DNA from: Loxodes magnus
Lineage: Eukaryota; Ciliophora; Karyorelictea; Loxodida; Loxodidae
DNA length: 64,000 nucleotides
Reading direction: 5' to 3'
Assembly: GCA_946699065.1 (NCBI GenBank)
Contig: CAMPDV010001512.1
Location: forward strand, 1-64,000
Below the pieces are notes generated by a model. That model saw only the letters and a program-made list of their open reading frames with translations, was not told where the DNA came from and did no database searches. How positions within the stretch are numbered: the stretch's first letter is position 1; each line of letters starts with the position of its first letter. Positions 1-64,000 of this stretch are shown here, piece by piece. The position numbers and the translations under genes were made by a program.

Positions 1-690
1 ATAGATAGAGAAAAAAATTTAGAAGACTAAAAGCTGATCGATAATGACAAAAGTAATTTAAAGAATTTTAATTCGAAGCAACTTTTAATTATTTGGTCTC
101 TCCCTTTCCAGCAAAAAATATTAATGTATAAATATTCAATACAAATAGATCTTTCTCTTGCATTTAGAATCTCTTCAGCAAAGATAAATTAACAATCTGT
201 ATCATTGCTTCTCCTTTTTATCTTCATGCCTAGTAATTTCATTATTAGATTATGCATAAAGTATAACTAAATCTAAAGGTACAGGTAAAGAAAAAATTTT
301 AAATTTCATTCCTATTTTATATCATTTTTTAACTTATGATTTCAAACCTTCATTTAAACATCTTTATAAGCTAAGAAAAAGAGACATTAAATGGAAGTTT
401 ATTGAATAAATCCTGAAATTTTGTATTTATTATTCTATTTGAGATTAAAGTTTAAATATTAAAAATTTATATGGAACTAAAATAACAAAATGCATGAAAT
501 TCAGAATAGCAAGAATAATAAGTGAATCTACATTAAATTTATAAGTATCTAATTTACTTTTATTAGATTCCTCGTCTCATATTGATGCTTTATTATTTCA
601 ATTGGAATTACAATTTTAATACTCTAAATGCATTTTAGTCAATTTTTTATTAGCATTAGTTTTAAGATTTTCTCTTTTATCTTTAAATAA
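1..690. other. AT-rich stretch, no gene recognised
   Basis: No frame on either strand gives a convincing protein, and I see no repeat shared with the rest of the window. With only UGA available as a stop, long open frames occur by chance, so openness alone was not counted. Confidence 0.4.
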
Positions 691-696
691 AAAAAT

Positions 697-768
697 GTCG
701 GTGCAGAGACTTGAACTCCGGTTTCGACGGCCACAACGTCGTGCCCTAACCACCTAGACTACACCGAC
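697..768 (-). tRNA. tRNA-His (GTG)
   Basis: On the minus strand the 7-bp acceptor stem GTCGGTG/CACCGAC, a D arm, the anticodon stem CGACG/CGTCG around loop TTGTGGC, and a T arm with GTTCAAG all form. The anticodon is GTG, histidine. A T-rich run follows the 3' end on that strand, as expected for a polymerase III terminator. No intron is visible. Confidence 0.95.
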
Positions 769-1296
769 TCATTAATTATAGTAAGAATAGAATAAATAGG
801 TTATCTAAACACAAATGATAACCTTTATACTATACCGAATACTTTGTCAATCTATGAAAATGTTAAATAAGACGACTTGATTAAGCTCTTCTTTATATGT
901 AAGTAACTAGAAAGAAAGATATTATTCATCCTAAAAATGAATTAATAAACAGACTGAAAATTGAGAAAAATAGGAAAAGCCTTATTAACTTTTTTAATTG
1001 TTTTATCTCTATGCAAAGACTTTATTATCCAACTATTTCAATTATTTTTTAAGATTATTTTCTAATTAAGTAATTTAACTAGTTAATATTAAAAAAATTA
1101 TAGGGTTTAACTTATACGTGTATCAGTTATTTTTTAAATAAATAAGCTTGCTTCATATTTATAATCATTTATGGCATATATTCTCCTATCTTATCTGTCT
1201 CCGTTTACTCTCTTATATATTATGGGAATATTTCAAAAATAATAAACGGAGTAAATAAGGATTTAAAAAGATAGCTTTGGTGTATTTTTATAAAAA
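769..1296. promoter_or_regulatory. Upstream region of actin
   Basis: AT-rich intergenic DNA between the divergent tRNA-His and actin genes. It must hold the actin promoter, but I recognise no specific element apart from the inverted repeat listed separately. The A-run just before the ATG is the only start-context signal. Confidence 0.5.
1199..1251 (+). repeat. Inverted repeat in actin 5' region
   Basis: CTCCGTTTA at 1199-1207 is perfectly complementary to TAAACGGAG at 1243-1251, with a loop of about 35 nt, ending 45 bp before the actin ATG. It could be a leader hairpin or a binding-site pair; the sequence does not decide. Confidence 0.6.
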
Positions 1297-2430
<1,134 letters not shown>

Positions 2431-2465
2431 GTGAGTGAAGGAGAATTAGAAAGAAGACTTTCAAG

Positions 2466-2491
2466 AGGAAATAAACTTTAAGTTTATTCCT
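2466..2491 (+). terminator. Hairpin in actin 3' region
   Basis: AGGAAATAAACTT followed by AAGTTTATTCCT forms a 12-bp stem with one bulged A and a one-base loop, starting 36 bp after the actin stop. It is a candidate 3'-end or transcript-stability element. Function is inferred only from the structure. Confidence 0.55.
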
Positions 2492-3490
2492 GAATTAAGC
2501 TTCTTTCGAAACATTTATTTTATTTCTTCCCATATAAAATTTATATATATAAATAAAAAAGTTATTTATTTATATTTTCTTTTGCTTTTACTTTATTTTG
2601 GCTAGATATTAAAAGTTTAAACATTTAGTATACAAGAGTAAGTTTTAATTGTATCATTATTAGCTAGGATTGTAAATTTAAAAGTTGAAACACTTTTATT
2701 TTAACTTTGATATTTCAATTTACTTTTACTTTAAAGAATTTTAAAAACTTTGCTTAGATTATAAATCAAACTTAGTTAGCCAATTCAAATAAATAAAGTT
2801 TATCTTTTCTTCTCTGAATTATGCTCTCTTCTTAAAAATGCTACACTCTTTTTTTCTTTTCTCCTGTTTTTGCTAACTTTGACAGTTTTCAATTTACTTA
2901 TTAACTTCTTTTTTACTGTAAGTATACTTTAGCATGTAGATGAATTTACTGCTTCTTTCAAATTTACAATTTTACTTAAAGGAGTAAACTTTGCTATATT
3001 AAAATAATCCCTTAAAAGAGTTAATACAGTGTTCTTACATCTTCAATATCAAAACTTTATGCTTTAAACCTTTACCTACTTCAAATGAATCTTCATAGTA
3101 TAAACTTAGAATCTGAATATTATTTCAGCTAGTACTACTACTGTTATTTTAATTGATATTTCTTAATAAATATAGTAAATGGATTTTTGCTCAGATCAAT
3201 CATCTAAATATATTCTATCTAGTTGTAAAATATCTTATTATCAAAAGTATAACAAAATTAAAAACCTTTATATCTAATTGAGAACAAATGAAGGTTATAC
3301 TTATAATGATACCTAACTAATTTTAACTTAGTATTCATTTATTTAAACTACATTTAGTACTTTATAAATTTGATGATCACAAAGAAAGTAACTTATTTGA
3401 AAATAACCATAAAAGATATTCTTACTAAATTTTGAGTTAAGTATTTAACTACTAAGGTATAACTATTAAATCTATTTAAATATGTTGCTA
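2492..3490. other. AT-rich spacer
   Basis: No gene, RNA or repeat recognised between actin and the first X-family element. Confidence 0.4.
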
Positions 3491-4440
3491 TTTAGAAATA
3501 AATGGTAGAAGGGTTCAAGAAAGGCTTTTATACCACCTCCTAAAAAGAGGAGAGAAAATAAGAACCCTCATCTTTAACTCACACATCTTCTTCCTAGAAA
3601 TAATCTTCTTCTCAAAACCTTCAAGAATAATAGACTCAACTAGGAACTTCCAGATCAACTTAAAAGATGGGGCAAAAGCGCCAAAAGGCTACCCCGATGA
3701 CACCAACTGAAGAGGAAGGACCTAGAAAGGTGCTGGAGACGCAAGAAGCAGCAGCCGTGCGAGAGTTTGCGATGCCACAGTTCCAGGAAGAACAGGCATA
3801 AATTTTAGTCGCATTCTCTGACCTGAAGGAGGAAGTAAAGAGGCTACGATAAGAGAATAGAGCTCTAAAAAATCAAGTTACTGAGCTCAAGGAATAGAAA
3901 GAAAGCTTCTGGGAAGTCTACGATCGAGAGCAAAACACTTTCTTCAGGGAAATGGGATTGCTGCAGCAGAGAACAACTGTGCTTGAAGAGAACAGCAAGT
4001 ACCAACAGTAGTAGGAATTCAAAGTTAGGACAATTCAAGATCCAATGGACATAGAAGGAGCTACTATTTTACCGAGGAGTCCAGACAAGAAATGAATTAG
4101 GGATAAACGAAGATGCTTTGTATGAAAACAAACTGGACATAAATATAGACAATGTTGGAAATTGAAATTAATTAAATAATAGTACTGGAATAGAAAATAA
4201 TAAGAAAAATAATAGTACTAATATTAGGATAAGATTAGACGAGAATTCTGTAACTAATTTTATCCGTCAGGAGGTCAAATCTACAAACCGAAGTGGTACA
4301 CAATCCAAGGCGACTGAAGAAAGAGTTCTGAAGGGAGCTGGTTCCAGCCAGGTTATCAAACTGGTCCTGTGAACACGAGGTTGAAAGTCCTCCAAGTTCA
4401 CTAAACTCCAATTTAAACTTTTTAATTTAGTAATATATAT
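3490..4440 (+). mobile_element. X-family retroposon copy 1 (coiled coil, zinc knuckle)
   Basis: A single frame from ATG 3667 encodes a glutamate-rich leader, a leucine-rich coiled coil (about residues 45-125), the family motif DPMDIE, a CCHC-like knuckle around CFV-x-KQTGHKYRQC, then a basic YWN/Q-rich tail with SGGQIYKPK. The same order is seen in the other X copies. Such proteins bind nucleic acid in the ORF1 proteins of LINEs; no polymerase lies beside it. The codon at the second knuckle cysteine is UGA. Element ends are not certain. Confidence 0.65.
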
Positions 4441-4880
4441 ATAAATCCTACAGGAATAAAAATCTAAAAGAAGAATAAAATGTTACGTGTGCAATAAATA
4501 ACACCAATGAAAATATTGCTACTAGCTAAGCGATTTAAAGAAAATATAGATAAGATGCTTTTAAAAAGCTATTTAGGATATATCCAACATAAAGCGGAAA
4601 AATTTGTAGTAAAATTTCTTTAATTCAAATCTTAATCCTTGGATAAAATAATTAGGAATTCTATATGCAAGACTAAACTATTCAGAATATTAAAGGATGA
4701 TGCACTGATGAAGTGCTACACCATCTAACTAAGCCTAATAGGAATTCATGACAAACTAATACAGATAAGCTGATAGAATAGGTCAGATGGCTGACTACTA
4801 AGACTTTAACAAAGCTTTTTAACTTTTTTATGAGAGCAAACGGAAAATTTTTTGCAAACAGTTTCTTCAATAAGAAATCA
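4440..4880 (+). mobile_element. X-family fragment 2 (zinc knuckle and tail)
   Basis: In the frame of 4481 the sequence reads KCYVCNKQHQWKYC, a knuckle of the form CX2CX3HX4C in which one W is UGA. It is followed by about 110 plausible residues ending near 4870. The coiled-coil part seems to be missing or lost in the join with copy 1. It lies head to tail with its neighbours, so this looks like a tandem or nested cluster. Confidence 0.5.
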
Positions 4881-5590
4881 TCTCAGTCATTCTAAAATTA
4901 TAACTAAACTTAAAGAACTCAAAAATATGAAAGAAGAAAATAATAAATTTTTAAGATAGTACAAGAGCTTAAAGGAATATTATAAAACTGATTTAAGTAC
5001 TTAAGAATAAAAATTTGGCAACAGATATCCAGCAAATGAAAGAATCGATTAATTAGAAGCAAATGAAAGAATCGATTAATTAGAAGCAAATTTCAATTAA
5101 TTTGTAATTTGTCGGAAAAGCTTATTTTTCTAATATGTCGATGAATGACCTTCTGGATGTAGAACCCAAAGATTAACCGGAAAATTTTTCTTTTTATCGG
5201 AAAATAAAATTATACTAATATTGTAGGAGAAATGGGCATACGGTAAGATAACGCTGATATTTTAAACGAAAATATTAATAAGAAAACTTAAAATTATGGC
5301 AATCGTTCAGTTTTTTATATTTCACTCCAAATGGTACATTATACAGAAAAATATGTATAGAGCGAACGAAATTTTAAATATAACATTAGCACAACGAAGA
5401 AGAAAAAAATGCTAGATAGTAAACTTGTTTGAACATAAATTCCAATTATACAAAGGATTAAATCAGCACAAGTAGATATTTTTCTTTCAGAAAAGTGATT
5501 CTGGAAATAAGACTTAGCAAAACAATTAAACTTTAATATAGTAATGAACATATAAAAGATAGGTCACTACAACTAATTTTTATTATATTA
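4880..5590 (+). mobile_element. X-family copy 3, degenerate
   Basis: A coiled coil (KIITKLKELKNMKEEN and onward) contains two exact 27-bp repeats. A decayed knuckle, YQYCRRNGHTVRQR, and a basic tail follow. Parts sit in different frames, so the copy is broken. It is assigned to the X family by domain order. Confidence 0.5.
5032..5091 (+). repeat. 27-bp tandem repeat, two copies plus 6 bp
   Basis: Two identical 27-bp units begin GCAAATGAAAGAATC. The unit is nine codons (ANERIDQLE), so the duplication lengthens the coiled coil without changing frame. Confidence 0.9.
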
Positions 5591-5607
5591 TTATATTTTT
5601 TAAAACC

Positions 5608-5938
5608 GTAATAGTTGTTCGAAGGTGAACAACAAGGTCACCTTCATCAGAGGTGGGGAATTTAAGTACCCATAATTGACACATATCGTCCTCTGCTTTG
5701 GTGATGCAATGAGACACAATCCTGCCATGCCCTTGGACCTCCAACAAGTAGATAAGATTACGAGTATTCTTAAATTATATCAGTATTGAACATTTTTATC
5801 AGTACTGAATAATTATACCAGTATTGAACAAGGTCTACCAGTATCTGATAATTTTATCAGTAAGAAACATTCTTGTCAGTATGAAACATTTTTTAAAGAG
5901 CTGCGCACATCCGAGAGTGCTACGCGCTCTATAATCAA
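5608..5938 (+). repeat. R-family repeat, copy 1
   Basis: The same roughly 330-bp sequence occurs in reverse at 48755-49243. It opens with an ACAACAAGGTCACCTTCATC region, contains about six degenerate 19-20 bp units built on TATCAGTACTGAA, and ends with the hairpin core AGAGTGCTACGCGCTCT followed by ATAAT. That core has a 7-bp stem with one G-U pair, so it would be more stable as RNA in this orientation. No protein is evident. Confidence 0.8.
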
Positions 5939-6168
5939 ATTTATTTATTTATTATGTTATTTAAAATTTTTTATTTTTTCCTAATTTTTTTTGTAAATTT
6001 ATTTAAGAAACTTAAAAAATTTAATTTAAAATGGAAAAATATAAAAAATCCACAAATTTAAATAAAACTTTTTATATAATTATTTTAGATATTTTTGAAG
6101 TTTAAATAATTTTTTATTAAAGATATTTTAATTAAAGTTTATAGTCATTTTCAACTTTTATCTCATGT

Positions 6169-8004
6169 TCATTTGCTATCTTTCTAAACATCACTCTAAA
6201 TTGTCATTCGTACAAATTTTTATTTAAGCCAATTTATTCTCTATACATTTACCTACGTTTCTCTAATATCTAAATTTTTAAGTCTTTTATAGAAAGGATA
6301 TTCTTATCCTTCTTAATCACAGTTTGGAAAACCTTCCTGAGAAACATTTCTCTATAATAATAAACTTAAAACTTTCAAATTTTTACAATTAGTTACTATT
6401 TGTATTACATCTTAATTGCTTAGTTTACTTCCATAAAAATCTAAGTCTTTTAATTTGTTTAGTTTAACTATTTCAACTATTCAATTTTCATCTAAGAATT
6501 AGCATTTTATTAATCTTACCCTTTCTAGTTATTAGCAATTTTAACTCATAGATTATAAAGCTTTGTTTTTCAGTTTTTTCATACCTCAAATAGATACTTT
6601 AGTTAGCTTTCTACAATTCTCAAAAATAAAACTTAGAGTTTTATTAGAAAGTTATCAAATATAATTTAGTGATATTTCTTCATAGTTTTATCCATAGTCT
6701 CCAATCTTCTTCAAAGCATTATTAGTAAGTTAAGGCAACAAAGAAAAATTAAGAGTCTTTAAATTAGGACAGTTTTACATTAGCGTTAGCAAGTTGTTAT
6801 CATTAAAATCAGAGCATCTATAAATATCTATATATTATAATTTTATATGTTACTTAGAAAATAATTCTTATATTACTTCTGCTTTAAAATTTTATAATTC
6901 CTAAATCTTTAAATGCCTAAGATTAAAATTTTTTAACTTCAGCATGAACTAATCAACTTATTATTCTATTTTATAAGAGTCAATTATAATTAAATTAGGA
7001 CATAAATCAATATATTTATCCATATTTTCATTAGAATTAATTTCTATTTCTTCTAATAAAGCTCCTTTTTATTTCAAATATTGTATTAAAATCTCTTTAT
7101 CAAGTAAAATACTAAATAATGTTAATGCCTTTAAATTTAAACCTGAACAATAATCTTGTAGCATTTTTCCTGTTATCTAAGTTAAGCTGTTGCCATAAAT
7201 TTCCAAGTATTATAAATGAACTAAATTTTATAAAAAACTTAAATTTTCTTCTTATAATTAATTAACTCTTATAACTAACTTTTTTAGATTTAAGCATTTT
7301 GATATGTATTCTTGAATAGTTCTATCTAAATTTGTTAATCCATATAAATGTATTTCTTATACTAGTTTATATCCCTTTTGATTTTAATTTATTTTTAACT
7401 ATAAACATTTTCTTATTTCTTGGAAAACTGTATCTGGTTAGTTTTGTCTATCTAATTGGTACGTATTAATATATAAAATTTTAGTATCAGATAACAAAAT
7501 TTGTTTTATAGTTCAGTTTAGCTTGCTTTAAACATAGTCATAATTACTTGAATATTCTTTTATTTCTAGGTTTTAAAATGAATACTTAAACTTATTAAGA
7601 TATTTATTAGCTTATTGTAATCTGCAGATATCTCTATTTTTAAGGAACTAACATAAGTATCTAAGAATATTAAAGTTTTAAAATAAATTATACTAACTAT
7701 TTTTAATCAATTTAGTGCTTTATTTTTCTTAATAAAGTTCTTCTTAGTTTAACTGTTCATGAAATATCTTTATTGGAAGAGTTATTTCTTAATCTTTTTA
7801 TTCTTCTATAGATATTTTTTAATTTTATAAGCTTAATTCCTATCCTTAGTCTTAAGTTAAATCGTTTTAGATTTAAGTTGCTATTTAAGTTCCTTATAGA
7901 GTAATATTAGACTCTTCTTATTATTGATTAGAAGAGGATTAAGAGTTAGAATTATCTAGTGTATAGTTTTAGTTACTAGTTGGCCAGTAACTCCTACTTT
8001 ACAT
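6169..8004 (-). CDS. F-box/leucine-rich-repeat protein 1
   Basis: One frame of 611 residues from ATG 8004 to the first of a cluster of UGA codons at 6171-6169. An S/N/Q-rich N-terminus is followed by an F-box-like segment (about residues 115-150, FNILRYLCQFLKNRDICRLQ) and then leucine-rich repeats with the NCPNLKTLNF and NCRKLTKVSI pattern. The likely role is a substrate adaptor for an SCF ubiquitin ligase, inferred from the fold. Four internal UGA codons sit where W fits (YIWQL, VSIWGM, DENWIVE and one in the linker); two W codons are UGG. It is paralogous to the genes at 15172 and 44419. It lies between repeats R1 and G1, and its ATG is about 100 bp from G1. No intron was needed. Confidence 0.85.
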
Positions 8005-8108
8005 TTTATTATAACTTATTATTTTATCAGACTATTTATATCTAAGTTATAAAAACGGCTATCTTTATAACTAGCGTTTTAGTGTTTAATAAGCATAATA
8101 ATATAATT

Positions 8109-8414
8109 GAAAAGATGGTGGGAGCTGAGAATGACCTTCGTGACAACACTTTCTGGTTTTATGGCTAGGAACAAGTTCCTTTCCTGTCGCTGAGAAACTC
8201 CTTGGTCAGTGTCATTTTCTGAAGGGAACACTGTCTTTGAGATTATCCGCTCTTGCTAGGGGCTTGAAGCCTGGTTGCTCATAGCGATGGAGCTCCCTAG
8301 CAGCTGTGCCTGGAGCACAACAGGATATCCCCGTTATTCCATAAAAAGAGAGCGTCGGGTCGTGCAATCGGAAAAGAGTTTCCGGTCCAAAAACTTTTTT
8401 AGTTGAAATTAATT
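8109..8414 (+). repeat. G-family repeat, copy 1
   Basis: About 305 bp, closely matching copies at 14168, 50223 and, reversed, 48424. It includes the near-palindrome AGGAACAAGTTCCT and a GGATATCC segment, and ends with GGTCCAAAAACT. It is less AT-rich than its surroundings. No frame is kept between copies, so I treat it as a non-coding, SINE-like repeat; clear polymerase III boxes are not visible. Confidence 0.8.
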
Positions 8415-8929
8415 AATTAATAAGTATAATAATATTTAAGGGTTTAATTAATTTAATAAAAGAAAAGCTAAATATAAATAGCATTTACTTAATTGCTTAA
8501 ATTAAAAGAAACTAAATTATATTCTATAGGGATTTATTATTATGCTACTACTTATTTATACACTATTTAACTATAGCTAGTTGTTTAGATTAAACTAGTT
8601 TGCTTATTAAATTAAATTAAGTTAGTTCATAGATAAGATTATGAATAAAGCATTTTAGGTATAGCTACTTATTATTTTAATTAGCTATCATGTTTGTTAA
8701 TTATTTTAATTTAAAGAGTTTAAATTTGTTTGATTCCTTTATATAGAAAAGAATTAAAAGTATATAAATAAGTAATGAAAAGAAGTATAAGTATAATACT
8801 TTATTATAATAGATTTAGGTAATTAAGTAAATATAATCTATATTTTTCTTATTATTTATATTGCTAGATTATTATTCTTATTCCTTTAATTCTTACTCTC
8901 AAAATTAAAGGGAGAATAGCAAAGCATCA
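8415..8929. other. AT-rich spacer
   Basis: No gene or repeat recognised. Confidence 0.4.
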
Positions 8930-9475
8930 AAAAATTAACAAAGAAAGGATATTAGATAAACAAGGCTAGAGGAGAAAAAGGAAAATTTAACGTAGTTTTC
9001 CTCATCGCTTCAAGGAAAGCAACTATAAGGAGTTTAGAAAAGAACTTCAATAATAGAACAGGAATATTAATCAGTATCCGAACAATATGAAAAAATGAAG
9101 GAAACTCTGAGCAAGCAAAATGAGGTAATTTACATTCTTTCAGACAGAATAAGAAAATTGATGACATATATTGAATAATTGTCCTTAGAAACTAATTATT
9201 TACGGATATAACTTGTTAAAAGCAAAGTCTAAGCAAAATAAAAGCTGTCATTAATCCTTAAGCAATCAAATTTAGGAAATTCCAATGGTCATTGAAGAAG
9301 CAAATAATGATATCGTGAATAATCAAGTAACCAATGAATCAGAAATTTAAAGAAATTAACATCCACAAAAAAAATGGTCAAGGAATCCAAACTCGATAAA
9401 AAATGGATAGCTTGAAATGTTTGAAGATCCAATAGATGCAAACATTTATTAAACTTTTAGTTGATAATAATAATT
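8930..9475 (+). mobile_element. X-family copy, degenerate
   Basis: A leucine-heptad coiled coil (EQYEKMKETLSKQNEVIYIL and onward) is followed in another frame by MVIEEAN and DPIDANI, which resemble the family's DPMxIE motif. No knuckle survives. It abuts a LINE fragment on the other strand. Confidence 0.5.
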
Positions 9476-9479
9476 CTTA

Positions 9480-10720
9480 CACTCGATCTTATAATATTTA
9501 TAAGTTTTAGTTTCAATCTTTTATACATCTAAATCACATATATTTTTAATTTTTTAATTAAAAGAGTTTTTGACGTCTATAACTTTAAAAATTGCTTCCT
9601 TCAATTATATACATTCGTAAATGTTTTTAATGCTTTTTAAAAATAATCTTGCTCATCAATTTTTATTACCCTTGTTTTAATCTCATCTTTTATTTCTTTC
9701 TTTTTTGCTTTTTACATTTCTAATAATTTTAGTTTTCTTGACATAAGTTTCTTGTGAAATATTTTTATTTATAAATCTTAATATCCCAAATAAATTTTGG
9801 AAAGGAGTTTATAATTCCTTAATCATATAAAGTAAGAAATCTTAAGTCATAATTCGCATTCTTTTATGATATTAAATCCCTTATATTAGAATAGTATATA
9901 AATTTAAAATTATGCTCGAAATTATCATACTTTCCATATATACAATATTATTATCAATAGTATAATGACTATCTTAAAGATCTTTTCAAAAATTATAGGA
10001 TTGGCTTCTAAGTTTATATGTACTAATAAATTATTGTCTAAATAACTTTTTCAACTTAGTGTAAGTAATTTGTGGAAATCTTTAAGAGAGTTTATGCAAA
10101 AATCTTACTTGCTTCATTTATTAACTTCTACATCTACTTTGCAGAAAGAAGAATCAATCATCTACCCATCCTCTGCAGGCGAATCTAATACTAAAACCCT
10201 GGCATTTGAATTCCAATTAGGTATATTTTACTTTTCAAATATCTAATTACAATATTGTAATACAACAGAGCTAAAACAGGCTTTTGCGAATTTCCTTACC
10301 CTATTCCGTTTTTTTATTATTATGCTCTAGTGTTCATTCCATCTATAATAAATTAAGAGTCTAGGTTTTAATAAAATGCCTCTAAGGCTTTATAAGTCCA
10401 AGTATAGTTTAACTTTCTTAAGTTGATCAAACAGGAGTCTTCTTTCTATTGAATCAAACATTTTTTCAACAGCTATTAATGTTGAGATTCATAAAAGAGT
10501 GTAGAACTGATAATAGATACTATCCACCATATTTCAAAAGTTCAACCTTTTATTCTGACTGGATTTGCTGCTTTTTCAATCAGAATTACTTTTATAATTT
10601 CTTATATTTATTTATTGTAAAAAGATCAAAAACTCCCTATATTTAAAAAGCAGTTAATCAGCAAATTAGAAAACAATTGGAATTTAGCCTAAAAATAAAA
10701 ATGAAGAAATAATTTTAATA
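9480..10720 (-). mobile_element. LINE fragment, reverse transcriptase C-terminal half
   Basis: On the minus strand the reverse-transcriptase motif A region reads VEKMFDSIERRLL, and the catalytic motif reads CRGWVDD. Both match the better-kept copy at 54754-56650. The C-terminal zinc segment is recognisable only by alignment with that copy; its cysteines are lost. Several frame changes show it is dead. It is 5'-truncated, which is usual for LINEs. Confidence 0.7.
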
Positions 10721-11020
10721 TAGCAAATTTGAGTTGATTACTTATTTAAAAAATATGTGGTAAGCCAAATAGGGATGATATCACAATAATAATTGTGTAG
10801 TGTTAAATAATTATTTATTACTATATTTATTTTTACTTTATTGACTCTTAATCTAATTACTTTAAGGCTCTTAGTAACAACATCCTTTTATTGATTACCC
10901 AAATTTATAAAGATATTTTTTAGTATTTCCTCTCTTTTACCTTTCAAAACTTAATATAAAAACTTAGTCATCTTCATTTTTAAAAAGGAACAACTTTTAT
11001 TACTATTTTTCAAAACACTA
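10721..11020. other. Spacer left of an X element
   Basis: No clear gene. The right end, TTCCATAAGCATAAT, is the left copy of a direct repeat that bounds the next element. Confidence 0.4.
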
Positions 11021-11030
11021 TTCCATAAGC

Positions 11031-11056
11031 ATAATAATAATAATAATAATAATAAT
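11031..11056. repeat. (TAA)n tail microsatellite
   Basis: Eight to nine TAA units at the 3' end of the X element. On the element's strand this is an (ATT)n/(TTA)n tail joined to the target duplication. Confidence 0.9.
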
Positions 11057-11123
11057 ATGCTTAAAGTTATTAAGGTTTTGTATTTCCTGTAATTTCGACC
11101 AGTTCCTGCGGACATTTTTTAAA

Positions 11124-11140
11124 CGTGGGTGTGTTCCACG
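11124..11140 (-). repeat. Hairpin in X-element 3' region
   Basis: On the minus strand CGTGG-AACACAC-CCACG forms a 5-bp GC-rich stem in an AT-rich setting. Its place near the 3' end matches the hairpins of the copies at 41.5 and 53.4 kb. Confidence 0.6.
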
Positions 11141-12515
11141 ACCTTTTTTGAAAGTAAGAGGTTACCACTATAGACTTCCAAGTGGTCTTGCGAAGAGTTT
11201 TTATTTAGAAATCCCAGTTTGCGTTATCCATAGTTTGTTAAGTTTTCTTCATGTTCTTTTCTGCTCTTATTCGTTTATTCTCTTTCATTATCAGCAGTTT
11301 CTTAATAAATGATTATTTGATTAGCAATATCAGCACAGCTTATTTTCTCGTTTTTATTTCGTTCTTTTTATCGATAGTTTATTTTCTATTTTTTCTGATC
11401 TTTAAATGAAGTTCATTTCTATCATTTCTTTTCCTGGATTTTATTCTACTTTTGAGTATATTGCTGTTTTTTCTATTTCCATTTTCGTGTCATATTTAAA
11501 GTTTTATTGCGACTAAGTTCAGAGTTGTTCTTACATTATCAATTGCTTTGAATGAGCTGTCTTCTGAGTATTAATAATTCGTTGTTTTAATCCTCTATGC
11601 TATTCATTAATTCCCTTATTTTTCTCCTTAGTTATAAGCTGCTTCTTCATACTTTGAAATTAATTTTTACATTTGATCTAATTAAATTTAAAGTTTTTGA
11701 TCAGCTTCGTTCTTAGGTTATCTTATCTCTATAGGTCCTACCATCACTTTACCTTCTGATGACGAACTTGACTCCTCTCGTTGCTATTTTTTTTTCTAAA
11801 TTTCTTTTGCCGCTTTTCTCTTTAAGTTTTTAAGTTAATTCTTTTAGAGTCGAAGAGATTAATCCATTTTTTTACTTCTTCCATAAGCATAATTATTAAA
11901 TTACTTACTGTACTTAGATCAATTATAACTAAACTGGAGCCATTTAACATGTGTTCCCACTTATTAATAATATTCAGGCCTAAGTTTCTGTTTTTTAATT
12001 ATTAAACTAAAATAAGTAATTTTGTCATTATTATAAATATCCAATGGTAAATTGCTTCTTTTAAAATCTCTATAAAAAGATTAAAAATATTTAATAATAA
12101 ATAATAAATCTTTAGTAGCACACGATAACTTTGGATAAACTGCTGCCAAATTAAAACGATCAACTCAAAGATTTAAAAGCAAAATTACCTTTTACCAATG
12201 AGTTATATTAAAATATAAAGTAAGAACCTCAACTTTAGAAATACCATAACCCTAAAAGTGAACTAGAGTTCTGGAAACTTGCTTATTGCTGAAGGATAAA
12301 TATTTTGAAGAACATTTTCTTTCAAGGAAAACCTTTCGATTTGATTTGATTTTTATATAAATATTTCCATTTTCTCTAACATGGATCTTATCGAATTTCC
12401 ATTTTAGTTTTTCTTTAAAAGGTATTCAAATTTTAATTAAATTTATTTTATTCTATAGTTTTTAAGAAATTTATTTTTAGGAAAAAATTTAAATATTTAA
12501 AAAAAACTTAAGGTT

Positions 12516-12812
12516 ATAGAGCGCGTAGCACTACGATATCGCGCAACTTTTTTATCAAAGTTCTTTAAAGTTTAAAAACGTATTACGATACATTCTTCCT
12601 TGTGCTAGCATTCCTTGGAAATTCTTTTCTCCTATAGAGCCAGTGTTGGAGTGCTTCAATAAAAAGACCTTAATCTCAGAAACATATCGTTACTTGATGC
12701 CTCGGTCTTAACATCCTTGGCAAAGCCAAAATTCTTGTTCAGGTCTTCATACGAGGTACTTCCTGGTACCAGAGTTTCTATCGATCACAGTGGAAGGATT
12801 TCTCCTCCCTAT
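12516..12812 (-). repeat. R-like repeat, divergent copy
   Basis: Shares the hairpin core (here GTAGTGCTACGCGCTCT on the minus strand) and, at its other end, a CCCTATTTAAAAT segment with the copy at 27116-27472. The interior differs from copies 1 and 2. The region 11894-12515 to its left shows no gene. Confidence 0.55.
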
Positions 12813-13155
12813 TTAAAATCAATATAATAAATTTAAGTTTTTAAACGAAAAGAAACTTCCAATCAAATTAAATAAGATAAACAAAGCAAATAGCACAATA
12901 AATTATATATCTATAGATTTAAATATTGTAGTTACTTAATTTACTTGCTACATTTATTTAATATTCAACTAACAGCATTACTATTTTATTAGATTATATT
13001 AAGAATTTTAAGAACCAATAGATTTTTAAATTTTAGTTATATCAGATCATTCATTTATGGTATAAGCAAATTTATTATTTTTTAGCTCAAAATATATTAA
13101 AGTTTTAGTAAAAAGAAAATATAGATGTTAATTACGTAAAAATAAGGAATAAAAA

Positions 13156-14007
13156 ATGGAAAAAAACCCGGGAATCTAAACCTTAAATTCTAACCTTAAA
13201 GATCAATCTTAAGTCTCAGTTAACTAACAAGAACCAAGAATTCAAAAAAGATAAATCTACTCCTGTTAAGGATTGGGAAATACGGAATTTCCTAGCAAAC
13301 TGAAAAAACTTGAGAAATCCCACGAGCAAGACATTATTTAGCTTTATTCATTAATTAAGAAAATGAATACCGAAATATAGATCCTGAAGGCGGAAAACTT
13401 GAATCTTCGGCTTCTTTTGTAATATAGAAAAAAGGAAGATCAAGACTTGGTAAGTAAAATTTAGTTTTAAATTGAAGCCTTAACTTCCTAATTTGAACTA
13501 TTAGAAAAAAACCTAGAAGTAAATAAATAGAAAATTAAAGAAGAAAATCGATTACCAATCAAAAAAAACTAACCTCAAACAGATAAGATTGAAATTGAAA
13601 AAATGTAAACGGAATCAAAATTTTAATTCAAGCCTTTAATAAAACGTTGCTATTGTTATCAAAAGACTGGACATTTTTGGAGGTAATGACCGAAGTGAAG
13701 AAGAGTGCTTGAGCAGCACCGTAAAGAATTTGAGACATCGAGGAGGCTAGATTGTAACTACTCTGGAGGTATTTACAGAAAGAAGCTGATATTAGATGAT
13801 TCAAGTGTGACACTAATCAAACAGGATCTTGGTAATTAATAGTAACAGAAAAAATAGCTTTAAAAAGACAACAATGACCTTAGAATTTGTTTAGAAAAGC
13901 TGGAGAAGAATTACAAGAAGATGGAAGAATAATTCTATGAGCTTATTGAAGAGAAAGAAGAATTATCTCAGTTTGAAATTGATTCAGATGAAGACATGTA
14001 CAGTTGA
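13156..14007 (+). CDS. X-family protein, best-preserved copy (283 aa)
   Basis: A single frame from ATG 13156 to TGA 14005-14007, the only X copy that looks whole. Order: polar leader; coiled coil (about residues 50-140); TDKIEIEKM, matching the DPMxIE position; a knuckle-like CYCYQKTGHFWRQ-x-PK (about residues 160-175); SGGIYRKKL; and a second acidic coiled coil ending DSDEDMYS. In the canonical CCHC layout the second and fourth ligands are Y and a UGA codon, so either UGA is not Trp here or the knuckle no longer binds zinc. It is followed by a long hairpin and then repeat G2. Function is presumably nucleic-acid binding for element mobility, by analogy with LINE ORF1. Confidence 0.65.
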
Positions 14008-14033
14008 GTATTGAATATACAAACTTTTATTGT

Positions 14034-14067
14034 CTTTAATTTGGGGAAACATTTCCTCTAATTAAAG
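14034..14067 (+). repeat. Hairpin after the X-family gene
   Basis: CTTTAATT pairs with AATTAAAG, and inside that GGAAA pairs with TTTCC, giving a two-part stem about 27 bp after the stop. It is probably the 3' structure of the element. Confidence 0.65.
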
Positions 14068-14167
14068 ATGACCCTAATCCTTATAGTTAAAATTAATTAA
14101 TACATAAAAATATTTATTTGCAAATTAGGAATCAAAATTTAAATAAAAATTATAATTTAAAAGAAGG

Positions 14168-14450
14168 TGAAAATGAGTTTTACCTTCTGAACTAAACTTT
14201 TTGGTTTTATGGCTAGGAACAAGTTCCTTTCCTGTGGCTGAGAAACTCCTTGGTCAGAGTCATTTTTTGAAGGGAACGTTGTCTTCGAGATTATCCGCTC
14301 TTGGTAGGGGCTTGAAGACTGGTTGCTAGTAGCGATGGAGCTCCCTGGCAACTGTGTCTGGAACACAACAGGATATCCCCAGTATTCCTAAAAAAGAGAA
14401 CATCGGCTTGTATAACTGGAATGAAGTTTCTGGTTCCAAAATTATTAAAG
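14168..14450 (+). repeat. G-family repeat, copy 2
   Basis: Same orientation and sequence as the copy at 8109, with scattered substitutions and a divergent first 30 bp. A 69-residue frame on the minus strand is not kept in the other copies. Confidence 0.8.
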
Positions 14451-15171
14451 TTAAAATAAATAAATAAATAATAATTTATCTATTATAAAATATATTCCAG
14501 ATGCTACCAATTTAAATGAGAAAAACTAAAATTAATGGTTTTAAAAATTAAGGAAATGATTATATATGAATAATTGATTAAACTAATATAGTTTAAAACT
14601 ATCAATAAAAGGTTTAAATATACACTATTTACAATTGTTTACCTAATTAGTTTATTTGCATAGAGTAATTTAAAATAAATGACTAAAGTTTATAATTAAA
14701 ATTAATTAGTTTAGAGTTTTATATTTTGTATGTTTGGTATTCACATTAATGGTTTATGAGTTGTAATTAGTTAATTTTAATGATTACAAATACAATAGTT
14801 TCTCTAGAAGAACCCATATAAATTTGAAGATAAAGACTTTTAGCATTTAATTTTTCTAGGTATTGTTACTGTTTTTAGATACATAAAAGTAAATACATTG
14901 TTTATATTTAAGATTTTAGATAAAGGTTTTAAAATGGTAAAGAATGCGAAAATAATGATTTTCTTTTGATTAAATTTATAATAATAATATCTCTTTAACA
15001 TAGAAATAGAAAGTTTATAATATAGCTTTAAATACTATAAGGATATACTCTATAAAGCTAATTATAAATTATTTATTTATAAGCTTTATTTTTCTCTTCA
15101 ATTATAGCCAACTTAAATCATTTATTTTCTAATTTATCTTTATTAATCACTTATCTACTTTTTTTATAAAT
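14451..15171. other. AT-rich upstream region
   Basis: About 720 bp with no recognisable gene between G2 and the next F-box gene; the promoter of that gene should lie here. Confidence 0.4.
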
Positions 15172-17412
15172 ATGAGCTCTAATACTAGCTTTTCCTGTAC
15201 CAAATGTAGCAAGCCATTGCAATAAGGGATAGAGAATCAAGGCAGTTTTATGGATAATATATGCTAAGACTGTCTTATGTTTGATACTCAATCGAAGTAG
15301 GAAGTTAAATATACTTAAGAAAGTTAAGACCAATAATATTAGGAAATTTAATAACTATAAAAGTAAGAAGAAGATATATAAGAAGCTAAATGATAAAGCA
15401 AGTAAGAAATAAAAAAATAATAAGCAAATAAGAAATTACAGCTAGAAATAGTAATTGCAAATCCTTCAAAAATACAGTAGAACTTTTGGAAAAATAAATA
15501 TATTCTAGATTAGATAACTTAGTATTTAGATGAAATAGAAATAGCTTAATTATAGTAGGTTAATAAATACTTCTATTGCTTTAATTATTACTTTTAGACA
15601 ATTAGAATATAATCTCTCTTTGAGGATTAATCTGAGGAATAAAATGAGTGATAATAAAAACTTGATTGATATTTTAATCAAATAGTAAAATCTGATGTTA
15701 GAGAAATATATCTAAATGTATACGGCTTTTCTCTAGAGATTTGCTAATATGTTTAGAACATGTTTGATTAGTCCATCTAGCAAAGAAAATAGAATTTAAA
15801 AAATCCATCTTAAAACTGGTAAGAATTGAAATAACTAGATGGCCGATTAGAGCATTAGCTTTACCTAGTTTATAAAATTTGTAAAGCTTAATAGAAATAA
15901 AATTATCTGAAATAAATTAATAAGAATCAGACTTATAATTCATTTAAGAGCTAAGAGTTATTGAGTTTGAATATCTACATATTACAGGCTAATTTTTATT
16001 GGATTACTGCTTAAAGCTTAACCTAGAAGTGGTAAAGTTGTAAAGCTAAAAGATAGAAAACTAGAGAATAATATAATATCTAGAATTAAAAGGAAAATAA
16101 GTTAAAGTAATTAAAATTAACTAAAATGAGCATATTAGTTAAATTTTAGATTACTGTCCTAATTTAGTCTAAATAGACTTATAGAAAAATTTAGATAAAG
16201 ATTACTAAATTATAGATAAAATAAAAAGATATGATCTTTAATGATTATCCATTAATATAACTAGATAATCAAGCATTATAGGAATTATTTTCTAGGGAAT
16301 ATCCTAAACTAGACTATATTAAAGTAATAAACTCTTCTAGCTTTAAAGTAGAAATATTCTAGCAAATTATTTAAAATGTTCCTAATATTAAAAAGATAAC
16401 TTGAATTTCCTTTTTAGGTATGATTAACGAATAGTTATAAAATAGTTCTTAGAGTAGTTAAATTATAGCTTAGGAGAAATTACTTACTAAGCTTGAGGAA
16501 TATATATTTGAAGGAAGTGAGTGAGTATGGATGTAGTTACTATTAAAAGCTCCTAATATAAAAAGATTAATTATAAATAGTTACTTTAGTATTGCTAAAG
16601 AGTTAGATAAGCAAAAATTGCTAGTTTACTAGTAATAGTCATATTTAATACCCTTTTAATTTAATAACCTAGAATTTATTAATTTTAATGGATCTGCATT
16701 AATAAGAGATGACATTATTCAACAACTCTTTTAAAAAGTTCCTAACTTAAAAATACTCAGAGTTTAAAATTTAGATCAGATAACCAACGAAACGCTGAAG
16801 TAAATAGGAATTTATTCAACTAGATTAGATGAGATATGTATAAGAAATTTATAGCAGATAACAGAAGAAACTATCAGCTTTATACTATAAAACTGCTCTA
16901 ATTTAAAGAAAATTTACATCTCACTAAATTAAAATGCTTTGAAGGAATAAAATGGATAAATATATTTAAATGCTACTTAAACTATCGAAACAACTGAGAC
17001 ATTTTTAAACAAGTAAACTTAATAAGAAGACTATACTTCTTTAGAAAGTGAGATAATAAAAAATAATTGAATAAAATAAATAATAAAACTAAATAGATTA
17101 GAAGTATTAAAACTTAAATAATGTAACTTAAGAAACTAAAATATAGCTTTAATAATAAAAAATTGTGATCAATTAAAAGAATTATATTTATAAAATAATA
17201 AAGATATTACTGAAGAAGGATTTCCTTTAGCAGATGAAAAAGGCTTATAATATCCTATTTGGAATAGCTTAAGAAAATTAAATTTAAGCAATTGCTCATT
17301 AATAAACACTTAATGATTAAAGTAAATAACCTTTAAGTTTAAGAAAATATACATTAAAATACAAAATTTAGAAGAAACTGAATCTGATGAGGAGTCAGAT
17401 CTGTAATAGTGA
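15172..17412 (+). CDS. F-box/leucine-rich-repeat protein 2, two tiny introns
   Basis: Exons 15172-15818, 15839-16166 and 16195-17412 join to 730 residues ending at UGA 17410-17412. The introns are 20 nt and 28 nt, both GT...AG; each restores alignment with the paralogue at 44419 (the first before SLQNLQSL, the second between CPNL and IKITKLQI). The N-terminus has a zinc-binding pair CTKC...CQDC (residues 9-33) and a Q/K-rich coil. Then come an F-box-like segment (ILDQITQYLDEIEIAQLQQV) and leucine-rich repeats to the end. About eight internal UGA codons fall at Trp positions (SEWVWM, NNWIKQ and others). Likely an SCF adaptor; the N-terminal zinc segment sets it apart from its paralogues. Confidence 0.85.
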
Positions 17413-19009
17413 TGAAGATTAAAGAAAAACTTGATAAACATTTTCACTTAATAGCTTTTAATTTAAATGATAATTTACATGAATTCAAATCATATCATAT
17501 TAATTATATTTTATAAAATCTAACTACAAATTTCAATAAATAATAAACATCGAAAATATTAGTTTCAATATTTTCATAGAAAGCAGTTCTTTAAAATGTT
17601 TAAAATTATAAAATAATAAAATGCTTCTTAGTTACCCAATAAATCTAAAAATAAATAATATTTTATATTTGTTTATTTATGTAATAATGATAAGCAATTT
17701 TATAGTATAAGATATAGAAAATAAAAGAAAAGCTATAATTCTATTTATAGTTAGAATATTAAATATTTTATTTCTTTTTAAATAATAATTTAACATTTTG
17801 CAGTCAAATTATATAGTAATTTATTGGAATGTTTCTATATAACTATTTAAATAAATTTATGCTAGATCATTTTAAAGTGATGTAAATAAATATTTAGTAA
17901 TAAAAGAGGGTAATTAATTATGCTTTAGATTAGAGGTAGATAATTATAGTTTATTCTCTTTAATATATTTCAACTGGCTATATTTCTTTATAATATATCT
18001 AATTTCAAATAGTTAAGATTTATTTTAACACTTTTGATACTATAAAATATTATAATGTAAAATGAATATATATTAAAAATATAGGTTATAATGTATTTAT
18101 TATTAACTAGCTAAGAAATATTAAATATTTAATCTATTTATTTCTTCATTCTAATATGCATAATCATTAGATAATCATTTATATAAAAATCAAATTTATT
18201 TACATTTTATTATTCAAACCCCATATTTGAACCATTTTTTACTGTTGTAGTTTAATTTAGTGAGGTAAGAGCATAAAATAGTGATTTTTTAGATTTGCTA
18301 GCTATATTTAATGCTTTCTTTTATTGATTTCTTTTTATGCTATTTCAAAGTACTGTTTTTAAACTTTTCCTTTATATAAATACCATTTAATTTTATTGAA
18401 ATTTGTTTATACTAACAATTTAGTAATATTCCTAGCTTCAAATTAATATACTAAAGTTTCTAGTATCTTTAAAAATAATATAAGCTACCAATTTATTTAG
18501 ATTATTTATTAGTTTACGTTTAAGCTAATGCTTTACCTATATTAAGACTTACATTAATAAGCGAGTTATTGAAGGATAAAGTTACTATTTATAAAGAATG
18601 CTAAACCTGACTCCAAATTATTTAAAGTATTGCCTTATTTTAACTCTCATAAACCATGCTTATTAATCTTGAACATCCCTTTTATAATAACTTGGTTGGC
18701 TAGTTTATTTTTAACAACTTTACTTGCCAAACTGTATTTTAATATTAAAATAGATACTATAAAAAATAAATTTTATCCTTATTTAAATCTTGAAAGATTA
18801 AACCATTAAATCTCTTAATTATACAATACTCTTATTAACTATTCTTAGCTTGTATTTGTTAGTAAAATGGTAAATAGTAATATTATTGAATCTTCTAGAT
18901 AATATACTATTTATATTAATTTATTTAATTCAAGTTAATTCTTTTTTAAATAACATTCTCAATAAAATATACAAAGTACTACAAAATATTTTTTATTAAC
19001 TATCTAATA
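17413..19009. other. AT-rich region, no gene recognised
   Basis: I looked on both strands, including for a reverse transcriptase that would continue the LINE at 19010, and found nothing convincing. Confidence 0.4.
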
Positions 19010-21690
19010 GTTTCTTATTGGGGATATAGCATAAGAAATCACTCAGTTTCCTCTCAGCTTTCTTTAAAATTCGGCATATTCCTTTCGTTTCTTAATATTC
19101 ATGCATATTTTCTCTACTTTAATCATTTTTATATTTATTTTCAAGTTTTTTTTAAGTTTCCTTAATTAATTTCATCTAGAAAAATATTGAATTTATTTCC
19201 CTATCTTTTTTTGAAGCAGTTTAAATTTTCTCCTTGCTTCTTATCTCATTTTAATATAATTATCAATTTCATAGCATCTTTATCTAATTAGATTTTTTAT
19301 TTATTTCGCCTACTTATAGAAGTTTTTTCTTAGTTTTATTGTTTCTTCTGTATATTAGTATTTTCTCATTTAAATGTTTACAAAGTTATATATCACTTTG
19401 GTTGTTTCTTGGATGTATTCTGATCATTTTTCATAATATACTTTGCTATCTAAATTTTTGAATTTACTAAGATCTATTTACTCGAATCATTTTTTGTATT
19501 TCTCTTGAAGCTTTTATTGCTTTATTTTTTGAAAGTTTATCCTTTTAATTTAAGGGCTTTTTTGATATTCTTTCGCAATTTTTATTTTTGCTTAGTTAAT
19601 GACCTCCTATTGATCTCCATTGATAGATTTTTGTGCTGATAATGTTAAGCGTGATATAATGATCCGTTAAGAAGTAATTTATTTTAAATTTTCCTTTCCT
19701 TTATGTTTTAATGAAGGTTGAATCTTTACATACTAAATGATAATCTTTTATCAAGTAAAGAAAGTATTAGCCTACACTATTCTGCTCATATGGTAAACAT
19801 CGAGGAATATGCGCATTAGAATCCCCTATATTAAATTTATAATCTTATGCTGCTTGCTGCTATTATGTATTAATATAGACTTTCATAAAATGTTATTAGT
19901 TAATCAGAGTCGGATGTTGTAGCACATATACGTTTATAAATGCCAGCCGATCATCAAGTGTTAAATCTATAATCTTCCTCCCTAAAATAATTCAGTTTGA
20001 TTGAAATCCGCTATATTCAATACTTTGGTTCTGCGGATAATTCCATCTTTTATATAAAATGCTACTCCTTTGATGTGTTTTGTGTCCAATTTTATTATTG
20101 CTCTGAATCCGTATATATAAGGTATTTCAGCAGTTTGATCCACAAATATTTCTTAAATCGCCATAATATCTTTCTTCTTTTCACACATAAACTTGTTTAA
20201 TTCTTCCTTGTTTGATTTTATTTCTTTTACATTTTCTGTACCTTTGTCAAATTCTGTCTATTTTATTATATTACTATTTCTTTGCATTTCCTATTTTTCA
20301 TAGTCTATATGCCCTAAAATTTAAAGCTTCCTCTTCTTTATAGATTTTATAGAGTGAAAATCAAATCTTTCTAATGTTTATTATTTTTCCTGTATTTATG
20401 TCTTCAATTATTTTAGTAAATACTGTCTTTCTTGCCATTATTTTTTGTTTTCCATCCTTTTTGAGACAGCATTGCATTTTTGCATACTTCCTTCCTGTCT
20501 CTGTTTTCTAGTTATTTCAGTTTTTTGTCATATTTCCTATTTTACTTTCTGTTTTTTGTGACATTGATAGTTTTGTCTCAGTTTTATTTATTAAATTTGT
20601 AGTTAAGTATCTATTAAAATAGATCTTCTTTTAAAGTAACTTTAGTATGACTTAAACTTTTCGTTTTTACCATAAATTCAAAATGACATTTTATTAGAAA
20701 CTTAATCCTCTTCAATTTTAATTACTTTCTTTTTCTTCGTTATCTGTTTCTCTTTATAGTAAGGAATTTTATTCCTGATTTCCAAATGCATCAACCTGAT
20801 TTTTACTTCCTTAGCCTTTTTAATTGCTTCCTTTATAGTTTTTGTTCTTAAGTATTAATTTGTGATATGTCCTTTTTGATTACAGTTCATACATTTTCAA
20901 ATTGATGGATGACTCAAGTAAGTGCTTTTTCCTCCATCGTTTACTTATTTGATATACTTTCTGCATCTTTGATCTTTTCAATTTTAAATAAATTTTCATT
21001 TTCCCATTTGCTCATGTTGAACCTTTTACGGTTTCGATTTCTGTACATACTACTTTTCCGTACTTCACCATATAGATTTCTACTTGGTTCAAACTTGAAT
21101 ACATATTAAACGTTCTTTGAATTGGATGGTTCTTATTGTTGTAGAATTCCTCTATATTTGTTTGCTCTGCTGGCATTAAAGAACTTCTACACTTCCATGC
21201 TTAATTATTTCCGAATTGTGTGAGTGTTTCCTTATTTTTGAATCATATAATTATTATTCCTTTCTGTAGGATTTTCACACTCTCAATTTTTTTACCACAT
21301 TCTTAATTCTGATTTCCGAGAAATGCTTTAACAATTTCATTTTCTTGGATTTCTGTTGGACTACGTTTTTGGTTGTAGCATTCTTCTTCTAAAATTTATT
21401 GAAACAAGTAATTCATAACCTTTTAACAGTTTTGAGTTGCTTGCTCTTGTCCTCATTTTATGGCATTTACTCATTCTTTTCTTCTTCCATTATAATTATT
21501 TGCACAGAGCGGTTGTCTGATTTGATGTTCTAAATTACTTTCTTTTTTTTGATAAGTTGCTTAGCTTTAAGATTTCTGTCCCTTTTTATAGTGTATTCCG
21601 CCTAGTAGTTTAAAAATTTTACTACGAGACGTTTTCCTTAAAAATAATATGAAAGATCTGATTAAGTTGTAAAGCTCTTTCATGGCTTTA
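19010..21690 (-). mobile_element. LINE fragment: ORF1 and APE endonuclease
   Basis: Reading leftward, ORF1 has an RRM-like segment (VKILQKGIIIIWF) and a knuckle CMNCNQKGHITNQY whose last cysteine is lost. The AP-endonuclease-like domain begins KKDIMAIQEIFVDQ (catalytic E) and has HIKGVAFYI. A basic linker follows. Reverse-transcriptase motifs are not reached before homology ends near 19010, so the copy is 3'-truncated, which is odd for a LINE. Several frame changes are present. Same family as 28479-30560. Confidence 0.8.
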
Positions 21691-21886
21691 TTAAATTTAC
21701 CAAGTAGTTGCTATCCAAAATTAGCTGATGCGAAATGTGAGATTGCTATTGCACTTTTTAATAATTAAAATAATGTAATAATGTAATTATAGTTATTTTT
21801 ATAGTTTATAATGGTTAATTTTTATTTTTGATGGTAACTGTTATAAATTACCTTTATAAGCTTTTTTAATCTAAATAATAATAAAA

Positions 21887-23362
21887 ATGTAAGCGTTACC
21901 AAAATGCTTAATCTGCTTAGAAGATTACAACTTAACTAATGCTCTTCCAACTGTCTTACCTTGTGGACATATTTACTGTGGTTTGTGTTTGAATACTCAG
22001 TACTGATTATAAGGCATAATGTAATGTCCTATTTGTTAAAAAGGATTCCATATTAGATTTGAAGATTTATCTAAAGAAAGTGATTTGATAAGAATGATAT
22101 AAGAAAACTAATAATACATAATAAAGATTTAAGACGCTAGATAGAAATTAAAAGAGATAAGGAAGTAAATTATGCAAAAATCTAAAACCATTACAACCAA
22201 ACTATCTAACATTACTAATACTCTCATAATACCATATACTGATATCATCCCATACACATCAAACATTAACTAACATTTATCTACCTAAAATTATAACACT
22301 CAATAATTATCAAATCATTCAAATTCCCTATTTACTAATCACTAAAACGAACTAATATCAAATGTAACTCATCTATAAGCAATCTAAATATATTCCACAA
22401 TATAAGCAGCTTTAATTCAAAAGGCATCATAATTAAGTTAAAATGATATCACAAAAATAAGATAGAAACTATAATAGAATACAAAGTAAGAAAAATAAAA
22501 GATTATTAAGACTAATAAAGATAAAGCAAGCTAATAATAACAGTTTACATAATCAAACTATATTCACTTTTTTGATTGATAGATTTAAAAATTAAGTTTA
22601 TTTAATATTTAAACAGAGTAATTACGATAAATCTAAGTTTAAATTAGTATTCCTGTTAACAATAAAAGTATAGAATATTAAAATAAGCTATATTTAATTG
22701 GAGGATTTAACAAAAATTAAAATGAATTAATAGAAGAAACTTGATAGTTTGATTATGAAGCTAATGGTATAAAACTAAGTGATCTAAATGAGGGAAAATA
22801 TGATTTTGGAATAGCCTCTGCTTAAAAATATCTTTATGTGGTTGGAGGATTAACTAACAATAATCAATTGCTATAATCAGTCGAAAAGTTAAAGGTAGGA
22901 AACTAAAGTAAATGATAAAAATGTTCTTAATTTCCATTTTAAATAACAGGATAAACTTTAGTAGTAGATAAAGATGAATAAAATATTTATTCTTTTGGAG
23001 GGTTAAATTAGGAAGCATAAATTTTAAAAGATATATGAAAATATAACATATAGAATGATAGATGGAGTAAATATGATTAAAATCTTCCTGAAGCTGTTGT
23101 TTCTCCTATAGTTTCTTTAGAGCCTTTTGTCATAATTGGAGGTATGAAAAATTTATCTACGAAAGAATATTCGAGAAGAATATATAAAAGAAACAAAGAA
23201 TAATGACAATAAAGTTAAATTTTTAAAGATGTTATAGCTTTAACGGAGATGAAAATAAGAAATACATATGGATATGTTTTTGCTATAGAATAGAAAAGAT
23301 TTTCAATAATGAGGATTGATTTAGACAAATTGAACTATAGAAGTATTAAAAGCCATAACTGA
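21887..23362 (+). CDS. RING-finger kelch-repeat protein
   Basis: One frame of 491 residues, ATG 21887 to UGA 23360-23362. An N-terminal C3HC4 RING is clear: CLICLEDY, then CGHIYCGLC, then CPICQ (residues 7-60). A coiled, Q/N-rich middle is followed by four kelch-type repeats with GG doublets (LIGGF, VVGGL, SFGGL, IIGGM). Six UGA codons fall on expected tryptophans, including the kelch W in EETWQFD, SKWQKC and DIWKYNIQNDRW (the last W is UGG). RING proteins act as E3 ubiquitin ligases and kelch propellers bind substrates, so a ubiquitin-ligase role is likely but inferred. No intron needed. Confidence 0.88.
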
Positions 23363-24056
23363 TAAACATAATAATAATATTTATATTATTAATACTATTT
23401 ATAATAAATATAGTCTCATATGTAAAGAGGCAGTTTAAAGATTTATATTTAGTTAAATATGTTACTACTTACTAAAATGGTTAATCTATACTTATTGATG
23501 ATGTATAGTTATAACTAATGAAGGTTTTTTGGAGTATAAGTGTATATATGATGCTGATATAGTAGGTAATGTAGTAATAGCTATATAGTTGGCAATAAAG
23601 ACTTAGCAATAATTTATTATATTAAATAAATGATTATCAAAGTGTATTAGACAAGTTATGATTTCCTTTACTATTTTCTAAATATTATTTTTATTATTAA
23701 CTCTTTTTAAAGCGTATGAAATAAATAAAGAATCAAATTTTATCTAAGCATCTTTAAAATCTATTATTCAAATATTATTCAGATACTAACATACAGTATA
23801 TAGCATACTAAAACATATTCAACACAGTCAAAAAAGCTATCTTTAAATACATCCTTATATTAAATATATACAAGTTCTATTTAGATTACTCTATTATTTA
23901 TCTAATCAAATCAATACTATAATCATATAATCATTAAGCAATACCTATATCTAAATACTAATTAAGTCATCACTACTATCATCAAGTCAATATCTTCAAG
24001 TCTAAAATAAATTATTTCCTTTAATTATTTAAACTAAATACTATATTTACTTAAAA
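23363..24056. other. Intergenic
   Basis: No gene or repeat recognised between the RING-kelch gene and the next start codon. Confidence 0.4.
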
Positions 24057-25820
24057 ATGTCCCTTCAATAAGATTAATTAATCTCAAAATTTTATGCAGA
24101 GAGATATTATAAAAATTACAACTAAAATATAACAAAAATAAATAATGTGCCTCAGTAATAGAACTTTTCAGATAGCGATAGAGAGAATTTGTATAATATA
24201 TAGATTAAGTACGAATAATATCAACTGGACTTATTCTAATTGCTTTATCTAATTAAGAATAGCTTAATAAATTCTCTAACATAGAAAATGATAATATTAA
24301 TCTTTTGATATTTCCATTAAGAAGAAAATATTAATGAATGCTACAACATTAAAAGCTACATAATTCACTACTTTTTAGATATAGAAAACAATTTAGTTCC
24401 AACATAAAAATGGTTAAAAATCTTTGGAAACATCAAAAAACTGCTTTATTTAAAATAAAAGGAACAATATGAATTTATTGTAGAACAATTATGTACCTAG
24501 AATTATCATAAGCCACTAATCCAGAAAATATTCTGACTTGACAGAAAGAAAAAAATGTAAAGTTAAGGCAACCAAAAATATGATGATGTGAAAACTGTTG
24601 AAAAATTAGATAAATTATTAATTAATGTAGAAGATAAAAAACAATCAAGTTAAAATTAATTGTACTTAAACATAAAAGAAAGTGGTCAATTATGTTACAA
24701 GAATTACACAATGAAATAAAAGATACATAAGTTAAAATAGGAAACTTAAGGAAATGTTAAAAAATTATAAAGAAATGATAAAGATTGGTAACAAGCAAAA
24801 AATTGATTCCTAAGTATAAAAATTGCTTAAATAATTATTTAAATTAGACGCAAGATAAGCAGCAATTTATAGAATAAAAGATCATTTAACTGAATAAATA
24901 TTTAAACGCATGATGTTTCTATAAATTCAGCTGTTTAGATTTTTAAAGGTCATTATAATATAGCTTATCTTCAAAAACATTACCTACTACACCTGGCTTT
25001 GAAGGTTTAAAAATTACTGCAAGTGAAGGAAAAAAATTAAAAAAATACAAATTTATGATTTTTAGCTTCGGCAGATAGATTTTGGATCAAGATGAGAATT
25101 TACAGTTATGAAAAATCTTTAATGATGTTGTAATTTAAAATTTAGGTTAAGCAGTCTGAGGTTTTTTAATTCATTTTGCTTTCTCTGTATGGTAAATGTC
25201 TTTCTCAAAGCTAAAGCTCAATATTTAATCTAAATTAATGTAGCTTCTTAATTAGATAGCATGTTTATTAGATTTTGCTCAGCAGTATATTTTTGAATTA
25301 TAAGCATCATTAGATTTTCTAAGATTTAGGAGTAGTTTCTATACAGGAAGAAGCAAAATATGTACTTTATTTTTCTAATTCTGATTTTGAAAATGATCTA
25401 AGAACATCATATGAAAATAAATAAGCAAATATATTGTTTAATTAAAGTAATGTGAAAGTAAGGACTTTCACTCATTTTTTTATTGAATTGTAGGTTCTAT
25501 GACTAAAATTTCTAGATAATAATTATTAAATTTAATTCTTTAATTTAAGTTTATGGAGCTAAAAATTTAAAATATCATCAAGTTTATTAATCTGACTTGA
25601 GTATTAGAAATATTATAATAAAAGGTTTATAAATGATTAAAGTAAGCAGGTTTCTGTGATATTATAGAAAATATTCTTAATTTACTTGACAAAAACTATT
25701 AGTGAGATAAAGTAAAAAATTTATCAGAAAATGACTAAAGATTCTATTGATTAATATATGGCTGAAATATAATCAGGTAATTTTCTTCTTAGTTTTAAAT
25801 AAATAAAAGCCTAGTTATGA
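24057..25820 (+). CDS. Unknown coiled-coil protein, five exons
   Basis: Exons 24057-24661, 24679-24914, 24931-25446, 25494-25776 and 25793-25820 give 555 residues with an exact multiple of three, ending at UGA. Introns are 17, 16, 47 and 16 nt, all GT...AG; each restores a protein-like frame. The 47-nt one is the least certain. I do not recognise the family. It has a Q/N-rich start (MSLQQDQLISKFYAE), an acidic middle (TVEKLDKLLINVEDKK), a coiled coil around LQELHNEIKDTQVKIGNLRK, and hydrophobic helical segments. About ten internal UGA codons read well as Trp (LIFWYF, KIFWLDRK, NLWFLAS, YQWDKV). No membrane anchor is obvious. Confidence 0.7.
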
Positions 25821-26304
25821 CATTAACTATCTAATATAAATTAATTATTTAGCTTGCTTATTTATTTACTTTTATAATTACACAATATATTATTTTCATC
25901 TCCATTAGGTAAAAATTCACAATTTGATTATAAATAAATAGTTATTTGAAGTACTTTATTAGTAATGATTAAAAATAGTAAAGTTTATTCGAAAAATAAA
26001 AAAGAAGATTTAAATTTAAAAATAGTAAACTAAAGTTAGTGATAGTTTAAACATTTCATTTATAGTTAGTTTTTAAATATTTATTTTCTGAAATATTTAT
26101 TTTATTTATTAAATTTCTATAGCCAATTTTCCTTAGACTAAACATTAAAAATAAATAATAAATTATATTAGATAATTATTTTAAGAGACCTTTATAAATA
26201 AAAAATTGTAATGAAATGGTAGTAAGAAAGTGGATAATTAAATTATTTTATCTTATAAAATCGAAAGTTAAATACTAATTTGATGTTTTTATATATTATT
26301 TTAA
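25821..26304. other. Intergenic
   Basis: AT-rich; nothing recognised. Confidence 0.4.
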
Positions 26305-27070
26305 TTTAAGCCAACAACAACAATAACAATAATAATGTATTAACGTGACATAACCCTCGTTAGGTTTATTACTAGTAAGTTTATAAATTGGTTCAAAAAT
26401 TCATGAATTCTCCGGAATTTTGCTCCTCTATTACATACAGACTTTCACAGATTTAGCCCTTCTTAATTATTAATATTTTGCTTTAATCTCAATTATTACC
26501 GCAAATTTATCCTTCTTAGGATCAGTATAATTTATTTAATTTGATTAAAGTATTTCGGCTTTCTTATTATTGTTTTCTCTTGAAGTAATAACAATCTCTG
26601 AAGATTAGTTTTATTTTTTGGCAATAAAAGAATTTAATTAGACAGTTTCTTGAAATATGCCCTATTTTGTAGCGTCTTCAGCAGCTTTATAATATTTTAA
26701 TTTTCTTCGCGGGAATTGCCTTAATTTCATTTTCTACTTCCATAGGATCATATTGAGGATTCGAAATGAGTTGATTGCTGTGACTGAATTTTTCAATTTG
26801 TTTGATTTTATGCTCAGTTTTTCCATTTCTTGGGTAAGTTAGAGCGTTGAAGGTTTGAGAGAGATTTCCGCTTTTAGCCAAGTGTTTTCGTTTTGAAGCT
26901 GGATGACAGTGCTAGATAATGAACTAATTCTTTAGGTTAAGTCTTAAACTGAATCTTAAAGTTTTTTATTACCAGCTATCAAAGAGTAAATTTCAATGAG
27001 TTGATCTTATTATTGATTTTTCATTTGATTTTAATATTTTTGCTTCTTTGGAGCCATCTTTTTTTTAAGC
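26305..27070 (-). mobile_element. X-family copy
   Basis: On the minus strand an ATG at 27055 opens MAPKKQKYQNQMKNQQQDQ, then a coiled coil, then in a shifted frame YDPMEVENE (family motif) and a knuckle C-x-RRYKIGHISRNC with the second cysteine changed. The 3' end is an ATT/GTT-rich tail at 26313-26335. TTTAAGC is found at both ends and may be a short target duplication, though it is too AT-rich to be sure. Broken. Confidence 0.7.
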
Positions 27071-27115
27071 TAATTAATAAGAAACCTATTTTATTTTATT
27101 TTTTTAATAAATAAA

Positions 27116-27472
27116 TTGGATTATAGAGCGCGTAGCACTCTCGTTGGTTCGCAGCTCTTTAAATTAATTTTATTTAATGTCGAAAATAACATTTTATGTG
27201 TCTCTCTATCCATATTTTCTCTTCCTGCAGTACGTCCCTGTAATTTTTCCTTCCAAAGCATAGGATGTAATATGCGATTACGGATACATCTTTCCCTACC
27301 TGTGATGAAGAAGGTTTTCTTCTGGTATTTAAAGTTCTCCAGTTTGTCGAATCTTCCTTCTCTTTTTATTGGTTTCTCTTTCTCCGATTTATCCTCCGTC
27401 CGGTCTCACTTTTTAGTTGTCATGTTGGGCCTCCAAGCAGCATTTGAAGGAAAGGGCTTTCCACCCTATTTA
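27116..27472 (-). repeat. R-like repeat, divergent copy
   Basis: Contains the R hairpin core (ATTATAGAGCGCGTAGCACT on the plus strand) and ends with an ACCCTATTTAAAAT segment as at 12516-12812. A 130-codon plus-strand frame here is not kept in the other copies, so I do not call it a gene. It lies just upstream of the X copy on the minus strand. Confidence 0.65.
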
Positions 27473-27972
27473 AAATTTAATATTTATAATAAAAGCTTAA
27501 AGAACTAATTAGCTTGATTAATTATAAGTAAAAAAATTAATAACAGTAGTTTTTAAAGTAATTGCAACATTTTATTTATCATTTAAAGATTCTATTAGAA
27601 ATAAGGTTTTCTTATTAAGATTCTTTTGATTTAAATCACAAATAAATTATAATTATTAAATACAAAGTAAAGGTAATATAATAAGGATATAAATTCTTAG
27701 TTATAAAACTTTTGATATAATCATTTATTCTTTTATTTAAATGTCAAAGATATAAAATAAATTGCAAAAGCTTTGTATACTGGACTATTTAAAATCAATT
27801 TTATAGATGTCTAGATTTAAGGCAAAAAATAGAATTTTAAAATCGTTTTATTAATAATAGAGTATTTATAAGTAGCTTAATAAACAATTTAATTATTTAA
27901 TTGTATTGAAATTAAGTCAGGAAAAATATTTAGATTAGTTACTTTAATTTTTAAATTATTAAAGTTATAAAA
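27473..27972. other. Intergenic
   Basis: Nothing recognised. Confidence 0.4.
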
Positions 27973-28478
27973 ATGAAATTGAAAATTAAAGAAATACAAT
28001 TTACTAAAAGTATTTTTTAAGAAAGCTCTTAAGACAAAGAAATTAGACCCTTGGAAGGATCCCTATACTTGTATTTAAATACGAAATTCTGCCAAACTTA
28101 TGCTTCTAAAAATTGGTAAAAAAAATTTCATATGATTAAAGTTAAGGTAATTATTTAATATTTTAGATTAAGTTACGGCGGGACATTCGGATGAAGTTTA
28201 TGAGGTAGCTTTAACGAAAGATTAAAAATGAACTGTATCGGGAAGTGGCGATACAACGATACGCATATGGAATTTTCAGAATGGAAGCTGTACTAGAATT
28301 TTGACTGAACACTAGTATGGAGTTGGAGCGGTAGCTTTAACCAAGAACCAGAAATTAATTGTATCGGGAAGTTGAGATTGAACTATAAAAATCTGGGAGT
28401 TTCAGAATGGTCAGCTTATTCGAACTATTGAAGGGCATACAGGCGGTATATACAGTATTCAGTTAATTACTGATTCAA
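27973..28478 (+). pseudogene. WD40 gene fragment cut by a LINE
   Basis: A paralogue of the WD40 gene at 33613-34699. Exon 1 aligns (FTKSIF...YEILPNLC) but has one T fewer in a T-run, so its frame is broken. A 20-nt intron at 28147-28166 sits at the same place as the 22-nt intron of the intact gene. Two full WD repeats and the start of a third follow. Tryptophans in VSGSWDWTIKIW are UGA, UGA and UGG. Homology stops near 28478, where a minus-strand LINE begins, and I could not find the rest of the gene beyond the LINE. Confidence 0.8.
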
Positions 28479-30560
28479 GTTTTCTCTATAATTCTTTTTT
28501 GATAGAATTTTGTGCTAATTATATTAAGTGCAATGTCTTAATCTGTCAAAAAATAGTAAATTTTGCTAGCTTTTTTTTACCTGTATTTGTGATAAAAGTT
28601 GAGTCATCCTTGGGATCTAAGCATTATAGCTTAAAATCTCTCATTATGCCTAATAGATATTGACCAGCTAGGTTTAATTCGTTGGGTAAGAATTATGGAA
28701 TGTGCACATTAAGATCATCAAGTACTAATACTTTTAATCCATCATTCCTCACTCTATGCATAATTTATTGTAGTCCCTCATAGAAAGGAATAAGCTATTC
28801 GTGCTCAGTTGTTGTGGGTGTATATACGTTTATTAAGGCTAATTTATTGTTTAATCCTATAATTATTATTCTACCTCCTTAAAACACATCTGCTTAGTTA
28901 AATCTATCTACCTCTCATTCCTTAATTCTTTTCGTAATTTCTTCTTTTATATAAAAAACCACTCCTTCACTGTGCTTTGTTCCTGCCTTCAAGATTACTT
29001 TATAGCCAAATATTTATGGCATCTCTGCAATCTCATCTATAAATATTTCTTAAATAGCCATTATATCTGCTTGTTTATCCTATAAGAATTTATGCAGTAT
29101 TTCCTTATTTGTTTTTAACCCCTAATATTAGCTGTACCAATTTTTATTTTGTCTCAGATAATAGTATTTAATTCCTTTTATATTAGTGGTTCCTTTTCTT
29201 CGTTGTCTTCTAATTAGCTTTTTTATATATTTTTTGTATACTGAAGCCAAACTCTTCAAGCGTTTATGTTGTCTACTGAATCTGAGATTTTTTTTCTCGA
29301 TTTTTTCTGTTCTTACTATCATTGTATTTTTTTGGTAATTTTCCTTGCAATGAATCTTTGTCCTGATACATTGCTTTGCTAAGTTCATTATGTTCTAGCG
29401 GGCTCAGTTTTGTTCTGTCATTTTAGATTTATGATTCTTACAACATCCTAGGGTTACTCAAATCATGTTAGTTCAAGTTCTATCCATTTTTATAACCTCC
29501 TAAGCTTTTTATAATTACTGTATACGATGTGAATAAACTCAATTTTTTTCATATTACTCTTTAAATATCATACTTCCTTTTCATTTTAAATTTTTATATT
29601 CCTGTATTCTTAATCCTTAATTTATTATAAGGGGTTTATTTTTTGTTCAGTAACATTGTTTTTGTTCACGTTCGTGTTCTCATTTTAGAATTCTTCAGTT
29701 TTTTTATTATTTCTTCGATAGTTTCTTTTCTTCTGCATTATTTTGTACTATGGCCATTCAATTGACAATCTTAGCACTTTCACTTGATTGGATGGCTTAG
29801 TTTAGTCTTTATTCCAAAATAGTCAATTATTTCTGGGATTTTTTTAAGTCTTCCACTTTATGTATTTCTGAGTATGTGGTCATCTTTTCATTTAACATTT
29901 TTGTTCCTTCCCATGTTTGTATTATGTCTATTTAATTAAGCACCATTTTTGTAGTTTATTCTCTATTAAATTGAGGTTCATTTCCTTATCTAGATTTCAG
30001 TGTATTGGGTAATTCTTTAAGTTAAAGTATTGTTCCATATTTCTTTTTTCAATCAGTATTTTCTGAGTCTTGTATTACCACGCTCCCATGTTTACATATT
30101 ATTCCAGCTGCTCTGAGTTTGCAAAGAAGATTAAAATTATTCCATTTGGTAGCAGCTAGATTTTTGCTATATTTTCCTTGTGTGGTTCTCAAGTGTTTTA
30201 AAAATTATTTAATTGCTACGTCCCTTTCTATTTATTTCATCTAAAATTTTTATTATTTGTATTTTCTTTGTAGGTATTAATTGAAATAAGCCACTCCTAT
30301 TCCTTTTAGTTGTTACTCCTTATTCTGGCTACCTCCCTAAAGTCTATTCTTTATTTAAACAATTGGACTCTCCCAACATTTAAATGCTTAAATTTGTCCA
30401 GTTATTAATAAATATCGTAAATCCTAAAGCTCTTTAATACCTTTGCTTATATGTTTCAGTAATTCCCTACCCCAATATTCGGTATGTAGTAGGTGATTGA
30501 AAGACTACTGTTTTTGTTTCGAGCTTCCATTAAAATAAATAATATAAATAATTAAATAAT
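28479..30560 (-). mobile_element. LINE fragment: ORF1 and APE endonuclease
   Basis: ORF1 has an RRM-like part (IAKIQLLPNGIILIFFANSE) and an intact knuckle KCQDCQLNGHSTKQC (CX2CX4HX4C). The endonuclease starts KIGTANIRG, continues ADIMAIQEIFIDE, HSEGVVFYI and LINVYTP, and has LDDLNVH where GDFN is usual. The reverse transcriptase is absent, so the copy is 3'-truncated at the WD40 pseudogene. At least three frame changes. Same family as 19010-21690. Confidence 0.85.
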
Positions 30561-33500
30561 TTTGCAAATTTTAATTACCATACGATACTCGGCGCTAACA
30601 AGTGGTTGATCTTGAACTAACTACATACATTCTACACGTTCATATTCTATAGTTCGCACATTTAAGGTAATTGAGCTATAAATTATGAGTTTTAAGATTT
30701 ATGTAAAAGTATTCAAAGTCTAGTGAGATTTTATTAAGTGATAGTATTTTCTTTCATTTTGAAGTTCATCCATATAAAAATTAGATAGTTCTATGATGAT
30801 TATTAATTTAAAATATTCTACTTATAATAAGCAAAATAGTTTACAAAGTATAATTAATTTTAAATATCATACTCATAATATATAAATTATTTTACAAATG
30901 ATTATTTATTTCCACTATAGAATTTATAATAAGTTAATTGATTTAAGCTATTAATTTTTTTAATTATGATAAATATCATAAGTTTATCATTTTATACTCC
31001 TATTTAGTTAATTTTATTAATCAGTTTTTTTCAACTTGAATATGTATTTTTTTATTTATGTTATGTGAGAGGGCACATGGGAAATAGCATATCTTTCTAC
31101 AACCTAAACATTTTTTGTAGAGTGTGACCAATAATTTTTTCTTCTTTATATAGAAAAAAGTAACAAAGGCTATTCGTGATCTTTATTAAAGAACCTAAGA
31201 TTTTTAAAATTTATGGGAATTTTTAAATCTGAAAATTCAATATGAAGATAGGAATTAACTCTAAATCTACCATTGTAGCAAATTTATGGTAGAATTTTAT
31301 AGGTAGAATAAATTGTAAGAGAAATTGTGTACTATTAACATTATCATCTTAGAAAAAGCTTTGCATTTTTTAATGTTATATATGTTTCTTTTTATATTGT
31401 ACTAAATATTTTCCATTTTTTATAGATACAATTCTAATAGTCATTATCTTACAGTTTTTAAATGATTCCAATTAATACAAAGGATTAAAGTTTTTCTTTA
31501 TCCTTTTTTGATATAATGAAAGCTATATTGATTTTTTAATTATTTACACTTTCATTTTGGTAATTCGTATTATTTAATATTAGAATATAACTTTATTCTT
31601 ATTTTAGATGGAAATATAAGATAATTTACAAGAAAGTGAAGATTTTTATAATTTTGCATATATTCAAATTATTTATACAGTTTATTATCAAATGTTTTTT
31701 ATATGATAAATAATGAATCAATTTTTTTTAAGTTTTCAACTTTAATAAAATAGCTTCATTAGGAATTCGGATTTTTAGATTAATAAATAAAATCAATTTT
31801 CTACATGCACAGTAGATATATTCAAGTTACTTAAAATCAGAAAGTTTATCTTTAAAACTATTCCTTTAAAATTATGAAATGAAAAAAATTTTAAAGAGAA
31901 AAAATACTTAATATAGCAATATTTTCTTAAAAACTAATTTTTCTCTCCTAAATTAATATCTTTTCGCCAACTAAAAACAGATAGTTTGTCGTAGTAAGCA
32001 CTTTTCAAAGCACTTTTGCTAATTTTTTAAAATTTTTATCATTTTTCTTATTATTATAATAAAACAGTTTTTTAAACTTGATTAATAAGTTTTTTTTTGT
32101 ATATTTAATATAGTTAGGTTATACATATTATTTGATCCTTATTTAATTAATTCTTTGGATTCTTTGGATTCTTTGTAGATTGGCCTAAAATTTATTATTA
32201 AAAATGCATTATACCTCTTTTTTTTATTCGACTGTTCATTTTTTCAAAAATGGATTTTTAAACTCCTTTTAGATTAATTTTTTAACAATTCAGAATACCT
32301 ATTATAAAAGGTAATTTTAAGCACTCTTATAGAGGTTTTTTTTACTAATTTTGCTTCTTCCTAAAATTGTCATTTATTTTTTATATTTACTTCTTAAAAG
32401 TCATTTAAAAAAACTTTTAAAATCTTTAAAACTCTATACCTTAAACATTTTTTTTATTCTTGAAATCCTTTTCATTTAAGTAAATTCTTATAATATTAAA
32501 AATTTTTAAAGTGCATTTTTTCATTTACTCGAAAAGAATTTCAAAATTAAAAAAATTTTCTTCTTCAAAACATAAACAATAAATTATTTTATAATTTCAA
32601 AAATAATTTACCTTATCAAAAATATATTTTTAAATCAGAAACAAAACAATTTTGTAAAAAATTTTCCTAAAAAAAGGTTTTTTAATTTTACAAAATACCA
32701 TTTCGACGAAAAAATATTTCCAAATTCTATTTTAATATAAATTTTTTTAATTCCTATTTTTTTCTCAAAAATCTTTTATATTTGGAATTTTTTCTTGAAA
32801 TTTTATTCCTATTTAGGATTTTTTATCCTGAAATCAAAAAATTTATTCCGTGCCGAAAATCTTTGGTAGTTAAAAACACTGAGCAATAAACAAATTTTTC
32901 ATTTTTCAAGAAATTCATACTCTTGAACTTAAAAATAAGAATAAAAATTACTATCAGAAAAATTATTTTTCCGATCGGAAACATAATATATTAAACATAA
33001 AATTAAAAATGTTTCAAATATAATTATAATAATAATTAATAAATAATAATAATATAAAATAAAAAATAATAATCAATAATAATATATATTAAATATCAAT
33101 CATAAAAAATAAATAATAAAAAACAAAAAACAAAATTTTAAATAAAATAAATAAAATACTTAATTAAATTTTTTAATTCATAATTAATAATCAAAATTAT
33201 AAACTAAGTTTAACCTTATAAATAATATTTTAACTACTTCGCAAAAAATAAAATTTTTTACTTAACTTGAAATTTTTACAAAATCTAAAAATAAAATCTA
33301 TAAAATTTTACAGAATAAAATAAAACTTACATTTACGTCTTCATTTACCAAAATTATATTTTTAATATTTTTAATATTTTTAAACATAACCACTTTAAAT
33401 CTCATACCTCACTAATTTCTTAGCCTATATTATTTACTTAACATTTATTTTAAGCCAAGAATATCTAAGAATATACAAATTTTTAAATAAATATATAAAG

Positions 33501-33612
33501 CAAACACTTCATAAAATTACAAACATTATTACCATTTAACATTCATTTAAATGCATTACCAATATCTTATATCTTTAATCGTAAAATTTAATTAAGTCAA
33601 ATAGCAAGTTAT
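30561..33612. other. Long AT-rich region
   Basis: No gene is convincing. Composition drifts to almost pure A/T; 33000-33150 is largely AAT/AAATA simple sequence, and TTCTTTGGA repeats three times near 32154-32175. A short plus-strand stretch near 31050-31300 is faintly protein-like but I cannot support it. Confidence 0.4.
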
Positions 33613-34699
33613 TCAACTCGAAACTCTCCATTTTCTTATCGTCTTGTCATCATCTCCCGATACCAACCATCTATTATCAACACTCAATGCTATAGAATAT
33701 ATATACGATGTATGCCCTTAAAAAGTCTATATACACTCACCCTTATCAAAGTTCCATATCTTGATTGTTTAATCGATAGAACCAGAAAATATAACACTTG
33801 AATCAACACTTAACTGAATACTTGATATACCATCCGTATGACCTTAAAGAGTACGAATACACTAACCAGAAGAGAAGTCCCATATCTTAATAGTACTGTC
33901 GCCAGAACCCGATATTATATACCTATTATCCTTAGACACTATCACCGATGAAACTCCGCCTGAATGCCCAGTAAGAGTTCTCACAAGTTGACCAGTCTAG
34001 AATTCCCAAATCTTTATACTTTTATCTCCAGATCCCGATATAATTTATCTAGAGTCATAGGAGATTACTACCGAGTTAACTGTAGAAGTATGCCCCGTTA
34101 AAGTTCTTTGGAGATCACCATTGTGGAAATTTCAGATCTTTATAGTAGTGTCATCAGATTCCGATACAATATAGCTAGAGTCATAGGAGATTACATTCGA
34201 GTTAACATATTCAGTATGTCCTGATAAAGTTCTTATGAGAGAACCAGTCTATAAGTTTCAAATCTTGATGGTTTGATCAAAAGAAGCTGAAACAATATAG
34301 TTAGAGCCTGGGGAGATTACTACCGATCTAACTCAATCAGTATGTCCAGTTAAAGTTCTTAAAAGAACACCTGTCTGGAAATTTCAGATCTTTATCGAAT
34401 TTTCAGGAGCTCCAGAACTTGATACAATTCAATTCAGGTCACTTGATATGGATACCGACCAAACAGGTGAAGTGTGACCAGTAATGACTTAGTCTAAAAA
34501 ATATTAAAGAAATACCTTTACTTTGGTCATAGCTGATCTTATTTATAAGCTTTTAGTAGCATAAGTTGGGCAGAATTTCATACTTAAAATGAAGTAGAGA
34601 TATTTTCCCTAGTATGTGGCTTCTCGCTCTTAGGAGTTTTCTTAAAAAAATACTTTTAGTAAATTGCTTTTCTTTTTTCTCCATTTATTTTTTCTCCAT
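33613..34699 (-). CDS. Seven-repeat WD40 protein, one 22-nt intron
   Basis: Exons 34699-34516 and 34493-33613 give 354 residues, ending at UGA 33615-33613. The 22-nt GT...AG intron lies just before the propeller. Exon 1 encodes a short basic leader (MEKKQMEKKEKQFTKSIF). Then come seven WD repeats, each with GH near the start and IW (KW in the last) at the end, enough for a closed seven-blade propeller. Five tryptophans are UGA, including three of the diagnostic IKIW residues, and six are UGG. This is the clearest proof of the code. WD propellers are scaffolds; the partner is unknown. The start could also be the second Met, five codons in. Confidence 0.93.
34494..34515 (-). other. 22-nt spliceosomal intron
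   Basis: On the minus strand it starts GTATTTC and ends TTTTTTAG. Its removal joins the leader to the first WD repeat in frame, and a 20-nt counterpart lies at the same place in the paralogue (28147-28166). Confidence 0.85.
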
Positions 34700-35957
34700 T
34701 TTAATTTTTATAACTTCAATAACTATTTAATTAAAATAACTCAATAAATTTTACTGACTCAATTTCAATACAATTAAACAATTTAATTATTTATTAAGCA
34801 TACTTATAAACATCTAATTTCTAAAACATTGATTTTTCTATTTTTGTCTTAAAACAAGATAGATATTAAACTAATACATACTTTTACAATTTTAATTATT
34901 TTATATCTTTTTACTTTTAAATAAAAGGATAAATTATTATTTCAAAAGTTTTATAACGAAGAATTTATATCCCTATTATAATAACTTTCATATGCATTTA
35001 TTAATTACAACTTATTTATGCTTTAAATCAAAGACTCTTAATAAGAAAACCTTATTTCTTTATAGACCCTTTTAAATGAGAATAATTGCCATTTTTTTAA
35101 GACCATTGCTATTAATTATTGTTTTTCACTTACATTTAATAAAAAAATGATTTCTTTAAGCTTTTTACTAATTAAAAAAAGTAAATAAAATAAGTTTCTT
35201 ATTAATTAGTTTGAATAAATATTAAAAAACATCAAATTATTTAAAAAAGCATTTTAGAATATATAAGATAAACTCTTTTAATTACCCACTTTCTTACTAC
35301 TATTTAATTAAAGCTTTTTATTTATAAAGGTCTCTCTTATAATAATAAACTAATATAATTAATTTTAATACTGATTCTAAAGATATTATATGTAATAAAT
35401 AGAAGTAGTAGAAAGTAAAGATTTAAACTAACTAGAAATGGTGTATCACTATTTTATCTTACAATTATTAATAGTAATATTTAATTATATGATTAAAATA
35501 AGCTTTAATATGTTTAATTATGTCTATTAAATACTTAATATTTAATCCTTTTACTTTATTAGTTATTAATTAATTTCTCTTTAATTTAGATATTAGATTA
35601 GTTATAATAAATACATTTAGATAGCTTTCTCTTTTATAGCAAACTAATATTAATTATTTATGTTATTTTTGTAATTATAATTTCTAATTAATAATAGCTA
35701 AATTATTCTAGATTACTTAAAGATACTTAATTCTATTATTCTATACAAATCTATATTATATTGCTAACACTTTAATACTCTCTTTCTTAAAATTAGTTGT
35801 TTGCTATTAAGAAAGTAATAAGCTTTTAAGAAAGCATATTTTTAATATGTTCTATTATTATTTTCTGAATTAATAGTAAACTTAACATAATATGTTTCTT
35901 TGTAGCATGAGATAATATAAGTATTAGATTAGCTAATATAAGTTATTTAAAACTAAA
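34700..35957. other. AT-rich region
   Basis: Nothing recognised. Confidence 0.4.
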
Positions 35958-36647
35958 ATGAATGTCACAATAAATCCTAGTTGGTTTTAGTCATAAGATT
36001 TAAAAAGAATACAGTCTTTAGTAGTAATAAGAAAGGATTTAAATAAACATAATGAAAGTTAGAAGCAAATTAAACCTACAAGATAAGAGTCTTAAATCTT
36101 AAATTGAAGTTTATTAATTAAAAGATTCAAGACTATCACTTACGAACTAGAATTAAATAGCTGCTAAGTTACAATTTTTCTGAATAAAATAAAATAATCA
36201 ATTACAACAAAAATGCATGCTTGATATTTAAAAAATATTTAAGCTTTCAAGTAGTAACAGATTGGATATTGAGCATGGTTTAAAAAGTGTTTCTATAGAT
36301 AAAATAGAATAACAAAAGTTTTAAAGAAGAATAATAATTATAGAATTCCAGTGTTTCTAAATAGAAAAATAGAAGTCACTAAAATTTAATTAATCAAAGT
36401 CTTAAATAAAAAACTGCGATTAAATGAGAAATGTACATGTCCAAAGTGATTGCCAAAATGTCTGCTTTGAACTTATAAATCTAAGAATTGTCCTTTTGAA
36501 AGAACGAAAAAATATGAATCCTTCTAGAACGACAAGTATTCAATGGCCTTTATAAAATTTAGATTGAAATATTCATGCAATAGCTTGAGATCTAAATTTT
36601 CGAAGTAACATAATTGTACACACTCTTTAAGTTTTTCAATTTCTTGA
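35958..36647 (+). CDS. Possible Cys-rich protein (229 aa), unrecognised
   Basis: A frame from ATG 35958 to UGA 36645-36647 starts MNVTINPSWFQSQDLKRIQ and has a cysteine cluster CTCPK-x-LPKCLL-x-TYKSKNC in which both x are UGA, then CTHS near the end. If those UGA codons were cysteine the spacing would look like a zinc site, which is odd. A second frame starting near 36050 is also plausible, so this call is weak. No family recognised. Confidence 0.35.
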
Positions 36648-37271
36648 TTATCTTAAATCAAAAATTTTCAGTTGCGTTTATTTTTTATTTTCTTAGGAAT
36701 ATAAAAATTACAGTATTTTTTTCCAACTTTGCAATATCTTAGACTTGAATTTCTGCTTCATTCACTACACTATTCAATAGGCATAAATTTAAATCCAAAA
36801 ACTACAACAACATTCATACTTTAGTCTCTTGAAAACATTATCTATCAAATCTTTTAAAATTCTATCTGCTTAATTTCTCTCTTCTTAATTTAAATCATAT
36901 TACCCTAATTGATTTTCCTTATATCTCTAAGCTAAAATAATCCTAAAACATTAACTACCATAAAAAAGCATGTAAGCTAGATTTTATTTTTAAATTAGTT
37001 TAATGATACTAATTAGCAAATCTCTTGCAAATAAAAGCTTAGAATGAAATATATCGTATATTTAAAGGTTTAGTGTATCTTGTTAGTTTATTAAGATACA
37101 TAAATAAGAAGTATTATACAGAATTAGGCTATCTTTAATTAAAGATACTGAGTCTAGTAATCTTAATAATTTATTAATTTAACTAATAAAGCTCCAATAT
37201 AATAAATAATCAATTAAATATTTTAATGGATTTATTAACTCTGAGGCTAGTATTTTAAAGTTGTTTTTTGG
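36648..37271. other. Intergenic
   Basis: Nothing recognised. Confidence 0.4.
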
Positions 37272-38850
37272 TCAGTTTGAACTTGCTTTCTTCTCTGATC
37301 GTTTCAATTTATTGCTCATTGATATATAGTTCCTTGCTCTTGCACTTAGTTTGTCTTTCTTTAACATAAATTTTTTAATTAGATAAGCTGAAAGAAACTG
37401 AACCAACAACTTAACTATCTTAATTGATTCATATAAGCAAGCAGCTACTTTGAAGGCAAATCTACTTCCTAACCTCAATATTGTAAATCTTCTAAAAAAG
37501 AATAATATGAAGTTGTCTATTTTCTTTTATGAAAAGCTTAAAAATAAATCTATCAAATGTTTTTTGTTTTAAGCTCCAGATTCTACTTATTAGGTAAGTG
37601 AATTATATACATGTTCCTTAATCCTTAAATCATATAGCTTAGATTTATTATTTTTTTGCTTTTTTCTTCCTTTTTAAAGAAAGTTGCTTAGTATCTTTAT
37701 ATTGCTAGATACAACTCCTCATTGTAACATAGCTCTTAGACTAAACTTGTGATATATAAAATTGAAAGCAGGCAGGTTAAATTTTTTATACTAGTCAGCT
37801 TTACTTGGTAGTTATATTCAGCATGTTAAAAGCAATAGGAGATCGATTTTCTTGCGTTGATGGGACATTCCTATAGTTTTTTCTTTTCTTAATTCCTTTA
37901 GCTCAAACTATTCTTTCAAGAGTAAGAATTCTTCTAAACCTCTGATGGTTTTATCAAATAATCTTTAAACTATATTTAGTTTCTTTCAAATCTACCCGTT
38001 TATATCCAACGAGGTCTGGATTAAAAGCTAACTGTCTATTTCGTTTCTATCTTTGAAGATGTGACTTTATTTTAAAGATAAAGTTTCATACTGGGAATGA
38101 TTTATTTTTAGTATTCCATCTTTTTCTGTTTCTTTGATTTTTATCTAGGTATCGGGCTTAATATTATATATATCAAAATATACCGAAAAAACTTCCAAAG
38201 CTTGATTGGTCCTCTATATATTTTCTTTTTCTGTTTATCAAGCATTTCTAACTACAAACATATCGCAATTCTAGCAATGAAGTTAAGTAGAAATCAGACA
38301 GCTATTTAATGTTCTCCGCAGCCTTCTTCAAAGAGTTCAAAATTTTTAGCAATCCTTAGAGAAATTAACATCACTAATAAGAATCTCTCGTCTGGAAGTA
38401 TTTGAGGCTTTCAAATATTTCTTAGATGAATTCATAGACACAACCAGGCAAGCAACTAATAACAAATATGATATTGTCCAAATACCTCGCTTTATCTTAA
38501 TTTTAAGCACATTCTTAGTGTCTATTATTTGCTTCATTCAACATTCTCTACTTTTTACTAAAATTTTGTCTATAGAAATTGATATCTGACTCTGTCTTTT
38601 AGAGCACTGTTTCTTATTAAGATAGAATTAACTTTTTATCTTGCAGACTTTTCAATTACAGTTCCTTTATCACCATACTAAGATCTGAGAAATTCCAATC
38701 AACGACTTCAAGTAATTTTTTAAGCTTCCCATATTACTAATCTAGACTAAGCTTTTATTATATCTCACTATCTTGAGTCTACTCAACTGGTTGCTATTCA
38801 AACGTAGTAACCTAATTAAACCTCACTCACTATAACTACAAATAATGCTA
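37272..38850 (-). CDS. Unknown protein with hydrophobic segment, several tiny introns
   Basis: The 3' part is well defined: exons 38537-38375, 38354-38256 and 38230-37272 (introns 20 and 25 nt) give 406 residues from ATG 38537 to UGA 37274-37272. A hydrophobic helix (ISYLLLVACLVV) is followed by a long helical, K/L-rich region ending KLKRSEKKASSN. Upstream to about 38850 another protein-like frame (QDSEIQQKLSLDQQYGKLKK) probably belongs to the gene, joined by a further intron near 38560, so the true start is not fixed. No family recognised. Confidence 0.55.
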
Positions 38851-39269
38851 AACCTTAACATACTTAAAAGAAGCAAAAGCTTCTTATTTTAACCTAAATA
38901 GACTAATAATTAGATATTTCAGTAGCAAGGATATAAGATTAACAGTCTAATTTTAATTAACTAATCACTATATCCTAATTTTAATAGCCTAGCATTAATA
39001 TATTATAGTTAATAAGACTACTAGCAACCCTTTATTTTAACAAACCAGCTTATTAGTATTATATATTTAGTAGCTTTAATTTAAAGACTATAAGAGATAT
39101 AGTCTAGGATATAGATAAAAGTAATAGAAAGGCTATAATATATATAGAGTAAGGCTTTTATATCCCTTCTTAGATACAAATAGTAGCTTTTATAGAAGAC
39201 ATTAAAGAGGTAGACTAGAATATTAATTTTTATATAGATTCATTTATAAGATTAAATATTTAAAAGTAC
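38851..39269. other. Intergenic or gene 5' end
   Basis: Nothing firm; the previous gene may extend into it. Confidence 0.3.
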
Positions 39270-41480
39270 AAGAAAGATAAGAATGTTTAAAAGTACGCTA
39301 TGCATAATCTAACTTACTTTATGATTTCATTTATCTTATCTGATATTTTGGAAGCATATACAATAATCTTTCCCATCAAAAGTTATTTAATCAAACTCCA
39401 TTTAAATTTACTTTACTTAATGTATTGCTGACAATAGATCTAAGATTAACTATCAATGCGTTTATTAACGAATGAATCTGTTAATTTCAAGTTTTTCAGC
39501 AATCATATGAACGAATAAAATTCTTAATTTATTACCTTATTTCTTATCGTAAGTAAATTATTATATTTATTCAATTAATGCATAACAATCCAACTATTAA
39601 ATCTGAACAATCTTTAACTGTTTTAAATCAATATAATTAAATTTCATTTATAGGTAGTATTCATCCTAAGGCACCAACATATATTATATTGTAATTTGCC
39701 ATTGGTACCTATTTATTAGCAATTTCTTTTAATCTTATATCTATAAATTTTCAAATATATGATGCTAGCTTATTTATTTAGTCTACTATTAATAATCTAC
39801 CTAATTTTAATTATTTTCACTCTTTCTTTATTTTTATTTTGAAAGAGTTAATCAATTACTAAAAGCTGGTAAATTATGTAATGAATAAGGTGGTAATATG
39901 TTTAAAAATTTAGCCAATTTCTTGTAATTTCCAGGATTTTACTTAATTAATAGTATCATATTGTTAAATATTTTTAATAGTTTAAATTTTCCTATTCCAG
40001 TTGATCCTAATGGAAGAAGTATGTATTTGATATTTTGCTTTGCAAAATTAAATAAATTAAATTGCTAACTTTTAATTTATTTATAGTTGAATATCTATAA
40101 TTTCTAATATTTTAAGTTTAACTTTATTTTTTTATTTTTCATTTTCTAGTCTTTTTTCTGAATTTATAATCTAATTTTGTTGGATAATACTTATTGTTTA
40201 TTAATTCTGTATCAAATATTTAAAACGCATCTTCATTGTAACTTTCCGTAGAATTATTTCTTTTAATTATGCAGTCAGTATTTTCTTAATGTCACAGATT
40301 TATATAAAAATGAGTTAATTATAGCAATTTTAGGTAAAATATTTTTTTTTATACTTTTAGGATCTAAAAAAGTAACTTATTAGATTATTATTTTTTAATT
40401 TTTTTTCTTATAATAGTTGCTTTTTTTCCTATACTAAATAATAGAATCAATTCATAACAAGTTATATTTTTTTAATTCTTTGCTACTACTCTCAAATAAA
40501 CGATTCGGAGTAAAGTTTGCTTTGAGTTATATGCAAAAAATCTTATAATTTATCTTCAGAAAGTAATGTTTATTATTAATATCTTTCAAATTAATAAATA
40601 TTATTAGATATTAGATTATATTAATTTTATTAAATTTAGGTTTTCGTTATTTATCTCGACTTAGTTTTACATCTAATGAGAATATTTGCAAATTATTCTA
40701 CTTTCCAAACTTCTCAGTATTTCTAAAATTTTATATTTTTCAAAAAAGGATTAATTCAAATATATTTTAATTTACTATTCTACGTTATAAGAGTTTAATA
40801 AATATCTATTTCCAAAATCCCTTACAATCCATTATTTTTAGCTTTACTTTTTGCTATGTTTTTGGTTTTATACTTTAGTACATTATTAATATCTAATACA
40901 AGGTAAGCATCATAATTGGTTATTCATAATTGAAGTTAAGGTTTCATGAATGGCAATATAAATTTATCATTCCGTCAGGATTTTATAATTTCCTTTTAAT
41001 AAAAAAGCCAATTTCTTATATCTTAACATATAATCTTAATTTGCGGTTTAGTTCTTTTGCTATTTTTATCGATTTTCCTTTTTAATTTCTAGGTTTATTT
41101 AGTTTTTATTTAATGTTAGCTGCATTAGTGTAAAATGATATTAATTATAATTCTAATTTGTTTGATTAATTTAATTTTAGAACACCAATAATGATGTTTT
41201 ATTTTAGCTAAAATTAAAGTAGTATTCTCTAATGTTGCTGCTTATACTTATATATAATTAATATGATTAATGATATAAAATGTATTATGTAATATATGCT
41301 TCATACTTATAATTCAAATCTAAATTAATCTTCATTATAGTTTAGTGAAGAGAAAGTTCCCTATAATTCTCTATTAAAGTAACTAGTTTTGCTATTTTAC
41401 TAACTGCTACTTAATTTATTACATATCCCTTTTTACATAATCTAGATATTTTCATCTATTTTTAGTTATTTTTAAACTAA
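39270..41480 (-). CDS. PIF1-helicase-like protein, exon structure unresolved
   Basis: On the minus strand a Walker A, LPLGSTGIGKFKLL (near 40030), is followed by LLIVDQINKL (Walker B, DQ in place of DE) and NYNIIYVGALGWILPI, which matches the PIF1 pattern of NIIFxGDxxQLPPV. Upstream to about 41480 long protein-like stretches continue (KSIKIAKELNRKLRL, FTPNRLFESSSKELKK). Parts are in three frames; some steps fit short introns, others may be damage. PIF1 enzymes unwind DNA, and Helitron transposons carry one, so this may be a host gene or a Helitron remnant. Changes at E and at GD suggest loss of activity. Confidence 0.5.
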
Positions 41481-41519
41481 ATAACTTAAAATAAAATAAA
41501 TCTCATTTATAATAATAAT

Positions 41520-42405
41520 AGGATAAATTAAGTTAAGCAATTTTCGAGGATTTTCACCTCATCATGCTGGACACCAGATTGCTCCAGTGTTAAAAATAAA
41601 GTTTTAGATGTCTCTACTCCTCTCTCCTCCCATTACTCTTGTTATTTCCGGATCTAGCCTTATTTCTAATTAAATTTTTTCTTGTAAATGTATCCTTATT
41701 CATTTAAGTATAATCTTTCTCTTATTTGTCTCTACTACATTTGTTTTTTCTTCCTCTACTGTGCTTGTATGGTTCTTTATTTATTCCAGTACTAAGTCTT
41801 GAAATTTTGGAATTCCTTGCCGTGTCTTCTTTAGTGTTCTGTCGAATTGCAGTAGTAACATTTCTTCACTACTTTTTGGAGTTTAACCTTAGTCTTCCTA
41901 TTGGTCTCTTCAATCATCATTGGATCTCCCCTTTGTTCATCTAATTTCTTTTCTAGTATTTCCAGTCTAATACTCAGATCAGATTGTTTCTGAAGCTAAT
42001 TTTAGGATTAGCTACTCTGGTCTTAAGATATGTTTCAGAAAGCGCTTAGTTCTCTTTCTTAGGATATAACTCTGGATTTTATTCCTTCCGCTAGGTTGAG
42101 TTTTTCCATCAGTTTCTCATTGTCCTTTCTCAGTTTCCTAACCTCTTCCTGGAGGTTTAGTACCACTTTGATGAGCTGTTCCATGCTCATCTGGCCAGAA
42201 GGATTGAACTTTGAGACCTCCTGGTGCAGAGCAGACTTCATCTGCTTTCTGGGCTTCTCTTCTGAGGATGGAGTTATCTCATGTGTTGTCTTCTGAGCTT
42301 GTTTCTGTTTCTCTTCAGGTTGTTAGAATTAAGAAAAAGGTTAGGGTTAAGGGTAATAAGACTATCCAAGATTGGCCTCAGGTTTCCTCTCCAACTTTTT
42401 AGAAG
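41520..42405 (-). mobile_element. X-family copy
   Basis: Minus-strand frame with a coiled coil (residues after VLNLQEEVRKLRKDNEKLM), DPMMIEE (family motif), a knuckle KCYYCNSTEHQRRHG, a Q-rich tail and GYIYKKKF. Two hairpins stand at the 3' end, followed by an ATT-type tail. It is close kin to the copy at 53395-54130. It touches the 5' end of the cathepsin pseudogene and may have removed or displaced that gene's start. Confidence 0.75.
41546..41589 (-). repeat. Conserved 3' hairpin pair of X family
   Basis: On the minus strand CACTGGA-GCAA-TCTGGTG (41589-41572) forms a 7-bp stem with a GNRA loop, then GAGG-TGAAAAT-CCTC (41560-41546) forms a second. The same pair, with different stem bases, stands at 53409-53455. 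Confidence 0.75.
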
Positions 42406-42414
42406 AGATATAGC

Positions 42415-43275
42415 AAAGCTACAATATTTTCCATGATTGTTATTACTGGATTAAAGTCTAGAACTAGATGAACTTGATTAAAAAGTTCGCAGTTAACCAT
42501 TTCGCTGATTTGACTAACGAAGAATTCTGAAAGACTTGCTTAGGATACAAGGATACTTAAACAAGGCATAGAACTACATATATGAATATGTATAAAATGT
42601 TGCTGATTCTCTTGATTGGGAATTGAAGGGAGTTTTAACATCTGTCAAAGATTAAAACCAATGAGAAAGTTGCTATGCTTTCAGTGATGTAGGAAGTTTG
42701 GAAGGAGCTTACTTCCAAAAGACTGGACACAATTGGAATCCTTCTCTGAATAAGAACTAGTTGACTGCTCTAATTCATTTTACAACCAAGGATGCAATGG
42801 TGGATGGCTGGACTCTGCCTTCCAATATTGACAATAGAACAGTGAAGAGACTGAATCAGATTATCCATACACTGGTGTAGATGGAAGCTGTAAATATGAT
42901 TCATCCAAGACTATTATCGGAATAGCAAACTTTGTAGAAGTTCTCTCTAATGAAGTTGCTTTTAAAAATGCAGTAAATGGACATATTATATCAGTTGAAG
43001 TTGATGTTTCAAATAGGTCATTCTATTCTTGAGACATTTATAATGGATAATGCTCATCTTCACCTAACCATTGTGTAAATCTTGTTAATTATGGTTCTGA
43101 AAATGGACAAGACTACTTGAGAATCAATAATTCGTGGGTACATAATGAGGAGAGAAAGGGTATTATAGATTGAAGAGAGCCGTTTCAAGCAACTCGGTTG
43201 GACAATGTAGAGTTGCCTCAACTGATGAAGTCAATGAGTATGTAGAATAAATTGTTGCTTTTTCAATTAAATAAT
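42415..43275 (+). pseudogene. Cathepsin-L-like cysteine protease pseudogene
   Basis: A truncated I29 propeptide (VNHFADLTNEEF), the active-site cysteine region (LTSVKDQ...SCYAFSDVGSLEGAYF), SEQELVDCSNSFYNQGCNGG, the histidine region SPNHCVNLVNYG and the asparagine region INNSW occur in order but in three frames, so at least two frameshifts are present. The disulphide cysteine before the active site is a UGA codon and the residue after the catalytic Cys is Y. The signal peptide and most of the propeptide are missing where the X element begins. A dead host gene. Confidence 0.85.
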
Positions 43276-43562
43276 AATAAATACAGTGGTTAACCAACTT
43301 AGGTATAGCCACTTATATAAAATATTATATCTCTTCAATTTCTTCGTTTTAGAAATAGCTAACATAATACTTTTACATTCTACATCGCGATGATTTTTTC
43401 GAAGCTATATCTCTAATATTTCATCAGCTAGTTATATTTATCTTTATAATATACAAGCAAATAATAAATTTACCATTTTATGTCTTTATTATTAGGTTTT
43501 TACTTAGATTAAGCATTCTTTCTAGTCTCTTGTCTTAGTTTCTATTTAAAGAGTTCAAATTT
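43276..43562. other. Intergenic
   Basis: Nothing recognised. Confidence 0.4.
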
Positions 43563-44143
43563 TCATAGGTATAATATCATTGAATTTGAACTTGATATAT
43601 GATGATTATATATCATTATTATGGATAAGAAGGAAGTTTAACTTTATAGATTTGCTTTCAATTTAATTTTAAGTTGATTTTTTATATATATTTTATCTTC
43701 TTCTCAGCTTTTGATTTTCTAAGGCACTCTTTTTATTCAATCGAAAGTCTTAGCATCATCGATAAAATTTTAAATTGGTTTAGCTTCAACACTAGAATTG
43801 ATTCTTTAAGACTAAATAGCAAACTTTAATCTAATAAAGTAAAGGCTTAACTTTCTTCCTGTTTTCAGAAATTGAGTTTGTCATAATTCTCTTAGAGCCT
43901 TTAAAGGAAGCATTTATCACCTTTAGTCTATTCTTCTAAAAGGTTTAAATAAAGCTGTTTTTTATTCCTAATCTTAACTATATTTCTTAGTCTAAAACCT
44001 ATTATCCTGTAACTCTATTATAAGGCAATATTTCATATGATCTAAAATAATAGATTGGTCTCTTAAGGAAGGATAGCGAAGAGACTGTAAAAAGTTAGTA
44101 ATTAGATGGGAATAAGTTAGTAAGCGATTTTGAAGTAAAAGGG
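43563..44143 (-). pseudogene. Unknown conserved sequence A, decayed copy
   Basis: Minus-strand translation gives FLKRPIYYFRSYEILPYN, then FQKNRLKVINASFKGSK, then in another frame SSVEAKPIQNFIDDAKTFDW. All three blocks recur in order in the copy at 52589-52996 on the other strand, so they are one family. At least one frame change and no ATG at the expected place suggest it is broken. UGA at 43565-43563 would end it. Function unknown. Confidence 0.5.
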
Positions 44144-44418
44144 TAGATAGGAATAGATTAAAGGTAGGTGGGTAACTTAATAGTATCTAAAGTAGAGAAA
44201 TAGATAGTAAGTAGATATAGGTAAGAGTATAAAGTAGAGATGTATATAGTAGTTAATTAAGAAGAATAGAAGTAACTGATTTAGTAATAGTTAAATATAA
44301 AGTATTAGTGTCTTTATAACTATACTTTACTTTAGAATTTACTCTATAATTCTCTAAAGAATTATCTAATTACAATGTAAATACCTTATTTCAACCATAT
44401 TACCTTTTATTTTATAAA
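44144..44418. other. Upstream of F-box gene 3
   Basis: Purine-rich; nothing specific recognised. Confidence 0.35.
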
Positions 44419-46674
44419 ATGGGAGCTTGTTGTGTTAATAACAAAAAGCTAACTCGCTAGAAGGAATTAACCTAGATATATCGTACTGAACATCAGTAAA
44501 ACTAGGCTACGTTTTCATCTCAACCTTAAAAGGATAAAGGATTAGGACGAAACGAAGAAGCAAAGCTTCAAAATAGTTTTTAAGTAGAACATCAAAGAAT
44601 AGAATTGAAGCTAGATATAAACTAAGATTTCAATCAGTAACAAAACACACTGGGAAACTAAGAAGATATTATTGGAATAAATAAAATTTTAGTTTAAGTA
44701 TAAAACTAATAAGTGAATGAGAGCTAAATATAAAAAGTGTAGAAGAATTAAAATATTATAAATTACATTATTTAGTTCTTAGAAAATAAAGACATTGCTA
44801 TTCTGCAATAAGTCAATAGACATTTCAACTAATATAGGTACTTTTATAGGTCTCTAGAAATTGGTAGTTATTAAGAAGATAAGTAAATTACCAAAAGCTA
44901 AGTTAAATGAACATTAAAGTAAATATCTAAATCTGATGTAGAGATTTTAACAATAAGCACTTATAAATTTCCTGAAAGATTGAAAAATCTTATTTCTGAT
45001 ATATTGGTAGTTAGTATCTAATAAAGACTGAAATCTTTAAGAAACAATTAATAACTAAAAATTAAAGATTTGGATTTAGATAGAATAAACTTAAATAATA
45101 ACTTATGCTTTACTATTTCTCATTTTAGCTAGCTAAGGGTCTTAAGAATACTTGAAGATTTAAATGATTAATCTTTATGGTTTTTACAATAATTACCTAA
45201 GTTAGAATTAATTAATTTTCGAAAAGCTGAATAATTAACGGGATAATTCTTGCTAGATTATTGCTAAAACTAGAATTTGAAAAGCCTAAATTTATAAAGT
45301 ACTAAATTAGAATATGAAAAGATAAAACTTTTTCTATAAGTAAAAGGAAAAAATCTACAAGACATTAACATTCACTCTACCTTTCATATATAAAGTATAA
45401 TAAAATTTTGTCCTAATTTAATTACTATTACACTTATAAAACTTGAAATATTAAATAAATGATTAAATAAATTTGGGGGTTCTTAACTATAAAATTTAGA
45501 TATAGAATGTAAAGATACTTCAGTGTAAGAAACTTAAAAATTCTTTTATAGACAAAACAGTTTATAAACTATTAGGATTAATAATCTAAAATTTTATAAT
45601 TCCTATTGATTTATTCTTTTAGTTTGTAGATCTAAAAATTTGAAAGATCTCAGCTTATACAATTTAGAAATTTAAGAGAACGAATAAGAAAATGTATAAA
45701 TATAAGAAAAAGAATAGCAGCTAATGAATAATATTAACTTCTAGATTTAGGAATAATTTAAGTTATAGTAATTATACTTATCTGGAAATGCATATATAAG
45801 TAGTCAATTTATCAAGTTGCTCCTATATAACTCTCCCTTCTTAGTATCAATATCATTTTATGAAGTCACTTTTATAGATGATTGACATTTATAGTAATCC
45901 AGCTTAGCTTAGTGAATTTAAGCAGTAGAATAAGATTTAAACTCTTAAAAGTTACTTTAACTTGAGACTGCTAGATTTTATAGATGCAATAATTTAAGAG
46001 ATTACATTTTATAACTGATATTTATAAACTCTCCTAATCTAAAGAAATTGGAACTTTAAAAATAAGATAATATTTAAGATTAGACACTTCATTAAATAGG
46101 AATCTATAATAAGAACATTGAATATTTATAATTATAGCAACTTTATTAACTAAAACCTTAAACTATTAATTTTATATTACAAAATTGCTAGAAATTAAAA
46201 GAAATTGAACTTAGTTAAATGGAAGGATTATAAAAAGAGACTTTCAAGATATTAAATACTTACTGCTAATAAATACAAAGAATTAAGCTTATTAGTTGTT
46301 AAATAAACCAAAAAAATTGCATTAGTGAAATAGTAAAAATATTAACTTTAAAAGAACTATAGCTAAATTCTTGCAATTTAGGTAACGAAGATGTTATTTA
46401 AATAATAAAAAACTGTAACTAGCTTGAATACTTAAACTTAAATAACAATCACGAAATAAACTAAGAAGCATTTCCTATATAAGATGAATAAGGATTTTAA
46501 TATTTAATTTGGAATAGTTTAAAAAAATTAAATTTATCTGGTTGCTATAAATTAGAAGAAGAATATATCGTTAAGTTAAGCCAAAAATTAAAAAAAATAA
46601 TAATTGAATATGACAATTCTAAGTAGTTAAACGAAATAGAAGAAATGAATTTAGAATAGGAAGACTTTAGTTGA
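44419..46674 (+). CDS. F-box/leucine-rich-repeat protein 3
   Basis: One frame of 751 residues, ATG 44419 to UGA 46672-46674, no intron. The start MGACCV is a good N-myristoylation plus palmitoylation signal, so membrane attachment is likely. A Q-rich linker leads to an F-box-like segment (NIINYIIQFLENKDIAIL, about residues 110-130) and then leucine-rich repeats through LKKLNLSGCYKLEE. Five UGA codons read as Trp (VKWTLKQ, DDWHLQ, AQWIQ and others), two W are UGG. Likely a membrane-tethered SCF-type adaptor. Paralogous to the genes at 6169 and 15172, with shared blocks QFLLDYC and CPNLI. Confidence 0.88.
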
Positions 46675-46866
46675 AGACTTAAAATGAAAACAATTGATAG
46701 ACTTAATAAAATATTTGATAATTAAATGATATAACTAAATAAAATAATAGGATACCATTATTTACATGGTTTAAAATATTATTCTTATAAATCTTTATTT
46801 CTTATTACTATCATTTCCATATTTATTTATAATCAAACTTTTAAATTTAACTTTTCTAATTCTTTT

Positions 46867-47926
46867 ATGTTTGAATATTCATTATCTAAGTTATCTATAC
46901 AGAATCATAACAACTATTAGAAACATTATTTAGCTTTAATTTTAGAAAGACAAGGATCAGAATAGTGGAATATAGCATTTATTCTAATTGTGATCAATTT
47001 TAATATAGGAAAAGGTAATATAATTACTGCAGAGTAAACTAGTACTTAGACTTTACGCTCAAGGATTAATGCAACCTTGATTCATTTTTTTCTAAGGAAT
47101 TCCAGTAGAGATTAAAAAAGTTCATTTAGACAATTATAGATTGCTAAACAAGTTCAAATTCTAATACTTGCGCTAGTTACCAAACATTAAAACTTTTTAA
47201 ATGTAAAAGGTTTATCTGCATATTAGATATATATTAAGAAAATACCAATCCATTTACTTTCTAGCAATTAAGTCTTTAATATAAATTGTGAAAAATGTAA
47301 TTCAACAGAACTCACAATTTATTCATAATAAATCTTAATTTTTCTTAAAAAGTAAACTTGTTAGCTTGTTCTCAACTTATAAAAGACTGTATTAATAATT
47401 TAGACGATCAAAGTTTATAATGCGAAATGGAAAAGAATTGTATTAAAATTAATATCTGACATAATTTCCTTCCAGTCATACTTCAATGGAGGTAGCTGCA
47501 TACAATATAAATTTTCAGATATTTTCTTGTAATTTTCAGATTAAATACTGATTCTAAATTTCTTAACTATAAAATATTATTTTATAAGCAGATCCTCAAA
47601 TTAATTAATTCTATATCAAACTTAATTATAAAAATATTTTGAGCTTGTGACTTAAATAATACATAAAGAAGAAGGAAAAATTATAATTATTGCTGATGCT
47701 TAGAAAAAGCAAAAATTTAAAAGATTTATTAAACTAATTTCAATACAAATAAAATTAAAAATTAATAGAAATAAAATTAAAAATTTAATTATAAACATTA
47801 CAGTTCATTCAAATAATAAAAAGTATAATAATAAAAATAATATAACTATTATATTATCTTAGAGCACCACAATCATAATATAGATTTTACGATTACATAG
47901 CAATATAGCTATTAAACAAATAATGA
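46867..47926 (+). CDS. Unknown protein (346 aa), one 19-nt intron
   Basis: Exons 46867-46989 and 47009-47926; the intron begins GTGATC and ends TATAG. The join gives NIAFILI-EKVIQLLQ in frame and a total divisible by three, ending at UGA 47924-47926. Leucine-rich helical segments (PVEIKKVHLDNYRLLNKF) hint at a degenerate repeat fold but I cannot name a family. Three UGA codons read as Trp (MQPWFIFF, KYWFQ, LSLWLK). It lies just downstream of the F-box gene on the same strand. Confidence 0.65.
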
Positions 47927-48058
47927 AACTATTTTAAGACTCATAATAAATAATTAAAATATAGCTAAATAAGTTATAATCCTTTATTAATATATACTAC
48001 TAATTATTTTTTAATCCCTCTTTTATGTATTTAAGAAAAGGAAATGTATATTTATGAA

Positions 48059-48131
48059 GGGGAACTAGCTCAAATGGAAGAGCGCTCGCTTTGCATGCGA
48101 GAGGCAACGGGATCGATACCCGTGTTCTCCA
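48059..48131 (+). tRNA. tRNA-Ala (TGC)
   Basis: Acceptor stem GGGGAAC/GTTCTCC with one G-U pair, discriminator A, anticodon stem CTCGC/GCGAG with loop TTTGCAT, and T-loop GATCGATAC. A T-run follows directly. Confidence 0.95.
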
Positions 48132-48192
48132 TTTTTATTACTTTTATTAGTTATAATGATAATATTTAATAAATATAAGATATATTTAATAA

Positions 48193-48265
48193 GCCGGTTT
48201 AGCTCAGTCGGTAGAGCGCCAGCCTTTTAAGCTGGTGGTCAAGGGTTCAAGTCCCTTAGTCGGCG
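48193..48265 (+). tRNA. tRNA-Lys (TTT)
   Basis: Acceptor stem GCCGGTT/AGTCGGC, anticodon stem CCAGC/GCTGG with loop CTTTTAA, and T-loop GTTCAAGTC. It lies 61 bp after tRNA-Ala on the same strand, with a T-run after it. Confidence 0.95.
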
Positions 48266-48423
48266 TTTTATTAAGTATTTTTAGAATGTTAGTAAATAAT
48301 TACTTAATATTACTGAGATAGATATAAACTAAGGATATTAGTTTTATTATTTAATTCTAAACTACTTTATATAATAAATCCTTATTAGTGATACTAATAT
48401 TTATTAATTTTAAATAATTTTAA

Positions 48424-48720
48424 ACTAAAAGAGTTTTTGGACTGCAACTTCTTGCAGTTTAACGACCTCAACACTCCCTTCATGGGATAACGGGGATATC
48501 CTGTTGCTTTCGAAAAGCAGCTGCCAGGGAGCTCCATGCTATGGGCAGCCAGGCTTCAAGCCCCTACCAGGAGTGGATAATCAAGAGGAAGGCGTTCCCT
48601 TGCAAAGGTTGACTTTGACCAGGGACTTTCTCAGCGACAGGAAAGGAACTTGTTCCTAGCCATAAAACCAGAAAGTATGATTCAGAAGGTCAATCTCTGC
48701 TCCCACTATCTTTTTAATTA
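48424..48720 (-). repeat. G-family repeat, copy 4
   Basis: Reverse complement of the copies at 8109, 14168 and 50223, more diverged. Next to it, 35 bp on, is R copy 2, also reversed. Confidence 0.8.
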
Positions 48721-48754
48721 TGAGTGATAAATAATAAATAAATAAATAAATTTG

Positions 48755-49243
48755 ATTATAGAGCGCGTAGCACTCTCATTGGTGCGCAGCTCTTTAAAAA
48801 AAAATGTTTCATACTGACAAGAATGTTTGTTACTGATAAAATTATCAGATACTGATAAGCCTTGTTCAATACTGGTATAATTATTCATTACTGATAAAAA
48901 TGTTCAATACTGATATAATTTTAGAATAATCGTAATCTTTAATACTTGCTGGAGGTCCAAAGACATGGCAGGATTGTGTCTCATTGCATCACCAAAGCAG
49001 AGGGCGACATGTGTCAATTATGGGTACTTAAATTCCCCACCTCTGATGAAGCTCGTAATATTATTTCTTTTTAGTTCCAGAATTAAAAATAAACGAAGCC
49101 AAGCCAGTGTCGAAGGTCTAAGAATCTTATGTCTCGAGGTCAAACCAAAGCAGAGGAAGACATAAAGTCGATTATGGGTACTTAACTTCCCCAACCTCTG
49201 ATGAAGATGACCTTGTTGTTCACCTTCGAACAACTATGGCGGC
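48755..49243 (-). repeat. R-family repeat, copy 2
   Basis: Reverse complement of 5608-5938. The TACTGATAA minisatellite of about six 19-20 bp units is at 48805-48920. It also has an internal duplication: the block CAAAGCAGAGG...CCTCTGATGAAG occurs at about 48993-49050 and again at about 49147-49206. The two short frames here are by-products of the repeat. Confidence 0.8.
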
Positions 49244-50222
49244 TTTTTTTGATAGTAATATTTATTTAATAAAGTATTCTAATTACTAGATTTATATTCT
49301 TTCTCTTTTTAGTTTTATTTATAAATTTTTCATATTACATAGGAATAAATAGCTTAAGAAAGCTTTGATATTTTTAAATATTTAAAGATAGTTTAATTAC
49401 CATTCTCAAGTTTAGCTTTAATTACATTTTTAATTTTTACTATATATTTATCCAAATAGTTTTTGTGTTAAGCTTATAGTTTTGTGATTATTTAATTTTA
49501 AACTTTTTTGCAAGTTTTAAGATATTATAGTCTTAAAATTTTGATTTTTCTATATTTTTTAATTTAACTAAATTTAATTTTTGAAATTATATTTAGGCAC
49601 AAACCATAAACCTGTTTTGAAGTACCTATTTAAATGAATGTTATTGAACTTTTTTACTTTTGGTGTAAGTTTAATAATTATAAGTAATCTTAATATTAAA
49701 ATAAATGAATCCTTAATTTAATAGATATAGATTATTACATATATATTATTTCTATTCTATTATTAATCTAACTTTTTATTAATATCAACTAAAGGATTTA
49801 ATGTCTGTCTATTTATAAATAAAGAAAATGTATATAAAGGTTCCTTTGTTGCTTTAGTTCATATTTTATTAATTTTTATTTAATAAGCAAAGGCATTATT
49901 TAAATTAATTTTATAGCTATAATAATTAAAGCATTTAAGATATCAATAATTAAACTTTAGTTAATTTCATTAGTTGGTTAAAAGTAAAGTTAGTTGTATA
50001 ATTATTAATTGCTCTATTAAATAAGATAAGCTTCATTTAATTTATATACAGCTTTATCTTTATTTTATAGAAAAATTTCAGATTATTAAATTAATTTTAA
50101 GTATATTTGTTCACATTAAACTTTTGATTGCTTTCAATTAGAAATTCTTCAAATTACAGCATAAATTTATTATTTTATAATTTGCTTTTATTTTTCATAT
50201 TTTGGATTTAATCTAAATAATT
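49244..50222. other. AT-rich spacer
   Basis: Nothing recognised. Confidence 0.4.
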
Positions 50223-50530
50223 GAAAAGATGATGGGAGCTGAGAATGACCTTCGTGACAACACTTTCTGGTTTTATGGCTAGGAACAAGTTCCTTTCCTG
50301 TCGCTAAGAAAGTTCCTGGTCAGAGTCATTTTCTGAAGGGAACGCTGTCTTTGAGATTATCCGCTCTTGGTAGGGGCTTGAAGCCTGGCTGCTCATAGCG
50401 ATGGAGCTCCCTAGCAGCTATGCCTGGAGCACAAAAGGATATCCCCGTTATTTCATAAAAAGAGAACGTCGGGTCGTGCAATCGGAAAGGAGTTTTCGGT
50501 CCAAAAACTTTTTTAGTTGAAATTAATTAA
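50223..50530 (+). repeat. G-family repeat, copy 3
   Basis: Nearly identical to the copy at 8109-8414, including the flanking TAATTGAAAAGATG start, so these two are probably the youngest pair. Confidence 0.85.
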
Positions 50531-51649
50531 GATTTAATCTATCTCCTCGTAAGTTAAATTTAAACTTTAGGACTTCATATTAATAGAAAAGATAAGACCT
50601 TATAATGTTGTTTAATTGAAAGTAACTTAGAATAATTATGGTTAATTCTATTTCTTCTAATTTTAAGTTTTTATAAATCTTCTAAGTTTTGATAATTATC
50701 ATAAAGGTTTAAGATGTATTATTTACTTTTAAATAAGTAATTGAAATAGTTTCATTCAAGTTATTAAATAGGGATTATAAGTAAATATTTCAATTCTAAT
50801 ATAAAATTTCTACTTTAAAATATTTTAGAATATTTTAATTTAATCTACTTAAGAATCATTTTATTTCTTAATGTTTTGAACATTTAAAGAATTAATAATA
50901 TTAGATATCCTTTTAGATAAAATGTAATTTAAATATTATTTATAAAATACCTAATAACAACTAATTTATATTCTTATATAGTGCTTATAGATTTGTATAA
51001 CATAGGAAGATATAAACCTATCATATAAATTAAAGCCCTATCCTTTATGAATTTTAGTTATTATTATTACTATTAAACACTAAAATATATAAATAGTAAT
51101 ATTATAATCTTCATTATATCCAATTTACTAAAGATATTATCTAAAATATTCTATTAACAAGCTATATGTAATTTAGTTTATAACAGTCTATTCTCCTTTA
51201 ATATAAGAAGATATTTCTAAATAATAAAAGCTTAATGCTTTAACACTTAGATAGCTTTATTATTATAAAAATTTGAAAATAATCCACTTTAGTCATAATA
51301 AAGTAATTTATAAGATTGAAAGCTAAATAGAATATAAATCTAAGACAAATAATACACTTTTTGCTTGATTTTAAGAGTGTTAAATTTAATAGCTAAGATA
51401 TCTTATTTCTAAGTAAGTTAAACAAAAGTATATTTCTTTATCTAATAAAATGATATATATTTATAAGCTTGTAACAGCAATTGGTTAAAAGAAAAAGAAA
51501 CTAAGTGAGATTGATCAATTAATTGACATTAATAGTCTTTATAAAAGAATTGGAGATTAAGAGATCTAACTCTCTAAATTATTAGAGTCAATTTTTTTAT
51601 TAAGCTTAAACCTTTGATGATTCTATTAAAGGAGGATTTACATTAATTA
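50531..51649. other. AT-rich region
   Basis: Mostly nothing. A 57-codon frame from ATG 51450 (MIYIYKLVTAIGQKKKK) ending at a double UGA is protein-like, but too short to support as a gene. Confidence 0.35.
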
Positions 51650-52380
51650 ATTACTATTATATATAATAAAACAAACCTTAATGATAAAACCTTCTCAGAA
51701 AAAGGATATCTCTTAAACAGCGATCAGGAAATACTCCTTCAAGAACTTCAAAAAATGTAAAGTAAAATGATAAGCTTTAACGCAAAGTCCAAGAATTCGA
51801 AGAAAAATCTAGTAACTTATTCAGAGCACATTAAAGCCAAAGAATCTACAGTCAAATAAGTTCAGAATTTAACAAATTAAAATAAAATTTATTAACTAAT
51901 CAAGCGCATTGAAAGCTTGTTTTTTGAAAATTTATCAACAATTGATTCATAGACGTAAAACCAAATATTTCCCAGCAAAATGTCTTCTACTAAAGAGAAG
52001 AAATAATGTATATATCGCAAGATATAAGGACGTATTTTAAGATAATGCTGAAGATTTTAACAAAAAATAAGAACTAGAAAGCTTTAGAATAAGGAGATAG
52101 ATAAGTAATCTTTACCGCACTTCAAAGGTCTATTATACAGAAAAAAGAACTACAAAGGAAGTAAAATTTTAATGAACATCGCATTTTTTAATAAAAAAGA
52201 AACATAAATACAATTGGAATCGAACTTGACTGAAGCAAGATATCTATAATAAAAAAGAGTAAACACATTACTGAAAGATATGCATTTAAAGAAGATTATT
52301 CAGAGGAAACTTGTAAATTTAATATTTGAACCAATAAATAAACTTTAAAATAGTGAGTATCCTAATTGAAATGTGGTATC
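51650..52380 (+). mobile_element. X-family copy
   Basis: A single long frame reads EILLQELQKMQSKMISF (coil), KKQCIYRKIQGRILRQCW (knuckle with the second Cys and the His changed to R), FKGLLYRKKNYKG (the GGxIYKxK motif) and a second coil. Domain order matches the intact copy at 13156. No ATG is found at the expected start. Ends are not defined. Confidence 0.6.
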
Positions 52381-52588
52381 ACTATACTTCATTATTATTA
52401 TATAAGTTATAAGAGAATCTTTTTTAAATATAATATGCTATAAATTAAAATTAAAATGCATTTCTAGCAAATAACTTATTTATAAATTAACAAAAAATTA
52501 AAACTTCTTAAATCTTTAACTAGTTGGAGCTTTTTATAATTATAATATACTAAAGTCTATTATTTATTTACTTAAGGGATGTTGATGT

Positions 52589-52996
52589 ATGTTTTACTTA
52601 TTATCGCTTACTCTGTTATTTTTATTAAATAGCAAGAACTTTATTGTCTCTTCCTTATCCTTTCTTAAGAGAATTATCTATTATTTTAGCTAATGTGAAA
52701 GTAATATGCTGTCTTGGAATATAATTCTAGAATATCATATTTTAGACTAAGAAATATAGATAAGTTTTGGATTAGAGATCATCATTATTTAATTCTTTTA
52801 GAAAAATAGATTGAATATGATTAACGCATCCTTTATAGGTATTCAGAAAATATAACTAATTTACCCTCTGAAGAAGGATACAAACTTAGCTTTAATTTTA
52901 TCAGCTACTTAATCTTTAACAATTAATCCTAGTGTTGAGGTCAAACCAATCTAAAATCTTGTTGATGAAGCTAAGACTCCTGTTTAAATAAAATGA
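52589..52996 (+). CDS. Unknown conserved sequence B, signal-peptide-like start
   Basis: From ATG 52589 the frame reads MFYLLSLTLLFLLNSKNF, a good signal peptide or membrane anchor, then SSLSFLKRIIYYF, FQKNRLNMINASFIG and NPSVEVKPIQNLVDEAKT, all matching sequence A at 43563-44143. UGA at 52994-52996 aligns with an Arg codon of A, so the true end is open. Length about 135 residues if it stops there. No family recognised; it could be a small secreted protein or part of a repeat. Confidence 0.45.
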
Positions 52997-53394
52997 GTAA
53001 ATACAAAATTAAATGCAAGGAAGAAGTAAAAATATTAAATAAATTTGAATCTTAGTTGAAACAAATCTTCAAGCTACACTCCTTTATAGCAATAATAACA
53101 ACATATAATCATCATATAATAAAGCTCTAATTCAATAATTATCTTACCCAGGGATATTATAACTCATTGTAATCTTAAATAGAAACTAAGACAAGAGATT
53201 AAGAAAGAAAGTTTAATTTAATTCAAAACTTAATAATAAAGAAATATAATAGTAAACCAATTACCTACTTATTGAATATATATAAATTAAAAAAAGGCTT
53301 TGAACTATTAGAGAAACAATTTCTAAGAATAATTGAAATACATAATATAAAAATTTAATACTAGTTATATACAAATACAAATACAAAATTAAGT
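52997..53394. other. Intergenic
   Basis: Faint continuation of similarity to sequence A up to about 53060, then nothing. Confidence 0.35.
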
Positions 53395-54130
53395 GTTTGG
53401 CATTCTTGGAGGTATTTCAACCTCTTTCCCGCCAGCCTCTAGATTGCTCTAGAGGCTTAATATAAAAGTCTGAAAATATCTACAACTCTTCTCCTTACCA
53501 TGCATGTTGTCCTTTAATTCTTCTTTCAACTAGATGCTAGATGTCTTTTTTCTTGTAAATTTCCCTAAATTTATTTCAGTATAATCTTTCTCTTTCTCTT
53601 GATAGCTTTAATTGCTATTGTTTCTTCCTTTTTTTCTCCAACTTCTTCTAATAGTTTCAATATTCTTACTTGAAATTGAGAAATTTCTAGTGTCTTTTCC
53701 ACAGATGCTTTTGAGAATTACAGTAATAAAGTGTTTTTACTTGTAGTTTAGGTTTAAATCTTGAGTTATTTTCACCTTCAATTATCATTGGATCATTCCT
53801 TTATTCTTTCAATTCCATTTAAAGCTGCAACTTGTACTGATTTTCTTCTATTTTTTCTAATTTGCTGATCAGTTCTTTCTGCTTCTATTGTTAGTTTAGA
53901 GATTAACCGCTTTAGTCTTGTGATATATTATAAAATGCGTTAAGGTCTCTTTCTTAGGTCATGAGTTTCGATTTTATTTCCTCTGCAAGTTCAAGTTTTT
54001 CCATTAGCTTCTTATTGTCTTTCTTCAACTTTTTGACCTCTTCCTGGAGATTCTAGCACCATTTTAATCAACTAATCATAGCTTTTTTACTATTATGTAG
54101 TGAGATTCGAGACTTCCAAGCGCATAATAT
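53395..54130 (-). mobile_element. X-family copy
   Basis: Minus-strand frame with a coil (NLQEEVKKLKKDNKKLMEKL), NDPMIIEGE, a knuckle remnant YYCNSQKHLWKRH, the YWN/Q-rich tail and IYKKKD. It pairs with the copy at 41520 in sequence and in its two 3' hairpins. The first knuckle cysteine is lost, and the last ligand position is His. Confidence 0.75.
53409..53455 (-). repeat. Conserved 3' hairpin pair of X family
   Basis: On the minus strand CCTCTAGAGCAATCTAGAGG (53455-53436) is a perfect 8-bp stem with a GCAA loop. GAGGT-TGAAAT-ACCTC (53424-53409) follows. The first stem differs in sequence from that at 41572-41589 but keeps pairing and loop. Confidence 0.8.
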
Positions 54131-54753
54131 TCTTAGCCTATTTCCTATAATCTAATATTAAGCTTTATCAAGTGGGAAAAAAAAGTAGCAAAAGGGATAA
54201 TAATTCAACGTCTGAATCCTTAATATCTGCAAAGAAAATAAGGAAGGATAATTAGTTGGTTATAAGGAGAAGAAAATAGAGACAAGGAAGTATTAGAAGA
54301 GATAAGTAGATAAAAGGGTAAATAGTGAGAGTATGTTTGTTTATATTGTACAGAATAAATTTGATATATTGCTTATTATATTTCAAATTCTTAGTCATCT
54401 TTGCTTATTAATATTATAAATTAAAACTTTTAAATGTTTTTTAAATGAAATAGTAATAAGAAAAAGCTTTTAAATATTTGGATACTTATTATTAAAAATT
54501 TATCAAAGGTTAGCTTAGTTTTCAAAATTGTAATTATAAAGTTTATTTTTTTACATTTATTTTGTGAGAAATTCATTTAGATTTGATAATAATTTAATGT
54601 TTGAAAATTAGACTCTCTTGAAGTTTAATTATACTTATATAAAAATTAATTATTTAGCATTTCATTAATGTCATAAACAGATAATAAAGATAAAATTTAA
54701 AATTGATTGCTATTGAAGTATTTATTTATATTATAATATTTTAAAATTAAATT
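54131..54753. other. AT-rich spacer
   Basis: Nothing recognised, although the LINE frame to its right stays free of UGA into this region. Confidence 0.35.
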
Positions 54754-56650
54754 TTAACTTAAAGAGTCTTGTGACATCTTTTCATTGTTGGAATTACTTC
54801 TTTCAATTAAAAATGTTATTATGTTATTTAAAAGTTTTTCATTTATTCCCGCTTTCATATTCATCTTCTTCTTCAGCTTGATCATCTTCTTCATCAGTTT
54901 ATTCCTTCTATTCTTCCCTTTACTCTTCATGTTCTTCTTCCTCCTCTTTATCTTCCTCATTCTCTTCATCTTTTTCTTGATCTTTAACTTCTTCTCCCTT
55001 AATTGCAGAGTTTCAATCGAATTATCTTTTTCCAGTTCAAATAATTCTAATCTCCTTTTAATTAACATCCTATGAAAAATGTTTATTTGAAGATCAATGT
55101 ATTCTAATTTGTTTTTTGAAAATTAATTGATATAGTTTTGGTTATATGTTATTAGTCTTCTAATCTCGCATTATCCAATCTTTACTATTATCCATTCCTG
55201 CATGTCTATATAGCAATCGCAATCCAGAATATGCTTAAACTTATCAAATTCTCCACAAATGCAATGGGGACTCTCGATAGAATAATGTCTGTCTTGAAGA
55301 TCTATTCGAAAATTGTAGCTGTATATTCTGAGTTTGTATATACTAATTATTTCTCTTCGATATTATCCATTTAATTTTGGATAGATAGTTTTCGGGATCT
55401 ATTATTTTTATAAGACTTATTCTATAAATAACTTCGCATTAGGCATCCTTTTTACCTTTAAGTTGTTACTTTATAAAATGAATGTTGAATCTTACTTTTA
55501 ACATATTTCGTAAAAGTATTAATGCTACTATTATATTCCTAATTATTAATATCTATTTCGTAATATTCAGATAGTCTTGCTACTTAATTTCTATATTAAT
55601 ATCCTTCTTATCAGCTATTCTTAAAAAGAGATCCTATTGTTGATAAAGGATGATTAATACTTTCTTATCGAATTTTGTAAAAATAATAAAAAACCTCAGA
55701 ACCATAATATGCTTAGATGGCGTTTAGTTAAGATCTATATAACAAGACTCATTAAAAATATTTCAGGTGCTTAAAAGGCTTTTCTTACTATCAGTCTCAC
55801 GCTTTTATCAATTGTATTTAATATTGCAGTAATTCCATTTTAGATAGTCCAAAGTATAAATCTCCTCCATATTCTGCTAAAGAAAGATTGAACATTTTAC
55901 ACAAAGTCTTAAAGTGTCAAGATGTCACATTTTTATACCTTGATAAAGTAAATACTGCTTTCTTCATAACAGACAGATATTTGAATGAGACTTGCTTGTA
56001 GTGATTAATTAAATCCTTTTTTAATCCAGAGTTAATCCTAATTATGAAGCTTGCTGTTTTTATGTGATAGCCTGATTTCTAATCTTCAAGTTTAAATTTT
56101 CCTCTTTTCTTTAATGTTTTTTAGAAACTGAATTACTTACATTTAGAGGCATTTATTTTAAGCTAAGTTCAATTAAAAACTCTATTTGTTTCATCTATTA
56201 ATTTTTACATGTTCTTTTTAGATTTTGAAAGAAGTATTAAGTCATCTACCCATCCTCTGAAAGCAAAACTATTATTGAAACTGTTAAATTTGAATCCAAT
56301 ACTATTTCCTTTACTTTCTATATATCTGATAACAATATCATAATACAACAACGCTAGCTTTGGTCCATGCTAACTTCCTAACATTACTCCTATGCTATAT
56401 TTAAGTTTTTTAGAAAAGTCTCCATCTATAAGGAATTAAGAACTTATATTTTTGTAGAAAGATTCAAATACTAATATCAATCCTAATAGTAACTTGACTC
56501 GTTTCAGGTGATGAAAAAGCAACATTCTTTCTATTGATTCGTACATTTTTTTCACATCAATCAAAGTTGTTATTAGTTTTGTTTTTCCTTTGGCTTACTT
56601 TCGAAATAAATCTATTATTAAATCTGACATCTTTTTTAATTATTTTTTCC
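54754..56650 (-). mobile_element. LINE, 3' part: reverse transcriptase and zinc tail
   Basis: Reading leftward: TLIDVKKMYESIERMLL (motif A), GVMLGSQHGPKLALLYYD (motif B), GWVDDLILLSKS (catalytic motif, usual YADD), KINASKCKQF, a thumb-like region, then the zf-RVT signature CICGEFDKFKHILDC and a very K-rich coiled tail ending near 54754. It is 5'-truncated near 56650 and has a few frame changes. This is the best reverse transcriptase in the window; the copy at 9480 is an older relative. The antisense low-complexity frames over 54.8-55.1 kb are its mirror. Confidence 0.85.
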
Positions 56651-56859
56651 ATTTTTAATAACAATAAAGTGAAGAAGAAAATAAGAAAAATCGATAGAGT
56701 AGATGTTTATAAAATATATTTCTAAATCTAAGCTTTTTAAAATAAGAATAGATATTAAAAAAAGACTCAAAACTAAATCTTTTATTTTCAACCATAGAGA
56801 ATACAATAAATAACATATAATCATAAATAGGAAATTAACTAGATAAGATTAATAATTAA

Positions 56860-57300
56860 TATAGCTATATCCTTCAAATGCTTCAATTTTGTTTTTCTTA
56901 ATTACAATATTTATCAAAAGAACTTTACGAAAAATTTGCACAATCACAAGAAATTATTTAAACAATCAATAGATATTAGGAAGTATATCTTTGATTATAG
57001 AAATTAGTAAATAATAAAGCATAAGAAGAAAAATGCGCTGTTATATATGTCAAAGCAGTGTCATTATATAAGATGTTGGAGAAGAAACAAGATTATGAAA
57101 AAATGATGAAAGATCTATTTCAAATATGACCTACTTAACCATGCTTCATAAATTTAGGAAAATAACTTATAATAGTTAATTTATCTATTTAAAAATAATT
57201 TTTAGATTAAAAAGGTTCAAATTTATAAACAAGGATGGCGGATTAATGAAGTTCTAAGCTATCCTTTAGTTAAAGAGAATATTTTTTAAAGATTACTGGA
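56860..57300 (+). mobile_element. X-family fragment
   Basis: A coil (LQYLSKELYEKFAQSQEII), a knuckle split over two frames (RCYIC, then KQCHYIRCW), and KVQIYKQGWRINEV, which matches the GGxIYKxK motif. Broken. Confidence 0.5.
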
Positions 57301-57623
57301 TGTAAAGGTAACTTTAGAAACAATTAACCTTTTAACTTATTTTAGTTGCTTAAAAATAGTATATTTTTCTAATTTTATGAAAGGTTGTAAATAAAATAAA
57401 GGTATAAAGCTAATAAAAGTTGAAATGATATAGATATTAAATAAAGCTAAATATTTACTAAATAAATAATTAAATTATATGGAAATTATAACCATTTATT
57501 TATTTTTTCTCTTTATTCTAGTCATTTTTTTATGCTGATATAAATACATTTTTATTCCATTATACATAAATATGTTTTATTTCTTGGAGGAGTGCAATAA
57601 ATAAACATTTCGAAAAGAATTAT

Positions 57624-58089
57624 ATGATGAAACTTTTAAATAAGAATGAATATACGAAAATAGTTTAAGAGATAGAAACTAAAACTAAAACTAATTTTAA
57701 TGCATTGAAAGCTTTTAACAAAGCAGAAATTTCTTTAAGGTTCTAAAAATGTTAAAATTAGAAAATTTCAATTATTTATATTTAAAATCGAATTTTCTGT
57801 GTTAAGAGGCATTTTAAGTTCTAATGTTAAGCTTAAAAAAAGATTTATTGCCCATCTAAGGAAAATTAATTTATTCATTTGGATTCAGGCTTTCTTTCTT
57901 TATTTATTTCACATTTTTGTTGCCACAATAAAATTAATAGCAAAGCAAGTAAATTTTTCAGATGGTTATACAAATGAGAGACTTAAATAAATCCATGATA
58001 CTAAAATTCAGATAGAAAATTAAAAAAATGTCTAGTTTTTATAATTTTAGATTATTTAATATTTGAATCCAAAAAAGTATAAGCAGTGA
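57624..58089 (+). CDS. Small hydrophobic-segment protein (147 aa), one 22-nt intron
   Basis: Exons 57624-57739 and 57762-58089; the 22-nt intron begins GTTCTA and ends AAATTAG. The product starts MMKLLNKNEYTKIV, has one strong membrane segment (INLFIWIQAFFLYLFHIFVA) and ends YLNPKKYKQ at UGA. It has no internal UGA. An upstream ATG at 57572 with an extra, very short intron is an alternative start. No family recognised. Confidence 0.6.
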
Positions 58090-58472
58090 AGCATTTAGAC
58101 TATAAGTGAAATATATTTTAAACTCTTAATATTGAGTTTACATTAATGTTTAAGGTAAAAAATGATTAGAATAAATGAAGAATTTCAGCAAGAAAAATGT
58201 AAGTATCGTAGTAATTATCTGTGCTATAAGAAAATTATATTTATCAAAAAGCAACTGACTAAAATTTTAAGCTATTTACTATATTTAGTTTTATAAAGAA
58301 TCTAAAGGATTTTCTATAATAATTAATTAAGTGAATACTGTAATCATATTTTAGGAAGATATCAAAACTTCATTTCTTTTAATTAAAGAATGCTACAATT
58401 ATTATTTCAACATAAGTAAAACTATACCAACCCTTTTAGTTGTTTATAAATAAGCAAAGGTAAATAGAGAAA

Positions 58473-58556
58473 GGCAGTTTGTCCGAGTCGGTTAATGAGA
58501 CAGACTTAAGATCTGTTGCACACTAGTGCGCGTGGGTTGGAATCCCACAGCTGCCA
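58473..58556 (+). tRNA. tRNA-Leu (TAA)
   Basis: 84 nt with the long variable arm of leucine tRNAs. Acceptor GGCAGTT/AGCTGCC, anticodon stem ACAGA/TCTGT with loop CTTAAGA, T-loop GTTGGAATC. Anticodon TAA. Confidence 0.95.
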
Positions 58557-58731
58557 TTGATTTTAAAATTTCTTTATAATATAACTTTAATAGCTATAAG
58601 TAAAATCAATCACTTATAAGCTTTGCCTTTCTTTATTTTGAATAGACTAAATCTAACTAAAATTTTAGAAATAAATGTGACTTGTAAAATGATAAGCCAA
58701 GATTAAATAAAGAGAGTTGGTTAAACTTAGA

Positions 58732-59572
58732 ATGATGGTTGAGTAAAAATATAGAGATAATGACTAAACAATCTTAACTTCTGATTTAATAAATAAATTT
58801 GAGTTTTAACTTAAAAGATCTTAAACAGTTTTGAATGAATAGGAATAATTTAAATATAATAGTTAGATTTTAATCTAAAATTGAATGAAGACAAATGATC
58901 TTATACTCTACTTATGATTTGAATTTAAATAAACTATTAAGCTTTTTAAAGCATTAAATATTTCTTAAGCTAAGTTACAATACTCTAACTTTTATTAATT
59001 GTATAAAGGTTTCTTTCTATAATATTTAAAGATTGTTGCATCAAATTTTCTATAATAGGAAATAAAATTCTTACTAGGTTTACGCTTTTTTATTTGGATA
59101 GTATTTTACATAGGATATGGAAATCATAAAGAAGTGATTGGTTTTAGTATGTGGATTATGTGTTTTATGTATAGAACTAGATTAAAGTAAATTAGTTTGA
59201 ATCCTAAATTTATCTTTTGGCTGTTTATAGGTAATTATTTATTAGTTTAGGAAAGAATTTCATTTTACTAGAGAAAATCTAAAGGTAAGATATTTATAAG
59301 ATGCTTCAAATACTTAATTTAAGTCTTAAGATTTAAATTATTCCTTAAATGAAAGAACAAAGCATAACTAGCCTAAACCCTGCTTTGATAATATAACAGG
59401 CAAAAATATATAAATAGTCTATTAAAAACAGTTGAATATAATAAGCTATAACAGAAGATTCAATGGAACTAAAGCACATTATAAGCATAATAAACTTATT
59501 TTAATATATTCTTTCTATAAACTTTAGATATAAAATAACTAAGCTGAAGTTAGAAAGAGCACTACAAAATGA
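58732..59572 (+). CDS. Unknown membrane protein (274 aa), one 16-nt intron
   Basis: Exons 58732-59284 and 59301-59572; the intron begins GTAAGA and ends ATAAG. The product has a polar N-terminal half, three hydrophobic stretches (LRFFIWIVFYIGYG, EVIGFSMWIMCFMY, NPKFIFWLFIGNYLLV) and a soluble tail ending EVRKSTTK at UGA. Only a few UGA codons occur inside (IQNWMK, LYLWFEF). It is convergent with the receptor gene on the right. No family recognised. Confidence 0.6.
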
Positions 59573-60291
59573 TTGATCTAGTTTAAATTAATATCTGAAT
59601 GATTTAGTAATAGCTTTAATTATTGCTATAATAGCTAAATGCTTATTCTAAATCAATAAATCACTTTTCTCACTCTCCCATTATTTAATGCTTAAGATTA
59701 AGCTTAACACCATTCTTTGTCTTTAATAATATATCCATATAATCATCTCTGATTCAACCTGCAAAGAAAAGTAGAAGTAAGTCAAGTTGCGCTTATCTAT
59801 TGATGTAATCTGGATATAAGCATTAGTTAAATTTCAAAAGAATGAGTGAAATAAGCTAAGCAAATTTCATAATATATCATATATCATTTCTTTAATTAAG
59901 ATTATCATGGATCACTATTTTTCAATGCCACAATACTTGCAATCAATATAAGACTATCTAAAAACAAACTCAAATGCTAAATTAAAGAGATAAACAATGA
60001 ACAGACCTAATAAGATAAACTTATATTTCTGTTATGCCTTCATTAAATAAAAGGCTTAAGTATTTCTAATTACTCTTGAGATTATAAGTTATGCTTGTCA
60101 CTTATATCTAAGGGTGATAAAAGACTCCTTTATTTTTCTTAGAAATTAAAATAGTGACTACAGTATTTAAAATGTAGGAATTGAGGTTAAATAAATATTA
60201 AGTATTTATTACCTATTTAGTGAGTAAAGCTGTGCTTTCTTTAAGTTAAGAAGCAAAAAATGGTAGTAATTTAAATGGGTAAGGTAATTGA
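59573..60291. other. Spacer between convergent genes
   Basis: No gene or repeat recognised on either strand. Confidence 0.4.
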
Positions 60292-63200
60292 TCAGTTAAA
60301 GAAAATACTTTATTTAATTTTAAGCATAAAAGTTTAAGTTTCATAGCATGACTAACTCTTCTTCTTCCTTTATCGTATATCTGATCTCCACTACTGAATT
60401 CTAAGTTTCAAGATTTTGTTCTACTTATTCTTATTATACAGTTTATCTAAATAAATAGCTTACTTTGTTTATTGAAGCTTTTAGAATATATTTTGAGATT
60501 CTGTATTTTGTATTGCTTTTTATGCAAATACTGGATCTTCTTGCTTATTGGTATCTTAACCACTTCGATAAAAAAATATTTAGTTTGGGATAGTATCAGC
60601 TGAGGTATCTTGAGGTACACTTTCATAGCTTGCAAATTAATTTTACTATTGCAGTCTTAATTTTTATTTCTAAAGATGACTTTCTAGCATTTTAACTTAT
60701 ACTCCGCATTTATAAGCGAATCTAAAGAGTAAAATTTTATCGGGAGTATCCCATGTAAGCATAACTTAAAACTTATATTTTCCTATAAACTTTCCTAGCA
60801 CTAGAATTAATAAATCTCCAGCCACCAATAAACTAAGCAAAATAATATTCAATTTTTAATCTTCTACTATCTCTACCATATGTACACATACCATAGTCCA
60901 ACTTACCAAGCTCAGTCCTATTCCATTCCACCAATTAAGAAACTTATCATTCCAAGGTCTAATTATCAAATTAAGAATTGTAAATATGCACATTATTAGA
61001 ATGTATAAATGTCCATATCACTCTCTTTTCCAGTGCTTCATACAACTGCATCAACAACTCAGTATTATCTAAGTCAAACTCTAAAACAGTATTCAGTTAG
61101 GCTTTTATTTAATGTTTAAGGAATCATGGAATATATCCTATCAATGAGGCATGGATAAAATACCAAATGGGATAAAAATAAACTAGCTAATCAGTGCTAG
61201 TGCATAATAAATGCAGTGCCTATGTGACCAGCATTTTAGGGTACAGTCCATCTCTGTAAAACTCTCATCTTTATCAATAAAATCATCAAAATCTTTGTCT
61301 CTACCATAAAGGCATTTCAAAGGATCCATTAGAAGTATAGTAAGTGGAACGAAAAGTAAATTTCCTATTAAAGGAAGTACTATAATAGAGATTTTTCCCA
61401 GTTTACGAAGTATATTTAGTCTGCAAAAGACCTCAAAACCACATAAGAAAGATATTAAAAATATACTTCAAGAAAAACAAACACAAAATGAAATAATCAA
61501 AATAACTCAATAAGCACTTGAATATTTGTTAATTTGGGAGAAATCAAAAATGAAATAATCCTTTACGATTTGAACTTAGTCTCCTAACAAATGATCTATG
61601 TCAGGTCCTAAAGCTAAAAATTGTAAAATTTGAAAAGCCGAAAAGAATATGAATAACTCATCCATCATAGTGGCTTCTGAGGCTACTTAGATTTATTCAT
61701 ACTTTCTTTTTCTTCATATTCACATTCCTCAAAGAGTAATAAAGAACACCATTGTGGCAAAGATACATATATACAAGATAAAAATTTTTTATCCTTTCTA
61801 GTATTAAAGAACTCTCCTCTCTGAAAAAGGACAGTTTTTATATTACTAGAAACTATCTGAAGGTGTATGTGATGTATTATCATTTCAAATAAGTCCATCA
61901 CCGTTAATTTTTCAGATTATAGAGCAAGTTAGGCAAAACTCTTCTCCTGAGATAATTTAAGGTAAAGTTAGATTTCTACTTAAAGTAGAGTCAATTTAAA
62001 AGTTATTTAAATCTCTATAATTTAGCTTTTTTTAAAACTTAACTTTCCCAGAGCAACTTATGAACTATACATTTCTTATAGTTTTCATCAAAGTAAATGG
62101 ATTAGTGTAATCATCTCCTTAGCTAAGAATTTCTTTTATTCCATAGGCAACTATAAGGGGTTACTCAAATAAATAGCATTCTTAATCAACTTCAGGTCTA
62201 CATTTTTTATCGTAGTCAAGCATTTCTTGCCCTAATTCTCCAACTCATCTTGGAATAGTTATAAATTAAGAGCCATGCAGAGTATATTTTATATCCTCTA
62301 AATTATCAACATTTGGAACTTTAACAAAAATTAGGGAAGTGGGAATCATATGAATGTAATTTACATCACCAGGCCGAAAGCTAAGATAAATCAATTACTA
62401 TCCCACAATCGATAAAGATGTCCCTCCTCCTATACAAATTACAACTCGAATCTCATTTTCCATAAAATCTCTAGCAACTTTCTTTGCCATTTCTTTCCTA
62501 CTTTCAATAGTTGTGTTGAAAAGTGGGAAAAAATTAATTTGATTCACTAATTTTACTCCATTTTTGTCACATCAGGCCTTCGTTATATTGTATTATTGTT
62601 CATTTTTTGAATCACTATCTTCATAATAAAGCCCTATTTGTTTTCATTTTTTCCTCTAAATGATTTAGGTTATTACAATGGTTCTAGAATACTAATCCTA
62701 GGCATTGGCTAAAAAGAGTGGAGAGCTTACAGTGTTTTCTAGTTACTTGATAGCAACTGAAGAAAGAAAGGGAAGATTATAACCAAGATATTGGTTATTA
62801 ACTAGATAAGTAGCATAGATAAAATATTTGGCTTATGAAATGATGTGAATGATTCCTATTTCAGCTTTCTTTTGCATGAAAACCGATGAAATTAAAGTTG
62901 TGTTAGGAAACGTACTACCATAACTAAAAGGATTTGCTACTATTTAATAATTTTCTAGTACATTTGTTTGCTCATTCGCATATTTAACTCCACAAGGAAC
63001 TTATTTTAAATGGTTTATTAGTTAAGTAGAAACACTTTCTTAAATTATTTCTCCTCCTAATCCCGTTGCATAACTAATTTCAATGTTAATTTAGTTGGAA
63101 GGAGGATTTGAACTTGATGAAGGTCAAATTATAGGATGATTTTCTCAATATGTTCTCTAAATTATTGTAGCTACCTTCACTAGGTTAAAGTTTTATGTGT

Positions 63201-64000
63201 TGATTATTTGATACTTAGACTTTATATTATTATTCTCGAACAAAAAGGATGAAAAGTTAAGAAATTACTCTAAGATTCTTTCGCTGCTATTTAAGTTTTA
63301 GTCTATAAGCTCTAGAAGCTTTGATAAAAACAGCCACTCAAAATGTTCAAAACTTTATGGGATTCCTTCTTATGGAGTTAAAGCTATCAATCCGTTCTCC
63401 ATAAATTTAAGATTCTCATTTCCCTATTACCGAAGAAAGGAAGAGGTTTCTAATCCTAAAATTCAAGCAAATCCTTTAGTTAGTTTAAGTTTCTAAGCTT
63501 CAGCAAGGATAAATTAAGTTAAACAGTTGTTGGTATTTAAAATGTTAATGGGAATTCCTATGCTTTTTAAAGTCTTGAATATGTAACTTCTAACTTCCTC
63601 TTAATATCTTATAGTACATAAATCTGGCTTCTACATTATAGGAGAGGGAATGGTAATTGTTCCTTTCGTTATATCAGCTTTTATTAAATTTTCAATAGTG
63701 AAATAGAATCTTAAATCTTATTAGTAAATCGCACCCACGTTTCAGAAATCTCAGTGGCGTAGAAATGTTTTGAAAGCTTCGCTTTCTGATTGATATGAAG
63801 GTACTATATAAAATGAATTCTGGAATATTTTAGCTTGAGTTTAGTCTTTCTATCTCCAAAGAATTAGCAAAAGCAAGTTTTCTCTACTTAAAGTTTTCTG
63901 AATTAAGGAAGATAAAAGTTAGTTAAAGGAAATATCAGCAACTATGCTTATTTTCCTTTATTATACCTCAGTCTTAAGGTTTTGAATAGAAACTATATCT
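60292..64000 (-). CDS. Tandem ANF-receptor/periplasmic-binding domains plus 7-8 membrane helices (partial)
   Basis: Exons 64000-61164, 61137-61044 and 61024-60292 (introns 26 and 19 nt) give over 1220 residues, open at the right edge. The first ligand-binding lobe pair is seen in GIPINILNTNNCLTQFILAE and GFAWILGLET; the second in SPLFLANAQ, RTIVITQIIQRKKWKQIGLY and VVICIGGG. A short Cys-containing linker (FCLTCS) leads to seven or eight hydrophobic helices from FILYICIFATMVFFITLWG to ILLSLLVAGDLLILVLGKF, then a polar cytoplasmic tail ending at UGA 60294-60292. The layout is like class C GPCRs, but with two binding modules. Ligand unknown; placed in the surface membrane. The second intron is the less certain one. 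UGA reads as Trp in KKWKQIG and elsewhere. Confidence 0.8.

Follow-up and report, generated by a model that had tools for sequence, protein, structure and literature searches.

The window analysed here, a stretch of DNA 64,000 nt long, is with a probability of about 0.9 karyorelict nuclear DNA, most likely from Loxodes or a close relative, that uses NCBI translation table 27: UAA and UAG are read as glutamine, and UGA is read both as tryptophan and as stop. The choice of table decides how the DNA has to be translated: with table 11 and ATG starts, a single open reading frame of at least 100 codons is found in the window, and with table 27 at least seven genes can be read through. The ambiguous UGA code is already known. 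For Condylostoma, PMC4967479 demonstrated stop/sense ambiguity with ribosome profiling and mass spectrometry, and an ambiguous UGA code is described for Loxodes in PMC11441545; the window adds a worked example. The most striking figure is UGA's share of the tryptophan codons. In seven gene regions, with gene models based on homology, 41 of 66 tryptophan codons are UGA, which is 41 of 3759 codons overall (1.09%), compared with a UGA usage of 0.120% of codons given in PMC4967479 for the karyorelict Parduczia sp.

Internal UGA codons and the reading of UAA and UAG

The clearest evidence for tryptophan comes from a WD40-repeat gene with seven repeats on the minus strand (33613..34699), which starts with an ATG at 34699. 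The ATG and the first repeat lie in different frames because a 22-nt GT..AG intron intervenes (34494..34515, minus strand). Its removal restores the frame and leaves a coding sequence of 1065 nt that closes at a TGA (33615-33613). This intron was absent from the first-pass annotation of the window. The 11 tryptophan codons of the gene comprise 6 TGG and 5 TGA codons, the latter with first bases at 34431, 34386, 34335, 34260 and 34134, and three of these five encode the characteristic tryptophan of a repeat. The coding sequence and the alignments confirm the earlier statement that five of eleven tryptophans are UGA, three repeat tryptophans among them, in a gene that also ends at UGA.

We masked TGA, TAA and TAG in the WD40 exon and aligned it to prokaryotic loci, retaining the best 80 of 112 confirmed loci. 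Relatives carry tryptophan at 34386 in 65 of 71 alignments, at 34260 in 78 of 79 and at 34134 in 75 of 80. The four repeat sites encoded by TGG behave in the same way (79/80, 78/80, 78/79 and 71/71, again among the best 80 of 112). The remaining two TGAs fall in variable columns: at 34431 the commonest residue is threonine (16 of 64) and tryptophan is outside the six commonest, and at 34335 tryptophan occurs in 8 of 78 alignments. Pooled over all five TGA columns, the log-odds are 12.8 bits for tryptophan and 1.3 bits for tyrosine, the next residue. Only 7 of 287 columns have more than 50% tryptophan in relatives, three encoded by TGA and four by TGG; the chance of at least three of five TGAs landing on those seven columns is 8.8e-5. 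The solved structure 2ymu covers three of the masked TGAs, two of which stand opposite tryptophan and one opposite serine.

Pfam scans in which TGA was read in turn as 10 of the 20 residues lean towards tryptophan across genes, with mixed results. The WD40 model scores 242.5 with tryptophan, 236.9 with tyrosine and 233.3 with phenylalanine, and the other seven residues give 221.1-226.8. Among the 11 WD40-type models listed, tryptophan is best in six, in two of which it is the sole residue above the cut; tyrosine exceeds it in the other five by 0.2-22.6 bits, the largest margin being in WDR3_2nd (224.3 versus 201.7).

The RING-kelch gene (21887..23362, plus strand) has six internal TGAs. With the same 10 residues, tryptophan gives the highest score for Kelch_4 (57.6; tyrosine, next, 52.2), Kelch_1 (54.5; tyrosine, next, 48.9), Kelch_6 (50.8; next residue 45.2) and RING_2 (33.9; arginine, next, 32.6). 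It ties with glycine for RING_5 and is exceeded by arginine in the KLHDC2 kelch model (61 versus 55.6), and zf-C3HC4 passed the cut only with TGA read as R, S, Q or K. Among the structure alignments shown for this gene, none places a masked TGA opposite tryptophan; the residues seen there are glutamate, alanine and methionine. A receptor-like gene with an ANF_receptor domain and a hydrophobic C-terminal part (60292..64000, minus strand, cut by the window end) has 19 internal TGAs, and the hydrophobic stretch after the ANF domain is rich in TGA and TGG tryptophan codons. The ANF_receptor model does not discriminate between residues (phenylalanine 47.7, tryptophan 46.4, tyrosine 45.6), and with TGA masked the receptor matched none of the solved structures at E values up to 0.01. 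As the kelch results are mixed and the receptor domain is indecisive, the case for tryptophan rests mainly on the WD40 columns.

Three paralogous genes with leucine-rich repeats (LRR) complete the set with internal TGAs. Paralog A (16120..17412, plus) and paralog B (45199..46674, plus) have four each and paralog C (6169..7500, minus) has three; their 5' ends are not fixed. The first-pass annotation called these three genes F-box genes. We do not retain that label: what Pfam matches is solely an F-box family's LRR model (in one scan 2 of 37 tiles, with E as low as 0.00014; in a second scan 1 of 37 tiles, E 7.1e-06), and those two match lists contain no F-box domain. The three proteins are 29-35% identical and align collinearly in frame over 382-400 codons. 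Of the 10 alignment columns with a TGA, none has a TGG partner, and one column has TGA twice and cysteine once. Second codon positions have changed least (0.36-0.40), compared with 0.58-0.60 at third positions.

This codon-position pattern bears on whether the internal TGAs could be inactivating TGG-to-TGA mutations in pseudogenes of an organism with the ordinary ciliate code (table 6), where UGA has no meaning other than stop. Dead genes would not be expected to stay collinear in frame with second positions changed least. The WD40, RING-kelch, receptor-like and LRR genes, with 3-19 TGAs each, are readable over hundreds of codons, and the WD40 TGAs fall on tryptophan columns. Three of the 41 internal TGAs in 3759 codons lie on conserved tryptophans. 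Some observations agree with table 6: a papain-like fragment and a second WD40 copy (see below) are pseudogenes, and actin, which is conserved more strongly than any other gene here, lacks internal TGAs. We nevertheless consider table 6 highly improbable, and the long readable frames, the LRR pattern and the TGAs on WD40 tryptophan columns led us to reject the reading of all these genes as pseudogenes.

A cysteine reading of UGA, as in Euplotes, or a variable reading, is the least credible of the alternatives. TGA read as cysteine scores below tryptophan for WD40 (221.4 versus 242.5), Kelch_4 (48.7 versus 57.6), RING_2 (27.3 versus 33.9) and the receptor (38.5 versus 46.4), and on these scores cysteine was rejected. 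It scores above tryptophan in WDR3_2nd (205.6 versus 201.7), and it is LRR paralog B that has the cysteine opposite the shared TGA column. Judged by eye against the known motifs, two of the three gag-like fragments also have a TGA at a zinc-knuckle cysteine, and the papain-like fragment has one near its cysteine, but these cases sit in decayed sequences, and the TGAs at the expected cysteines of the two knuckles are probably a product of decay. Taken together, the comparisons with relatives support UGA as tryptophan inside genes.

For UAA and UAG, the best reading of these alignments is glutamine, with small margins. When TAA and TAG in actin were read as 10 residues, glutamine scored 472.2, lysine 469.9 (a margin of 2.3 bits) and glutamate 467.0, with the other seven lower. 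In the WD40 columns the best residue is likewise glutamine for TAA (5.3; lysine 4.6) and for TAG (7.5; arginine 5.4). The seven gene regions contain 278 TAR and 66 CAR codons. The earlier wording that these codons are always glutamine therefore stands as to the residue that fits best in actin and WD40, but "always" exceeds the data.

UGA at gene ends

All seven gene models close at TGA. Two of these ends, those of actin and WD40, are without a nearby UAA or UAG alternative. The actin gene (1297..2430, plus strand) has no internal TGA, and it aligns with solved actins up to F375, the final residue of the chain, in the C-terminal HRKCF; the next codon is TGA (2428-2430). In the WD40 gene the terminal TGA lies a few codons past the last repeat, and the nearest UAA and UAG upstream of it stand 35 and 38 codons away, within conserved repeats. 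Neither firm end is at UAA or UAG. The actin C-terminus and the WD40 end thus support UGA as the stop at gene ends.

Actin was not among the genes used in the first-pass annotation. Its four tryptophan codons are all TGG, whereas five of the six remaining gene regions have more TGA than TGG; UGA is possibly avoided in highly expressed genes. An actin query found no relative in viral_contigs.

The other five ends are less certain, since in each model the sequence that separates the TGA from the last conserved stretch contains UAA or UAG codons. The RING-kelch gene (TGA at 23360) and the receptor-like gene (TGA at 60294) were closed at the first TGA past the coding stretch, and homology fixes neither end. 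The three LRR paralogs end at TGAs within a few codons of one another, with UAG or UAA 1-5 codons earlier: paralog A ends at a TGA at 17410, repeated at 17413, with UAG one codon and UAA two codons before it; paralog B ends at the TGA at 46672 and paralog C at that at 6171, each with a UAG five codons before. The earlier claim that the RING-kelch, receptor and three paralogous genes share the pattern of the WD40 gene thus fares well for the internal TGAs (6, 19, 4, 4 and 3) with a TGA at the likely end, and less well for the ends, which are not as secure as that of WD40.

The UAA and UAG codons in these five of seven models are also what one would expect if the window came from a Condylostoma-like heterotrich with table 28, in which each of the three stop codons can also be a sense codon and which, according to PMC4967479, has the same W/Q reading (UGA as tryptophan, UAA and UAG as glutamine). 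We regard table 28 as very unlikely: the two firm ends are both TGA, and the introns of the window are 20 and 22 nt long, not 15-16 nt as given for heterotrichs in PMC11441545.

Base composition changes at the terminal TGAs. In the 60 nt on either side of these seven codons, G+C averages 0.295 before and 0.200 after; for the 41 internal TGAs the two means are 0.278 and 0.267 (permutation p 0.003). The receptor end has no such fall (0.20 before, 0.28 after).

We counted codons ahead of the terminal TGAs. The last 30 codons contain no TGA against 2.2 expected (P 0.11, not significant), and a TGA-free run is favoured here by the choice of the first TGA past the coding signal to close each model. 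TAA occurs 6 times against 11.4 expected (P 0.07), or 3 times against 10.1 (P 0.01) when the receptor is left out; TAG occurs 10 times against 4.1 expected and TGG 4 times against 1.2. In the last 20 codons, P is 0.21 for TGA, and TAA occurs 4 times against 7.5 expected (P 0.13). In the six genes that have internal TGAs, the last lies 32-253 codons ahead of the terminal one. This distance fits the model of PMC4967479 and PMC11441545, in which a tryptophan tRNA and the release factor compete and closeness to the poly(A) tail decides. At UGA codons distant from the tail the tRNA would prevail; near the tail, with a 3' UTR that is short and AU-rich, the release factor would win, probably helped by the poly(A)-binding protein. 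The cell would separate the two meanings by avoiding UGA in the final codons ahead of the stop.

Pointers to the organism group

The first-pass annotation took the code to identify karyorelicts. The W/Q reading alone is insufficient for this, because Condylostoma and probably Amoebophrya sp. Kv share it, but intron length, the codons before the stop and the content of LINE-type sequences do point to the group. The introns, pre-stop codons and retroelement domains are each, on their own, a modest pointer to Loxodes. The two introns (22 and 20 nt) occupy one homologous site and thus represent a single independent position; their lengths are within the 16-25 nt of most Loxodes introns and differ from the 15-16 nt of heterotrichs. 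In L. magnus the mean is 19.3 and the mode 17 (PMC11441545). According to the legend of Fig. 3C in the same paper, coding UGA and UAA are depleted before the stop in L. magnus and UAG is not; the TAA and TAG counts of the window run in the same direction. The window also has an RVT_1 match (LINE-type reverse transcriptase) and a weak match to Exo_endo_phos_2 (E 0.0017). According to PMC11441545, L. magnus has about 100 times as many of these two domains as the ciliate that comes next.

As described in PMC11441545, L. magnus resembles the window in reading UAR as glutamine and UGA as tryptophan and stop, in its short introns and many RVT_1 and Exo_endo_phos_2 domains, in the scarcity of UAA but not UAG before the stop (in the window a tendency), and in coding sequences richer in G+C than the 3' UTR. 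The window differs in that coding G+C varies between genes from 0.21 to 0.37 and that the depletion of UGA before the stop is not significant. Apart from its much lower UGA usage, Parduczia sp. is similar according to PMC4967479, with UAR as glutamine, UGA as tryptophan and stop, and UGA at all inspected ends. Loxodes spp. transcriptomes share UAR as glutamine and UGA as stop; the part of PMC6935857 concerned gives UGA for karyorelicts only as a stop. Condylostoma magnum (table 28) is alike in its W/Q reading and in context-dependent termination, and differs in ending genes also at UAA and UAG and in a UGA usage of 0.042% (PMC4967479).

In Amoebophrya sp. ex Karlodinium veneficum (sp. Kv), all three stops are read in frame, and PMC12005148 considers a W/Q reading likely and the species more AT-rich than its relatives. 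A parasitic dinoflagellate of this kind, with all three stops as sense codons, would account for the internal codons of the window. Its genes are built differently. The mean MAKER gene is given as 2063 bp for 331 residues in 2.6 exons, so its introns must be far longer than 20-22 nt, and its classified retroelements are nearly all of the LTR type (PMC12005148), unlike the RVT_1 and weak Exo_endo_phos_2 matches found here. We rate this origin as low as table 6. No rRNA gene was detected in the window at Rfam's threshold, and the tRNAs found in it are His, Ala, Lys and Leu, with none for Trp.

With karyorelict DNA and table 27 as the preferred reading, a broader picture can be sketched that we think unlikely: a karyorelict in which UGA is the majority tryptophan codon and still the stop, with dual decoding over much of the proteome, a UGA-free actin, and glutamine and tryptophan codons near gene ends tending to UAG and UGG, which would keep the stop readable.

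Dead copies, repeats and retroelement fragments

Table 27 was said to turn apparent junk into intact genes. This holds for the WD40, RING-kelch, receptor-like and LRR genes, which become readable, but not for all of the junk, because the papain-like fragment and the second WD40 copy are dead. The second WD40 copy (27960..28490, plus strand) is an inverted, truncated pseudogene with about 2.5 repeats (by eye) and a one-base gap in exon 1. It has a 20-nt GT..AG intron (28147..28166, plus) at the same site as the intron of the intact gene. Two of its TGAs stand where the intact gene has glycine and lysine, and a third coincides, by eye, with one of the intact gene's TGAs in a variable column. The papain-like cysteine protease pseudogene (42500..43260, plus) is spread over frames, and two TGAs in its aligned piece stand opposite isoleucine and serine of other proteases.

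The regions upstream of the two WD40 copies (27625-28018 and 34645-35032) are duplicated in inverted orientation, with 75-85% complementarity between individual pieces and 76% identity over an alignment of 646 columns. Another inverted repeat, of 253 nt and 94% complementary, has its arms 43 kb apart (5642-5894 and 48799-49051). The AT-rich window also contains a GC-rich (~0.5) repeat of 300 nt at 8103-8402, 14151-14450 and 50217-50516, the latter two copies being 80% and 95% identical to the first, and an inverted related copy at about 48474-48740. This repeat, which may be a short interspersed element, matched no Rfam family at E values up to 1. Fragments of reverse-transcriptase and gag-like zinc-knuckle sequences lie on the minus strand at 53300-56699, 41667-42152 and 10056-10685, and on the plus strand at 3500-4150 and 13100-14000.
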